This document shows, piece by piece, positions 1 through 44,315 of a stretch of 44,315 bases of DNA; the first letter of the stretch is position 1, and each line of letters begins with the position of its first letter. Below the pieces are notes generated by a model that was not told the DNA's origin, ran no database searches, and saw nothing but the letters and a program-made list of their open reading frames with translations. The translations under genes and the position numbers were made by a program. Where the stretch lies: contig NYZA01000171.1 in assembly GCA_002686955.1 (NCBI GenBank), forward strand, positions 1-44,315. The letters are read 5' to 3'. This DNA comes from Gemmatimonadota bacterium (GTDB lineage Bacteria > GCA-2686955).

Positions 1-2
1 CG

Positions 3-995
3 CTCGATACGACGATGAGTCAGCTCGATTTCCCGAGCGGCAACTGCGAATCGAATCTCAAGCTCTACGATCTGGATACGGCCGAGCGAGACGGCACTCT
101 GCTCCACGTGGGGAGCGTGTTCAGCGCGGCCGACGGCAGGATTCGAGACAGCCTCAGGGAGGAAGGCCCAAGAGTTGTATCGTTCCACAATGTGCTCAAA
201 TGGGGCTCCATCCCTCTGGCGGAGGCGCTCGTCGAAGTTCTTCACATCGTACGGGAAGGCCTCGGAGCAGAAGCGGATATCGAATTCGCGGTCGACATGG
301 GGGAAGGTCGATCGAATCAAGGCTCTGGACAGCTAGGGCGTCAGCCTTCGTTGAACATCTTGCAGATTCGTCCGATGACGAGACAAGGGGGACTCGATCG
401 CCAAGTCCGCTTCAAAGAGACCAGCGCAGAACGTATTCTATGCCGCACGACTAGATCGCTTGGGCACGGAGTAGTCGATGCGATAACAGACGTCATATAT
501 GTGACGACATCGGAATTGAGTGGATCGACTACGCCGGCGGTCGCGAAAGAGGTGGGCGAGTTGAATGCCATGCTCCGCCTGCAGAAGGCCCGCTATCTTC
601 TCATCGGACCCGGCCGCTGGGGCACAAGCGATCCCTCTCTCGGCATCCCGGTGGAATGGTCTCAGATCTCCGATGCACGGATCATCGTAGAGACAGCGTT
701 TGGTGATCGGAGTGTGGATCCTTCTCAGGGCACACATTTCTTCCACAACATCACTTCCAAGCAGATCGGGTATCTGACGCTCAGCGCTTATCCACACCGA
801 ATTACACCGAAAGACTTCATCGATCGCGAATGGCTCGATGGACAGCCCGGTTGTTTCGAGGGCGATTCCGTGAGACATGTGCGACTAGATAGGCCACTGC
901 TTGCTTATCTCGATGGCCGCAAGGGACATGCGACGATCCTGAAGCCTGATAACGACGACGAATTCGATGAGCGGGCCCCGGAGGAACGGTACTAA
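3..995 (+). CDS. PEP/pyruvate-binding domain protein, C-terminal part (5' truncated by window)
   Basis: This is the C-terminal 330 codons of a gene that enters from the left edge; the frame is open from base 3 and the ATG at 15 is probably internal. The region LLIGPGRWGTSDPSLG followed by SQGTHFFHNITS and VRHVRLDRPL is typical of the C-terminal half of large (about 900-1000 aa) PEP-synthase-related proteins carrying a pyruvate phosphate dikinase N-like (ATP-grasp) module, found in Bacteroidota and other FCB bacteria. These proteins lack an established substrate. The phosphohistidine and catalytic parts are outside the window, so activity cannot be judged. It converges with the ABC exporter operon, with only 13 bp between the stop codons and no clear terminator. 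Confidence 0.75.
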   Translation, partial: LDTTMSQLDFPSGNCESNLKLYDLDTAERDGTLLHVGSVFSAADGRIRDSLREEGPRVVSFHNVLKWGSIPLAEALVEVLHIVREGLGAEADIEFAVDMGEGRSNQGSGQLGRQPSLNILQIRPMTRQGGLDRQVRFKETSAERILCRTTRSLGHGVVDAITDVIYVTTSELSGSTTPAVAKEVGELNAMLRLQKARYLLIGPGRWGTSDPSLGIPVEWSQISDARIIVETAFGDRSVDPSQGTHFFHNITSKQIGYLTLSAYPHRITPKDFIDREWLDGQPGCFEGDSVRHVRLDRPLLAYLDGRKGHATILKPDNDDEFDERAPEERY

Positions 996-1008
996 TCGAT
1001 TGTCCGCT

Positions 1009-2841
1009 CTACTCTCTCGGCTCCCACCGTCGAACTCTCTCGTCGACCCTCTGACCTGAGTAAAGCTGGTGATAGCGGCCACCCAGCGCCATCAGCTCCT
1101 GATGCGTTCCCTGCTCCACAATCCGGCCCGCGTCGATCACCAGAATCCGGTCGGCCGAGCGTACAGTCGTGAGCCGGTGTGCGATGATCACGCTGAGTCG
1201 GCCGCGGAAAGCAGATTCCAACCCGCGCTGAATGCGCTGCTCCGTTTCGGCGTCGACCGACGAGGTCGCCTCGTCGAGCACCAAGATCTGAGGGTCGCGA
1301 ATGACCGCGCGCGCCAAAGAGACCAGCTGCCTTTGCCCGGATGAAAGTCGTCCCCCGCCCTCGCCGACATCTGTGTCGTAGCCATGCTCCAACGACAGAA
1401 TCGCGTCATGGGCGGCAACCAGCAGGGCCGCCTTCTCCACCTCCTCGTCCGAGGCCTCGAGTCGTCCGTAACGGATGTTTTCGCGCACGGTTCCGCGAAA
1501 AAGGTGCGGCGCTTGCAGCACGACACTCGTGATCGACTCCAGCCAAGCGAGGCTCCGCGAGCGGTAGTCAACGTCATCGAAAAGAACCTGCCCGTCGGTC
1601 GGCTCGTAAAAGCGCGAGAGGATGCCCGCAATCGTCGTCTTGCCCGCACCGGTAGCCCCGACGAGCGCGACCGTCTCCCCGGCCCGCAGCCCTAGATTGA
1701 AATCCGAAAGCACTCTCTGGCCGTCTTCGTACTTGAACCCCACGCCCCTGAATTCGATCCGCTCGAAGCAAAGGGGGTATCCGTCCTCGGCCATGCCCTG
1801 CTCGATCCACCCTTTGCTTAGCCGCTCACGCACGTCTTCGGAGTCGCGGATTTCCGGAATTGTCTCCACCAATCCAAGTACTCGTTCCGCTGATGCCTGT
1901 GCCATCTGGAGCTCAGCCAAAACCGTGGCCACCTCCTGCACCGGATCGAAGAAATGCCGCGCATAGGTCATGAACGCCAGGAGCGTACCAAGGCTCAGCG
2001 CGCCATCCATCACCTGCACTCCTCCGTACATCAGGGCCATCGCGGCGCCGATGCTGCCCAGGGTCATGACGAGCGGCAGATAGACCGCCGACTGTAGAGC
2101 GTTGCGCACCGACGCGCCGTAGAGACGATCCGATTGCTCCATAAAGCGGTTCAGATTCTCCTCTTCACGCCCGAACGCCTTGGTCGTTCGCACCCCCATG
2201 ACCGATTCGTTGTAGGCCGCCGTGACCATGGAGTTGGTCTTGCGCACTTCGCGGGCACTCAACAAGATCCTCCGCTGGAAACGACGGCTGATGATCATGA
2301 GCGGCGGCACGACAAGAAGCACGACGCAGGCCAGTCGCCAGTTCAGCATGAACATCACGGCGGTGATCGCGACGAGCGAGCTACTGCCCCAAACCATATC
2401 GAATGAGCCCCATCCCACGATATCGGCCAGGCGATCGCAGTCAGAAGTCATGCGCGCCATCAACCAACCCACGGGCCGGCGGTCGAAGTATGAAAACGAC
2501 AGCTCCTGTAGCCGGGCAAACCCGGCTTGTCGAATGTCGTGACTCACATGTTTCGCGATCCGTTCAGCGCAGTGAATGAAGACCCACACTTCGGCGGCAA
2601 GTGCCAACGTCAGGGCTGCATAACCTGCAACGAAGGGCCGGAGATCGAATTGAGCCCCGAACTGCTCGATGTGGTCGATCAACGACCTTGTGATGAGAGG
2701 GAATAGGGTGTCACATACTGCCGTGGCGATACCCGTGAGTACCAGCACGATAAGATCGCGACGGTGCGGGCGGGCGAAGCGGAGAATCCGCTTCCACGCC
2801 GACCAATCCACCGAAGCTCGACTGTCATCCATACGATTCAT
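1009..2841 (-). CDS. ABC exporter half-transporter, catalytically consensus subunit of a heterodimer
   Basis: A 610-aa type IV ABC exporter half: six membrane segments in residues 30-320, then an ATPase domain. Walker A is GATGAGKTT, Walker B ends in LVLDEATSS with the catalytic Glu present, and the H-loop is IIAHRLTT. The signature is LSSGQ instead of LSGGQ. In heterodimeric exporters (LmrCD, BmrCD, TM287/288) the subunit with the intact Walker B Glu carries the degenerate signature, so this is the consensus-Glu partner of the gene just upstream. The start at 2841 is supported by GGGAG about 10 nt upstream. It lies 7 bp downstream of its partner in the same operon. Multidrug or lipid export is the likely role; the substrate is unknown. 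Confidence 0.9.
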   Translation of the reverse strand: MNRMDDSRASVDWSAWKRILRFARPHRRDLIVLVLTGIATAVCDTLFPLITRSLIDHIEQFGAQFDLRPFVAGYAALTLALAAEVWVFIHCAERIAKHVSHDIRQAGFARLQELSFSYFDRRPVGWLMARMTSDCDRLADIVGWGSFDMVWGSSSLVAITAVMFMLNWRLACVVLLVVPPLMIISRRFQRRILLSAREVRKTNSMVTAAYNESVMGVRTTKAFGREEENLNRFMEQSDRLYGASVRNALQSAVYLPLVMTLGSIGAAMALMYGGVQVMDGALSLGTLLAFMTYARHFFDPVQEVATVLAELQMAQASAERVLGLVETIPEIRDSEDVRERLSKGWIEQGMAEDGYPLCFERIEFRGVGFKYEDGQRVLSDFNLGLRAGETVALVGATGAGKTTIAGILSRFYEPTDGQVLFDDVDYRSRSLAWLESITSVVLQAPHLFRGTVRENIRYGRLEASDEEVEKAALLVAAHDAILSLEHGYDTDVGEGGGRLSSGQRQLVSLARAVIRDPQILVLDEATSSVDAETEQRIQRGLESAFRGRLSVIIAHRLTTVRSADRILVIDAGRIVEQGTHQELMALGGRYHQLYSGQRVDERVRRWEPRE

Positions 2842-2848
2842 CGTGGGG

Positions 2849-4624
2849 TCAGCTCCCTTCTCCTCGCCCCGGCACCATGTCCGCGGCGAGTTCGCTTTCG
2901 AAGGTCGATTGGAGCTTCCAGAGCCGGGCGTAAGGCCCGCCCCGGTTCACGAGCTCGGCGTGGGTGCCGTGCTCGCGTACCCGCCCTTCGGTCAGCACGA
3001 GAATCCTGTCGGCATGGGCTAGAGTTGACAGGCGGTGCGCGATGATGAGCGTCGTACGGCGTCCGTGACGCGCGCTCATCGCGCTCCGAATCCGCCCCTC
3101 TGTTTTCGAATCGACCGCGCTGAGTGTATCGTCGAGAATGAGCACGTCGGGATCGGCGAGAATGGCGCGCGACAGAGAGATCCGCTGCCGCTGTCCGCCG
3201 GATAGAGTCACGCCGCGTTCTCCGACCATTGTGTCGTAGCCTTGCTCGAAGCTCTCGATCGAATCGTGGACGCAAGCGGTCTCCGCTGCATCCACCACTT
3301 CGGTTGCGCTCGCATCATCACGACCGATCTTCACGTTTTCTCCAACCGTTCTAGAAAAAAGAAAAGGATCCTGTAACGCCGCGCAAATCCTCGACCTCAC
3401 GGCAGTACGTTCGATTCTTGAAAGGTCGCGCCCGTCGAGCTCTATCGCTCCCTCGGTGAAATCATAGAGGCGAACCAACAAATGCATGAGCGTCGATTTG
3501 CCGGCACCAGGCGGACCAACGATCGCGAGCGTTTCCGCGGGTTCGACACAAAATGAGACATCGGTCAGAGCCCGGGTTCCATCCGCGTGAGCGAAGGACA
3601 GATTTCGTACGGCGATTCGTCCAGGCTGCTTCGGGGCAACGATCGGATCTCCGTCGTTCGACTCACGAGACACCTCGAGAATCTCCTCGATTCGCCCCAT
3701 CGCCACCACGGCCTTGCCCAGTTCCGTGAGAATCTGCCCGAGCTGGCGGATCGGCCAAACCAACATATTTATGTAGGACACGAAGGCAAAATAGGTACCG
3801 ACCGTCAGCGATCCGTCGAACACCCATGCGGCTCCGCCCAGCAGGACAACTCCGACTTGAGTCATGCAAAGCAGATCCGACAAGCCCCAATAGCGCGCTT
3901 TCAGGCGAGAAACGGCGAAGGAGTCGTCGCGGTACGCCGCTGCGTGTTCACCGAAGCGGGCGATCTCGAAACCTTGTCGCCCAAATGCGCGCGCCACGCG
4001 AATCCCGGTCAGATTCTCTTGAAGCACGGAGGTCATCGCCCCTTCCGACGCGTCAGCCTTCGCAAAGAGCGTTTTCACACGCCTGAAGAACCACGTCGAG
4101 AAGACGATGATGAAGGGGATGACCGCAAGCGAAAGCGCGGTCATTCTCAGATCTAGAAACGCCAGCAGAGGCACGAGAATCACGAGCATGAGCACGGCTC
4201 GGCCGATCTGCACGAGCTGTGTCGTGAGGAAGATCCGAAGCGTGTCGACATCGGAAGTGCATCGCTGCACCAGATCGCCCGTGTCGGCTCGATCGAAATA
4301 GGTGCAAGGCAAGTGTTGGAGGTGATCGAAGAGGCGTTCGCGCGCCTGCTTCGCGACTCCGTGCGAGGCCTCGGCAACCCACCGCCCCTTTGCGTACATG
4401 CACAGGGCCGACGAAAGCGAAAAGAGCACGATCACCGCACCCGCAATGAGCAACCACCAGGGGGATGCACCGCCCAGTACGATCTCGTCGATCGCGCTCC
4501 TGGTGGCCAGCGGCACGAGCAGGCTCATTCCGATCGCGATAAGGAGAGCGGCGATCGAGGCCGAGTATCGTCCGCGCTGGTCCCGGGTCAGGTCCCAGAG
4601 CGACTTGTACCTTTCCTTGGCCAT
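2849..4624 (-). CDS. ABC exporter half-transporter, degenerate-site subunit of a heterodimer
   Basis: A 591-aa half-exporter with six N-terminal membrane segments and a C-terminal nucleotide-binding domain. Walker A is GPPGAGKST, the signature is canonical LSGGQRQR, and Walker B is LILDDTLSAVD: the catalytic Glu is Asp, the hallmark of the degenerate site in heterodimeric exporters. With the neighbour's LSSGQ signature this gives one degenerate and one competent ATP site. The ATG at 4624 is chosen over the GTG at 4645 because AAGGA lies 8 nt upstream and homology starts at MAKERYKSLW. The first gene of a two-gene operon; its leader carries two intrinsic terminators (4677-4760), suggesting attenuation. 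Confidence 0.9.
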   Translation of the reverse strand: MAKERYKSLWDLTRDQRGRYSASIAALLIAIGMSLLVPLATRSAIDEIVLGGASPWWLLIAGAVIVLFSLSSALCMYAKGRWVAEASHGVAKQARERLFDHLQHLPCTYFDRADTGDLVQRCTSDVDTLRIFLTTQLVQIGRAVLMLVILVPLLAFLDLRMTALSLAVIPFIIVFSTWFFRRVKTLFAKADASEGAMTSVLQENLTGIRVARAFGRQGFEIARFGEHAAAYRDDSFAVSRLKARYWGLSDLLCMTQVGVVLLGGAAWVFDGSLTVGTYFAFVSYINMLVWPIRQLGQILTELGKAVVAMGRIEEILEVSRESNDGDPIVAPKQPGRIAVRNLSFAHADGTRALTDVSFCVEPAETLAIVGPPGAGKSTLMHLLVRLYDFTEGAIELDGRDLSRIERTAVRSRICAALQDPFLFSRTVGENVKIGRDDASATEVVDAAETACVHDSIESFEQGYDTMVGERGVTLSGGQRQRISLSRAILADPDVLILDDTLSAVDSKTEGRIRSAMSARHGRRTTLIIAHRLSTLAHADRILVLTEGRVREHGTHAELVNRGGPYARLWKLQSTFESELAADMVPGRGEGS

Positions 4625-4676
4625 GGTGCCGTCCTTCCGATCCACAATGATCTAATGGGAAAGCTCGTGCGGGCGG

Positions 4677-4712
4677 AAAAAACTCAGGGCCCGCTGATAG
4701 AGAGCGGGCCCT
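4677..4712 (-). terminator. Intrinsic terminator 2 in the ABC exporter leader
   Basis: A perfect 10-bp stem (AGGGCCCGCT / AGCGGGCCCT) with a 7-nt loop, followed on the minus strand by GAG and six T. It sits about 50 nt upstream of the exporter start codon at 4624, not downstream of any gene on that strand, so it probably acts as an attenuator. Confidence 0.8.
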
Positions 4713-4730
4713 GTTCGGACACCGGCCTGA

Positions 4731-4760
4731 GAAAAAGGCCCGCTCGGTGATTGAGCGGGC
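4731..4760 (-). terminator. Intrinsic terminator 1 in the ABC exporter leader
   Basis: A perfect 8-bp stem (GCCCGCTC / GAGCGGGC) with a 7-nt loop, followed on the minus strand by C and five T. Its arms share GCCCGCT / AGCGGGC with terminator 2, so cross-pairing of the two hairpins is possible. The sequence TGAGCG at the stop of the small upstream ORF is complementary to CGCTCA in this hairpin and could form an antiterminator. Confidence 0.75.
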
Positions 4761-4797
4761 GGCCGTCCACTATTTCGTTGTCTTGCGGCGCGCTCGC

Positions 4798-4851
4798 TCA
4801 GGCGGTGGAGAAAACTCCGATCGCTCGGTGGGTGAGATAGAGCGCGTCCAT
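4798..4851 (-). CDS. Candidate leader peptide of the ABC exporter operon (17 aa)
   Basis: A minus-strand ORF encoding MDALYLTHRAIGVFSTA, with GGAG 9 nt before its ATG and a TGA stop about 40 nt before terminator 1. Its position between the probable promoter and two leader terminators fits a ribosome-sensed attenuation leader, as established for bmrB upstream of the heterodimeric exporter bmrCD in Bacillus. The sequence shows only the ORF, its ribosome site and its placement; translation and regulation are inference. Confidence 0.4.
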   Translation of the reverse strand: MDALYLTHRAIGVFSTA

Positions 4852-5193
4852 GGGGAACAACTCCGCGTTGTGGTCTACGTATTTGGCCACGCGGGCCGGA
4901 CTTCAATCTGAATCATGGCCCTCGGATTCGGGTGCGTCAAGAGAGGATTTGAACATCCCCGCGAAAAATGCGACCCTACGCGCTTCGGATGCCGCGTCTA
5001 CGGAACGACATCGCGCGATTTCGCCGGCGTCTGGAACCGGGTCGGGCCCTCGCGCGTATCGCCGGGCGGAAGACCGCCCCGGTGAGTGCATCCGGGATGA
5101 CCGGTCGAGTCATTGGAGCGTTCCGCCCGCGGAACCGGCTGGTTGAAAACAGGGGGTTCGCCCCTTCACCGTTACTGAAGGAAACTGTCCAAG
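4852..5193. other. Divergent intergenic region between the exporter operon and the Gld-like operon
   Basis: It must hold the divergent promoters, but no convincing -35/-10 pair stands out. It contains small hairpins (TTCCGC-cc-GCGGAA near 5120, and AGGGG-gttcg-CCCCT at 5152-5165) just before the ribosome site of the gene at 5194. No RNA gene was recognised on either strand. Confidence 0.5.
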
Positions 5194-5919
5194 ATGATCG
5201 AGATCGAACACCTGAGCAGGCATTTCGGCTCGTTGATCGCGGTCGACGACGTGAGCTTCGAAGTCGGCCGAGGCGAAGTGTTGGGATTCCTCGGCCCGAA
5301 CGGGGCCGGCAAATCGACCACGATGAAGATGTTGACCGGCTTCTTGGCACCGACGAGCGGCTTCGCCCGCGTCTGTGGTGTCGAGGTCGCCGAATCCCCC
5401 ATCGAGGCGAAATCACATATCGGATACCTGCCCGAAGGCGCACCCCTCTACGGAGATATGACACCCGCGGAGTTCTTGTCCTTCGTCGCCGAAGCCCGCG
5501 GGCTGGCCAATGGCATGCGCCAGAACCAGATCGACGAGGCCGTCTCGAGATTGCAGCTCGAGTCGGTCCTGAACCAGAGAATCGAGACTCTCTCAAAAGG
5601 CTTCAAACGTCGTGTCGGGCTGGCCCAGGCGATCCTGCACGATCCCGACGTATTGATCCTCGACGAGCCGACCGATGGCCTCGACCCGAATCAGAAGCAC
5701 CAGGTCAGGAGCTTGATTCGCGCGATGGCCAAAGAGAAGGCGATCGTGCTCTCCACCCACATCCTCGAAGAGGTCGACGCGGTCTGTACACGCGCCATCA
5801 TCATCGCAGAGGGCACGATCCGATTCGACGGCACTCCGGAAGAGCTTCGCGCGCGGTCCCCCGAAGGGAAGCTCGACGAGGTGTTCCGTGAAATCACAAC
5901 CGCCCCCGCGGCGAACTAG
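5194..5919 (+). CDS. ABC-2 transporter ATPase, GldA-like
   Basis: A 241-aa single ATPase domain with Walker A GPNGAGKST, a signature region LSKGFKRRVGLAQA, Walker B VLILDEPTDGLDP and H-loop LSTHILEEV. These motifs are those of ABC-2 ATPases of the GldA/CcmA/NatA type. AAGGA lies 11-15 nt before the ATG. It heads an operon with an ABC-2 permease, a GldG-family protein and a DUF4340 protein, the usual arrangement of this cluster in FCB bacteria, deltaproteobacteria and others. In Bacteroidota GldA/F/G is linked to gliding; in other phyla the substrate is unknown, so no gliding role is asserted. Confidence 0.9.
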   Translation: MIEIEHLSRHFGSLIAVDDVSFEVGRGEVLGFLGPNGAGKSTTMKMLTGFLAPTSGFARVCGVEVAESPIEAKSHIGYLPEGAPLYGDMTPAEFLSFVAEARGLANGMRQNQIDEAVSRLQLESVLNQRIETLSKGFKRRVGLAQAILHDPDVLILDEPTDGLDPNQKHQVRSLIRAMAKEKAIVLSTHILEEVDAVCTRAIIIAEGTIRFDGTPEELRARSPEGKLDEVFREITTAPAAN

Positions 5920-5935
5920 GGAGCGCCCCGATCCC

Positions 5936-6670
5936 ATGCGCAACATCAAAGTAGTGTTCAAGCGTGAGCTGGCGGGCTACTTCGCTACGCCGCTCGCCTA
6001 CGTCTTCCTCGTGATCTTCCTGATTCTCACAGGGGTCTTCACCTTCTATCTCGGCGGCTTCTTCGAGCGGGAGCAGGCCGACCTGCAGCCCTTCTTCGCG
6101 TTCCATCCCTGGCTTTACCTCTTCCTGATTCCAGCGCTTTCGATGCGCCTGTGGGCCGAGGAGCGGAAAAGTGGCACGGTCGAGCTGCTTCTCACGCTTC
6201 CCCTGTCGATGACCCAAGCGGTCACCGGAAAATTCCTCGCCGCCTGGTGTTTCACCGCGATCGCTCTCGCCCTGACCTTCCCGATCTGGATCACGGTGAA
6301 CTACTTGGGCACCCCCGACAACGGCGTGATCTTCACCGGCTATCTCGGCAGCCTTCTGATGGCGGGTGCCTACCTGGCGATCGGCGCGTGTATCTCAGCG
6401 GTCACTCGCAACCAGGTCATCGCCTTCGTCGTATCGGTCACGGTCTGCCTCGGCTTCGTGCTCGCCGGCTTCCCGGCCGTGCTCGATGTCTTCGCCGGAT
6501 GGGCACCGCAAGCCCTGATCGACACGGTGAGCTCCTTCAGCTTCCTCACCCACTACCAAGGCATGTCGCGCGGAATCATCGACTTGCGAGACGTGATCTT
6601 CTTCGGATCGCTGATCGCTTGCTTCCTCGCGGCGAACGCCCTGATCGTCGACCTCAAGAAAGCGGACTAG
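5936..6670 (+). CDS. ABC-2 permease, GldF-like
   Basis: A 244-aa integral membrane protein with about six hydrophobic segments and the N-terminal NIKVVFKRELAGYFATPLAYV pattern (RELxxYFxxPxAY) of GldF-type ABC-2 permeases. MRLWAEERKSGTVELLLTLP is the conserved cytoplasmic segment between the second and third membrane spans. The ATG at 5936 is preferred to the upstream in-frame ATG at 5888, which would overlap the ATPase gene by 32 bp and add a Pro/Arg-rich, non-homologous tail. It forms the membrane channel with the ATPase at 5194. The spacing to both neighbours is short (16 and 10 bp), so co-transcription is likely. Confidence 0.9.
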   Translation: MRNIKVVFKRELAGYFATPLAYVFLVIFLILTGVFTFYLGGFFEREQADLQPFFAFHPWLYLFLIPALSMRLWAEERKSGTVELLLTLPLSMTQAVTGKFLAAWCFTAIALALTFPIWITVNYLGTPDNGVIFTGYLGSLLMAGAYLAIGACISAVTRNQVIAFVVSVTVCLGFVLAGFPAVLDVFAGWAPQALIDTVSSFSFLTHYQGMSRGIIDLRDVIFFGSLIACFLAANALIVDLKKAD

Positions 6671-6680
6671 GAGCCCAGGC

Positions 6681-8585
6681 ATGAACAGGAATCGAAAAGC
6701 AATGGCCGGGCTCGGAGTGTTGCTCGGCCTCTTCTTCACCGTGAATCTCGCATCGAGCTCTCTCTTCCGCTCGGCGCGACTCGACCTGACCGAAGCGGGC
6801 CTCTACACCCTCTCGGACGGAACCAAAAGCATCTTGCGGGAGCTGGAGGAACCGGTCCATCTGCGCTTCTACTTCTCCCGCGAGATCGCCAACGATCTGC
6901 CCGACATCAAGAGCTACGGACAGCGTGTGCAGGAGCTTCTCGAGGAGTACGTCGCTCTGGCGGGCGGTGAGATCAAGCTCGACGTGGTCGACCCCGATCC
7001 CTTCTCGGAGGAGGAGGACCGGGCGGTCGGCTTCGGTCTTCAGGGTGCGCCGGCCAACGCCGCGGGCGAGCCCCTCTATTTCGGTCTCGCGGGTACCAAC
7101 TCTACCGACCAAGAAGAGGTCATCCCCTTCTTCCAAATGCGTCGCGAAGAGTTCCTCGAGTACGACCTGACGAAGCTCGTCCACAATCTGGCAAACTCGG
7201 AGAAGCCGGTTGTTGGAGTCCTCTCGTCTCTGCCGCTCGCCGGGGGACCGATGAACCCGATGAACCCTCAAGCATCGGCGCCGCCGTGGTTCATCGTCGA
7301 AACGGTCCGACAGCTTTTCGACGTGCGGAACATCTCCGCGGCCGACCCTACGCTTCCCGACGATCTCGACATTCTCGTGCTGGCCCACCCCAAGGGCCTC
7401 GATGACGAGATGCTCTACTCTATCGATCAGTTCGCCCTCGGCGGTGGGCGCATCGTCGCCTTCGTCGATCCCTTCTGCGAGGCGGATCAGCCGCCTTCCG
7501 ATCCTAGGAATCCGATGGCATCGATGGGCGCGGATCGTTCCTCCGATCTTGGGCCTCTGCTCGAGGCATGGGGCGTCGAACTGGTCGACGACAAGATCAC
7601 GGTGGATCGAATGAACGCGCAGCGAGTGGGCTGGCAGGGGCAACCGATCGACTATGTCGCCTGGATCGGACTGCGGACCGAATCGTTCGCGGCCGACGAT
7701 CCGGTGACCAGCGAGCTCGGTCAGCTCAATCTGGCCACGCCCGGGAAACTGGCGCAGACAGAGGGAGCAACGACGAGCTTTACTCCGGTGGTGAAGACCA
7801 GCGCCGAGGGCAGCACGATCGCCACATCCGACGTCAGCTACGTGCCCGATCCCGCCAGGCTCTTGAGCGACTACAGCGCCGCCGACGAGCCGATCACTCT
7901 TGCGGCCCGCTTGAGCGGCGAGGCGAAGACGGCTTATCCGGACGGCAGCCCCTCAAATCCCGCTGACGCGGAGGACGGGACCGACGAGGCGTCCGATTCC
8001 GACCAGGGATCGGAAGAGAACGCCCATGTCGAATCGGGCGAGATTCAGGTCTTCATCGTGGCCGATGCCGACATGCTCGCCGATCGCTGGTGGGTAAACG
8101 TCCAAAACTTCTTCGGTCAGCGTATCGCCGTGCCGAATGCCAACAACGCGGACCTCTTGGTCAACGTGCTCGAAAACCTCTCGGGTAGCTCCGATATGAT
8201 CAGCCTGCGCAGCCGAGGCAGCTACACCCGGCCTTTCGACCGAGTCGTCGCGATCCGCCGCGACGCGGAACAACGCTTTCGTGCAGAGGAGCAGGCTCTC
8301 GAAACGAAGCTCCAAGAAACGGAGCGGCGGATCAACGAACTGCAGCGCCAAAAAGACGGACCGAAAAGCGCCGTCATCCTGAGCCCGGAGCAGCGTGCCG
8401 AGATCACCAGATTCCGAGAAGAGCGGATCGACACGCGCAAGCGCCTTCGAGACGTGCGCCACCAACAAGCCAAAGAGATCGAGCGCTTGGGGGGCCTTCT
8501 GAAGCTGCTGAATATCGGACTGATCCCGCTCGGTTTGGCCCTGTTTTCGCTGATCCGCGGCACTTCGACGATTGGAAGGGACTGA
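6681..8585 (+). CDS. GldG-family ABC transporter auxiliary protein
   Basis: A 634-aa protein with one N-terminal membrane span (MAGLGVLLGLFFTVNLAS), a large extracytoplasmic domain of the ABC_transp_aux type, and a C-terminal span (LNIGLIPLGLALFSLI). The opening TLSDGTKSILRELEEPVHLRF is the family signature. Residues about 505-590 form a charged coiled coil (RRDAEQRFRAEEQAL and onwards) just before the last span. An Asp/Glu-rich insert lies near residues 425-450. GGAG is 7 nt before the ATG. It is the third gene of the ABC-2 operon, and probably binds the exported substrate or braces the permease. Confidence 0.85.
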   Translation: MNRNRKAMAGLGVLLGLFFTVNLASSSLFRSARLDLTEAGLYTLSDGTKSILRELEEPVHLRFYFSREIANDLPDIKSYGQRVQELLEEYVALAGGEIKLDVVDPDPFSEEEDRAVGFGLQGAPANAAGEPLYFGLAGTNSTDQEEVIPFFQMRREEFLEYDLTKLVHNLANSEKPVVGVLSSLPLAGGPMNPMNPQASAPPWFIVETVRQLFDVRNISAADPTLPDDLDILVLAHPKGLDDEMLYSIDQFALGGGRIVAFVDPFCEADQPPSDPRNPMASMGADRSSDLGPLLEAWGVELVDDKITVDRMNAQRVGWQGQPIDYVAWIGLRTESFAADDPVTSELGQLNLATPGKLAQTEGATTSFTPVVKTSAEGSTIATSDVSYVPDPARLLSDYSAADEPITLAARLSGEAKTAYPDGSPSNPADAEDGTDEASDSDQGSEENAHVESGEIQVFIVADADMLADRWWVNVQNFFGQRIAVPNANNADLLVNVLENLSGSSDMISLRSRGSYTRPFDRVVAIRRDAEQRFRAEEQALETKLQETERRINELQRQKDGPKSAVILSPEQRAEITRFREERIDTRKRLRDVRHQQAKEIERLGGLLKLLNIGLIPLGLALFSLIRGTSTIGRD

Positions 8586-8588
8586 TCG

Positions 8589-9740
8589 ATGAACACGAGA
8601 GCATTTGGAATCGCCGGGGCGGCGGCCCTTCTCTTTCTGGTCCTGGGCCTGGTTTTTCGAGCACCGACCGACACGATCGAGCGCGAAGCCGGGCAGGCCG
8701 AGTATCTGCTGCCCGGCCTGGCCGAAGCGCTCAACGACGTGGCCCATCTTGCCGTGTCGGACAGCTCGGGAAGCTGCACATTGAAGCGAGGCGAGCAGGG
8801 CTGGACGGTTCTGGAGAAGAACTCCTACCCGGCGAGCATGGAGCGAGTGAGGCAGACCCTGATCGCCGCATCGAATCTGAAAATTATCGATCCCAAAACC
8901 GCCGATCCGGACCGCTTTGACCAGCTGGGGCTCAACGATTCAGACAGCGGCTCGTCGCCGCCCACGAAGCTCGAGCTTCATGACGATGCCGGCGGGGACA
9001 TGGGAACACTCGTGGTCGGCAAGCGCCGATCCGGAGGCGGCGACGCCGCTCTCTACGTCAGGAGAGCAGGTGAAAACCAGTGCTGGCTCGTTGAAGGGGA
9101 TCTGTCGATTCGCTCGGCGACCGATCACTGGCTCGATCGCGAAATCATGAAGCTGAAAGCGGATCGGATCCGATCGGTTGAAACGGTGCACGACGGCGAC
9201 GACAAGGTCGTGGTAGCCAAGGCGGACAAGACCGCCCGGCGATTCGATGTGCAGAACGTGCCCAGCGGCCGAGAGCTGCGCTACGCGAGTGTTGGAGATG
9301 GACTGGGCAGGGCGCTGGAAAGGCTGACACTCGACGACGTCTTGGCGGCCGACGTGGTGGAGATCCCCGCCGATGCAACCGTGAGCACTTTCACGACCTT
9401 CGATGGCGTTGTCGTGAAGGCTCGATTGTGGGACGAGGACGAGGAGAAGCGTGCGGTGTTCGACGTGCGCTTCGACGAGGGGCTTGCTGAGCCTGTACAT
9501 GAGGAGTCGGACGAAGAGGCCGAACCAGAAGAAGGCGAGAACAACGAAGATGCGGAGACGATCGCCGAACCTCCAGCGTTCACCGCGGAACTCTTGAGCC
9601 CTGAAGAGGCGCGTGCCGAGGCCGAAGAGCTCAACGAGCGACTCAGCCCGTGGGTTTTCGTGCTGCCGAGCTACGCGCACGACCGAATGAGCAAGCGGAT
9701 GCAGGACATGCTGAAGGAAGAGGAAACGTCGGAGACCTAA
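8589..9740 (+). CDS. DUF4340 domain protein
   Basis: A 383-aa protein with an N-terminal membrane anchor (GAAALLFLVLGLVF) and the repeated DUF4340 folds, recognisable by VLEKNSYPASMERVRQTL, DQLGLNDSD and the DKVVVAKADK region. DUF4340 proteins are standard partners of GldG-family ABC-2 systems; their role is unknown. An acidic low-complexity insert (EESDEEAEPEEGENNEDAE, about residues 305-325) interrupts the C-terminal part. It begins 3 bp after the GldG stop, so the two are probably translationally linked. It is the last gene of the operon; hairpins follow from 9794. Confidence 0.85.
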   Translation: MNTRAFGIAGAAALLFLVLGLVFRAPTDTIEREAGQAEYLLPGLAEALNDVAHLAVSDSSGSCTLKRGEQGWTVLEKNSYPASMERVRQTLIAASNLKIIDPKTADPDRFDQLGLNDSDSGSSPPTKLELHDDAGGDMGTLVVGKRRSGGGDAALYVRRAGENQCWLVEGDLSIRSATDHWLDREIMKLKADRIRSVETVHDGDDKVVVAKADKTARRFDVQNVPSGRELRYASVGDGLGRALERLTLDDVLAADVVEIPADATVSTFTTFDGVVVKARLWDEDEEKRAVFDVRFDEGLAEPVHEESDEEAEPEEGENNEDAETIAEPPAFTAELLSPEEARAEAEELNERLSPWVFVLPSYAHDRMSKRMQDMLKEEETSET

Positions 9741-9793
9741 AGGTTCCCCCCCTTCCGAGACCGGCTCTTCGCGAACCCTTGGCCACAAAAAGA

Positions 9794-9825
9794 GCGGCGC
9801 GTGGACCTTTCGGCCCACGCGCCGC
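9794..9825 (-). terminator. Hairpin terminator after the phosphopantetheinyl transferase gene
   Basis: A perfect 11-bp stem (GCGGCGCGTGG / CCACGCGCCGC) with a 10-nt loop; on the minus strand it is followed by TCTTTTT, so it suits the leftward operon ending at 10196. On the plus strand there is no T tract, although it lies 54 bp after the DUF4340 gene. Confidence 0.7.
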
Positions 9826-9858
9826 GATCCCTTCGGACATTGCTCGTCCGGCGGAAGA

Positions 9859-9884
9859 AGCCGGCTCGCCACGACGAGCCGGCT
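9859..9884. terminator. Second hairpin in the convergent intergenic region
   Basis: A perfect 10-bp stem (AGCCGGCTCG / CGAGCCGGCT) with a 6-nt loop, followed on the minus strand by TCTTCC. A further 8-bp stem (CGACCCGA / TCGGGTCG) lies at 9907-9935. Together they form a hairpin cluster between convergent genes. Confidence 0.5.
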
Positions 9885-9935
9885 CCGAGCTGCCCCCCTG
9901 TCGACTCGACCCGACTCTGCGTCGGGCTCGGGTCG

Positions 9936-10195
9936 TATCCGTCTGCGAATACAGTTCGGCTCTCCGCTGAATAGTCTGACGCCCGGAAGCTCGGTCGCGC
10001 AGTAGCGCGTAGCTACTATTCGACTACATCTATTTCATATCCTTGGCTAAGACGCTTGATTCCAGTCACTTCCCTCTACCGTCGAGGCTTCAACGACGGG
10101 AAAGGCGCAGGGACACCTTCGCCAGGTAGTCTGAGTCTGCCTCCAAAACCGTCGATATTTCGTCGCGAAATCGGGATGGGGCGGGATTTCGCTAG
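9936..10195. other. Non-coding remainder of the 9741-10195 convergent gap
   Basis: After the hairpin cluster the gap holds only a short AGTAGC-gcgta-GCTACT stem at 10001-10017. No gene, RNA or repeat was recognised. Confidence 0.5.
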
Positions 10196-10909
10196 TTACC
10201 ATGCGAAGATCCGCCGCCGAAGCTCCTCCCCGGGTGCGATCTCCACGCAGATCGCCGCGCGGTAGCCGGGAGCGACCGTCAGGGCGTCGAGCATCCAACG
10301 GTCGGTTCTGTCGCCCTGAACTCGAGTCTCCAGCAGCGCTGCCGGTGCGTTCGGAGCGAAATCGACATCGAACCGATCGAGACCCAGTAGGACTCCTTTT
10401 CCGTGTGCCTTGATGAACGCCTCTTTCCGAGTCCACACATCGAAGAAGGCGATCTCGCGCTGCTCCGGAGCCAGAGCGCGGTAGGCACGAAGCTCCCGTT
10501 CTGAAAAAAAACGGGACACGATTCGATCCCGATCTCCGCGGCGGTCGACCTTTTCGATGTCGACGCCGACGAGGCGCCTCCACGCAAAAGCCAACAGCGC
10601 CCAATCACCCGAATGGGAGAGATTGAACTCCAGGGCGCTCCCCGCGATCCGCGGTTTGCCCTGTTCTCCGTTCGTGATCTCGATCGATAGAGGCTCGGCT
10701 CCGAGATATGAACCGCTCAGAACACGCAGAAGGTGGCGCGAGGCGGTGAATGCGGACCGTCTATCGGCACTGAGAAAGCCGGATGCTCGACGCCGCTCAG
10801 CGTCGGTCAGGACAAGCTGGGCGGATACGATCTGGCGCAAGCAAGCTCTCCAGATGTGGACTCCGCCCTCGTTGAGCGCAGGAGGCTCATCATGCCTCTC
10901 CCAATCCAT
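10196..10909 (-). CDS. 4'-phosphopantetheinyl transferase, Sfp type
   Basis: A 237-aa Sfp/AcpT-type transferase that would move phosphopantetheine from CoA to carrier proteins. Visible motifs are GVDIEKVDRR (Mg-binding Asp and Glu) and DVWTRKEAFIKAHGKG, matching the family's (W/F)xxKEAxxK. FNLSHSGDWALLAF is the third conserved block. The ATG at 10909 is chosen over a TTG at 10912 because AAGGA lies 5 nt upstream and the stop of the amidase gene overlaps it by one base (TGATG), implying translational coupling. No polyketide or non-ribosomal peptide synthase is in the window, so its carrier target is unknown. Confidence 0.88.
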   Translation of the reverse strand: MDWERHDEPPALNEGGVHIWRACLRQIVSAQLVLTDAERRRASGFLSADRRSAFTASRHLLRVLSGSYLGAEPLSIEITNGEQGKPRIAGSALEFNLSHSGDWALLAFAWRRLVGVDIEKVDRRGDRDRIVSRFFSERELRAYRALAPEQREIAFFDVWTRKEAFIKAHGKGVLLGLDRFDVDFAPNAPAALLETRVQGDRTDRWMLDALTVAPGYRAAICVEIAPGEELRRRIFAW

Positions 10910-12420
10910 CAATCCTTCTGGAGCATCATGGCATCGCCGATGACGACATCACCGGGCGCCGCATCGTTCGCGAGACCGAAATGGACTCGCCCCCTCGGCA
11001 TCCAGTAGGTGCCGACGCTGTTCCACTGCCCGCCGCCGCTCTGCTGATCGAAGGTCGTCGTGTACAGGTCGCCATCGATCAGCACTCCGAATCGGGCTGC
11101 CGGCGAGCGGTTGGAGCCGGACGGCCACCAGGCGAAGAGTCGATAGAATCCCGGATCATCGATGAAATGGCTCCAGTAACAGAGATCTCTTCCGCCTGGA
11201 TCGGTTCCCGCGAAGAGATAGTCAGGGCCGTATCGCCCGGGAGCAGTGTTGCCGATCGTCCACGGTCCACGGGTCTGGGCACTCGGGTTGTCGTAGATCC
11301 AGATATCGGTTCCGCCGCCCAGGCGATCGTCCACCTCCTGCCGCAGCTCCGGAAGCTCGGAGTAGAGAAGGTCGCCAGGACACGCCGTCGACTTGACGTC
11401 CCTGTGACCGTAGATGTTGTCCATCAGCCCGGCGTAGCCCACATAGTAGTCCCTTCCGAAAGGATCGATCCCTTTCTGGTCAGCCTTCCAGGCGTAGAGC
11501 TCAGCGTAGGCATCGAGGAGCGAGAACGTAGGCATATCGTTGTATGGGGTGTGGAAATAGCCGAGCGCACCGACACCCATCGAGCCACAGTTGTACCCAT
11601 CGTGAGCAGCTCGCACGTCGTCCCCCCCGGCCCTCCCTTCCCACATCTTGCCGTGTTTGCATACGAGATGGTTGTATCCGATGTCGCACCAGCCGCGGGT
11701 GTACATGTGATAGTCCTGGATGCCGCGCACATTCGATGCACAGTCATCGAAGCCCTGCGAATCGTACGCGCCGGGAGACGCCGTGTGGTGTGTGCCCAGA
11801 TGAGTGACGGAGCAGTAATCTGATGAGCATTGCGGTGGATCGGCGCCCCATTGTTCGCGAGAGTAGATCGGGGGCTTCGCGTAGCCGTCGTCGCGCGGTT
11901 GTCCCTGATACTCGCGGGAATCGGAGCCATCGATGAACACCAGCGAGAGATGATCCAGAGTCATCGATCCGTGCTCGGGTGAAAAGGAGAGGCGGGCGCG
12001 CCAGCGCGTCGCATGGTCGGCGCCGAAGAGGAGCAGGGTGCCGACCTCATCACCGAAGGCTCGATTGCCGGATCCGTCTGCGAGTCGCGGGAGGGTCGCG
12101 GAGTGCGGATCGGAGGCCACCGCGAACCACCGACTCGGCCGGGCATCGACTTGCAGCTCGATCTCGAACTCCCCCGATCCTCCAGCGAGCCAGTGGCTTC
12201 CGAGGGCGGTGAAAGGGATCGGTGCATCGACCCAGGGTGTGACCAGGACGACCGGCCCGGTGATGTTGAGAGTGCCCCCCGCGAGACGGACTGCCCCCCC
12301 CTCTTCGATCAATGAGCCAAGGTCGATCGATTCGTCGGCTGGCTGGACCAGCGATTGAGTGGAGTGAGCGGTGGTCGCCGAGAGTGCGGCGACGAGCAGG
12401 AAAGCAGACGGTGCCGGCAT
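10909..12420 (-). CDS. Secreted N-acetylmuramoyl-L-alanine amidase (PGRP fold) with golvesin-like C-terminal domain
   Basis: A 503-aa protein beginning with a hydrophobic signal (MPAPSAFLLVAALSATTAHS). An uncharacterised domain occupies residues 25-185. A PGRP/amidase_2 domain spans about 186-365, with zinc-ligand candidates His211/212 (THHTAS), His339 (YGHRDV) and Cys347 (TACPGD). The last 120 residues, including YRLFAWWPSGSNRSP, GGGQWNSVGTYW and the closing IGDAMMLQKD, match the golvesin C-terminal-like fold. The ATG at 12420 is chosen because translation upstream of it (open to 13092) reads as non-coding Arg/Ser-rich sequence. It probably cleaves peptidoglycan stem peptides outside the cytoplasmic membrane. 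It is coupled to the following transferase gene. Confidence 0.85.
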   Translation of the reverse strand: MPAPSAFLLVAALSATTAHSTQSLVQPADESIDLGSLIEEGGAVRLAGGTLNITGPVVLVTPWVDAPIPFTALGSHWLAGGSGEFEIELQVDARPSRWFAVASDPHSATLPRLADGSGNRAFGDEVGTLLLFGADHATRWRARLSFSPEHGSMTLDHLSLVFIDGSDSREYQGQPRDDGYAKPPIYSREQWGADPPQCSSDYCSVTHLGTHHTASPGAYDSQGFDDCASNVRGIQDYHMYTRGWCDIGYNHLVCKHGKMWEGRAGGDDVRAAHDGYNCGSMGVGALGYFHTPYNDMPTFSLLDAYAELYAWKADQKGIDPFGRDYYVGYAGLMDNIYGHRDVKSTACPGDLLYSELPELRQEVDDRLGGGTDIWIYDNPSAQTRGPWTIGNTAPGRYGPDYLFAGTDPGGRDLCYWSHFIDDPGFYRLFAWWPSGSNRSPAARFGVLIDGDLYTTTFDQQSGGGQWNSVGTYWMPRGRVHFGLANDAAPGDVVIGDAMMLQKD

Positions 12421-12503
12421 CGCTGTGACCTTTCGGCCCCCGCCGCGATGCGCTAGATCGGGAAAGGGCTTCTCGACGGCGTTGTCCTCAATGATAAGAG
12501 GAT

Positions 12504-12905
12504 CTACAGCGCGCTGCAGAATCGGCGGCGAATAATCACTCGTGCGACTGCACCGGTCACCAGTCCAAAAATCAGTCCAGCCGCGAGCCCTGTTCCTATG
12601 ACGCCGGGCGCGGCGGATGTCGCGTCGAGTCCCGCGATCTGATCCGCGGACCAGGGATTGTTGGCGCGATAGGTGCCGAAGAGAAGAGTCTGCGCGGTGC
12701 CGGCCAGCGCTCCTGCCAACAAGCTCGCGGCGGTAGCGGTGCGAATCGGCGCCGGATGCCTCCTGTGCACGAGAACCGCGATCCAGATCGCGTAGATCAG
12801 GATCCAGACCCAAGGTTCCACCGACACGGGCATCCCAACGAGGGATGTCAGAAGCCCCATGAGAACGCCTAGCGATCCGAGCCTGAGAATCAGCGGCCAA
12901 TCCAT
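12504..12905 (-). CDS. Small polytopic membrane protein, unknown function
   Basis: A 133-aa hydrophobic protein with about four membrane segments: LGVLMGLLTSLVG, WVWILIYAIWIAVLV, AASLLAGALAGTAQTLLF and IGTGLAAGLIFGLVTGAV. I do not recognise the family. The frame is clean, starts with ATG and has the hydrophobic periodicity of a real membrane protein. It lies 83 bp upstream of the amidase gene on the same strand and may be co-transcribed with it. The start lacks a strong ribosome site. Confidence 0.65.
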   Translation of the reverse strand: MDWPLILRLGSLGVLMGLLTSLVGMPVSVEPWVWILIYAIWIAVLVHRRHPAPIRTATAASLLAGALAGTAQTLLFGTYRANNPWSADQIAGLDATSAAPGVIGTGLAAGLIFGLVTGAVARVIIRRRFCSAL

Positions 12906-13239
12906 GGGACCAATGTAGGCCAGAGCACGATCGCGTCAATCCAAGCGCGTGCCTCTGGTCTTCGCCATCGGAACTGTGGACAGAGCGTCGGCGTCTCTGG
13001 CGAAACCTGTCGGACCAGCCGACAGCCGGGGCCCGCGCGACGTCGGGGTGGCGAATGTAGGGCGTGTCGTGGTCGTCGATTGCGCGTTCCATTCAACTCT
13101 GGCCCGCGGCGTGCATCAGCAGCGCCCCAGCAAGTTCAAACCTGCTCGAACGACGGCCCCGGAAGTACATACAGGTGGGGACCCTCGGGCGCCGGGGGCG
13201 GCAATGTCGCCTTCCGGCGTCTTTGGGCCGGCGCCCAGG
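12906..13239. other. Intergenic stretch with a GC-rich hairpin after the response regulator gene
   Basis: The arms GGGCGCCGG (13187-13195) and CCGGCGCCC (13228-13236) form a perfect 9-bp stem directly after the response-regulator stop. The 32-nt loop contains a further GCCGG/CCGGC pairing. There is no T tract, so at most it is a transcript-stabilising or Rho-associated structure. Nothing else was recognised. Confidence 0.5.
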
Positions 13240-14682
13240 CTACATGCCGTAACGCTCAATCCGATCGTACAGGGCCGGTCGAGACAGTCCGAGCAAGCCG
13301 GCGGCACGGGATCGGTTTCCACCGGTCATATCGAGGGCTCTGACGATGAGCGTCTTTTCAAGGCGGTCGAGACACTCCCGCAGTGTGCCGTCCATCGGCG
13401 GATATCCATCGGCAAGGACGGGGACGGACGCTGCCGATTCGTCGGCGGCGCCCGTTGATGATGCATGCCTCGGTCGCGGGTTCTCGGTTGCGATTTCGAT
13501 TTCGGCCTTGCCGACGGAGTCGCCGCACTCCGTCAGATTCACCACGCGCTCCACGACATTGCGCAGCTCACGGATGTTGCCGGGCCACGATGCCCCACGG
13601 AGCATGGCGGCGGCCTCGTCGTCGAATCCGCCGACCTGCGTTCCCGCCGCACGGTTGATCCTCTGCAAAAAATGCTCGGCCAGAGGGATGATGTCCGCCG
13701 GACGCTCCCTCAGAGGAGGCAGCTCGATCGGAAGCACATTGAGACGATAGTAGAGATCCTCCCGAAATAGCCCTTGCTCCACCAACTCCTCCAGGTGCCG
13801 GTGGGTCGCCGCGACGATTCGAACGTCGATCCTGACCGGGACGGAACTCCCCACGCGCTCGAACTCCCGCTCCTGGATGACGCGCAGGATCTTGGCCTGC
13901 AGTTTGGGGCTCATGTCTCCGATTTCGTCGAGGAAGACGGTCCCCCCGTCCGCCATCTCCAACTTCCCCCGTCGAGAGGCGTGCGCGTCGGTGAATGCGC
14001 CCCGAACATGGCCAAAAAGCTCCGACTCGAGCAGCTCACTCGGGATCGCTGGACAGTTGACCGTGACAAAGGGGTCGTCCGATCGTGGACTGGCGAAATG
14101 GAGCGCCCGAGCAACGAGCTCCTTTCCTGTTCCCGTTTCTCCCCGTATCAGAACCGTCGAGCTCCCTCGAGCCGCGCGGCGGACCCTGTCCAAAACCTGT
14201 CTCATGATCTGGGAGCGGTATACGATCGATTCGACCCCCGAAACCCGCTCCACCACGCGCCGCAGCTCTTTGACCTCTTCGCCCCGTGAGCGGGCAACGA
14301 CGAGGTTCTCGATTCGGTGTCGCAGCACGATCGGGTCGAAGGGCTTTGGTAGGTAGTCCCGTGCTCCCCGCCTCATGGCATCGACCGCGATCTCCACCGA
14401 AGTCTCCGAGGTGATGATGACGATGTCCGGAGAGTCCCCCGACACCCCGCAGATCTCGTCGACGAGTGCCAGCCCGGCTCCCTGTTGCGGCTGAGTATCG
14501 TCGGCGGTGGCCGGCAGCCCTAAATCGAGAATGACTATATCGATCGGCTCCGCGGCCAGTGCCGCCCTCGCCGAGGCGATATCTCCCACCCCTTCAACAC
14601 TTCCCAAAGAAGCCCGCTCGACCTCATCGACCATCGCCCGGCGAATCAGCTCTTCGTCCTCGACGACCAGAATGCGTGCCAT
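13240..14682 (-). CDS. Sigma-54-dependent NtrC-family response regulator
   Basis: A 480-aa protein with receiver, AAA+ and Fis-type DNA-binding domains. The receiver holds the acidic pair VVEDEE and the phospho-acceptor Asp53 (IVILDLGLP). The AAA+ domain has Walker A GETGTGKE, Walker B GGTVFLDEIGD and the arginine-containing WPGNIRELRNVVERV. The sigma-54 contact loop reads GAFTDA instead of GAFTGA. The C-terminal helix-turn-helix is GGNRSRAAGLLGLSRPALYD. The ATG at 14682 is chosen because GGAG lies 6 nt upstream and the receiver begins there; the open frame to 14793 is not homologous. No histidine kinase is adjacent, so it is an orphan regulator here. Confidence 0.92.
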   Translation of the reverse strand: MARILVVEDEELIRRAMVDEVERASLGSVEGVGDIASARAALAAEPIDIVILDLGLPATADDTQPQQGAGLALVDEICGVSGDSPDIVIITSETSVEIAVDAMRRGARDYLPKPFDPIVLRHRIENLVVARSRGEEVKELRRVVERVSGVESIVYRSQIMRQVLDRVRRAARGSSTVLIRGETGTGKELVARALHFASPRSDDPFVTVNCPAIPSELLESELFGHVRGAFTDAHASRRGKLEMADGGTVFLDEIGDMSPKLQAKILRVIQEREFERVGSSVPVRIDVRIVAATHRHLEELVEQGLFREDLYYRLNVLPIELPPLRERPADIIPLAEHFLQRINRAAGTQVGGFDDEAAAMLRGASWPGNIRELRNVVERVVNLTECGDSVGKAEIEIATENPRPRHASSTGAADESAASVPVLADGYPPMDGTLRECLDRLEKTLIVRALDMTGGNRSRAAGLLGLSRPALYDRIERYGM

Positions 14683-14815
14683 GGATCGCTCCTTCTCGCG
14701 GGAGAACACCAGCCGTAGCCATGACAGTATGCCATGTGGGGTCTGCGCAGTGCGTCGCGGACTCCACTTGTGATGGAGATCCCTGACCGCCACATCGTGT
14801 CGCTACCTGCTCGCC

Positions 14816-15283
14816 TCAACCCCCACCCAGCAGGGCCAGAGTCCTCGCGGCGTTACCCTTCGCTTTCACGCCTTTTGATATCGCCTCGATCTTGCCCTGC
14901 TCATCGATAACCACCGTCGTGCGGATCGCCCCGATCGTCGTTCTGCCGTAGCTGCGCTTCTCACCCCAGGCCCCGTAGGCCTCGTGAGTACTCCGCTCGG
15001 GATCGGAAAGCAGTGTGAAACCCAGACCATGCTTCGCCTTGAATCGCTCGTGGCTGCCCTGCCCGTCGCGGCTCACGCCGATCACCACCGCCCCTCGATC
15101 CTCGAAATCTCGCTTCAGCTCCTCGAACTCACACGCCTGGGTCGCACAGCCCGGAGTGTTGTCCTTCGGATAGAAATAGAGAATCACTTTTCGTCCTCTA
15201 AGGTCCGCCAGGCTGAACTCTGTCCCCCGATCGTCGAGAAGTGTAAACGCGGGCGCGCTGTCGCCGATTTCCGGAATGCTCAT
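14816..15283 (-). CDS. bcp: Thioredoxin-dependent peroxiredoxin, Bcp/PrxQ family
   Basis: A 155-aa peroxiredoxin that reduces hydrogen peroxide and organic hydroperoxides. The active site is FYPKDNTPGCATQACEF: the peroxidatic Cys follows PG and a resolving Cys lies five residues later, as in atypical 2-Cys PrxQ proteins. The distal GVSRDGQGSHERFKAKHGL and FTLLSDPE blocks also fit. The ATG at 15283 has GGAGG 6 nt upstream and overlaps the ferredoxin gene's TGA by four bases (ATGA), implying coupled translation. The upstream frame to 15439 is not homologous. The reductant would be a thioredoxin, recycled by a reductase like the one at 19912. Confidence 0.9.
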   Translation of the reverse strand: MSIPEIGDSAPAFTLLDDRGTEFSLADLRGRKVILYFYPKDNTPGCATQACEFEELKRDFEDRGAVVIGVSRDGQGSHERFKAKHGLGFTLLSDPERSTHEAYGAWGEKRSYGRTTIGAIRTTVVIDEQGKIEAISKGVKAKGNAARTLALLGGG

Positions 15284-15603
15284 ATCGCCTCCTCGGGCAC
15301 GAGAAGCCGTTCGACGGGCTTGCCCGATCGCAGATGGGATTCGACGATCTCCGGTACGTCGTCCGGTCCGACCCCACCGTACCAAACCGAATCGGGATAG
15401 ACGACCACGGTCGCGCCCTCTTCGCAAGGTCCAAGACATGAGGTCGAGCTCAAGGCCACATTCTCGATGAGTCCGCGGGCCTCGATCTCATCGCGCAGTC
15501 GAAGCATCAAATCGAGCGCGCCTCGATCCTGACACGAGCCACGAGGATGGCCAGGAGGACGGCGATTGCCGCATACGAGAATATGTTGTTTGGGTCGGGG
15601 CAT
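15280..15603 (-). CDS. Thioredoxin-like (2Fe-2S) ferredoxin
   Basis: A 107-aa protein of the thioredoxin-like 2Fe-2S ferredoxin family. Cluster cysteines are visible as LVCGN, RGSCQDRG and the SSTSCLGPCEEG motif, i.e. two Cys in the N-terminal half and a CxxxC later. VVVYPDSVWYGGV follows, as is usual. The ATG at 15603 is supported by GGAG 6 nt upstream. Its stop overlaps the start of bcp (ATGA), so the pair is expressed together and may serve oxidative-stress electron transfer. The region just upstream contains inverted repeats at 15633-15658. Confidence 0.88.
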   Translation of the reverse strand: MPRPKQHILVCGNRRPPGHPRGSCQDRGALDLMLRLRDEIEARGLIENVALSSTSCLGPCEEGATVVVYPDSVWYGGVGPDDVPEIVESHLRSGKPVERLLVPEEAI

Positions 15604-15632
15604 GATCACTCCTTCACGAGAGCCGCCAGCTT

Positions 15633-15670
15633 TGGTCCTATATAAGACCATTTTAGTCCTCTTTCGTCAA
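15633..15670 (-). promoter_or_regulatory. Candidate promoter with inverted repeats before the ferredoxin-bcp operon
   Basis: On the minus strand TTGACG (15670-15665) is followed by GACTAAAATGGTC (15658-15646) and the near-perfect dyad TGGTCTTATATAGGACCA (15650-15633), whose centre TATATA could be a -10 element at long (20-bp) spacing. GACTAAA...GTC resembles operators of Rrf2/IscR-type regulators; this assignment is tentative. Confidence 0.4.
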
Positions 15671-15677
15671 GGGGCAA

Positions 15678-15857
15678 TCAGATCTCGAGTACGAAGAGCC
15701 GCCTGCCCGCCCCCCAGCCGATCGCGAAGCTCACTCCCGCCACGCCCAAACCGATTCCGGCCGTTTCCGCGAAACGGGGCCAAAAACGGATGTCCTTGGC
15801 GATCGCGACATAAGAGGTGAAGAACGCGATCGCGTTCAGCTCATGTTCCGTCGGCAT
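15678..15857 (-). CDS. Small single-span membrane protein (59 aa), unknown function
   Basis: An ORF encoding a protein that begins MPTEHELNAIAFFTSYVAIA and has one clear membrane helix (GIGLGVAGVSFAIGWGAG) near residues 35-51, ending RRLFVLEI. It starts with ATG at 15857 without a strong ribosome site and ends 75 bp before the ferredoxin gene on the same strand. Amphipathic N-terminal and hydrophobic C-terminal halves make it more protein-like than chance. I do not recognise the family. It overlaps the extreme upstream part of an alternative start (15817) of the divergent metallopeptidase gene, supporting the 15931 start for that gene. Confidence 0.5.
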   Translation of the reverse strand: MPTEHELNAIAFFTSYVAIAKDIRFWPRFAETAGIGLGVAGVSFAIGWGAGRRLFVLEI

Positions 15858-15930
15858 GGAGCGAGTCTACCCTTGGGATGACCTTTTTCGTTCTTCCTGC
15901 TCCGTCTCTCCGACGAATCGACCGCCAAGC

Positions 15931-17895
15931 ATGCCGCAATTTCGCGGGCGCGATTCAGGCCTTCTGATTCTCGCCTTCATCCTGATCGCGATCTCACTCC
16001 ACCCCTTCCCCCTCCTCGCCATCCCGGGGTACGAGCTCGGGTTGTTCCTCGCCCCCTGCGCCGCCCTCGGCGCCGCCTGGTACGTCATCCGCCATCGCAG
16101 GCAGGAGGGGCCCCCATCGAGCGTCTTCGTGCTCTTGCGTCCGATCTTGCTCGCTTCTTCTCCTCCCCTCGCCGCGGTGAGCACCGCGTTTCTGGTATCA
16201 GCCTCGCGCGGAGTGATCTGCGAGCCGGTGCGGGAGTCGCTCCTCTGCCTCTCCATGGCCTGCGGAGCCGCGCTCTGGACCGGAGCCCTCGCCGCTTTCG
16301 CCGCCGCGATCGACATCCGGCGCGCCGGGCGGAGCGTCTTCGCGCTCATTCTCGTCTGGGTTCTCTGGGACATCGCCTACCTCTTGCTCCAGCCTCCGGT
16401 CTTCATCTTCAACCCGCTGGTGGGTTACTTCGCGGGACCGATCTACGACGCCCATGTCCCTGTCGACAGCCGGTACCTCTTGGCGCGCACGATCGATCTC
16501 TGCGTCGCGACCTCTTTCATCGCCCTGGCATCCTGGCGCTTCCGCCTGGCGCCGAAATCGGCCGCAATCCTGGTCTCGACGTTCGCGTTGGGTGCCCTCG
16601 CCTCTCGCCCGTGGCTGGGGATCCGACCCGATCGAAGGGGGATCGAGCAGGCGCTCGGATCGTGCATCGAGACACCCCACTTTCGAATCCATTACGACGC
16701 CCGATCGATCTCATCGGAGGAGATCAGGGAGCTCGCGATCGATCACGAGTGGCAACTCTCCAGAATCTCGGCGATGCTCGGCACGGCTCTTCCATCCCGA
16801 AGAATCGGCTCATACATCTACCCCGATGCCGACACCAAGAAACGCTGGATCGGAGCCGGCGGGACCAGCCTCGAGGATCCGATCGCCCACGAGTTCCACA
16901 TCAATGCGGCCCCCTCCCCCCATCCGGTGCTGGCCCACGAGCTCGCGCACGTTCTTTCGACGGCGATCGGTCTGCCCGGCATCGGGATCAGCTTCCGATT
17001 CGGCCTGGTCGAGGGGCTCGCCAGCGCTTTGGGGGACCGACCGCGTGGCCGACTCACACTGCATCAACGCGCCGGCGCGTTGCGTGTGTTCGGGCTCCTG
17101 CCCGAGATCGAGACGATTGCCGGCGCCACGGGTTTCTGGAGCGAGGCCGGACCCCGTGCATACGCCGCCATGGGCAGCTTCGTCCGCTGGCTCCTCGAGA
17201 CCAAAGGGCCCGACCGATTCGCACGGGCATATCGCTGGGGCGACTTCGAATCGGCGTACGGACGGCCGCTCCGCGATCTGATCGAGGAATGGGATCGCTT
17301 CTTGGTGGCGGTGGATCTGAACGAAGAAGATCTGCGATTCGCCGAGCTGATCTTCCAGCGTCCTTCTATCCTCCGCAGGCGTTGCGCGCACGCGGTGGCG
17401 CGCCACGAGCATGCGGCCTCGGCCTTGGTCCGAACCGGTCGATACGAGGCCGCGGCCGAGGAGTGGAAAGAGTCGCTTCGGCTTTCGCCTGGACGAGACG
17501 CACCGCGCCTTGAGCTCGGCCGGTGCCAGCGCAGGGCGGGTGCTCCAGAGGCAAGAAACACCCTCCGACAGCTTGCGGACGACGAGAGCGCGGCTCAGGC
17601 GGTGCGCGATTCGGCCCGCCTCGAACTGGCCCGCCTGCTTCCGAGCGAAACGGGCCATCTGCCCCAGGACAAGCCCCCGCCTGGGGCATCGACCCTCTGG
17701 CGAAGCGTTCTATCAGCACGACGCTTCGACGAAGCCGAGGCAGCGCTGGATCGCGCAGCGATCGCGGCATCCACGGAAGGAGAGAAGCGCCGCATCGAGC
17801 TCGAAAGAGATCGCGTTGACTGGCTTCGCGACGCCACCTCCCGGGCGAGTGATCACTTTGGTCACATCGGTATCAAATGTGACGCACAGAAGTAA
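15931..17895 (+). CDS. Polytopic membrane protein with gluzincin-type metallopeptidase domain and TPR-like tail
   Basis: A 654-aa protein. Residues 1-230 contain about six hydrophobic segments. The soluble part carries HELAH at residues 336-340 (HPVLAHELAHVL), the HExxH zinc motif, followed by FRFGLVEGLASALGD which supplies a plausible third Glu ligand, as in peptidase MA-like families. The last 150 residues (EHAASALVRTGRYEAAAEEW, LRLSPGRDAPRLELGRC) look like TPR-type helical repeats. The ATG at 15931 is preferred to the open frame back to 15817, because the latter overlaps a small gene on the other strand and lacks homology. Zinc-dependent proteolysis at the membrane is inferred; the substrate is unknown. 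Confidence 0.7.
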   Translation: MPQFRGRDSGLLILAFILIAISLHPFPLLAIPGYELGLFLAPCAALGAAWYVIRHRRQEGPPSSVFVLLRPILLASSPPLAAVSTAFLVSASRGVICEPVRESLLCLSMACGAALWTGALAAFAAAIDIRRAGRSVFALILVWVLWDIAYLLLQPPVFIFNPLVGYFAGPIYDAHVPVDSRYLLARTIDLCVATSFIALASWRFRLAPKSAAILVSTFALGALASRPWLGIRPDRRGIEQALGSCIETPHFRIHYDARSISSEEIRELAIDHEWQLSRISAMLGTALPSRRIGSYIYPDADTKKRWIGAGGTSLEDPIAHEFHINAAPSPHPVLAHELAHVLSTAIGLPGIGISFRFGLVEGLASALGDRPRGRLTLHQRAGALRVFGLLPEIETIAGATGFWSEAGPRAYAAMGSFVRWLLETKGPDRFARAYRWGDFESAYGRPLRDLIEEWDRFLVAVDLNEEDLRFAELIFQRPSILRRRCAHAVARHEHAASALVRTGRYEAAAEEWKESLRLSPGRDAPRLELGRCQRRAGAPEARNTLRQLADDESAAQAVRDSARLELARLLPSETGHLPQDKPPPGASTLWRSVLSARRFDEAEAALDRAAIAASTEGEKRRIELERDRVDWLRDATSRASDHFGHIGIKCDAQK

Positions 17896-18120
17896 CGAGC
17901 TCCCCATTTCGTGGAGTCGCGGCAAACGAGCGATGGGCGCTCCATTCGCGCAATCTCCTTGGATTGGTGGGGGTTGGAGAACCCGGTCGATTTTGCCGGG
18001 TCTCGGCACGCTGCTTGCTTCCTCTTCGCTTTCGAAAGCCAAGCAAACCGGCTCCACGGATCGAAGGCCATGGCGGCCCGAGACCACGAGCCTTCCCGCT
18101 CCTGCCGAAAGAGGCCGAAA

Positions 18121-18273
18121 ATGGGACTCGAATACTTCCTTCGCGCCATCAACGCCAACAGCGATCAAGAGATGATCCAGGTGCTCGACGAGTTCGACCG
18201 GAAGATTGAGGTCACACGGGCGATGATCCGCGCGACGGTGGACGAACCATCGCTCGACGCCCGCTACGCCTGA
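18121..18273 (+). CDS. Small soluble protein (50 aa), unknown function
   Basis: It begins MGLEYFLRAINANSDQEMIQ and continues with a charged, largely helical sequence (FDRKIEVTRAMIRATVDE). AGAGG lies 8 nt before the ATG. It is separated by 24 bp from another small ORF (18298) that has its own ribosome site, so the two may form a mini-operon. I do not recognise the family. The upstream gap (17896-18120) has an ACCCGG/CCGGGT hairpin that may end the metallopeptidase transcript. Confidence 0.55.
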   Translation: MGLEYFLRAINANSDQEMIQVLDEFDRKIEVTRAMIRATVDEPSLDARYA

Positions 18274-18297
18274 GGGTTCGCTCGGGAGTGAATCGCC

Positions 18298-18471
18298 ATG
18301 GGCGGTAGAGCCCTCCTGCCCCTCATCGCGGGTCTGGCGTTTCTCTCCTATCTCGGTGCCCAGGAACTCTACAGAAGCGTCACCGGTCATCTTCCTCCGC
18401 CTACCGTCCCGCTCCTTCTCGGCGCCCTTGCCGGCGGTCTGATCGCTCTCTGGCTCGCCCGCCGCGAGTAG
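18298..18471 (+). CDS. Small two-span membrane protein (57 aa), unknown function
   Basis: An ATG ORF reading MGGRALLPLIAGLAFLSYLG and onwards, with two hydrophobic helices (ALLPLIAGLAFLSYLG and VPLLLGALAGGLIALWLA) joined by a short Pro-rich loop and ending in a basic tail. GGGAG lies 9 nt upstream. It follows the 50-aa ORF on the same strand. It is a plausible small membrane peptide of unknown family; expression is unproven. Confidence 0.5.
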   Translation: MGGRALLPLIAGLAFLSYLGAQELYRSVTGHLPPPTVPLLLGALAGGLIALWLARRE

Positions 18472-18489
18472 CCGATCGCGGCGATCCGA

Positions 18490-19500
18490 TCAGACAACGC
18501 AGAGAAAGTCCTCGCCCTCTCGAAAGCCGCGTGCCTCCAAGTCATTCCGCACGACATCTCTCTGGCCTCGCGCGCTCACCGCGGCCAGCAGCCATGCCCC
18601 ACGCAAGGGTTCCATCTCGTCGGGATGGATCACGGGCGCCCCGTGAATCGTTAAGCCGATCTTCCTCGGATTCAGATCGACGAACGCGTCCACCGGCACG
18701 CCGAGTCTCGCCAATCTTCGTGCCAGAGGTTTGCCGACGACACCCGCCCCCACGATCGCCACGCGGCGGCGGTCCTCGGCCACCAGATGTCGGATGTGCT
18801 CTGCCTTCAGATCGAGGAAACGCCCGCGCTCGTACATCGGGTGGGTGCGGGTCAGCCGTTCCGGCCGCTCCCGCCATGCGAGCAGAAAGCAGTCGAGCTT
18901 TCGAAAGCGGTGTCCTCTCCGGTGGAGACGGAGCCACAGATCGTAGTCCTCCGGGAAGGAGCCATGGCGGTAGCCGCCGACATCGATCAGTGCGCGCTTG
19001 CGAGCCAAAACGCTCGGATGAACCACCGGGCATTCCACCAGGATCTCCCGGGCGATCGCGTCCGGGCTCTGCACGGCGTTCGACCACTCTAGGTAGTCCC
19101 GCATGCCCCGCCGTACTCTCCGGTCGGGGAAGGCCCGCACCCGGCTCCCGACAACCGTGAGATCCGGCTCCGTATCGAGAGCCGCAACCTGCCACTCGAT
19201 TCGATTGCGATGGCTCACATCGTCGGCGTCCATCCGGGCGATGAGAGCGCCTCGCGCTTCGGCCAGGGCGTTGTTGAGCGCGGCCACGATCCCCCTGGGT
19301 CCCTGGCGCAGCACGCGCACCCTCGGGTCGGCGGCGGCATGCCGATCGAGTATTCTGGCGCTTCCATCCCGTGAACCGTCGTCGATACAGAGGATCTCGA
19401 GGTCTGAGAAGCTCTGTCGACGGATCGATGCGAGCGCGCTCGAAACGAATTGCTCGCAGTCCCGTACTGGGAGAAGAACCGAGACGCGGGGGGCACTCAT
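18490..19500 (-). CDS. Family 2 glycosyltransferase fused to a C-terminal Rossmann-like domain
   Basis: A 336-aa protein. Residues 1-230 form a GT-A fold glycosyltransferase: SVLLPVRDCEQF, ILCIDDGSRDGS, and the metal-binding ARMDADD. WRERPERLTRTHP is the late GT2 block. Residues about 245-336 read RRVAIVGAGVVGKPLARRL, a GxGxxG dinucleotide-binding signature, then VDAFVDLNPRKIG and a conserved-looking end, so a sugar-nucleotide-modifying or regulatory domain appears fused. The ATG at 19500 is where homology begins; the open frame to 19578 is not homologous. It probably adds sugars to a cell-surface polymer. No other glycan gene is adjacent. Confidence 0.85.
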   Translation of the reverse strand: MSAPRVSVLLPVRDCEQFVSSALASIRRQSFSDLEILCIDDGSRDGSARILDRHAAADPRVRVLRQGPRGIVAALNNALAEARGALIARMDADDVSHRNRIEWQVAALDTEPDLTVVGSRVRAFPDRRVRRGMRDYLEWSNAVQSPDAIAREILVECPVVHPSVLARKRALIDVGGYRHGSFPEDYDLWLRLHRRGHRFRKLDCFLLAWRERPERLTRTHPMYERGRFLDLKAEHIRHLVAEDRRRVAIVGAGVVGKPLARRLARLGVPVDAFVDLNPRKIGLTIHGAPVIHPDEMEPLRGAWLLAAVSARGQRDVVRNDLEARGFREGEDFLCVV

Positions 19501-19911
19501 CGGTGAGCCGCCTTGTGTGGTTTCCTCGCTTCGCCGGTCCGCCCTACCGTCACCGCCGACCCACCGGACGCGGAGCATCGCGCCCGGTGGAGCGGAGGGA
19601 CTCGCCCCGACGTTGGCACCCGCCGGGGGACCTCACGAGCGACGCGGGCGACGAGAGCCGGAGAGTGATGGGTGGAGCAAGGGGGCGAGGGGAAGACGCC
19701 ACCGGCATAGGCCGAAGCTCGCTCATCTGATGGTCTCTCGCATCCGCGGCTCCTTCCATCTCGTAGGAATCGACGGGGACGGCTCGGCGTGCCACCCGCC
19801 GGATTCCGATTCCAACGCGATCTCGGGAGTCGCTCGTGACGCAAGAGAAGAATGAGCGAAGAAAAGACGAAAGTCAACGAAAAAGCGAAAGAAAAGCGAA
19901 AGCTGGCCGGC
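19501..19911. other. Intergenic stretch between trxB and the glycosyltransferase
   Basis: Open frames here have no recognisable content. On the minus strand the first 70 bases after the trxB stop are pyrimidine-rich (repeated TTTCGCTTTT-like tracts, 19836-19905), which might aid transcription termination, but there is no stem. Nothing else was seen. Confidence 0.5.
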
Positions 19912-20847
19912 TCACTCGTGTTCCGAGAGGAAACGTTCAGCGTCGATCGCCGCCATGCACCCCGATCCGGCGGCGGATATCGCCTGACGGTAACGGGCAT
20001 CCGCGACATCGCCCGCCGCGAAAACGCCTTCGACGCTGGTGTGCGTCGTGTGTGGAGCGGTCGAAAGGTAGCCGACTTCATCCATCTCCAACGCCGCTTC
20101 GAAAAGCGCGGTATTCGGCTTGTGGCCGATGGCGATGAAGATGCCGTCGACCGCGAGCTCGGAGACCGCGCCGCTTTTCACGTTCTTGACCGCAATCGCC
20201 CGCACCCCTCCCTCGCCGGCATCGCCCAGGATGTCTTCGACCACCGAATCCCAACACCAAGCGATCTTCTCGCTCGCCATCGCCTTCTGTTGCATGATTT
20301 GCGACGCTCGAAGCGCGTCGCGCCGGTGGATGACCGTGACCTTGCTGGCGTATCGGGTCAGGAAGAGAGCCTCTTCCATCGCCGTATCGCCGCCCCCCAC
20401 GATCGCCACCTCTTTCTCGCGGTAAAAGAACCCGTCGCAGGTGGCGCAGGCGGAGACGCCCATCCCCATAAGCTTCTGCTCGTTCTCGATTCCGAGCAGC
20501 ATCGCCGATGCGCCCGTAGCGATGATCAAGGTCTTTGCGAGAATCTCTTCGTCCTCAGCCTCGATCTTGAAGGGACGCGAGCCGAGATCGACGCGGGTGA
20601 CGTCTCGGGAGCGGATCTCGGTACCGAAGCGGCTCGATTGCTGCTCGAAAAGCTGCATAAGCTCCGGTCCCATGACACCGTCCGGGAATCCGGGGTAGTT
20701 CTCTACATCGGTGGTAATCGTGAGCTGGCCGCCGGGTTGAGAACCCGCGTAGAGCAGTGGCTCGAGATTGGCGCGGGCCGCGTACAGGGCGGCGGTGTGC
20801 CCGGCGGGGCCGGAACCGATTATCACGACGTTTCTTGACTCGCTCAT
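19912..20847 (-). CDS. trxB: Thioredoxin-disulfide reductase
   Basis: A 311-aa low-molecular-weight thioredoxin reductase. The FAD site is VVIIGSGPAGHTAALYAARA, the redox centre is CATCDGFF, the NADPH site is VAIVGGGDTAMEEAL, and the second FAD motif is GVFAAGDVAD. Length and motif order are those of the bacterial family. It transfers electrons from NADPH to thioredoxin, and could support the Bcp at 14816. The ATG at 20847 is the homology start; the open frame to 20958 overlaps the upstream gene. It follows the CysQ-like gene by 10 bp, so it is probably in the operon that starts with the purine genes or within it. Confidence 0.93.
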   Translation of the reverse strand: MSESRNVVIIGSGPAGHTAALYAARANLEPLLYAGSQPGGQLTITTDVENYPGFPDGVMGPELMQLFEQQSSRFGTEIRSRDVTRVDLGSRPFKIEAEDEEILAKTLIIATGASAMLLGIENEQKLMGMGVSACATCDGFFYREKEVAIVGGGDTAMEEALFLTRYASKVTVIHRRDALRASQIMQQKAMASEKIAWCWDSVVEDILGDAGEGGVRAIAVKNVKSGAVSELAVDGIFIAIGHKPNTALFEAALEMDEVGYLSTAPHTTHTSVEGVFAAGDVADARYRQAISAAGSGCMAAIDAERFLSEHE

Positions 20848-20857
20848 GTCGGTCTTT

Positions 20858-21697
20858 CTATTCCTCGTCTTCGTCATCGTAGTCGTCCAGCTCGCCACGA
20901 ATCGCGCGAGCCGCGGCATCGACGACCTCTTCATGTACTTGGCCGTTGCTGGCCACAATGCCTCGATGGTGGAGCAGGCGCCCGCGGTCGTAGCGGAGCG
21001 CCGCGCCGTAACAATCGGTCATCTGACCTCCGGCCTCGACCAGAATCACCTCGGGGGCGCAGGTATCCCACACCTTGGTGTGACCGGAGGGGTGCACGTA
21101 TACATCACAGCGTCGCTCGGCGATCAGACCGATCTTGATGCCCACCGAGCCCGAGAGGATCCATTCTCCGATTCCTAGAAGGTACCGCGCATCATCGACG
21201 CGCGTATCTCGATGCGAACGCGAGGCGACCAGGACCATCGCGTCGGTCGTCGAGACTTCCGATACCGAGAGAGGGGAGCGCTCACCTTGCCTCTCGACCT
21301 CGGCGCCCTCTCCTCGAGCCGCGCGGTGAAGCAGATCGGTGGTCGGCTGATAGATGGCGCCGGCCACTGGCTCTCCCCCGACCACCAGGCCGATCAAAAC
21401 GCTGAACTCGCCGTTGCGGGCGGCGAATTCCCGGATGCCGTCCAGGGGGTCGACCATCCAGATCCGCCCGGATTCAGAGGGGTCCGAGGGCGCCGCCTGC
21501 CCCTTCAGGAGCAACGCATCTTCCGGAAAGTCCTTCCGGAGCCCCGCCGCGATGATCTCTCTCGCTACGTCGAGAGCTGCCTCGCCGGAGCCCGGATCAC
21601 CGTCCCGGTCGACCGCCATCTGGTAGTGCTCACCGAGAGCGCGTCCCGCCTCTCGGGCGAGCTCACATGCCCGTTCCAACTCGACGCTGAAGCTCAC
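20858..21697 (-). CDS. Inositol monophosphatase/CysQ-family phosphatase with a missing metal-binding Glu
   Basis: A 279-aa protein of the FIG superfamily. The motif DPLDGIREF and the C-terminal WDTCAPEVILVEAGG correspond to the DPxDGT and WDxAA metal sites of CysQ-like 3'(2'),5'-bisphosphate nucleotidases. However, where family members have GEE or SEE after the FPxD block, this protein has FPEDALLLKGQ: the metal-binding Glu is not there. Residues E64-D65 region aside, the other ligands are present. It may be altered in activity or use another residue. The start at 21697 overlaps the upstream stop by four bases (ATGA). It acts probably on PAP or a small sugar phosphate; substrate uncertain. 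Confidence 0.75.
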   Translation of the reverse strand: MSFSVELERACELAREAGRALGEHYQMAVDRDGDPGSGEAALDVAREIIAAGLRKDFPEDALLLKGQAAPSDPSESGRIWMVDPLDGIREFAARNGEFSVLIGLVVGGEPVAGAIYQPTTDLLHRAARGEGAEVERQGERSPLSVSEVSTTDAMVLVASRSHRDTRVDDARYLLGIGEWILSGSVGIKIGLIAERRCDVYVHPSGHTKVWDTCAPEVILVEAGGQMTDCYGAALRYDRGRLLHHRGIVASNGQVHEEVVDAAARAIRGELDDYDDEDEE

Positions 21698-22167
21698 GCC
21701 TCGCTCCTACTCCGTTTCTGTTCATCGGTTTCCCGCGCCCGCCGTGCCTGAACCCGCTGGGCAACGAGATGCTCGAAGGGCTCCAGCTGAGCGATACCCG
21801 GCAAACCCCGGTACTCGGTCTCGCAGTTGTAGCAGATGCCGACCCAAGGCACCAGAAGGTAGACGACGCCGTCGATCGCCGCGCCGATGAAGAGGCTGAT
21901 GTAGGGGGGCGAAGTGAATGGGGCGAAGGCGATCGCCACGAGCACGACCCCGATCCCGAAAACGCGATTGAAGCTCTTCTGTTTGAAGAAGCGATCTTGC
22001 CCGCAAAGTGCGCAACGGTCGAACGAGCCCTCGTCGCGCATCGAAGGCGAAACCTCGACCGGCGCGACGTGCCCACATCGCGGGCAGGTCGAATCGCGGG
22101 TCTCGAGCGCTTCGGTGTCGAGTCTGGCCGATTTGCGGCAGGCTGGGCAGTAGAGCCCGATCTCCAT
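21694..22167 (-). CDS. Zinc-ribbon membrane protein, unknown function
   Basis: A 157-aa protein with three paired-Cys motifs: CPACRK...CPRCGH near the N-terminus, CALCGQ near residue 53, and CYNCET near residue 115. Two membrane segments (GIGVVLVAIAFAPF and ISLFIGAAIDGVVYLLVPWV) lie between the second and third. The basic C-terminal tail (QRVQARRARETDEQKRSRSEA-like) is cytoplasmic. The ATG at 22167 has GAGAGG upstream and starts the zinc ribbon. Its stop overlaps the CysQ-like gene start (ATGA). I do not recognise a named family; zinc binding is inferred from the Cys spacing. Confidence 0.72.
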   Translation of the reverse strand: MEIGLYCPACRKSARLDTEALETRDSTCPRCGHVAPVEVSPSMRDEGSFDRCALCGQDRFFKQKSFNRVFGIGVVLVAIAFAPFTSPPYISLFIGAAIDGVVYLLVPWVGICYNCETEYRGLPGIAQLEPFEHLVAQRVQARRARETDEQKRSRSEA

Positions 22168-22174
22168 GACCCTC

Positions 22175-23011
22175 TCAGATGGGAATTCCGGTCCTTTGGA
22201 GTACATATCCGGCCATCAACTCGCCCGCGACAAGGAAGACGAACACGAAATAGAGGATTCCGGTCGCCGACTGGGTCGATCGGATGCGAACGGTGCCGCG
22301 CACCAGAAGCATCGCTCCGGCGGGCAGGGCGATCCCGAGCAGGACCCGGCCGAGGATGAAGGGGCTGATGCCGGCGAGGTGTGTGGGCCAGTCGGCAGCG
22401 TTCGGGTCGAAGTGGCTCCACCACCACGAGAGCGCCGCGACCGCCACGATTCCGCGAAGCACGATCCAGGCGAGAAGACCGTCTGCGAGACGGCGCAGGG
22501 GATCGATCGGCAGCGCTTCGCCGACGAGATACCAGTGACCGCAGATCATCGCGGTCGATCCGAAGCCCAGAAGCAGCGAGGCGCTCAGCGCGGAGATCGG
22601 ATGCAGCCAGAGCCCGATCGAGGGGAGAGGGACGGGACCGTGGTGGGCAAATGTGTCGATGAAGACCGATACGAGCCCCGCCGCCGCCGCCGCTCCGATC
22701 CACAGATGCCGCTGAATCGGAGCGCCGAGCGCGACGATTAGAGCGATGGCTCCGGCGAAGGCGAGAAGAGGGGGGGACAGAAGGGCGGGCTCGAATCCGC
22801 GTGCTTGCTCCGGGAAGGCCGCGCGAGCCGCGGGGTCCGCGCCGAGAGACAAAGCGGCCAGCGTCGCGGTGAGCGTCGCGAGCAGACGGTCGAATCCGCG
22901 ACCGAGCTCGGTTCCCTTGACTGCCCAAAGTGTCGTGACGAGGCCGACGGCCGTGTGCGAGCCGAGCAGAAAAAGGGTCCTGGCGATGACGGCATTTTCG
23001 GTGGGAATCAT
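22175..23011 (-). CDS. Polytopic membrane protein, unknown function
   Basis: A 278-aa protein with about eight hydrophobic helices distributed over its whole length (for example SHTAVGLVTTLWAVKG, LLAFAGAIALIVALG, LLAWIVLRGIVAVAAL and GILYFVFVFLVAGELMAG). Histidines sit at the ends of several helices (FIDTFAHHGP, LWLHPISAL, ICGHWYLV), which could bind a metal or heme; that is speculation. It lies 12 bp after guaA and 7 bp before the zinc-ribbon gene, all minus strand, so it is part of the same transcript. I do not recognise the family. Confidence 0.7.
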   Translation of the reverse strand: MIPTENAVIARTLFLLGSHTAVGLVTTLWAVKGTELGRGFDRLLATLTATLAALSLGADPAARAAFPEQARGFEPALLSPPLLAFAGAIALIVALGAPIQRHLWIGAAAAAGLVSVFIDTFAHHGPVPLPSIGLWLHPISALSASLLLGFGSTAMICGHWYLVGEALPIDPLRRLADGLLAWIVLRGIVAVAALSWWWSHFDPNAADWPTHLAGISPFILGRVLLGIALPAGAMLLVRGTVRIRSTQSATGILYFVFVFLVAGELMAGYVLQRTGIPI

Positions 23012-23023
23012 CGGGCGTCGATC

Positions 23024-24568
23024 TCATTCCCATTCGATGGTGGACGGCGGCTTCGACGAGATGTCGTAGACCACTCGATTGACTCCGCGCACCTCATTGA
23101 TGATCCGCGCCGAGATTCGCGCCAGAAGATCGTAGGGCAGCCGGGTCCAGTCCGCGGTCATGGCGTCGGACGAGTCGACCGAGCGCACGGCGATCACGTT
23201 TTCGTATGTGCGCTCGTCCCCCATCACGCCGACGGTCTGAACCGGTAGGAGGACCGCGAACGACTGCCAAATCCCCCGATAGAGCCCCGCGCGCTTGATC
23301 TCGTCGACCACGATATGGTCCGCGTCACGCAGGATATCGAGACGTCGCCGCGTGACGGCTCCCAGAATCCGCACCGCCAGACCCGGCCCGGGGAAAGGTT
23401 GACGCCAGATCAAGCTCTCGTCGAGATCGAGCTCGGAGCCCAACGCGCGAACTTCGTCCTTGAAGAGCTCGCGCAGAGGCTCCACTAGCTCGAGTTTCAT
23501 CCGCTCCGGCAGTCCACCGACATTGTGGTGGCTCTTGATCGTCGCCGACGGGCCCTTGAACGACACAGATTCGATCACGTCGGGGTAGAGAGTTCCCTGC
23601 GCCAGATACCGAAAACCCCCGAGGCGGGCCGACTCCGCTTCGAACACTTCGATGAAGGTCGCTCCGATGATCTTCCGCTTTCGCTCGGGGTCGACGACGC
23701 CATCGAGAGCACCCAGGAATCGATCCGATGCGTCGACGCTCACTAGGTTCAGGCCCATTCGCTCCTTGTAGCGCTCCCTGACCTGTTCGGCTTCATTCAG
23801 GCGTAGCAGACCATTGTCGACGAAGACGCAAACAAGGCGATCGCCGATGGCCCGATCGAGCAAGGCGGCGGTCACGGTAGAGTCGACCCCCCCCGAGAGG
23901 GCTAGAAGCACCCGATCGTCTCTTCCAATTCGCTCGGCGAGCGCTTCGACCTGTCGCTGCGCATAGGCTCCCATCGTCCATGTGGGAGCACAATTGGCGA
24001 CATCGTGAACAAAATGCGCCAGCATTTCGATGCCGCGTGGAGTGTGGTTGACTTCGGGATGAAACTGTACGCCGAAGAAGGCACGGTCGGGGTCTTCCAT
24101 CGCCGCGATTGGAGAGGAGTCGTTCCACGCTACCGCGAGAAATCCCGGCGGCGCCTGGTCCACCCGGTCGCCATGGCTCATCCATACTTCGATCTCTTCA
24201 CCCATATCTGCGAAGAGTGATGTTTTAGGATCGACAAATAGTGATGCTGGTCCAAACTCCCGATTCGAGGCGGGCGCAACCTCTCCGCCGAGCATCCGTC
24301 CCATGACTTGGAGCCCGTAACAGATTCCCAAGATCGGCAGCCCCAGTTCGAAGATGTCTCGATCCGGCATGGGACTTCTCTCCGCCAACACGCTCGCAGG
24401 TCCGCCCGAGAGGATCAGCGCCGCGGGTGCGCGGGCACGGATCTCGGCGGCAGAAGTGTCGTAGCGTACGAGCTCGCTGCGAACGTGCAGCTCCCGCACC
24501 CGGCGCGCGATCAATTGACTGTACTGCGCACCGAAATCGAGTATGAGGACGGTCTTGTGATTTGTCAT
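23024..24568 (-). CDS. guaA: GMP synthase (glutamine-hydrolysing)
   Basis: A 514-aa GMP synthase, the usual length. The glutamine amidotransferase domain has [18 protein letters not shown], the nucleophile in LGICYGLQ, and FHPEVNHT. The synthetase domain has the PP-loop LSGGVDSTV. The C-terminal dimerisation domain ([16 protein letters not shown]) is complete. It converts XMP to GMP using glutamine and ATP, the last step of GMP synthesis. It lies 33 bp downstream of purH in the same direction, an operon that joins the two branches of purine biosynthesis. Confidence 0.97.
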
Positions 24569-24601
24569 CGTCGTATCGAGGCTCGCTTCGGTGGTGATCG
24601 C

Positions 24602-26170
24602 TCAATGAAGAAAATGGCGCTTGCCCGTGAATACCATCGCGATGCCGTGCTCGTTCGCGGCCTCGATCGTCTCGTCGTCGCGCTTGGAGCCGCCGGGCTG
24701 AACGATCGCCTGCACGCCGGCCGCGTGAGCCTCGTCGATTCCGTCGCGGAAGGGAAAAAAGGCGTCGGAAGCGAGGACGGCACCAGCGGTATCGTGATCG
24801 TGCGTGTGGGCATTACGCGACGCGATCTTGACCGAGTCGACCCTGCTCATCTGTCCTGCACCAACGCCGATCGTCCGCGTGCCGGCGGCAAGAACGATGG
24901 CGTTCGACTTGACATGACGACATACTTTCCAAGCGAATGAGAGCGCGTCGAGCTCCGCCGCGCTCGGTGAGCGGGCGGTCGCGACGCTCCAGGCGCCGGT
25001 GTCGTCGGCCGGGATGTCGCGCTCCTGCATCAGATAGCCGCCCGCCACGGTGCGTAGCTCGAATCCCTCCGGCCCGCGCCCGGATCCGGCACGCTCGGCG
25101 ATCGCGGGAAGCTCGATCAGGCGGATCGCCTTCTTTTTCCGGAGCAGAGCGAGCGCGTCCGCTTTGAAGGCGGGCGCGATGACGGCCTCGACGAAGGTGC
25201 TCTTGATCCGCTGTGCCGTAGCCTCGTCGACCGCGCGATTGAGGGCCACGACCGAGCCGAAGGCGGAGACCGGATCGCCGAGGCGAGCGGCCTCATAGGC
25301 ATCTGCCGGAGAGGCCGCGGTGGCACAGCCCGAGGGATTGGCGTGCTTCATCACGGCCGCGGCCGGTTCGCTGAACTCGATCGCGAGTGAGAGGGCAGCG
25401 GAGAGGTCGCCGAGGTTGTTGAATGAGAGCTCTTTGCCGTGGAGCTGCCGCGCGGCCGAAAGAGCGAGCGGATCGTGGCGGCCGTCATCGTAGAATGCGG
25501 CTGCCTGGTGGGGATTCTCGCCGTAGCGAAGAGTCTGCACGAGTCGAAGGGGCACTCCGAGCTCGTGGGGAAGCGCGGGTGCGTCGAAACGTCGGGCCAG
25601 ATCGAGGGAGATCGCTCCGTCGTAGCGCGCGGTGTGCCTGAAGGCGGCCAAGGCCAAGCGGGCGCGTAGCTCGGTGTCGACCTTGCCGGCTTCGAGGCGC
25701 TCGGCAACCTCGTCGTACTGGTCGGGCGATGTCACCACGAGCACGTACGGAAAGCTCTTGGCCGCGGCACGAATCATGGCGGGACCGCCGATATCGATGT
25801 GGTCGAGCGCATGATCGAGATCGCCGGAGCAGCTCGCATCATCGAAGGGGTAGAGGTTCACCACCACCAGATCGATCGGCGCGACTCCCAGACGCTCCGC
25901 GTCGGCCATGTCGCCGGCGTCGTCCCTCCGCTGCAGGATCCCGCCATGGATCTTCGGATGCAAAGTCTTCACCCTCCCCCCCATCATCTCGGGCGCTCCG
26001 GTGAGATCGCTCACCAGACGCACGTCGATTCCCGCTTCGCCGAGCCCCTTGGCCGTACCTCCACTCGAGATCAGCTCGATCCCCAAAGCGGCGAGACGAC
26101 GCGAGAAGTTTTCGATTCCCGACTTATCGGACACGCTCAGAAGTGCGCGCTCGGCTGTGAACACGTGCAT
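24602..26170 (-). CDS. purH: Bifunctional AICAR transformylase/IMP cyclohydrolase
   Basis: A 522-aa enzyme with an N-terminal MGS-like IMP cyclohydrolase domain ([43 protein letters not shown]) and a C-terminal AICAR formyltransferase domain, including KHANPSGCA and [10 protein letters not shown]. It carries out the last two steps of IMP synthesis, using 10-formyl-THF. GGAGA precedes the ATG very closely; an in-frame GTG at 26164 is better spaced and could be the true start, two codons later. It follows the HflK-like gene by 35 bp on the same strand and precedes guaA. Confidence 0.97.
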
Positions 26171-26205
26171 TTCTCCTGGAAAAGAAAGGTGGCACCGGCC
26201 GAAAT

Positions 26206-27147
26206 CTAGCCCTCGATGAAGATCCTCCGCCTTTTCCCGTCTTGCGAAGGCTGGATCACCTTCGTGCGGGTGCGGGGCAGCACCGACTCTATCGTCTCGA
26301 GCCAGATTCGTCGCCTTGTTACTCGCGGGTTCTTCGCTGCCTCGCGGGAGAGCTCGGCGAAGCTCCGTGCGGCTCCCCGTGCCCGCCCCAGAAGATCGCT
26401 GCGATAGATCTCGGCGTCTCGAATCAGGCGGTTGGCATCGGCCCTCGCGACTGGAAGAGTTCGATTCGCGTCTCCGCGCGCCTCGGTAATCGTGCGCTCC
26501 CGGTCGGCCTTCGCGCTCGAGACGTCGTTGAATGCGCCGATCACGGCGGCAGGTGGTGACACTTCAACGATGTTGAGCGCGACCACCCGCAAGCCGAGAT
26601 GCAGACTGTCGAGCACCGTCTGCACCTCGTCGATCGCATCGATCTGAAGCTGCACTTTTCCGATCGAGAGCACATCGTCGATTTCCCGTTTCGCTACCAA
26701 ACCGGCGAATACGGTCTCACCGGCCTTTCTCACCGCGAATTCCCGCCGTTCGTCACCGATCGGATCCGCCATGCCGAAGAGATACTCCGCGGGATCGCTG
26801 ATGGTGTACTGAATCGTCGCTTGCAGCTCAACGATATTTGTATCGCCGGTCAGCCATTGTACTTCGTCATCGGTCGGCTTCAGCCCCCGCGCCTTTTCGA
26901 CGAGCCGAAAGCCGATCGGCATCGTGCGCACTTCGGTCGTGCTGACTCGGATCAGTGTCTCGAAGGGCCAAGGCAGTGTGACGCTCATACCCGAGGGAAC
27001 CACGCGAGTGACCGCTCCGAAACGGAGCACGACGCCCGATTCGTTCTTGCTCACCGTCCAGAGCGAGGTCCAACCGGCGAGCACTACGAGTCCGATCGCC
27101 AATATCGCGGCGCTCACTCTCGCTCCCTTTCGCGCTTGCTTCGCCAT
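26206..27147 (-). CDS. SPFH/band 7 protein, HflK-like (second of two)
   Basis: A 313-aa membrane-anchored protein: basic N-terminus, one span (AILAIGLVVLAGWTSLW), then an SPFH domain with VSKNESGVVLRFGAV and the HflK-type block QWLTGDTNIVELQATIQY. A coiled region rich in Arg/Glu/Ala follows (ADRERTITEARGDANRTLP). HflK and HflC form cages around FtsH in the membrane and modulate its proteolysis. Its ATG directly follows the stop of hflC, whose last codons contain GGAG. This is the third SPFH protein in a row, beside an HflC and a permease-HflK fusion. Confidence 0.85.
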   Translation of the reverse strand: MAKQARKGARVSAAILAIGLVVLAGWTSLWTVSKNESGVVLRFGAVTRVVPSGMSVTLPWPFETLIRVSTTEVRTMPIGFRLVEKARGLKPTDDEVQWLTGDTNIVELQATIQYTISDPAEYLFGMADPIGDERREFAVRKAGETVFAGLVAKREIDDVLSIGKVQLQIDAIDEVQTVLDSLHLGLRVVALNIVEVSPPAAVIGAFNDVSSAKADRERTITEARGDANRTLPVARADANRLIRDAEIYRSDLLGRARGAARSFAELSREAAKNPRVTRRRIWLETIESVLPRTRTKVIQPSQDGKRRRIFIEG

Positions 27148-28035
27148 CTACTCCCCGCTCTCCGGGCTCTGCAATACCTGGAGGAGCTCATGATCTGCAG
27201 GCAGAATCACCGTCGATTTGACCCCCAATACCTCGTCCAGCACTTCGAGCGATCTGAGGAATCGGTATAGATCGGGGTCTTTGCCGTACGCATCGGCATA
27301 GATTCGGGCGGCTTCCGCGTCGGCCTCCCCCCGCAACTCTCGGGCCTTTCGATCGGCCTCCGAGAGCAGCTTGGCTTCGACAAGATCGGCATCGGCCTTG
27401 ATCTTCTGGGACTGCTCGAGACCCTCCGAACGGAAGGCGGCCGCGAATGCCTTGCGCTCGGCTTCCATCCGTTGGAAGACGGCCTGCTTGTTCTGCGGCG
27501 GGAAATTCAGTCGCTTGATCCGGACCGAGCGAACCCTGATCCCAAAGCTCTGCTCGGCCTTGTCCCTAGCAACCCGCGTTACCTGATCGACGATGTCGGC
27601 CAGATCGACATTTCGGGGCTCGTGCGACACCAAGTCGCTGAAATCGTGAGAGCTGAGCACATCACCCACGACCGAGCGCAAAACATCGGTGAGGCGCGCC
27701 TCGGCACCGGCCCGACTCTCGACGCTGACCATGTATTGGATCGGATCGTTCACCGACCAGGCGAGGAAACTGTCGACGATGACGTTCTTCTTGTCGAGTG
27801 TCAGATACTCGTTCGGTGTGGGATCTAGCAAGTTCACACGGCCATCGATATGAACCACTGTTTCGACTGGCGAGGGCAGTTTGAAACCGAGACCGGCCCG
27901 GGCGGCCGTCCGCAGGGGCGCGCCGAAACGCTGAACGACCGCGAACTGGTTCTCGCCCACGATGAAAGTGCAGCTTCGGACCAAAGTGATGGCTACCGTC
28001 AACGATACACATACAAAAATGATTCGTTTCAGCAC
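27148..28035 (-). CDS. hflC: Protease modulator HflC
   Basis: A 295-aa HflC with an N-terminal span (MLKRIIFVCVSLTVAITLV), the SPFH domain starting FIVGENQFAVVQRFG, and the near-invariant block RIKRLNFPPQNKQAVFQRM. The GEADAEAARIYADAYGKDP region is the usual coiled-coil/C-terminal part of HflC. It lies 11 bp after the permease-HflK fusion. HflC works with HflK as a large periplasm-facing cage that regulates FtsH; the paired HflK here is the C-terminal half of the fusion or the next gene. Confidence 0.92.
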   Translation of the reverse strand: MLKRIIFVCVSLTVAITLVRSCTFIVGENQFAVVQRFGAPLRTAARAGLGFKLPSPVETVVHIDGRVNLLDPTPNEYLTLDKKNVIVDSFLAWSVNDPIQYMVSVESRAGAEARLTDVLRSVVGDVLSSHDFSDLVSHEPRNVDLADIVDQVTRVARDKAEQSFGIRVRSVRIKRLNFPPQNKQAVFQRMEAERKAFAAAFRSEGLEQSQKIKADADLVEAKLLSEADRKARELRGEADAEAARIYADAYGKDPDLYRFLRSLEVLDEVLGVKSTVILPADHELLQVLQSPESGE

Positions 28036-28046
28036 TTCCTACTCCC

Positions 28047-30107
28047 TCACGGACCGAACGGACCTCTGGTAGCGGCCCGCAGGCCTCGTTCTTCCGAGGT
28101 CAAGACTACATCCACATCATGATCGAGCACGAACACCGAGCGGGATCCTCGCAAGCTGAGCTCGGCGGCCTCCATTCGCAATCGGAACCGCGTGATTCGA
28201 TCGCTCTCGGCCATTACGTCTCGAATACCGACGAATGCAGCCACCTCTCCCTTAGCGCCGTCTATGGTCTTTGCTTCGTCGGCTTCCGCGAGTCGCTCAG
28301 AAGTGTGGGCGGATGCCCTGGCCTGAGCGACCCGCTCAATCCTGTATTTTTCCGCTTCAATGATCTGCCGCTCTTTGTCTTCGAGGGAGCTCGCAACATC
28401 GCGAAAGGCTTCGTGCACATCGGCAGGCGCGTGGATGTCGAGCAGATTCACCGCTACCACCTCGATACCAGCACCGATTCCATCGAGCTCCACCTGAAGT
28501 GAGCTTGCGACCTCGGCCTCTAGCGCGGGGCGATTCGCGACGAGAACTTCGCTGGCTGTACGGTGCGCAGCCATGCGACGGAGGCTGGCCTCGGCCAGAA
28601 AACGGATCGATCGCTCAGGAGCGGCAACGCCAAAACGGAAACTGTAGGGATCCGCGACCCTGTAGTGGACCGTGGCTCCTATCTGGAGCACGTTTTCGTC
28701 GCCGACCATGACCTCGGTCGGCGCCACCTCGATCTCGCCCGGGAACGGTGAGCGCCCGAGCGTGTCCGCCCGCGCCGGTCCCAGAGCGAATCCGCGAATC
28801 TCGTCCGAACGGACCCGCTCTACGTGGTCGATCGGGTAGGGAAGATGCCAATGGAGTCCGGGGGATTCGAGCACCTTCTTCACGGCTCCGAAGCGGAGCA
28901 CGAAACCGGTTTCGCCGGCGCCGATCGCAGTGAGGCCGCTCGATGCCCACAGGACCACGAGGATCGAGACGGACACGAATCGGGAAGTGCGCGAAGTCGG
29001 GTCGATCCCGATGGGAGCGAAGAGGCGCCGCAGATCCCTCGCGAAACGGCGGGCAAGATCGAGTTCGATCGAATGCCGCAGCAACAGGCCCGCGAGCGCC
29101 AAACCGCCCGCGATCGACAACCAACCCAGCTCCTCCGGCGGGCGGATGATCGCCGATGGCTCGATTCGAAGTGTCGCGTACACTCCGTTCAGAAACCAGC
29201 CCATGACGAGGGCACATGCCGCGATCGAGCCGAGATAGACGAAGAGAACACGCTTTCCGAGAAGGTTCTTGACGATATTCAGTGTGGCGATGTTCGTCGC
29301 CGGACCAGCCAGGAGAAAAACGAGCGCCGCCCCCGGGTCGAGCCCCTTCGCCACGAGTGCGGCCGCCACCGGAGTGCTGGCGGTCGCGCAGATGTAGACC
29401 GGAATACCGACGGCCAGCATCGCCAGCATCGAAATCCACCCGCCGGGCAGTTGATCGCCGATGAAGTTCTCCGGAATCAGCACCATGATCAGCGCCGAGA
29501 GGACGAATCCGAAAACGAAGGAAGGCGTAAGGTCTGCCATCAGGGGGCCGAAGGCGTAGCGGGCGGCCGCCCAGCTCTTGCCGCTGAAGCCGATGGCATT
29601 GGGTTCAAGCCCGCCGGAGTCGTCGGATCGATCGTTCGTCGCGCAGTCGCAGCCATCCTCTTCCGACTCCGTGGCGGTGTTCTCGTCCCATCCCCTCTTC
29701 TCTAGTGTATTGACCAAGCTCCCCGCCGTCATCGCCGTGACCAGTGCAGAGATCGGTCTCATGATCGTCATGACCGGGTCCATCAGGGCCCAGGTGACCC
29801 CGATCGAGTCGACGCCCGTCTCGGGTGTGGAGATGAGAAACGATGTCGTCGCTCCTTTGCTCGCACCGGAACGCTTCAGAGCGACGGCGGTCGGAACGAC
29901 GGAGCAGGAACAGAGCGGAATCGGAACTCCGCAGCAAGACGCGATCGCCACCGACCGCATATTGCTCTTGCCGAGGTGCTCGAAGACCTTGTCCTCCGGG
30001 ATCAAGATCTTCAGATAGCCCGCGATGAGGAAACCGATGACGAGGAAAGGCCCCGACTCGCAGAGCACGACCCAGATCGCCAGCAGCCAGTCGGTGACGA
30101 GAGGCAT
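28047..30107 (-). CDS. SO_0444-type Cu/Zn efflux permease fused to an HflK-like SPFH domain
   Basis: A 686-aa fusion. Residues 1-350 are a multi-span permease of the PF03773/SO_0444 type: ASCCGVPIPLCSCSVVPTAV carries the CxC metal motif (Cys66, Cys68), TSFLISTPETGVDS follows, and the second repeat has AGPATNIATL. An acidic, Cys-containing loop (EEDGCDCATNDRSDD, about 149-163) separates the two halves. A further span (about 377-397) is followed by an SPFH domain, GETGFVLRFGAVKKV, with coiled coil to the end (HflK-like). The ATG at 30107 is the permease start. Its permease half probably exports Zn or Cu; the SPFH half would tie it to FtsH control. It follows the ZIP gene with touching ends. Confidence 0.82.
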   Translation of the reverse strand: MPLVTDWLLAIWVVLCESGPFLVIGFLIAGYLKILIPEDKVFEHLGKSNMRSVAIASCCGVPIPLCSCSVVPTAVALKRSGASKGATTSFLISTPETGVDSIGVTWALMDPVMTIMRPISALVTAMTAGSLVNTLEKRGWDENTATESEEDGCDCATNDRSDDSGGLEPNAIGFSGKSWAAARYAFGPLMADLTPSFVFGFVLSALIMVLIPENFIGDQLPGGWISMLAMLAVGIPVYICATASTPVAAALVAKGLDPGAALVFLLAGPATNIATLNIVKNLLGKRVLFVYLGSIAACALVMGWFLNGVYATLRIEPSAIIRPPEELGWLSIAGGLALAGLLLRHSIELDLARRFARDLRRLFAPIGIDPTSRTSRFVSVSILVVLWASSGLTAIGAGETGFVLRFGAVKKVLESPGLHWHLPYPIDHVERVRSDEIRGFALGPARADTLGRSPFPGEIEVAPTEVMVGDENVLQIGATVHYRVADPYSFRFGVAAPERSIRFLAEASLRRMAAHRTASEVLVANRPALEAEVASSLQVELDGIGAGIEVVAVNLLDIHAPADVHEAFRDVASSLEDKERQIIEAEKYRIERVAQARASAHTSERLAEADEAKTIDGAKGEVAAFVGIRDVMAESDRITRFRLRMEAAELSLRGSRSVFVLDHDVDVVLTSEERGLRAATRGPFGP

Positions 30108-30922
30108 CAAGCTCCCACTCCGTGCATGAGCATCGTAACGGCCACTCCGGCCGCAAGCAGCGACACTTTTGCCAGGCTGTCCTCGCGATGGTGGAAGACC
30201 TCCGGCAGGAGCTCGCCCACGCACACGAAAAGAAATGTACCGGCGGCGAGCGCCGTGACGATGGTCATTCCGGCTTGGCCGAGGTGGGTCGTCGCCGCCC
30301 CTCCGACGAGGAGCCCGATCGGTGTGATGGTCGAGAAGACCGCGATCAGCATATGAATTCGAGCTCGCCGCATCTTGCCGAGCAGGAGAACCGACGCCAG
30401 TGAGAAGGAATCGAAGATCTTGTGCGCGACCATGGCTAGGAGCAGAGTGCCGACGAGCAGGCCGCGCCCGGCCATCACCGCCAGCGCCAGCCCGGCGGTG
30501 AATGAGTGGACCGAAAGCCCGACGAGCGCCGCATAGCCGACCGCGCGGTGACGGTGAAGATCGTCGTGGTCGTGGGTTCGCAGAACCAGCGCCTCGATCA
30601 GATAGACACCGAGGACCCCGAGGAGCACGAAGAACCAGGCGCGGTCGCCTCGAACCAAGACCGAGAGCTTCCCCTCGGAAGATGAGTGCGCGGGGGGGGA
30701 TTCTTCAAAGGAGCGGGCTTCGAGAACCGAGGCTTCCCAATGGTGGCTATGCGCATCGCCGGCGGCGTCGAGCGAGGGGAGCAGATGAAGAAAGACCGCG
30801 CCCAGGAAGATGCCGGTGGAAAACGCGAGCGCGACATGGAGAAGGCGCTCGGTCCACCGAACTCGGAGAGAAACGAGGCCTCCGAACAAGGTTGCGAGGA
30901 AGAGGATTGCGGCGTCGAGCAT
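30107..30922 (-). CDS. ZIP family metal transporter
   Basis: A 271-aa ZIP (zinc/iron permease) protein with about eight spans. The metal-site helices are recognisable: GLSVHSFTAGLALA for helix IV and MVAHKIFDSFSLASVL for helix V, where the family usually has HxxxDG and HExPHE-like residues. A His-rich cytosolic loop (THDHDDLHRHR) lies near the middle and another (DAHSHHW) near residue 65. The ATG at 30922 is preferred to a TTG at 31000, which would overlap the regulator gene by four bases but gives a Ser/Pro-rich non-homologous start. Its stop meets the permease-HflK start at 30107. Confidence 0.85.
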   Translation of the reverse strand: MLDAAILFLATLFGGLVSLRVRWTERLLHVALAFSTGIFLGAVFLHLLPSLDAAGDAHSHHWEASVLEARSFEESPPAHSSSEGKLSVLVRGDRAWFFVLLGVLGVYLIEALVLRTHDHDDLHRHRAVGYAALVGLSVHSFTAGLALAVMAGRGLLVGTLLLAMVAHKIFDSFSLASVLLLGKMRRARIHMLIAVFSTITPIGLLVGGAATTHLGQAGMTIVTALAAGTFLFVCVGELLPEVFHHREDSLAKVSLLAAGVAVTMLMHGVGA

Positions 30923-30996
30923 CTCGTCGATCGGGCTGCCTGTGCGGTGGCGATGGAGCAAAGGCGGCAGGGTAGCAGATCGGGTCGAGGTGGAGC

Positions 30997-31320
30997 TCAA
31001 GTGTGCGTTCCCGTGGGCCGCAACGCATCCTCTTCCGCGACGTGCGTCAGGGCATCGGATGCGATATGGGCGACGTGGTGGTCGGCCAGGGAATATACGA
31101 TCTCTCGGCCGCGGCGCTCACCGCGGATCAGTCGTGCGGTTCGCAAGACGCGAATATGTTGTGAAACCAGGGGTTGCGGCAGATCAAGCCTCCTCACCAG
31201 ATCGTGAACGCAGGCGCGCTCTTCCGACAACCGGAGCAGAATCGCCAGTCTGCGGGGGTTCGCCATCGCCTTGAAGAGCTCCGCAGCGGCCCCGATCGTC
31301 TCAGGCGAAGAATCCTTCAT
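30997..31320 (-). CDS. ArsR/SmtB-family metal-sensing repressor
   Basis: A 107-aa winged-helix regulator. The DNA-reading helix is LPQPLVSQHIRVLRTARLI and the wing RGERRGREIVYSL. The last helix reads DHHVAHIASDALTHVAEE: taking its first Asp as position 0, His lies at +2 and +13 and Glu at +16, exactly the spacing of the alpha-5 zinc ligands Asp104, His106, His117 and Glu120 of SmtB. The helix-2 type CxC site of ArsR is absent. So zinc (or cobalt) sensing is likely. It heads the ZIP and permease-HflK operon. The ATG has no ribosome site and the predicted transcription start falls on it (possible leaderless mRNA). Confidence 0.9.
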   Translation of the reverse strand: MKDSSPETIGAAAELFKAMANPRRLAILLRLSEERACVHDLVRRLDLPQPLVSQHIRVLRTARLIRGERRGREIVYSLADHHVAHIASDALTHVAEEDALRPTGTHT

Positions 31321-31355
31321 ATGCGTATATTAGCATGTTCGCATGTTACGGCAAG
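31321..31355 (-). promoter_or_regulatory. Candidate promoter/operator of the metal-responsive operon
   Basis: On the minus strand TTGCCG (31354-31349) and TAATAT (31332-31327) form a -35/-10 pair with 16-bp spacing, placing initiation at about 31320, the first base of the regulator's ATG. An inverted repeat ATGCG (31321-31325) ... CGCAT (31340-31344) surrounds the -10 box, a suitable place for SmtB-type repression. Confidence 0.45.
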
Positions 31356-31420
31356 GGGAGGACGCGAAAGGCATGTACATCGGTTAGTTTCGTCATCATC
31401 ACGAGAAAGAGGAACCAAGA

Positions 31421-34024
31421 ATGCGAAGATCGATTCTGCTTCTGGTCGCCGCGGCCTTCGTCGGTACGGCGATCCTGCTCGCGGTGCTCGATTCGCAGCA
31501 ACTTCGAGAGAACGCCCGCGCCTACGGTGAGACGAAAGATCCGAAACGCCCTGCCGAGAGCGAATGGATCAAGCGCACATTCCCTCACTTCGACGCTGCT
31601 CCCAGCGCGGTGGCCGAGATGATCGGCCAGGCGCAAGCCCACCGTGCCAGGCCGAAATCCCACTCCGCCGACTACGGCGCCTGGGAGTTCGCGGGGCCTA
31701 CCAATATCGGGGGGCGGATCACCGACATCGAATTCAATCCCAGCGACGGCAACACCGTCTACGCGGGAGCCGCCACCGGCGGTGTTTTCAAGTCGACCGA
31801 CAAAGGGAATACCTGGGCTTCGATCTTCGACGACCAGGCCGCACTTTCGTGCGGAGATATCGCGGTCGATCCGAACAGCACTCAGGTGCTCTATGTTGGA
31901 ACCGGCGAAGCGAACGGAGGTCACAACAATTTCCCTGGTGGAGGCGTCTACAAGTCGACCGACGGGGGAACAAGTTGGACGTTGAAAGGGCTCGAGACAA
32001 CGGCATCGATCGGGCGGGTCGCGGTCGATCCCGCGAATTCCAACCGGATATTCGTGGGCGCTGTTGGTTCCTACTTTTCGCCGGCACCGGAACGTGGGCT
32101 CTATCTCTCTGAGGACGGTGGAGAAACCTGGGATCTCTCGCTCTTCGTCTCCGACAGCACGGGTTGCGTCGATGTGGCGGTCGATCCGAGCGACCCGAGC
32201 GTGGTTTTCGCCGCGATGTGGGAACGTGTGAGGCGCCCGAACTCCTCTCACCTTTTCGGCCCGACCGGAGGACTCTTCCGATCGCAAGATGGCGGAGATA
32301 CATGGATTGAGCTCACCGGTGGGCTGCCCGATCCCGACTCTGAACAGATCGGACGAATCGGGATCTCGATTCACGAATCCGATCCAAGCATCGTTTATGC
32401 GCTCTACAACGACGGCGCCGACTACGTAGGCCTCTATCGCAGTAACGACGGAGGAGATAGTTGGATCGATGCCGATCCGGCGAAGAGATTGGACGACGGC
32501 ACGGCGGGCTTCAGTTGGTACTTCGGGCAGGTGCGCGTGCACCCGAACGATCCTGATATTGTGTACGCGCTCGATGTGGCGTTCAGTCGATCGACCAACG
32601 GAGGATCGTCATGGCCGATCATGTATGGCTATGGCGGGCCGCCGATCCTGCATGTCGATCATCACGCTCTCGCCTTTCATCCGGAGGATCCGTCCTATCT
32701 CGTCGAAGGAAACGACGGAGGCATCAATATTTCAACCAACGGCGGCCAGAGCTGGAGCAAAGTCGCGAGTCTTCCTGTGACACAGTTCTATGAGATCGGC
32801 CTCGATACGCAACGACCCGACAGACTCTACGGAGGCACGCAAGACAACGGAACGCTACGGACCGTGGCGGGAGCGATCGACGACTGGGAGGCGATCTACG
32901 GGGGAGACGGCTTCTATGTGAATGTCAATCCCGAGGACTACAGAGAGATCTATGCGGAATCACAATTCGGGTTCCTGGGGAAGACCACGAACGACGCGGC
33001 GAGCTGGAGCTACGGGGTGTTGACCGGTATCAACCCCTCGGAATCTACTAATTGGTCTACTCCTGTGGTAATCGCTCCGAGCGATGGAAACACGCTCTAC
33101 TACGGAACCGATCGCGTCTATCGGAGCACCAACGGCGCCGGCGTCTGGAGCGCGATCAGCGATGATCTCACCGATGGGCTGCCGGATACGCGCCTGGGCA
33201 CGGTTACTACCATCGCGGTCGCGCCAACGAATGCCGGCGTGATCTGGGCGGGCACCGATGACGCTCATGTGTGGGTTACGACCGATGGAGGCGGCATTTG
33301 GAGCGATGTGTCATCAACGCTGCCGACCCGCTGGGTCACGCGCATCGCCGTCGACCCGATCGACGATCAGGTTGCGTACGTCGCGTTCTCCGGTCTGAAA
33401 TGGCACGACCCGGAACCTCATATCTTCAAGACGACCGACAGTGGAGAGAATTGGAGCGACATCAGCGACAATCTGCCCTCCATTCCGATCAACGCGCTCG
33501 CGATCGACAACCAGGATCCGGACGTGATTTTCGTCGGCACCGACGCGGGCGCATGGGTGAGCACCTTCGGCGGCGGGCAGTGGGAGGTGCTGGGAAGCGG
33601 ACTGCCCTTGGTCTCGATCTACGACCTGAAGGTACATCCCACGGAGCGATTCCTCGTCGCGGGGACTCACGGGCGGTCGATGTACAAGCTCGCGCTTCCT
33701 GAGGGAGTGAATGTGGAGGAGAGAGAGGAAGCGACCGTCGCCGGGCCGATGATCCGCCTGCATCCAGGCGCACCGAACCCATTCAACCCTTCGACGACGA
33801 TTCGTTTCACGCTCTCGGAGGCGGGAGCGGTGCGGCTGACGGTCTATGATGCCGCCGGTAGGAAGGTGCGGATGCTGCTGGATGAACGAAGGGCCGCGGG
33901 GGAATACGCGAGCCGCTGGGATGGCAAGGACGATGCCGGTCGAGGCGTGGCTTCGGGGCGCTACTTGGTTGTGCTGGAGGCGTTGGGGCGGAGGGAGACG
34001 GGGAGTTTGGTCTTGGTGGAGTAG
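31421..34024 (+). CDS. Exported beta-propeller (VPS10/BNR-like) protein with FlgD-like C-terminal sorting domain
   Basis: An 867-aa protein starting with a signal-like hydrophobic segment (MRRSILLLVAAAFVGTAILL). Repeated blocks of the type VYKSTDGGTSWT, LYLSEDGGETWDL, LFRSQDGGDTWIEL and HIFKTTDSGENWSDI are Asp-box/sortilin-type propeller repeats covering most of the chain. The last 90 residues are an FlgD-like type A sorting domain (PGAPNPFNPSTTIRF ... YDAAGRKVRML ... LVVLEALGRRETGS). That tail is characteristic of secreted proteins of FCB bacteria and suggests export across the outer membrane. GAGGAA precedes the ATG. Its ligand or catalytic function is unknown. Confidence 0.88.
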   Translation: MRRSILLLVAAAFVGTAILLAVLDSQQLRENARAYGETKDPKRPAESEWIKRTFPHFDAAPSAVAEMIGQAQAHRARPKSHSADYGAWEFAGPTNIGGRITDIEFNPSDGNTVYAGAATGGVFKSTDKGNTWASIFDDQAALSCGDIAVDPNSTQVLYVGTGEANGGHNNFPGGGVYKSTDGGTSWTLKGLETTASIGRVAVDPANSNRIFVGAVGSYFSPAPERGLYLSEDGGETWDLSLFVSDSTGCVDVAVDPSDPSVVFAAMWERVRRPNSSHLFGPTGGLFRSQDGGDTWIELTGGLPDPDSEQIGRIGISIHESDPSIVYALYNDGADYVGLYRSNDGGDSWIDADPAKRLDDGTAGFSWYFGQVRVHPNDPDIVYALDVAFSRSTNGGSSWPIMYGYGGPPILHVDHHALAFHPEDPSYLVEGNDGGINISTNGGQSWSKVASLPVTQFYEIGLDTQRPDRLYGGTQDNGTLRTVAGAIDDWEAIYGGDGFYVNVNPEDYREIYAESQFGFLGKTTNDAASWSYGVLTGINPSESTNWSTPVVIAPSDGNTLYYGTDRVYRSTNGAGVWSAISDDLTDGLPDTRLGTVTTIAVAPTNAGVIWAGTDDAHVWVTTDGGGIWSDVSSTLPTRWVTRIAVDPIDDQVAYVAFSGLKWHDPEPHIFKTTDSGENWSDISDNLPSIPINALAIDNQDPDVIFVGTDAGAWVSTFGGGQWEVLGSGLPLVSIYDLKVHPTERFLVAGTHGRSMYKLALPEGVNVEEREEATVAGPMIRLHPGAPNPFNPSTTIRFTLSEAGAVRLTVYDAAGRKVRMLLDERRAAGEYASRWDGKDDAGRGVASGRYLVVLEALGRRETGSLVLVE

Positions 34025-34053
34025 GCCACGAAGATTTGGTCAACGACCCGTGC

Positions 34054-34452
34054 CTACCGCTCCCGCCCCTCCCACTCTTCCTCTTCCCGCTTCACCTTCA
34101 GCCGCCGGCGCGGCGTCCATTCCCCGATCGAGAGCGATCTGGCGGCGTCGCTGCGGACGGTCTGGCGGAGCTCGCGCACGTTGCCGGGCCATTCGTAGCG
34201 CTCGAGAGCGCGGCGGGCCTCGGCGGTGAAGCGCAGCTCGCCGGAGGGGAGGTCGCGGGCGGCGGCGAAGTCCTCGATGAAATGCTCGAGCAGGAGCAGA
34301 ATGTCTTGGGGCCGCTCGCGCAGGGGGGGCAGGGCGAGCTTGATGTCTGCCTTGTTTCTCACAAATGTGTCGTATGCCTTGTAGCCATCGGACAGCAACG
34401 TGCCCTTAAAATCGCGCAGTCGGTGGCAACGGGAGCTCAAGCCAAGAGGCAT
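34054..34452 (-). pseudogene. Chimeric relic: IS66 tnpC fragment joined to a sigma-54 AAA fragment
   Basis: The open frame encodes two unrelated pieces. Its first part (about 34411-34362) reads DFKGTLLSDGYKAYDTFVRN, like the DDE-region of IS66 TnpC (GTLxxDGYxxY). From about 34355 on it reads ADIKLALPPLRERPQDIL and later YEWPGNVRELRQTVRSDA, the C-terminal AAA+ part of a sigma-54 activator, lacking Walker motifs and any helix-turn-helix. The join is in frame by chance or selection. It looks like the scar of a deletion between an IS66 element and a regulator gene, not a working protein. Confidence 0.7.
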
Positions 34453-34720
34453 CGCTAGTCACTGGTTCTTGATCACCGAGCCGCTTCTTCCAACGGTGAA
34501 ATGAAGAGAGGCTGAGCTCCTTCTTCTCACAAAACGCGCGTTGCGTCGGCCCGCTGCTCGCGTGCTCGGAGACAAGTTTCTTCCAATGGGCCGCGCCGCG
34601 CCGTCGCCGCGATGGATTGCGAGTGCCGTCCATGAAATGGTCCTCCTGGGATCAAGGTGATCCAGGGACCATAGACTCGCCGGCGACGGCGGGGAAGAAC
34701 GCCGGAAAATGACCGCTTAC
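34360..34720 (-). mobile_element. IS66 remnant A (minus strand, left end plus tnpA plus tnpC scrap)
   Basis: The terminus at 34700-34720 reads, on the minus strand, GTAAGCGGTCATTTTCCGGC, the GTAAGCG start of IS66-family ends. It is followed by tnpA and a short tnpC scrap, then cut off by a deletion near 34360. Confidence 0.7.
34406..34633 (-). CDS. IS66-type accessory protein TnpA (remnant element)
   Basis: A 75-aa helix-turn-helix protein: AHWKKLVSEHASSGPTQRAFCEKKELSLSSFHRWKKRL matches the small TnpA protein of IS66 elements (W...V...SGLSQxxFC...LSxxxFxxWRRRL). It begins 87 bp inside the IS66 terminus ending at 34720, the normal layout. The tnpB and most of tnpC that should follow are missing, replaced by the chimeric fragment at 34054, so the element cannot transpose by itself. 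Confidence 0.75.
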   Translation of the reverse strand: MDGTRNPSRRRRGAAHWKKLVSEHASSGPTQRAFCEKKELSLSSFHRWKKRLGDQEPVTSDASWLELPLPPTARF

Positions 34721-34983
34721 GCTGGACCGAAGTGGGCGCGGAACTCGTCGGAGTGATCCAGAGTCTTATGAGCACCTGCCGGTTGCACAGCGTCGATCTC
34801 TACACCTACCTTGTCGACGTTCTCCTGCGAATCGCAGACCACCCGGACGCTCGCGTGGAGGAGCTCACTCCGAGGCTGTGGAAAGAGCTCTTCGCTGACG
34901 ACCCGCTCAAGTCTGATCTCGATGTCATCCCGCCGCGCCACCAGTGGCGCCGAGCCGGCTGACGTCACAGATTGACCGCTTAC
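34721..34983 (+). mobile_element. IS66 remnant B (plus strand, tnpC 3' end plus right end)
   Basis: From 34723 the plus strand reads WTEVGAELVGVIQSLMSTCR and then HSVDLYTYLVDVLLRIADHP, the C-terminal end of IS66 TnpC, stopping at 34962. The right end TGACCGCTTAC finishes at 34983. The start of this fragment abuts the terminus of remnant A exactly, as expected if A had jumped into tnpC of B. Confidence 0.72.
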
Positions 34984-35028
34984 GCAGCAACCGCGACGCA
35001 AAGGGGGTCCGCCGAAAGCCGTGCGCGG

Positions 35029-35847
35029 TCATGTGGCGGCCCCCTTCCATGGCTCTCCAGGTAGTCGACGGACCAACGACTCATGGACGACGTCCCAGGC
35101 GCGGCCGGTGTCGTACTCCAAGTCGGGTCGCAGCAACGGGGCAATGTCATCGACGAACAGAGCGTCGTCCAGCTTCGCCGCCATGTTCGCCTCGAACTGC
35201 GCCCGCGTGGCGGCGGTATCCACGAAGGCCATGTAGTCTGTGAAGCAGCGAACGATCTCATTCGGATCGACATCCTGCTCCGTCAGGGCGAGCCAGAGGT
35301 CGAAGAGGTCGCGACCCTTCTTACGCTGGTACAGAGCTCGCATCTTGGTGCCGAGCAGTTCAGCGAGGCTGTACGTCGTAACATCGGCCTCGCCCGAAAA
35401 CCACGGATTCGCCACCGTGTACTCACGCCGTAGTAGACCGAGAACGCTGAAGTGCTCACGGGTGTTGATCTCGACCTTGAGGCGCATCCGCACGACGGGG
35501 ACGAAGGTGGTGTCGAAGCGATAGTAGAGGGTGAATCGCCCCTCGCCCTGCTTCCACTTCGGCTTGCCGAGCCATGGGTCCAGCGCCTCGCGAATAGCGT
35601 CGATCAGACCACCGATGGGCCCGGCCTCACGCTGCACGAGATCGATGTCTTCGGAGTAGCGACCAGGCGGGTCGAAGAATAGCTTGTGCAGAGCGGTACC
35701 ATCGCGAAACACGGCATGCTCCCCGACGGCAGGACGCTCGTGCATGGCGACCAGGGCACGACTGAGGAGGAGATCCTGTTCGACCTGGGTGTTGTCGGGC
35801 CACGGGGCGGCAGTGCGCCAGGCCGTGATGTTCGCGCGTGGGATCAT
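35029..35847 (-). CDS. abiEii: AbiEii nucleotidyltransferase toxin
   Basis: A 272-aa member of the AbiEii/MenT nucleotidyltransferase family. Diagnostic blocks are VFRDGTALHKLFF, PGRYSEDIDLV (the two catalytic acids), the RMRLKVEINTRE strand, and the QRKKGRDLFDLWLAL helix. Type IV toxin-antitoxin toxins of this kind act by nucleotidyl transfer and cause abortive infection. The ATG at 35847 overlaps the stop of abiEi by four bases (ATGA). It is the downstream member of the pair, as usual, and the enzyme is complete. Confidence 0.9.
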   Translation of the reverse strand: MIPRANITAWRTAAPWPDNTQVEQDLLLSRALVAMHERPAVGEHAVFRDGTALHKLFFDPPGRYSEDIDLVQREAGPIGGLIDAIREALDPWLGKPKWKQGEGRFTLYYRFDTTFVPVVRMRLKVEINTREHFSVLGLLRREYTVANPWFSGEADVTTYSLAELLGTKMRALYQRKKGRDLFDLWLALTEQDVDPNEIVRCFTDYMAFVDTAATRAQFEANMAAKLDDALFVDDIAPLLRPDLEYDTGRAWDVVHESLVRRLPGEPWKGAAT

Positions 35848-36638
35848 AGGTCGATGTCCACCTGTTCGTTGGGAACCAGTCGCCAGCACTGGTCGGCCTC
35901 AATCTCGCCAGCCGGCTGGTCGGTCCGCAGGCGCACCACGCTTGTCCGCCGCTTTGCCAACCAGTGAGCCAGCGGTTCCGCGAGGTCGCCTTCTCCAACG
36001 GCGGTGATGAGGTATCCGAGCCGCTGAACATCGGGCAGCCGAACGTGCGGGGCGACCGCCACGAGCCGGTCACCATCGATCTTCTCAGCCAACTCGGAGA
36101 GCACGGTTGCGACGTTGTTCCAGTGGCCCGCCGCCGAGAAGAACCGGACCAGGTCGAAGGCGGTCGTCTCCGGCGTCGCGACAGCCATGGTCCCCGTCTC
36201 CGTGTCGACTCGATTGACCGGCATCGCCGCAACAGCCTTGCTGGCATGCACATCGATCCGGACCCTGCCGGCGTGCATTGGCCTGGTCGCACGATCGGCG
36301 ATGACCTGGAACACCATCGGCTGTTGGTGCCCGGCCCCATGGAGCGCGGCCGCGCTCAGGATTCCCACGTAGTAGTCTCTCCCAAGGTGTTTCATCAGAT
36401 CGTCGATGAACCACGACGCTGGCGGGCAACCGGCCGCGCGGTACTCCGGCGGGGCGACGACGTAGAATCCACGACGCGGCGATGCGATCCGTCCCTTCTG
36501 CTTGAGCCGCCGAAGGGCCGTTTGAACCGCAACCTCGGAGCCTCCGAGGCCCGCTTCGACATCCGCGCGAGTGAAGACATACCGGCCCGAGGCCTGCTGT
36601 TCCTCCACCCACTCGGCTATGGTTTTCGGGCTGGTCAT
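35844..36638 (-). CDS. abiEi: AbiEi antitoxin/repressor
   Basis: A 264-aa AbiEi with an N-terminal winged helix (FTRADVEAGLGGSEVAVQTA and LRRLKQKGRIASPRRGFYVV) and a C-terminal domain containing YYVGILSAAALHGAGHQQP, PVNRVDTETGTMAVATPETT and AFDLVRF. AbiEi neutralises AbiEii and represses its own operon by binding inverted repeats. The ATG at 36638 is preferred to a TTG at 36644. A perfect inverted repeat at 36661-36675 lies 22 bp upstream in a well-formed promoter. The pair sits beside IS66 relics, a typical mobile defence context. Confidence 0.9.
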   Translation of the reverse strand: MTSPKTIAEWVEEQQASGRYVFTRADVEAGLGGSEVAVQTALRRLKQKGRIASPRRGFYVVAPPEYRAAGCPPASWFIDDLMKHLGRDYYVGILSAAALHGAGHQQPMVFQVIADRATRPMHAGRVRIDVHASKAVAAMPVNRVDTETGTMAVATPETTAFDLVRFFSAAGHWNNVATVLSELAEKIDGDRLVAVAPHVRLPDVQRLGYLITAVGEGDLAEPLAHWLAKRRTSVVRLRTDQPAGEIEADQCWRLVPNEQVDIDL

Positions 36639-36656
36639 GCGCAAATCCGTTCTCGG

Positions 36657-36685
36657 AACTTAGCGCCTGGCGCTAGTTTTTGCAA
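36657..36685 (-). promoter_or_regulatory. abiE promoter with an inverted repeat in the spacer
   Basis: On the minus strand TTGCAA (-35, 36685-36680) and TAAGTT (-10, 36662-36657) are 17 bp apart. The palindrome TAGCGCC-a-GGCGCTA (36661-36675) fills the spacer and overlaps the -10 box, a good candidate for the AbiEi operator. Confidence 0.6.
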
Positions 36686-36884
36686 ACGGTTTCGCTGCTC
36701 GTCCGTGATCATCTGGCGGACTGGTCCGGCGCGTTCGCCGCAGATGAGCCTGTCCCCGTCCACGCACGCGACGGCTTTGCCCCGTTGGAGGCGAAGCGCG
36801 CGGCCTCACCGCCTCGTCGCTGAGGGAGTGTTTCCGGTGTGGGTCGCGCGCTGAGCCGCCAAGACAGCTTGAGTGGGAGAGTCC

Positions 36885-37094
36885 ATGGAGCGTACGGTCA
36901 AGGTCTTCGTCATCCCCGCGGACAGAGCCCCGGGCGGCCCACCAGAGCCGGCACGGGAGCTGGTCGTCAAGGCGCGGAGCACCGATGCGGCTCGCGAGGC
37001 GGCACTCCTGCGGCTCGTCGACGACGGCTACCGCGTCCGCTCGCTGTCCTGCGGGCCGAAGGGACTGGTCACCTACGTAGAGGAGACACGGTGA
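36885..37094 (+). CDS. Small protein (69 aa), unknown function
   Basis: It begins MERTVKVFVIPADRAPGGPP and ends with RVRSLSCGPKGLVTYVEETR. GGGAGA lies 4-9 nt before the ATG. The alternation of hydrophobic and charged residues (ELVVKARSTDAAREAALLRL) looks like a beta-alpha-beta mini-domain. It diverges from the abiE operon across about 200 bp. I do not recognise a family. A stop-interrupted continuation on the plus strand (ILKAVRHRASADLDGLELRS-like, 37140-37200) may be a decayed downstream gene. Confidence 0.5.
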   Translation: MERTVKVFVIPADRAPGGPPEPARELVVKARSTDAAREAALLRLVDDGYRVRSLSCGPKGLVTYVEETR

Positions 37095-37875
37095 ACCACG
37101 AGACCGCGGCACATCCGGGCAGACGAGAGGCTCTAGACCATTCTCAAGGCGGTGCGGCACAGGGCATCCGCGGACCTCGACGGCCTAGAGCTGCGCTCAG
37201 TTAGTTCAGATTTGCGCGGTTTACGGTGATTGGTGACAATCGCTCCCAGTGTATCGCTGGGCGGTGCGCGCCCCAGGGCGAAAGCGGTCGCCAACAGCGC
37301 GCGGTCGTGCGTCGCCGAGTGCCCAAGTCACACGGTTGGAGCATCCAGGGCCGCGTGGGACCGCTTGCGACGGGCCATTCGCGTGGCCACGACGTGGGGG
37401 TTAACGGCGCGTGGGACTTCGAACGTCACCCCCGAGCGTTCGTCCTCGTGTTCGCGGCCGGGTTTGCGCTTCGAACGCGATCTTCCGGTTTGTCCTGCGA
37501 CCTCGAGAAGGTGCGCCGCCGAGGCAGCCGGTCACACCGAGACCATGGCGGCATGGATGACAGGGCCAGAAGTGGCGTTGCAACACAACCTTGGCGCCAC
37601 TGAGTCCCTTGCATTCGTGCGTGCGGATTCTGATCGATCGGTGTATGCTCAATCGACGATTGAGGCCGAAGCGGTCGCAACGTGAGGTGCCGAGAAAGCC
37701 GGCGGGCCTCATGCGTTACATTAACGGACCCTGGATAGCTGCCTGTCCGGCAAGAGCTTAGGGCTTTTCAGGGCTGAGTTATCCACAGGCATTCTGTCAA
37801 AACATGCCCGACATTCTGACATTGGCGAAAACGGCATCGCAACTCGTTGCGGCGCAAGGGCCCCAGAAAGGGTGG
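37095..37875. other. Gene-poor island segment
   Basis: The open frames here have no recognisable protein content. It holds a 17-bp palindrome CTCAATCG-a-CGATTGAG (37648-37664) and a perfect TTATCCACA box (37779-37787), the E. coli-type DnaA box, but only one copy, so no origin is claimed. The 160 bp before the repeat at 37876 could be a CRISPR leader. Confidence 0.4.
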
Positions 37876-37964
37876 GCCGCAAAGATTCCCTGATGAAGAT
37901 GGGATTGAGACAACCACTACGCGGCCTGGCGCGTGTCGTCTATCTCCTGCCGCAAAGATTCCCT
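37876..37964 (+). CRISPR. Probable CRISPR remnant: one repeat, one spacer, one truncated repeat
   Basis: GCCGCAAAGATTCCCT occurs twice, at 37876 and 37949, exactly 73 bp apart. The first copy continues into a 36-bp unit (37876-37911) ending GGGATTGAGAC, the ATTGA(A/G)AC end of many CRISPR repeats, with a short internal TCCC/GGGA dyad. A 37-bp unique spacer (37912-37948) follows. The second copy matches for only 16 bases, as a degenerate terminal repeat would. There are no cas genes in the window. A chance 16-bp repeat at this period is unlikely, but with two copies the call stays tentative. Confidence 0.5.
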
Positions 37965-38037
37965 TTGGACGTTCCTTCAGCCACGACGTGACGCTTCGAA
38001 GTCATCCCCCCGAAAACATGTCAGCGAGCCTGCCCCG

Positions 38038-40029
38038 CTACAGATCGAGAATCCCGGCCACTACCCCCTCATCAAGATCCCCGCCCAACTGAATCCGCGC
38101 CCCACCCAAGAAGCCCACGACTTCATCGAGCCCACAACCACGCCGCACCGAAGCCAGCAACAGATCTTCAGGAACACCGCGCCGCCAAGGCCCGGCCTGC
38201 GTCAACTTCGCCAGGCGACCCAGCTTGTCCTTGATGAAGGGCTCCACCGCGGCTTCGGTCACTACCGGTAGCCGGGGCGAACCGCCCGCGAGCGACACTG
38301 CGTACGGGCTCGAATCTATGACGGCGCCCGCGCCCATCATCTTCGCCAGTCGATCGAGAAAGAAGAGAGAGCCGACCGTCCCCAATCCGTGCAGCAATAC
38401 CGTCGCTCCCGCGATGCTCACTTGCCCCACGCTACCCGTCGCCACTCCCAGCGATTCGACTACCGCTCGGCCCAGCTCGAACGAGACACTCGGTGAGCCG
38501 GAGGGGCGGAAGCGCGCGGGGTTTGCTCCTTCGGCCGCATCGGTGAGGATTCGGTCGTCCGTCGTCTTCACGATCCGACGATCGCGACCGCCCACGGCGA
38601 TCTTGCGCGAGTCGGCCGCGGCGATTGTTCCGACGATCTCTCCGGTGATCCTGTCGACCACATCTACGGTCGCCGGATCATCGATGTTGGAGTGCAGGCT
38701 TCCGCGTCCGTAGCGCTGCTCGATCGCCTCGGAAGCGACATATCGATCGCTTCCGGCGCTCTCGAGTAGCTCCTTGTCGACCATTCGCTCGAGGAGCGCT
38801 TCGCAAGCGCCTTCCCCCAGCTCGTCGAGAATCTCGGGCGGTAGAACACGCTTCAGATCTTCGAGACGCACGTAGCTTCCCTCACAAGCCAGCACCAGCG
38901 CCTGCTGCACGACGATCGAGGGACGAAATCCGTATGGCGACGCACATAGACGGCCCTTCTTGCCCAACCTGAACATGGTCTGGAAAAGGTGTCTCTCCGC
39001 CTCGGTCTCGACGACGTAGCCGCAACGCGTCGTATCGCCGCGCCGTCCACCCCGACCGAGACGCTGCATCAGACTCGACACGTCGGCGGGAGGGTCGGTC
39101 AGCAACACATAATCGACCGTCCCGATGTCGATCCCCAGCTCCATGGTCAACGTCGCGAAGCAGACCGCGGCCGGCGCCTGATGAAAGAGGCGCTCGGTAC
39201 GTTCGCGGGTGGCTTTCGCCAACGATCCGTGGTGAGCGAAGATCTCTTCGCCGAAACGGGTACGGTTGCGCAGCTTCGCACTGAAGATCTCGACCTGATT
39301 TCGGGAGCGACAGAACACCAACATCTTCTTGATGCCGTGCCGTGCGAGCTCGTTCAAATGGACGGCTACATGCGACGGAGATCGACCCTCGAACACCTTC
39401 CCGAAGATCTTGCGGATTCCCGGCACCACGATCAGCTCGGCATTCGCCAGATAACGCCGACCCAGCTCCTCGGGCCGATCCACCGTGGCGCTCGCGGCGA
39501 CCCGTTGCGGTCGCGAGTCGGCGCCAGCTTCGAGCCTATGTAGCAGAACCCGCAGCTGGTCCCCGCGCGGTGTGTCGTCCAACACATGGATCTCGTCGAG
39601 CACCACGACGCGAACGCCGCGCAGAGCGGCCGGCCGTCGAGCCAGCAACGAATCGACCGCCTCGGGCGTCGCGATCACGACCGAAGGCAGCTTGCCGCCA
39701 ACCCACTCCTTGTGCTCGCCGGTGTAGCGACCGAACGACACATCGACCAGCCCCATAGGCCCATCGAGACGCCGCCGGAGATCGTTGACCAGGGCGCGTG
39801 TGGGCGCGATTACCAGAACGCGAGCGCTCGCGGCCCCGAAACGGCGCACCATCTCGACGGCCGGCGCCGCATACGCTTCTGTCTTTCCACTGGCGGTGGC
39901 CGAGCACATCAGCACGTCGCGCCCCTCCAGGATCGCTGGGATCGCGCGCTGCTGCACTTCGGTCAAGCGGGAGAAGCGCGAGAACCACGGACCGAAGGTG
40001 AAGGGCAGCGAACGCCGGTCGACGGTCAC
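38038..40029 (-). CDS. Lhr/BrxHI-like SF2 helicase
   Basis: A 663-aa superfamily 2 helicase. Motif I is SATASGKT (residues 43-50), Ia APTRALVNDL, II DEIH (145-148), III SAT (180-182), IV MLVFCRSRNQVE, V FATLTMELGIDIG and VI QRLGRGGRR. The accessory C-terminal half (about 375-663) begins in a winged-helix-like region (RLEDLKRVLPPEILDELGEG) as in Lhr-type enzymes. GTG at 40029 is preferred to GTG at 40047 because it overlaps the upstream stop by four bases (GTGA). It is the last gene of a four-gene operon with two P-loop ATPases. In type 2 BREX a similar helicase (BrxHI) accompanies BrxD. Confidence 0.85.
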   Translation of the reverse strand: MTVDRRSLPFTFGPWFSRFSRLTEVQQRAIPAILEGRDVLMCSATASGKTEAYAAPAVEMVRRFGAASARVLVIAPTRALVNDLRRRLDGPMGLVDVSFGRYTGEHKEWVGGKLPSVVIATPEAVDSLLARRPAALRGVRVVVLDEIHVLDDTPRGDQLRVLLHRLEAGADSRPQRVAASATVDRPEELGRRYLANAELIVVPGIRKIFGKVFEGRSPSHVAVHLNELARHGIKKMLVFCRSRNQVEIFSAKLRNRTRFGEEIFAHHGSLAKATRERTERLFHQAPAAVCFATLTMELGIDIGTVDYVLLTDPPADVSSLMQRLGRGGRRGDTTRCGYVVETEAERHLFQTMFRLGKKGRLCASPYGFRPSIVVQQALVLACEGSYVRLEDLKRVLPPEILDELGEGACEALLERMVDKELLESAGSDRYVASEAIEQRYGRGSLHSNIDDPATVDVVDRITGEIVGTIAAADSRKIAVGGRDRRIVKTTDDRILTDAAEGANPARFRPSGSPSVSFELGRAVVESLGVATGSVGQVSIAGATVLLHGLGTVGSLFFLDRLAKMMGAGAVIDSSPYAVSLAGGSPRLPVVTEAAVEPFIKDKLGRLAKLTQAGPWRRGVPEDLLLASVRRGCGLDEVVGFLGGARIQLGGDLDEGVVAGILDL

Positions 40030-41456
40030 GCCCGTCCGACTCGGCACGCGCGGAAACGGTCGGCGTCGAAGAGCAAGACAGTGGCGCGAACCGCGTCTCT
40101 AAAGCTGTCCTCACCGCGATCGTTGGCCTTGGCGATCCGCTGGCGAGCCGCCATGCTCAAGTCGCGGGTGATCTTGTGCTCCGGGTAGGCGCGCTGGTAG
40201 ATCGCCGCAATACGACGCACGAGATCCGGCAGTAGCTCGGAGCGCAGCGGCGCGAGATCGATACTGTACGCCTTGGCGTGAGTGACGGTGGAGAAGTACC
40301 CGCGGATCTCATCGAGCGGGGTCAGAGCGAATACCGTACACAGAGGCTGATTCCCGCGGAACTTCAGGGGCAGTTCGCGATGGACCTTGTGCCCACCCCG
40401 ATAGAGCAAGTCGGGTTCGAAAGCCAGATCGCCGGGCGGTATTGTGACGGCCGCGTAGTGCTTCAAGACCTCGAGGGCATAGCGCCGAGCGACGAGCCCG
40501 AGAGCATCGACCCGCTCTACCTCGTCGAAAAGGAGCACGAGTCCGCGCAATCCGGCGTCGCTGTACCAAGTGGCCAAGGTGCCGACGAGGTGGACGTACA
40601 TCCGCCCGAAGGTGCGAAAATCGGACATCGTCAGCATGCGCTTGCCGCGCCAACCGGCACGTGCTGCGACGTGATTGACCTCCTCTACGTTGACGGGCTC
40701 TCCGGCCACATAGTCGCGCACCAAGTGAGCCAACCGCGACTCGCGCCGCAAGACCTTCAAGTAGGGACTGAAGAACCTGCTCGCTCGCCGCCCCTCCCAG
40801 TCGTGGTGCATCGGGCTGTCGATGAGCTTCTCGAAGAGCCAATCGAGCCCCGAGCCGACCTGGTCCGGCACACGCACCGAAGCGGCGATCCGCCGGTAGA
40901 GCCTGAGGGGGTAGTGCAACGCATTCTCTCGCGGATCGAGAGTGATGCGCGCGGTCGCGAAGCCCCGTTCCAGGGCGAGCTGCTCGGCGGCCTCGAGCAG
41001 ATGGGTCTTGCCGCTGCCGTAGTCTCCCCACAGAACTCTGCATCCACGCTCTTCGTTCAGCATGGCGCTCAAGCTCGCCAACTCGGGCTCCCTGGCCACG
41101 GTGTACTCCCGAATCCCCCTGGCCGGCACCACACCCAAACGAAGTGCCTCGAGAGTCTGCCAGGCGTGGCCGGTCTCCGGCCCCGATGGCGACGGTGGTG
41201 GAGCAGGAGCAGGCAAGGCCCCGTTGACCCCGTTGGCCCCGGACGGCGGGCGCGAAAGCACGACGCCATCGTCTTCGGCTCGCTTCCGCGCCGACTCCGC
41301 ACTGAAGTCGAACTCGATCTCGCGGAGCTTCAGGGTCTTCGGCAACGAAGGGGAGGAATCGAAGGCGACGCGCGCCGCCTGGTAGGCCAGCCTCTGCTTG
41401 ACCACGCCTCTGCCCCACACGGCGTGAATCACCCGGTCGCCCCGTTTCAGCTTCAC
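40026..41456 (-). CDS. BrxD/DUF2791-like P-loop ATPase with N-terminal tudor-like domain
   Basis: A 476-aa ATPase. Residues 1-50 (LKRGDRVIHAVWGRGVVKQR) look like the CarD/UvrD-type tudor fold that binds nucleic acid or RNA polymerase. A Pro-rich linker (about 68-95) leads to the ATPase: LGVVPARGIREYTVAREPEL, Walker A WGDYGSGKTH (144-151) and Walker B GLVLLFDEVERVD (306-312), the pattern of BREX ATP-binding (DUF2791) proteins. The GTG start at 41456 shares one base with the upstream stop (TAGTG). It precedes the helicase gene with a GTGA overlap. Confidence 0.8.
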   Translation of the reverse strand: MKLKRGDRVIHAVWGRGVVKQRLAYQAARVAFDSSPSLPKTLKLREIEFDFSAESARKRAEDDGVVLSRPPSGANGVNGALPAPAPPPSPSGPETGHAWQTLEALRLGVVPARGIREYTVAREPELASLSAMLNEERGCRVLWGDYGSGKTHLLEAAEQLALERGFATARITLDPRENALHYPLRLYRRIAASVRVPDQVGSGLDWLFEKLIDSPMHHDWEGRRASRFFSPYLKVLRRESRLAHLVRDYVAGEPVNVEEVNHVAARAGWRGKRMLTMSDFRTFGRMYVHLVGTLATWYSDAGLRGLVLLFDEVERVDALGLVARRYALEVLKHYAAVTIPPGDLAFEPDLLYRGGHKVHRELPLKFRGNQPLCTVFALTPLDEIRGYFSTVTHAKAYSIDLAPLRSELLPDLVRRIAAIYQRAYPEHKITRDLSMAARQRIAKANDRGEDSFRDAVRATVLLFDADRFRACRVGRA

Positions 41457-42730
41457 TAGAACTCGACCTCGTCCGGCATCAGCTCCGCACCCTCTTCCGC
41501 CCCGGCGTCGGCCAGTCGCAGGACCTCCTCGGACGAGAGCAGTCGCTCCCCATCTCGACGCTGAGCATCGAGGAGTGTGACGGCCGCCTTTACGAAGGTC
41601 CGGCGTGTTCCCGACTCGAAGGAGCGCTCCCCAAGCTCACTCGCAAGCGCGGCCAGGTTTCCCTTCTGCGTAGCTTGGTCGTACTCGTGGTCGAAGCCCG
41701 GCGTCGCAATCTCCAGCAACCGCTCTCCGATCGCTTGCAGGAGCTCCGTCGCGCCGAGCGGAAGATGGTCCAGGTCGATGACCGGTTGCATGGGGCTCGC
41801 CCCGGAGAAATGCTGCGCCAACTTCAGCCGCTGGGCCAGCGCCGGATACTCGGGCACGACGGTGTCCATGAACTCCGGCGGCACCGCGTAGCACCAAACC
41901 ACACCGGGCAGCATCGACTGGCCGCAATAGTCGATCATCTGCCGCAAGTTGTCGCCCATAGCCCGTCGCCGGCCGGCGCTCAGGCTCATGTTGCGGTCCA
42001 TCTCGTCGAACATGAGCACGACGCCGGGCAGTCCCAGAGCGGCCAGGACTTGAGCCAAGCTGCGCAGCCAGCGGAACGCGCATTCGTCGCTCAAGACCTC
42101 GCGCAACCGGAACCCGGAGAGCTCCTGCCTCGGCAGATCATCCCCCAGCAGATAGTCGCCGAGCATCTCTTCGTCATCTAGCTCATCGGTCGCGACCGCT
42201 TCGAGGAACATCCGCACTCCGCGGCCGAAGGCTCGGCTCTCGATGTTGCTGCGAGCGAACTCCGTCTCCAGCCACTCCAGGAACGCCTTGGCGCCGCTCT
42301 GGGCGACGCGCTCCTCGGCGACCTGACGCAACACCCGCTCGATCCCCTGACTCGGCTCGTCGTCCAGCTCCTCGACCGGCAGCTCGAGCCGCCGAGCGAC
42401 CTCACGGTAGATCGCGACGGGCCGATCGAAGGGACACTCCTTGGGCGACAATCCGACCAGCGCCGTAACGAAGCCTTCGCTCCAGGCCATCTCTCTCAGA
42501 CAGTGCAGGAATTGTGTCTTGCCCCCCCCGAAAGGCGCCTGCACTAGTTTGAACGTGGAGTTGCCGACCGATCTCTTCAGGGGAATCAGGTACTCTCGAC
42601 GCAACAGATCGAGCAGCTCACCGGTCGCCACATTGACCGCTTGGGCACCGCGTTCGGGGGGCTGACCCGTGCTGCCCATCCGGTCGAGAATGTGCCGCGC
42701 CAGCTCCGGAGTCATCTTGGGCGGGTTCAT
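41456..42730 (-). CDS. BrxC/BrxD-like P-loop ATPase
   Basis: A 424-aa ATPase with Walker A APFGGGKTQ (residues 65-72) and Walker B VVLMFDEMDRN (237-243). The stretch AVNVATGELLDLLRREYLIP precedes the P-loop. A methionine and arginine pattern (AGRRRAMGDNLRQMIDYC) follows Walker B, and FMDTVVPEYPALAQRL resembles the sensor region of BREX ATPases. It is related to, but clearly different from, the next ATPase. The ATG at 42730 overlaps the stop of the first gene by four bases (ATGA); the open frame upstream to 42862 lies inside that gene. Two such ATPases side by side may form a hetero-oligomer. Confidence 0.78.
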   Translation of the reverse strand: MNPPKMTPELARHILDRMGSTGQPPERGAQAVNVATGELLDLLRREYLIPLKRSVGNSTFKLVQAPFGGGKTQFLHCLREMAWSEGFVTALVGLSPKECPFDRPVAIYREVARRLELPVEELDDEPSQGIERVLRQVAEERVAQSGAKAFLEWLETEFARSNIESRAFGRGVRMFLEAVATDELDDEEMLGDYLLGDDLPRQELSGFRLREVLSDECAFRWLRSLAQVLAALGLPGVVLMFDEMDRNMSLSAGRRRAMGDNLRQMIDYCGQSMLPGVVWCYAVPPEFMDTVVPEYPALAQRLKLAQHFSGASPMQPVIDLDHLPLGATELLQAIGERLLEIATPGFDHEYDQATQKGNLAALASELGERSFESGTRRTFVKAAVTLLDAQRRDGERLLSSEEVLRLADAGAEEGAELMPDEVEF

Positions 42731-43623
42731 GCGCGCTCCTCCTCCCTGGTGAAGAAGACGGTCAGCTTGAACTCTCCGGTGCCGTGCTCGTCTTCGACGA
42801 AGAGCGCCCGGTTCTTCTTCGATGCCGTGGTCCCGGTCGCCACACCGAGGTTCAGGCGCCATCCATCGCGGCGCAGGCCCGCGCTGTTGCGAAGCTGCAT
42901 CAGGTCGAACGCAAAGCGCGCCCGAGAGTATCCTCTGTAGTTCTTGCCGCTCGGCTCCACTCTGAAAGCCCTGGATTGCATTTGAAGCGCCAGATAGGGA
43001 AGGAAGTCGAGAATCTCCACCCTCTCCCTACCCCCACCATCCGCGCCCCGAGCCGCCTTCCACGCGCGCAGACAGGCATCGAAGAAGCGTGCCCCGTCGA
43101 ACCCGGCGCGCATCGACGCTAGCGCCTTGCCGTGCATCTTCATGATCGCGTCGGCCCCTGCCTCGCACTGGGCGATCGTCAGACGGGCGAATCGCAGCTC
43201 CGCCTTTCCCTTGTTCCGGTCGATCAGAATCGCGAAAGGCGTGATGCGGACCTCCACCGGCTCATCGTTGCGCACCACCTTGAGCTCCAGCCCCCGCTCG
43301 CGGCAGGCCGCGTTCAGATCCCTGGCCAATCTCTGCCGCATGCGCAAGCGGCGCTCGCCCAGCTCTTGGCGAATCTCGTCCAAGAGGAGCACCGCACGGT
43401 CCGCGACCACTGAATCGCGTGTCTTCCCAGCCACGTCGTCGAGCAAACGCGGCAAGCGGGTCAGATCTTCGTACGCTTTTGGCTTCGCGAGCGGCCCGAA
43501 GGCCGTCGCCAGCTTCCCCAGCGCTTTCGCCTCGGCCTTCCATGCCGCCTGATGCTCGGCCACGCGGCGATCGGTGGGCCGATCGCTCTCATGCGCGTCG
43601 AGAGGGAGCTCTATCTGTTCCAC
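42727..43623 (-). CDS. Unrecognised protein (298 aa), first gene of the ATPase-helicase operon
   Basis: The family is not recognised. The N-terminal 120 residues are charged and helical (QAAWKAEAKALGKLATAF, LLDEIRQELGERRLRMRQRL). The middle reads DEPVEVRITPFAILIDRNKG, a strand-rich block. The last third (YRGYSRARFAFDLMQLRNSA, GWRLNLGVATGTTASKKNRA, LFVEDEHGTGEFKLTVFF) looks like a compact domain that might bind nucleic acid or a partner. GTG at 43623 is preferred to a TTG at 43641 because GGAGG lies 8 nt upstream. No catalytic motif is visible, so an adaptor or target-recognition role is a guess. Confidence 0.72.
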   Translation of the reverse strand: MEQIELPLDAHESDRPTDRRVAEHQAAWKAEAKALGKLATAFGPLAKPKAYEDLTRLPRLLDDVAGKTRDSVVADRAVLLLDEIRQELGERRLRMRQRLARDLNAACRERGLELKVVRNDEPVEVRITPFAILIDRNKGKAELRFARLTIAQCEAGADAIMKMHGKALASMRAGFDGARFFDACLRAWKAARGADGGGRERVEILDFLPYLALQMQSRAFRVEPSGKNYRGYSRARFAFDLMQLRNSAGLRRDGWRLNLGVATGTTASKKNRALFVEDEHGTGEFKLTVFFTREEERA

Positions 43624-43875
43624 GCGTCTGGCCTCCTCCAAATCGGTGTGGCGGCAAGAAGGGTCAGCTTAGCGCAACTGTGTCTGTCGAGCCACGATCA
43701 GGGCCCGCCTCTGACGTTTCGATATGGGAGATTCTCAGGAGGACCGAGCACTGATTCGCCGAGCGCCGCCCCCCTTTTCCAGGCAAGCCCCGCCGCTCCG
43801 CTCCCCCGAACTTCCCGCCCTGCTTGCTCTCGAAACGCCGCGCCGCGGCGCGACGCGCCCCACCGCACGCACCCT
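43624..43875. other. Upstream region of the ATPase-helicase operon
   Basis: About 250 bp before the first gene contains a strong ribosome site (GGAGG, about 43632-43638) but no -35/-10 pair convincing by eye. No RNA gene or repeat was recognised. Confidence 0.4.
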
Positions 43876-44217
43876 TCACGCGTGCCAACGCTTTCGGCCG
43901 CCACGCGCACCTGCCGCCCGCGTCCCCTCTCCTCCGCGCACGGGGCGCCCGCCCGCGCCTTGCCCCCCTCTCCGCGGGGCCAGCGCCGGAAGAGCGCCCG
44001 CGGCAGTGGAGGCAAGCGCCGCCCTCGTGGCCGCAATCAGCGCCGCGGGCGGATCGGGGAGCAGCAGGATCGCCGCCGCCGTGACGCCGATCCCGAGCCT
44101 GAAGAGCGCCGCCTGACGCGTCTCGAACGCCCCCGCCGCGGCGCCCGCCGCGTCACGAGCGCCCCATCCGGCGGGGCTCCTTCCAGGCAACGACTCACGC
44201 CACAACTCATCGTTCAC
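43876..44217 (-). CDS. Doubtful small membrane protein
   Basis: A 113-aa GTG-initiated frame with one or two hydrophobic segments (GIGVTAAAILLLPDPPAALI and AATRAALASTAAGALPALAP), then a Gly/Arg-rich tail that looks like non-coding GC-rich sequence. The first 75 codons resemble a real protein start; the tail may result from a frameshift or from a spurious frame. No family is recognised. Two tandem inverted repeats lie directly upstream (44232-44311). Confidence 0.3.
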   Translation of the reverse strand: MNDELWRESLPGRSPAGWGARDAAGAAAGAFETRQAALFRLGIGVTAAAILLLPDPPAALIAATRAALASTAAGALPALAPRRGGQGAGGRPVRGGEGTRAAGARGGRKRWHA

Positions 44218-44231
44218 GATTCGAGACTACG

Positions 44232-44311
44232 AGTTGCGGCGCGAATAGCTGTCGTAACTGCCGATTCAACCATGGAAACCAGCGGTTACGACGCATATAC
44301 GGGTCGCAACT
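44232..44311. promoter_or_regulatory. Two tandem inverted repeats, probable operators
   Basis: The first is GTTGCGGC-N10-GTCGTAAC (44233-44258) and the second is GTTACGAC-N10-GTCGCAAC (44285-44310). Both fit GTTRCGRC-N10-GTCGYAAC, with the same arm length and spacer, and their starts are 52 bp apart, close to five helical turns. Flanking A/T bases extend the arms of the first to AGTT...AACT. Confidence 0.6.
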
Positions 44312-44315
44312 CCCG

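Follow-up and report, generated by a model that had tools for sequence, protein, structure and literature searches.

Predicted metal transporters fused to HflK-type proteins recur with HflC and a second HflK in distant bacteria

The contents of bacterial SPFH membrane patches are an open question, usually approached by co-purification. A locus in a 44,315-nt stretch of DNA from a Gemmatimonadota bacterium (contig NYZA01000171.1; the whole stretch is called the window here) raises this question in another form, as the client, a predicted metal exporter, is a covalent part of an SPFH subunit, and the SPFH trio occurs with transporters of three different families across the loci found, making the idea of transporter confinement by SPFH cages directly testable. 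A preliminary description of the locus had proposed that metal export is coupled there to control of the membrane protease FtsH. What, then, is the exporter coupled to?

The five ORFs, all on the minus strand between 26206 and 31320, lie where the preliminary description had placed them and encode, in order, an ArsR/SmtB-type sensor, a ZIP transporter, a permease::HflK fusion (K1), HflC and a second HflK (K2), with profile matches that confirm this gene set (Table 1). The close packing described earlier also holds: the ZIP stop and the fusion start overlap by 1 nt (TGATG), 11 nt separate the fusion from HflC, and HflC and K2 abut; the gap between ArsR and ZIP is about 74 nt. Three HflK/HflC-type proteins had been recognized, which we refine to HflK-type for the first and third and HflC for the middle one, and the HflK/HflC architecture of an N-terminal TM helix followed by an SPFH domain is present. 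No sigma-70-like promoter was found and terminator-like sites showed no excess over chance, so it is gene spacing that points to co-transcription.

Table 1 Features of the metal-transporter–SPFH locus in the window
Feature	Position	Strand	Evidence
Possible ArsR operator, imperfect palindrome ATGC-N8-GCAT	31319..31338	.	seen by eye; weak
ArsR/SmtB-type metalloregulator, 107 aa	30997..31320	-	PF01022; NF033788 91.9 bits (cut-off 55)
ZIP-family transporter (HSFTAG ... HKIFD type)	30107..30922	-	PF02535 107 bits (cut-off 35.1)
Fusion K1, SO_0444-type permease then HflK-type SPFH protein, 686 aa	28047..30107	-	one ORF; likely start ATG at 30107
K1 permease domain (ArsP_1) with PLCSC and STPETGVDSI motifs	29193..30065	-	PF03773
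K1 HflK-type membrane anchor	28923..28979	-	hydropathy and charge; helix 373-389 in AlphaFold2 model
K1 SPFH (Band_7) domain, predicted periplasmic	28347..28925	-	PF01145 83.8 bits
Module-type HflC, 295 aa, one TM helix	27148..28035	-	TIGR01932 192.6 bits (cut-off 134.4)
Second HflK-type protein K2, 313 aa	26206..27147	-	TIGR01933 195.6 bits (cut-off 159.4)

The central protein, K1, passes the cut-offs for both of its halves within one ORF, namely NF033936 (375 bits; cut-off 300) for the SO_0444 family and TIGR01933 (162.6 bits; cut-off 159.4) for HflK, and together with the PLCSC motif this bears out the initial reading of a CxC permease fused to SPFH. Its PLCSC ... STPETGVDSI pattern is identical in unfused SO_0444 permeases, the standard members of which are about 350-390 aa and, unlike K1, have no SPFH domain. 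SO_0444 is required for Shewanella growth under Zn or Cu stress (PMC3219624), and by family match the K1 permease is predicted to act in Zn/Cu efflux. An arginine-rich linker, predicted to be cytoplasmic, precedes the K1 membrane anchor; judged from hydropathy and charge, the linkers of the modules carry basic residues and lead into a single TM helix, in keeping with an SPFH domain on the periplasmic side. K1 matches E. coli HflK in sequence (7vhp, E 1e-27), and the SPFH part of its AlphaFold2 model matches HflK in fold (7vhq); the permease half of this model, built from an input of only two sequences, is of low confidence (pLDDT mostly <60). The locus resembles E. coli HflK-HflC (7vhp, 7wi3, 9cz2) in its above-cut-off HflK and HflC matches, its predicted layout of a single TM and a periplasmic SPFH domain and its predicted fold, but it has two HflK proteins where E. 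coli has one, one of the two carrying a transporter, and is phylogenetically separate.

Could the fusion and operon be an accident of gene neighbourhood, or an error of assembly or a frameshift? The assembly is metagenomic and fragmented (270 contigs; completeness 84.5%), but we rejected this explanation, the probability of which is negligible, because independent genomes and families show the same fusion and gene order. In a genome of the same family (L017), ZIP, fusion, HflC and HflK follow one another in the same order, with a fusion 60% identical to K1 and an intact HflC (5347-6324), which argues against an artefact. Conservation in relatives, proposed as a check in the preliminary description, therefore holds for these four genes and does not extend to ArsR, which is absent there. 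Altogether we found 31 module loci, with the [transporter::HflK]-HflC-HflK order complete in 30; its recurrence in distant genomes places the fusion and the trio order beyond chance.

Of these loci, 12 carry an SO_0444 permease as the N-terminal transporter, 18 a CDF cation-efflux protein and one an EamA protein, the last being a second module in the source genome. Permease-type fusions retain the SO_0444 family motifs. CDF identity was assigned by Pfam match (L136-L143, L149, L170, L171 and L178) or local phmmer (L172-L176 and L179), and both HxxxD metal-site motifs are kept in all nine CDF fusions examined. In these sister modules the family match is confined to the membrane domain, with SPFH standing in place of the cytoplasmic C-terminal domain usual in standard CDF transporters. 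Metal export is not typical of EamA proteins, and the theme of the module may therefore reach beyond metal. Mrp/NUBPL-type iron-transfer NTPases and NifX-like genes occur in the vicinity of some CDF modules. Plasmid searches yielded a single module, carried by an Aquibium plasmid (NZ_CP018172.1) beside genes for a PpiC-type isomerase and an HMA P-type ATPase; its CDF fusion is annotated only as HflK, an example of how current annotation conceals the third kind of protein that the module brings to those labelled HflK/HflC. The plasmid matches inspected from Azospirillum, Tistrella and Pontibacillus proved to be canonical pairs, and the long open frames at L144, L181 and L182 were rejected as canonical HflK. 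When genome contigs were scanned with the SPFH part, the sister fusion was the sole fusion recovered, the other matches being canonical hflK-hflC pairs. In a 369-genome sample of Gammaproteobacteria, no module or CDF fusion appeared among the matches listed, and the extra HflK loci checked were canonical-like pairs. Open-access papers yielded no report of an HflK-CDF or other HflK-transporter fusion, which, within that literature, appears previously unreported.

How do the three SPFH proteins relate to one another and to canonical HflK and HflC? In a 63-row tree, K1, K2 and canonical HflK formed three separate groups (support 96/90, 92/88 and 95/90, respectively). Module HflC likewise split from canonical HflC (SH-aLRT 99), placing the module proteins apart from the canonical FtsH modulators rather than among their orthologues. 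In an 83-row tree K1 and K2 each needed two changes, and a single K1 clade was not rejected (p-AU 0.683); module and canonical rows were chosen partly by protein length and similarity. The best reading is that the module represents an ancient HflK/C paralogue set. K1, HflC and K2 co-evolve, with Mantel r of 0.90-0.92 against a null maximum of 0.21. This bears on the idea that the HflK domain is a mere oligomerization or stabilization tag for the transporter, for example making up for the missing CDF C-terminal domain, with HflC and K2 as passengers and no cage. Such a tag would suit the CDF fusions, in which SPFH takes the place of that domain, and the pairing of varied fusion partners with a constant SPFH part. 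However, in every complete locus HflC and K2 accompany K1, and their co-evolution with it is as tight as that between the two of them (r about 0.9), suggesting an obligate hetero-assembly, and we consider a simple tag improbable.

The covalent fusion, its repeated occurrence with two established families of metal exporter and the co-evolution of the trio strongly support a coupling between a metal exporter and HflK/C-type proteins, so this half of the originally proposed exporter-protease coupling stands. The FtsH half remains unsupported. HflK/C-like proteins might bring the exporter to FtsH, with metal status controlling proteolysis, or modulate FtsH near the exporter; their family names come from FtsH modulators, the source genome has a single ftsH, and in E. 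coli HflK/C surrounds FtsH with a nautilus-like assembly that lets membrane substrates in (PMC12048511). That ftsH is, however, unlinked to the module, and none was found beside the module at any of the 31 loci (394 kb scanned). Module HflK and HflC also fall outside the canonical groups, and a separate canonical hflK-hflC pair occurs elsewhere in the source genome (L010), which weakens the FtsH link, and in several other module-bearing genomes. None of these findings disproves FtsH binding; FtsH-coupled quality control is nonetheless an unlikely role for the module.

We favour, with a probability of roughly 55%, a reading in which the operon encodes an exporter-tethered periplasmic SPFH scaffold with ZIP as metal partner and, in this genome, an SmtB-type repressor. 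K1, HflC and K2 would probably come together as a ring or cage like that of HflK/C, with SPFH walls in the periplasm; the SO_0444-type permease, joined covalently to K1 by a short linker in the cytoplasm and the membrane helix of HflK type, would cluster in or at the membrane patch of the cage and export a Zn/Cu-type metal into the periplasm there; and ZIP would serve as metal partner in permease-type modules. That the three-gene cage set recurs across many distant bacteria, joined to a variety of pumps, suggests that in some bacteria metal pumps are an integral part of a membrane cage. A bolder version, which we hold only tentatively and think rather doubtful, is a new and widespread class of SPFH cage with a built-in, exchangeable transporter, in which K1, HflC and K2 form a periplasmic chamber and the fused exporter releases metal inside, shielding the rest of the periplasm or handing the metal to partners. 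Human stomatin-aquaporin 1 (PDB 9zd2), as far as the entry title tells, is comparable as an SPFH assembly that holds a membrane transport protein, with a fold match, but it is non-covalent, eukaryotic and of the stomatin subfamily.

ZIP proteins are usually importers, so this one sits awkwardly in an efflux operon. Its ORF is open up to 31000 (30107-31000), with a likely start at 30922 judged from the L017 orthologue, and its HSFTAG and HKIFD segments (putative TM4/TM5 metal-site region) retain the histidines and presumably differ from the classic ZIP binuclear-site motifs. ZIP adjoins five permease-type modules (window, L017, L131, L133 and L135), as might be expected if ZIP, permease and SPFH scaffold formed a site of metal acquisition or cofactor delivery; the Mrp/NUBPL-type and NifX-like neighbours of some CDF modules would also fit uptake or trafficking. 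The P. aeruginosa hmtA-SPFH cluster gives this idea its model: PA2434-2439 is induced 9-14 fold by zinc depletion in a znuA mutant, hmtA-PA2437-2439 is zinc-responsive, with HmtA described as an importer (PMC4542158), and Zur binds the PA2439 promoter in vitro (PMC8531726). A three-SPFH operon of this species (PaFlo5-6-7) is noted in PMC13086221, and we infer that PaFlo5-7 corresponds to PA2437-2439. Judged by annotation, this cluster appears to be the nearest precedent of the module, with three HflK/HflC-like SPFH genes and a heavy-metal transporter in one operon, but its transporter is a separate P-type ATPase, described as an importer and controlled by Zur, and no fusion is reported. The module in turn offers a frame for this zinc-regulated cluster. 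Against uptake, the CDF family consists of exporters, and the sensor in the window belongs to the SmtB type, whose known members derepress in metal excess. The SO_0444 permease family likewise comprises exporters (PMC3219624), and we give an uptake or trafficking role little credence.

Under the preferred scaffold reading, the SmtB-type repressor would probably open the operon in the source genome at high cytoplasmic metal. The alpha-5 ligands of SmtB are D104, H106, H117 and E120. The sensor site, D-x-H-x10-H-x2-E, aligns column by column with these ligands in SmtB 1r1t, upholding the SmtB ligand spacing noted initially; the best solved-structure match of the sensor is 8qkf. No ArsR gene was found in the same-family genome or at any other module locus among the 31 scanned, which makes control by this sensor in response to metal plausible in the source genome alone. 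A repeat search at >=7 nt did not pick up the candidate palindrome, which sits directly upstream of the arsR start and touches it.

The five-gene locus lies in a window that spans an entire contig of a 4.28 Mb assembly (270 contigs; 84.5% complete) and joins a regulator and a ZIP transporter to a module of three genes: a transporter–HflK fusion (K1), HflC and a second HflK (K2). All five gene products exceed curated Pfam and NCBIfam cut-offs. The ZIP stop overlaps the fusion start by one base, and K2 begins immediately after HflC. Promoter and terminator signals at the locus did not rise above chance, so the operon, and with it probable co-transcription, is read from gene spacing. The SmtB α5 ligand spacing claimed for the sensor in the preliminary description is right, with all four ligand positions aligning with SmtB (1r1t), and the protein may respond to metals; its best solved-structure match, 8qkf, is named just an ArsR family regulator.

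Genes of the locus and its flanks
Feature	Position	Strand
ArsR/SmtB-type regulator	30997-31320	-
ZIP transporter	30922 (probable start)-30107	-
SO_0444-type permease–HflK-type fusion, 686 aa	30107-28047	-
HflC	28035-27148	-
Second HflK (K2)	27147-26206	-
BNR/sortilin-type repeat protein (upstream, unrelated)	31421-34024	+
purH (downstream, unrelated purine gene)	24602-26170	
guaA (downstream, unrelated purine gene)	23024-24568	

The permease–HflK fusion is real and not an artefact. In the sole other genome of the phylum compared (Gemmatimonadetes bacterium, contig JALXCG010000145.1), its counterpart is 60% identical across the full length, and the same BNR protein adjoins. The proposed operon is conserved there in its ZIP, fusion, HflC, HflK order but not in its regulator, the ArsR gene being absent from that locus.

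A fusion-derived profile searched over 241 genomes spanning the domain recovered full-length permease–HflK proteins in 8 further genomes and, in others, HflK domains inside unusually long frames. Gene order was constant across fetched loci (a long HflK-type K1, then HflC, then K2), the N-terminal half of K1 being either an SO_0444/ArsP_1 permease or, at other loci, a CDF protein (PF01545); 18 of the 241 genomes carry one of these two types. A 297-genome sample, drawn from the phylum to which a Desulfobacterales genome belongs, yielded 10 modules in 9 genomes, one of which carries both. Named carriers are Candidatus Tariuqbacter arcticus and Aquibium oceanicum, the latter with its module on a conjugative plasmid and its K1 annotated just as HflK. 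The 31 loci comprise 12 permease, 18 CDF (six, L172-L176 and L179, assigned by local phmmer only) and one EamA module; the last lies on contig C137 of the window's own genome (L009:11634-15810), where an EamA-family transporter with at least 10 TM helices is fused to HflK and followed by HflC and HflK. Thirty loci are complete; L134 runs off the end of its contig, and another contig of its genome opens with an HflC–HflK2 pair that matches (L161). As a genomic entity the module has good support; its function is putative.

Maximum-likelihood analysis of 63 HflK-type domains, with two long-branch modules excluded, placed K1, K2 and canonical HflK in three separate groups (bootstrap/SH-aLRT 96/90, 92/88, 95/90), and module and canonical HflC separated at 99 in their own tree (n = 47). 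On a quick 83-row HflK tree, canonical HflK was one group and K1 and K2 needed two changes each; a single K1 clade was not rejected there (p-AU 0.683). Distances among K1, HflC and K2 across 30 modules correlated at 0.90–0.92 (shuffled maximum 0.21), indicating that the three travel together, and the few transporter-type changes on the concatenated tree indicate that the exporter was swapped just a few times. Several module-bearing genomes, the window's included, also keep the canonical hflK–hflC pair. A further HflC of the module type lies upstream of the fusion in two permease-type modules (L130:9763-10677; L132:3991-4899), and these copies group together (SH-aLRT 98, HflC tree).

ZIP genes accompany 5 of the 31 loci, all permease type. 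The ZIP gene precedes the module in the window and in the Gemmatimonadetes relative described above (L017), comes right after K2 in L131 and L133, and in L135 sits about 1.8 kb past K2, where the next gene encodes a heavy-metal-associated domain. Among the 31, the window alone has ArsR. No ftsH lies beside any of the 31 modules (394 kb scanned), and the earlier proposal that metal export is coupled to FtsH finds no support in these sequences. On the Aquibium plasmid (NZ_CP018172.1), a two-component system accompanies CDF–HflK, HflC and HflK, and a PpiC-type isomerase and HMA P-type ATPase follow K2; its public annotation misses the fused CDF. CDF modules L136, L139 and L142 have NifX-like (Nitro_FeMo-Co) genes or genes for Mrp/NUBPL-type iron-transfer NTPases in their vicinity, a hint of some connection with metal-cofactor assembly.

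The examined fusions of permease, CDF and EamA type continue past the transporter into an Arg/Lys-rich linker and then a single TM helix like that of HflK; the positive-inside rule would place the linker in the cytoplasm and the SPFH domain in the periplasm, the topology of E. coli HflK. An AlphaFold2 model of the fusion is confident for the SPFH part (pLDDT about 90), which matches E. coli HflK (7vhq, 9cz2), and unreliable for the permease part because just two sequences cover it. Like its unfused relatives, the permease has the PLCSC and STPETGVDSI motifs, and both HxxxD motifs are present in 9 of 9 CDF fusions checked, so the fused permease and CDF transporters look functional. The trio would most likely form a periplasmic ring or cage of the HflK/C kind, in which exporters tethered to the K1 subunits would gather metal export into one patch of membrane. 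As for the putative substrate, Shewanella under Zn or Cu stress needs SO_0444 to grow (PMC3219624), and Cd and Cu induce a gene of the SO_0444 family in Nitratiruptor (PMC10092412).

The closest known case, the P. aeruginosa hmtA locus PA2434-PA2439, likewise combines three SPFH genes with a metal transporter, there a P-type ATPase (PMC4542158; PMC8531726; PMC11761036). Its SPFH genes are induced 9-14 fold in a zinc-starved znuA mutant (PMC4542158), and Zur binds the PA2439 promoter (PMC8531726). The three-SPFH operon PaFlo5-7, described without discussion of a transporter (PMC13086221), probably corresponds to PA2437-2439. Transporter fusions go unmentioned in the classic SPFH survey (PMC2636767), and no HflK joined to a metal transporter is described in the open-access literature searched. 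Another SPFH–transporter adjacency occurs on Vibrio plasmids (several records, including Vibrio diabolicus NZ_CP014093.1), where hflC directly precedes and overlaps nhaA.

Elsewhere in the window, a DEAD helicase (BrxHI/SngC-like) and two BrxC/BrxD-type ATPases (38038-42862) resemble part of a defence island of the BREX or Shango kind, and 35029-35889 encodes an AbiEii-type nucleotidyltransferase toxin (PADLOC 351 bits).

Follow-up and report, generated by a model that had tools for sequence, protein, structure and literature searches.

A conserved and transferable four-gene ATPase-helicase module that shares the core of Shango and BREX type 2 and probably acts in defence

Four overlapping genes in a Gemmatimonadota contig encode two ATPases, a helicase and a protein of no recognised family, and they raise the question of whether such a set belongs to a known antiviral system, serves the host's own DNA or is a system in its own right. 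The window, by which we mean the whole 44,315-nucleotide stretch of DNA that was analysed, holds the genes, here called X, A, B and H (Table 1), close to one end: the contig stops at 44315, 0.7 kb upstream of X. Successive genes meet in the sequences ATGA (X/A), TAGTG (A/B) and GTGA (B/H), and these junctions, together with the open reading frames, bear out the four overlapping genes proposed in an earlier, sequence-only reading of this DNA.

Table 1. Coordinates of the four module genes and of the adjoining AbiE pair in the window
Feature	Position	Strand	Description
X	42727..43623	-	298 aa, GTG start
A	41456..42730	-	424 aa, ATG start
B	40026..41456	-	476 aa, GTG start
H	38038..40029	-	663 aa, GTG start
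AbiEii toxin + AbiEi antitoxin	35029..36644	-	neighbouring type IV TA / phage-defence pair, outside module

A first scan, with X alone against 84,980 species genomes, returned two Planctomycetota contigs. One of them (L005) has the four genes arranged as in the window, at 59, 73, 60 and 65% identity for X, A, B and H, respectively, and with similar overlaps, and the occurrence of all four on an independent contig indicates that they are real genes. The other (L006) has X and A and a fragment of B, and a second contig from that genome carries B and H; over the two contigs, identity is 54-59% for X and 68-73% for A. X is present in 18 of the 392 sampled Planctomycetota genomes (4.6%) and in 19 of 151 genomes of one order (13%), and when the 392 genomes were surveyed for PF10923, all those with two adjacent matches were also X-positive. 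The order X-A-B-H on one strand, or the portion of it that the contig covers, is found in the window and in more than 20 other loci, with short gene overlaps near-universal among the loci compared, and the idea of a stand-alone conserved module thereby gains firm ground. At one locus (L041) H was not found within the 1.1 kb left before the contig end. Unrelated genes stand between B and H at three loci (L035, L120 and L121); a fifth effector gene in this position was considered and rejected, as the inserts look secreted or unrelated, those of L120 and L121 being likely secreted proteins with NHL-like repeats.

Outside these chromosomal copies, the module occurs on two of 72,556 plasmid records, Aulosira laxa NIES-50 plasmid3 and Desulfomonile tiedjei pDESTI.01. 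Both plasmid operons were found with H and with the Aulosira/Desulfomonile proteins as queries; a plasmid search with window X and A returned none. Searches of IMG/VR with X, A and H gave no match, and the module is absent from the phages searched, where the sole match is one helicase of the BrxHI/SngC type (33% identity to H; positions 173-1177 of the unverified Klebsiella phage record OK490421), possibly host DNA.

The sequence-only reading had described A and B as two BrxC/BrxD-like ATPases, and both indeed match the BrxC_BrxD family PF10923 (A at 3e-32, B at 6e-24); no other protein of the window genome does. From its family match and motifs we assign A to the BrxC/BrxD-type, ORC/Cdc6-class AAA+ ATPases. 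It has Walker A GGGKT, Walker B FDE and an ALxxRL motif, and B, 60% identical to its L005 counterpart, has Walker A GSGKT and Walker B FDEVE without ALxxRL. Both Walker motifs are preserved throughout the 18 A and 17 B proteins compared. The ALxxR(L/I) motif, located after sensor 1 and likely an arginine finger, is kept in A, SngB and BrxD and is absent from every B compared, a distribution which suggests that A completes the site of B in a mixed ring. The tree sets the B proteins apart as a group (SH-aLRT 92) and divides A among at least two lineages, none of them within SngB or BrxD; several branches are long and the deep order is unsure. The N-terminus of B had been called tudor-like. What stands of this is a conserved GxxVxHxxxGxGxV segment, found in most planctomycete-type B proteins and missing from those of Aulosira, Desulfomonile and the variant locus L045 described below, which looks like a tudor or SH3-like fold but has no match among the Pfam models. 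The AlphaFold2 (AF2) model of B (pLDDT 40) was too poor to judge the N-terminal fold and was not used.

H matches DEAD and Helicase_C in Pfam and, as its best PADLOC models, BrxHI (1e-71) and SngC (1e-65), in keeping with its first description as an Lhr/BrxHI-like helicase. Its motifs SGKTE, DEIH, SAT and QRxGR are intact, as are SF2 motifs I, II, III and VI in 14 of 14 H proteins compared, and we classify it on these features as an SF2 DExH helicase of the BrxHI/SngC/Lhr type. H proteins form their own clade apart from SngC and BrxHI (SH-aLRT 100), so that SngC appears closer to BrxHI than to H. A published helicase tree places SngC, BrxHI, DruE and DpdJ in one clade defined by antiphage function (PMC12278908).

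X, noted at the outset as an unknown protein, has no Pfam, NCBIfam or PADLOC family match and one weak match overall; comparison with Pfam, PHROGs and PDB sequences gave isolated weak matches alone, mostly to coiled coils. The AF2 model of X has a mean pLDDT of 62 and a pTM of 0.46, and no PDB fold matches it at E below 0.1. Its secondary structure, modelled with low confidence, consists of long N-terminal helices, a five-strand meander and a helix-hairpin C-terminus, a pattern that we read as a putative coiled-coil N-terminus, beta-meander middle and winged-helix C-terminus, the winged helix being a guess from the secondary-structure pattern. Profile comparison joins the Aulosira and Desulfomonile X proteins to the planctomycete X family (98.5% probability) and marks the X of L045 as a distant, detectable relative (95.7% probability). 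By these comparisons X constitutes an undescribed family.

How the module came to the window lineage can be judged from A and PurH. Window A is 69-74% identical to its planctomycete homologues, whereas PurH of the same genomes is only 49-50% identical (a comparison that leaves out PurH of G239 and G366), and X was not found in G001, an 83% complete genome from the same family as the window genome; together these observations show that the operon was acquired across phyla. A mis-binned contig was ruled out, since PurH in the window is 69% identical to that of G001 and about 50% identical to those of planctomycetes. Inside Planctomycetota the divergence of A is similar to that of PurH, and the gene appears to have evolved slowly and largely vertically for a defence gene. 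Most planctomycete copies sit between housekeeping genes: the module of L005 adjoins mfd, and four loci (L030, L031, L032 and L112) share the same synteny beside heme-biosynthesis genes. Conserved housekeeping neighbours, which the sequence-only reading had named as evidence that would speak against defence, are not what we find, as neighbours vary by lineage (mfd/rnc in one, heme genes in another) and none is conserved between lineages. PADLOC found no defence island around the planctomycete copies, its matches there being mainly kinases and a dGTPase that we read as housekeeping. The distribution is patchy and transferable, yet unlike that of a fast-turnover defence island.

Other copies have different company. 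On the conjugative Aulosira plasmid (AP018310; L047, 1-9052) a BREX-2 PglZ-BrxD-BrxHI set lies directly upstream of X-A-B-H, and on the Desulfomonile plasmid (NC_018026; L048, 1-10064) AbiEii/AbiEi lie ~3 kb from it. With the window, this makes two cases of AbiE near the module. In one further locus (L043, in G220) a Sir2-family gene (4514-5263) directly follows H, and a PDC-S70/DUF3368 PIN-like gene with a likely antitoxin (10734-11493) lies near X.

In the window itself, the adjoining AbiE pair named in the sequence-only reading is confirmed by both Pfam (PF08843 at 1.8e-36, PF09407 at 5e-36) and PADLOC (AbiEii at 1e-105, AbiEi at 2e-89). The CRISPR relic reported beside it is possible but unsupported: a 36-mer at 37876-37911, ending in ATTGAGAC, is followed ~73 nt further by a partial copy of ~15 nt (both within 37876-37965), no CRISPR array was found, and the 36-mer has no other copy in the genome. 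Between AbiE and H, TTATCCACA at 37779-37787 is a perfect DnaA-box match. Beside AbiE, at 34054-35000, lie IS66 remnants (IS66 C-terminal element PF13817, 1.5e-12), where an open reading frame fuses an IS66-like piece to a sigma-54 activator lid domain. An 867-aa sortilin/BNR-repeat protein with a C-terminal FlgD Ig-like domain is encoded at 31421-34024 and, along with a PorX-like protein on another contig (C144), hints at T9SS-like secretion in this phylum.

One locus departs from the four-gene plan. L045 (G269:C2:24000-43500, 1533-12918, minus strand) has X-A-B without H, all its genes being on one strand; a HerA-type ATPase (PADLOC mad8) and a 438-aa unknown protein precede the trio, and a 478-aa protein, an HsdS-like fragment, an HsdM methylase and a further S-like gene follow it. 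A second search of the sample for loci of this type found no more. If the variant holds up, X-A-B can serve different motors. We entertain, as a tentative reading that is possible but short of probable, that X-A-B is a portable target-recognition and loading trio, made of an asymmetric ORC/Cdc6-like ATPase pair and an undescribed adaptor, whose interchangeable motor would be a BrxHI/SngC-class helicase in most genomes or, in L045, HerA with methylation genes; it would then constitute a defence family of its own, a sister of Shango and BREX-2, and restrict invading DNA with neither a dedicated nuclease nor self-marking.

For the four-gene module as a whole, we consider it probable, judging from its sequences and their distribution, that this is a conserved, horizontally mobile four-protein DNA-surveillance unit whose most likely task is defence against phage or plasmid invaders. 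Since distant bacteria share it as a fixed unit, and since it is similar to parts of established anti-virus systems while equalling none of them, it is probably an uncharacterised defence type. It most likely works like the ATPase-helicase core of Shango and BREX-2. A and B would form a hetero-oligomeric ORC/Cdc6-like ring on DNA, with A supplying an arginine finger to the ATP site of B; X, through its coiled coil and putative winged-helix end, may recognise the target or tether the ring to it; and the ring would load or activate H, which could unwind or remodel invading DNA and so stall its replication or expose it to host nucleases. As no dedicated nuclease or self-mark is encoded, discrimination would rest on the structure or state of the DNA rather than on methylation.

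Defence is supported by the fixed gene order in more than 20 independent loci, with overlaps and with catalytic motifs kept in all members checked; by the position of H beside SngC and BrxHI, members of the antiphage helicase clade (PMC12278908); by patchy occurrence and the cross-phylum transfer into the window lineage; and by neighbours such as AbiE (window, Desulfomonile), the Aulosira PglZ-BrxD-BrxHI set, HerA, HsdM and the HsdS-like gene in L045, and IS66 remnants. It is weakened by the lack of a nuclease, by the absence of matches in IMG/VR and by a fold of X that AF2 does not settle.

What further weakens defence is also what favours its main rival, in which the module serves chromosomal DNA repair or replication restart and the Lhr-like H is loaded by the A/B ring where host DNA is damaged or stalled. 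A connection with repair is known for bacterial Lhr, and most planctomycete copies have stable housekeeping placements (mfd in L005, the heme genes and their constant synteny in L030, L031, L032 and L112), no PADLOC defence island and a slow, mostly vertical evolution within the phylum. Against a repair role stand its rarity (4.6% of sampled Planctomycetota, 13% of one order), the transfer between phyla, the plasmid-borne copies and the want of any neighbour common to different lineages. On balance we favour defence and regard host repair as unlikely; if it is true, the module would provide bacteria with an Lhr-type helicase that has dedicated AAA+ loaders.

The defence reading invites comparison with known systems, for which real Shango operons with TerB_N/TerB_C proteins were retrieved. 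Shango, like the module, couples a PF10923-type ATPase translationally to a BrxHI/SngC-class SF2 helicase in a compact operon, begins with an accessory gene and encodes neither a methylase nor a nuclease in that operon. SngC is a homologue of H (hhalign E 2.5e-68) and SngB of A (3.5e-34), and the order of accessory, ATPase and helicase genes is similar, so that the module might be a divergent Shango with X in place of the TerB protein SngA and with a duplicated ATPase gene. This we find improbable. The module has no TerB_N/TerB_C protein, and homology of X to SngA/TerB was ruled out (under 1% probability in hhalign comparisons with five SngA proteins; no match to TerB or SngA models). It has two ATPases, of which B lacks the arginine-finger motif, where Shango has only SngB; A and B fall outside the SngB clade, and H outside the SngC-BrxHI clade.

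A role in replicating or maintaining a mobile element, with an ORC/Cdc6-like initiator and a helicase, would account for the ATPase class, the two plasmid copies and the DnaA-box match, and is very improbable given that most copies are chromosomal, that no primase, integrase or repeats were noticed nearby, and that the module is missing from phages and IMG/VR and so rare among plasmid records.

BREX type 2 also pairs an ORC/Cdc6-class ATPase with an adjoining BrxHI-type helicase, the BrxD-BrxHI dyad. BrxD has been described as an AAA+ ATPase of the ORC/Cdc6 kind that possesses an arginine finger, and the loading of BrxHI by BrxD has been proposed for BREX-2 (PMC12839542). The characterisation "BREX-related but distinct" holds: A, B and H match BREX-component families, yet PglZ is lacking, and A and B score 85.3 and 72.3 bits against the BrxD equivalog model NF033438, far below its cut-off of 350. 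H matches the PADLOC BrxHI model but lies outside the BrxHI clade. The module has X and B in addition and no PglZ, PglX, PglY or PglW among its flanking ORFs. PglZ is found neither in the window nor beside the planctomycete operons, and PglX and PglW are lacking among the flanking ORFs of the window, as far as the contig reaches, and of the homologous loci. The only PF08665 match in the window genome (84.5% complete), a 516-aa response regulator-PglZ protein beside a histidine kinase, was dismissed as a sign of BREX because it looks like PorX. The statement that methylase, PglZ and nuclease are missing likewise applies to the window and to most homologous loci, and the full BREX set that would have spoken against a separate module does not accompany the homologous operons, save for the separate BREX-2 of Aulosira. 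That copy, directly after PglZ-BrxD-BrxHI, and the PF10923 ATPases with a BrxHI-like helicase could suggest an accessory part or remnant of BREX type 2, an idea already largely refuted and of very low probability: in Aulosira, BREX-2 has a BrxD and a BrxHI of its own next to the module, and PglZ or PglX was noticed beside no other copy examined.

Two further systems are more distant. L045, with X-A-B in an operon with HerA (mad8) and HsdM, recalls HerA/FtsK capture and MADS-like systems; the window module has H in place of HerA, which was seen with no X-A-B other than that of L045, and no methylase. Ssp offers an analogy only, in that an ORC/Cdc6-class ATPase is paired with a putative DNA-binding partner, the Ssp pair being SspC and the triple winged-helix protein SspB; X has no sequence match to SspB, and the module lacks phosphorothioation enzymes.

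A description of the four-gene operon was not found in the open-access literature searched, most subscription papers being outside that scope, and the module is apparently undescribed in these sources; if it is a defence system, it is a family that PADLOC 2.0 misses as well. The likening to BREX stands as relatedness and falls as the sole closest layout, the SngB-SngC pair of Shango being at least as close. Both Shango and the BREX-2 pair BrxD-BrxHI occur widely, and we know of no explanation of their mechanism. A sister module whose ATPase pair is asymmetric, and which has neither nuclease nor methylase, isolates what they have in common, an ATPase ring and an SF2 helicase, and makes the role of this shared core directly testable. 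From the comparisons made here, the X-A-B-H module shares the helicase and ATPase core of Shango and BREX-2 and is a member of neither.
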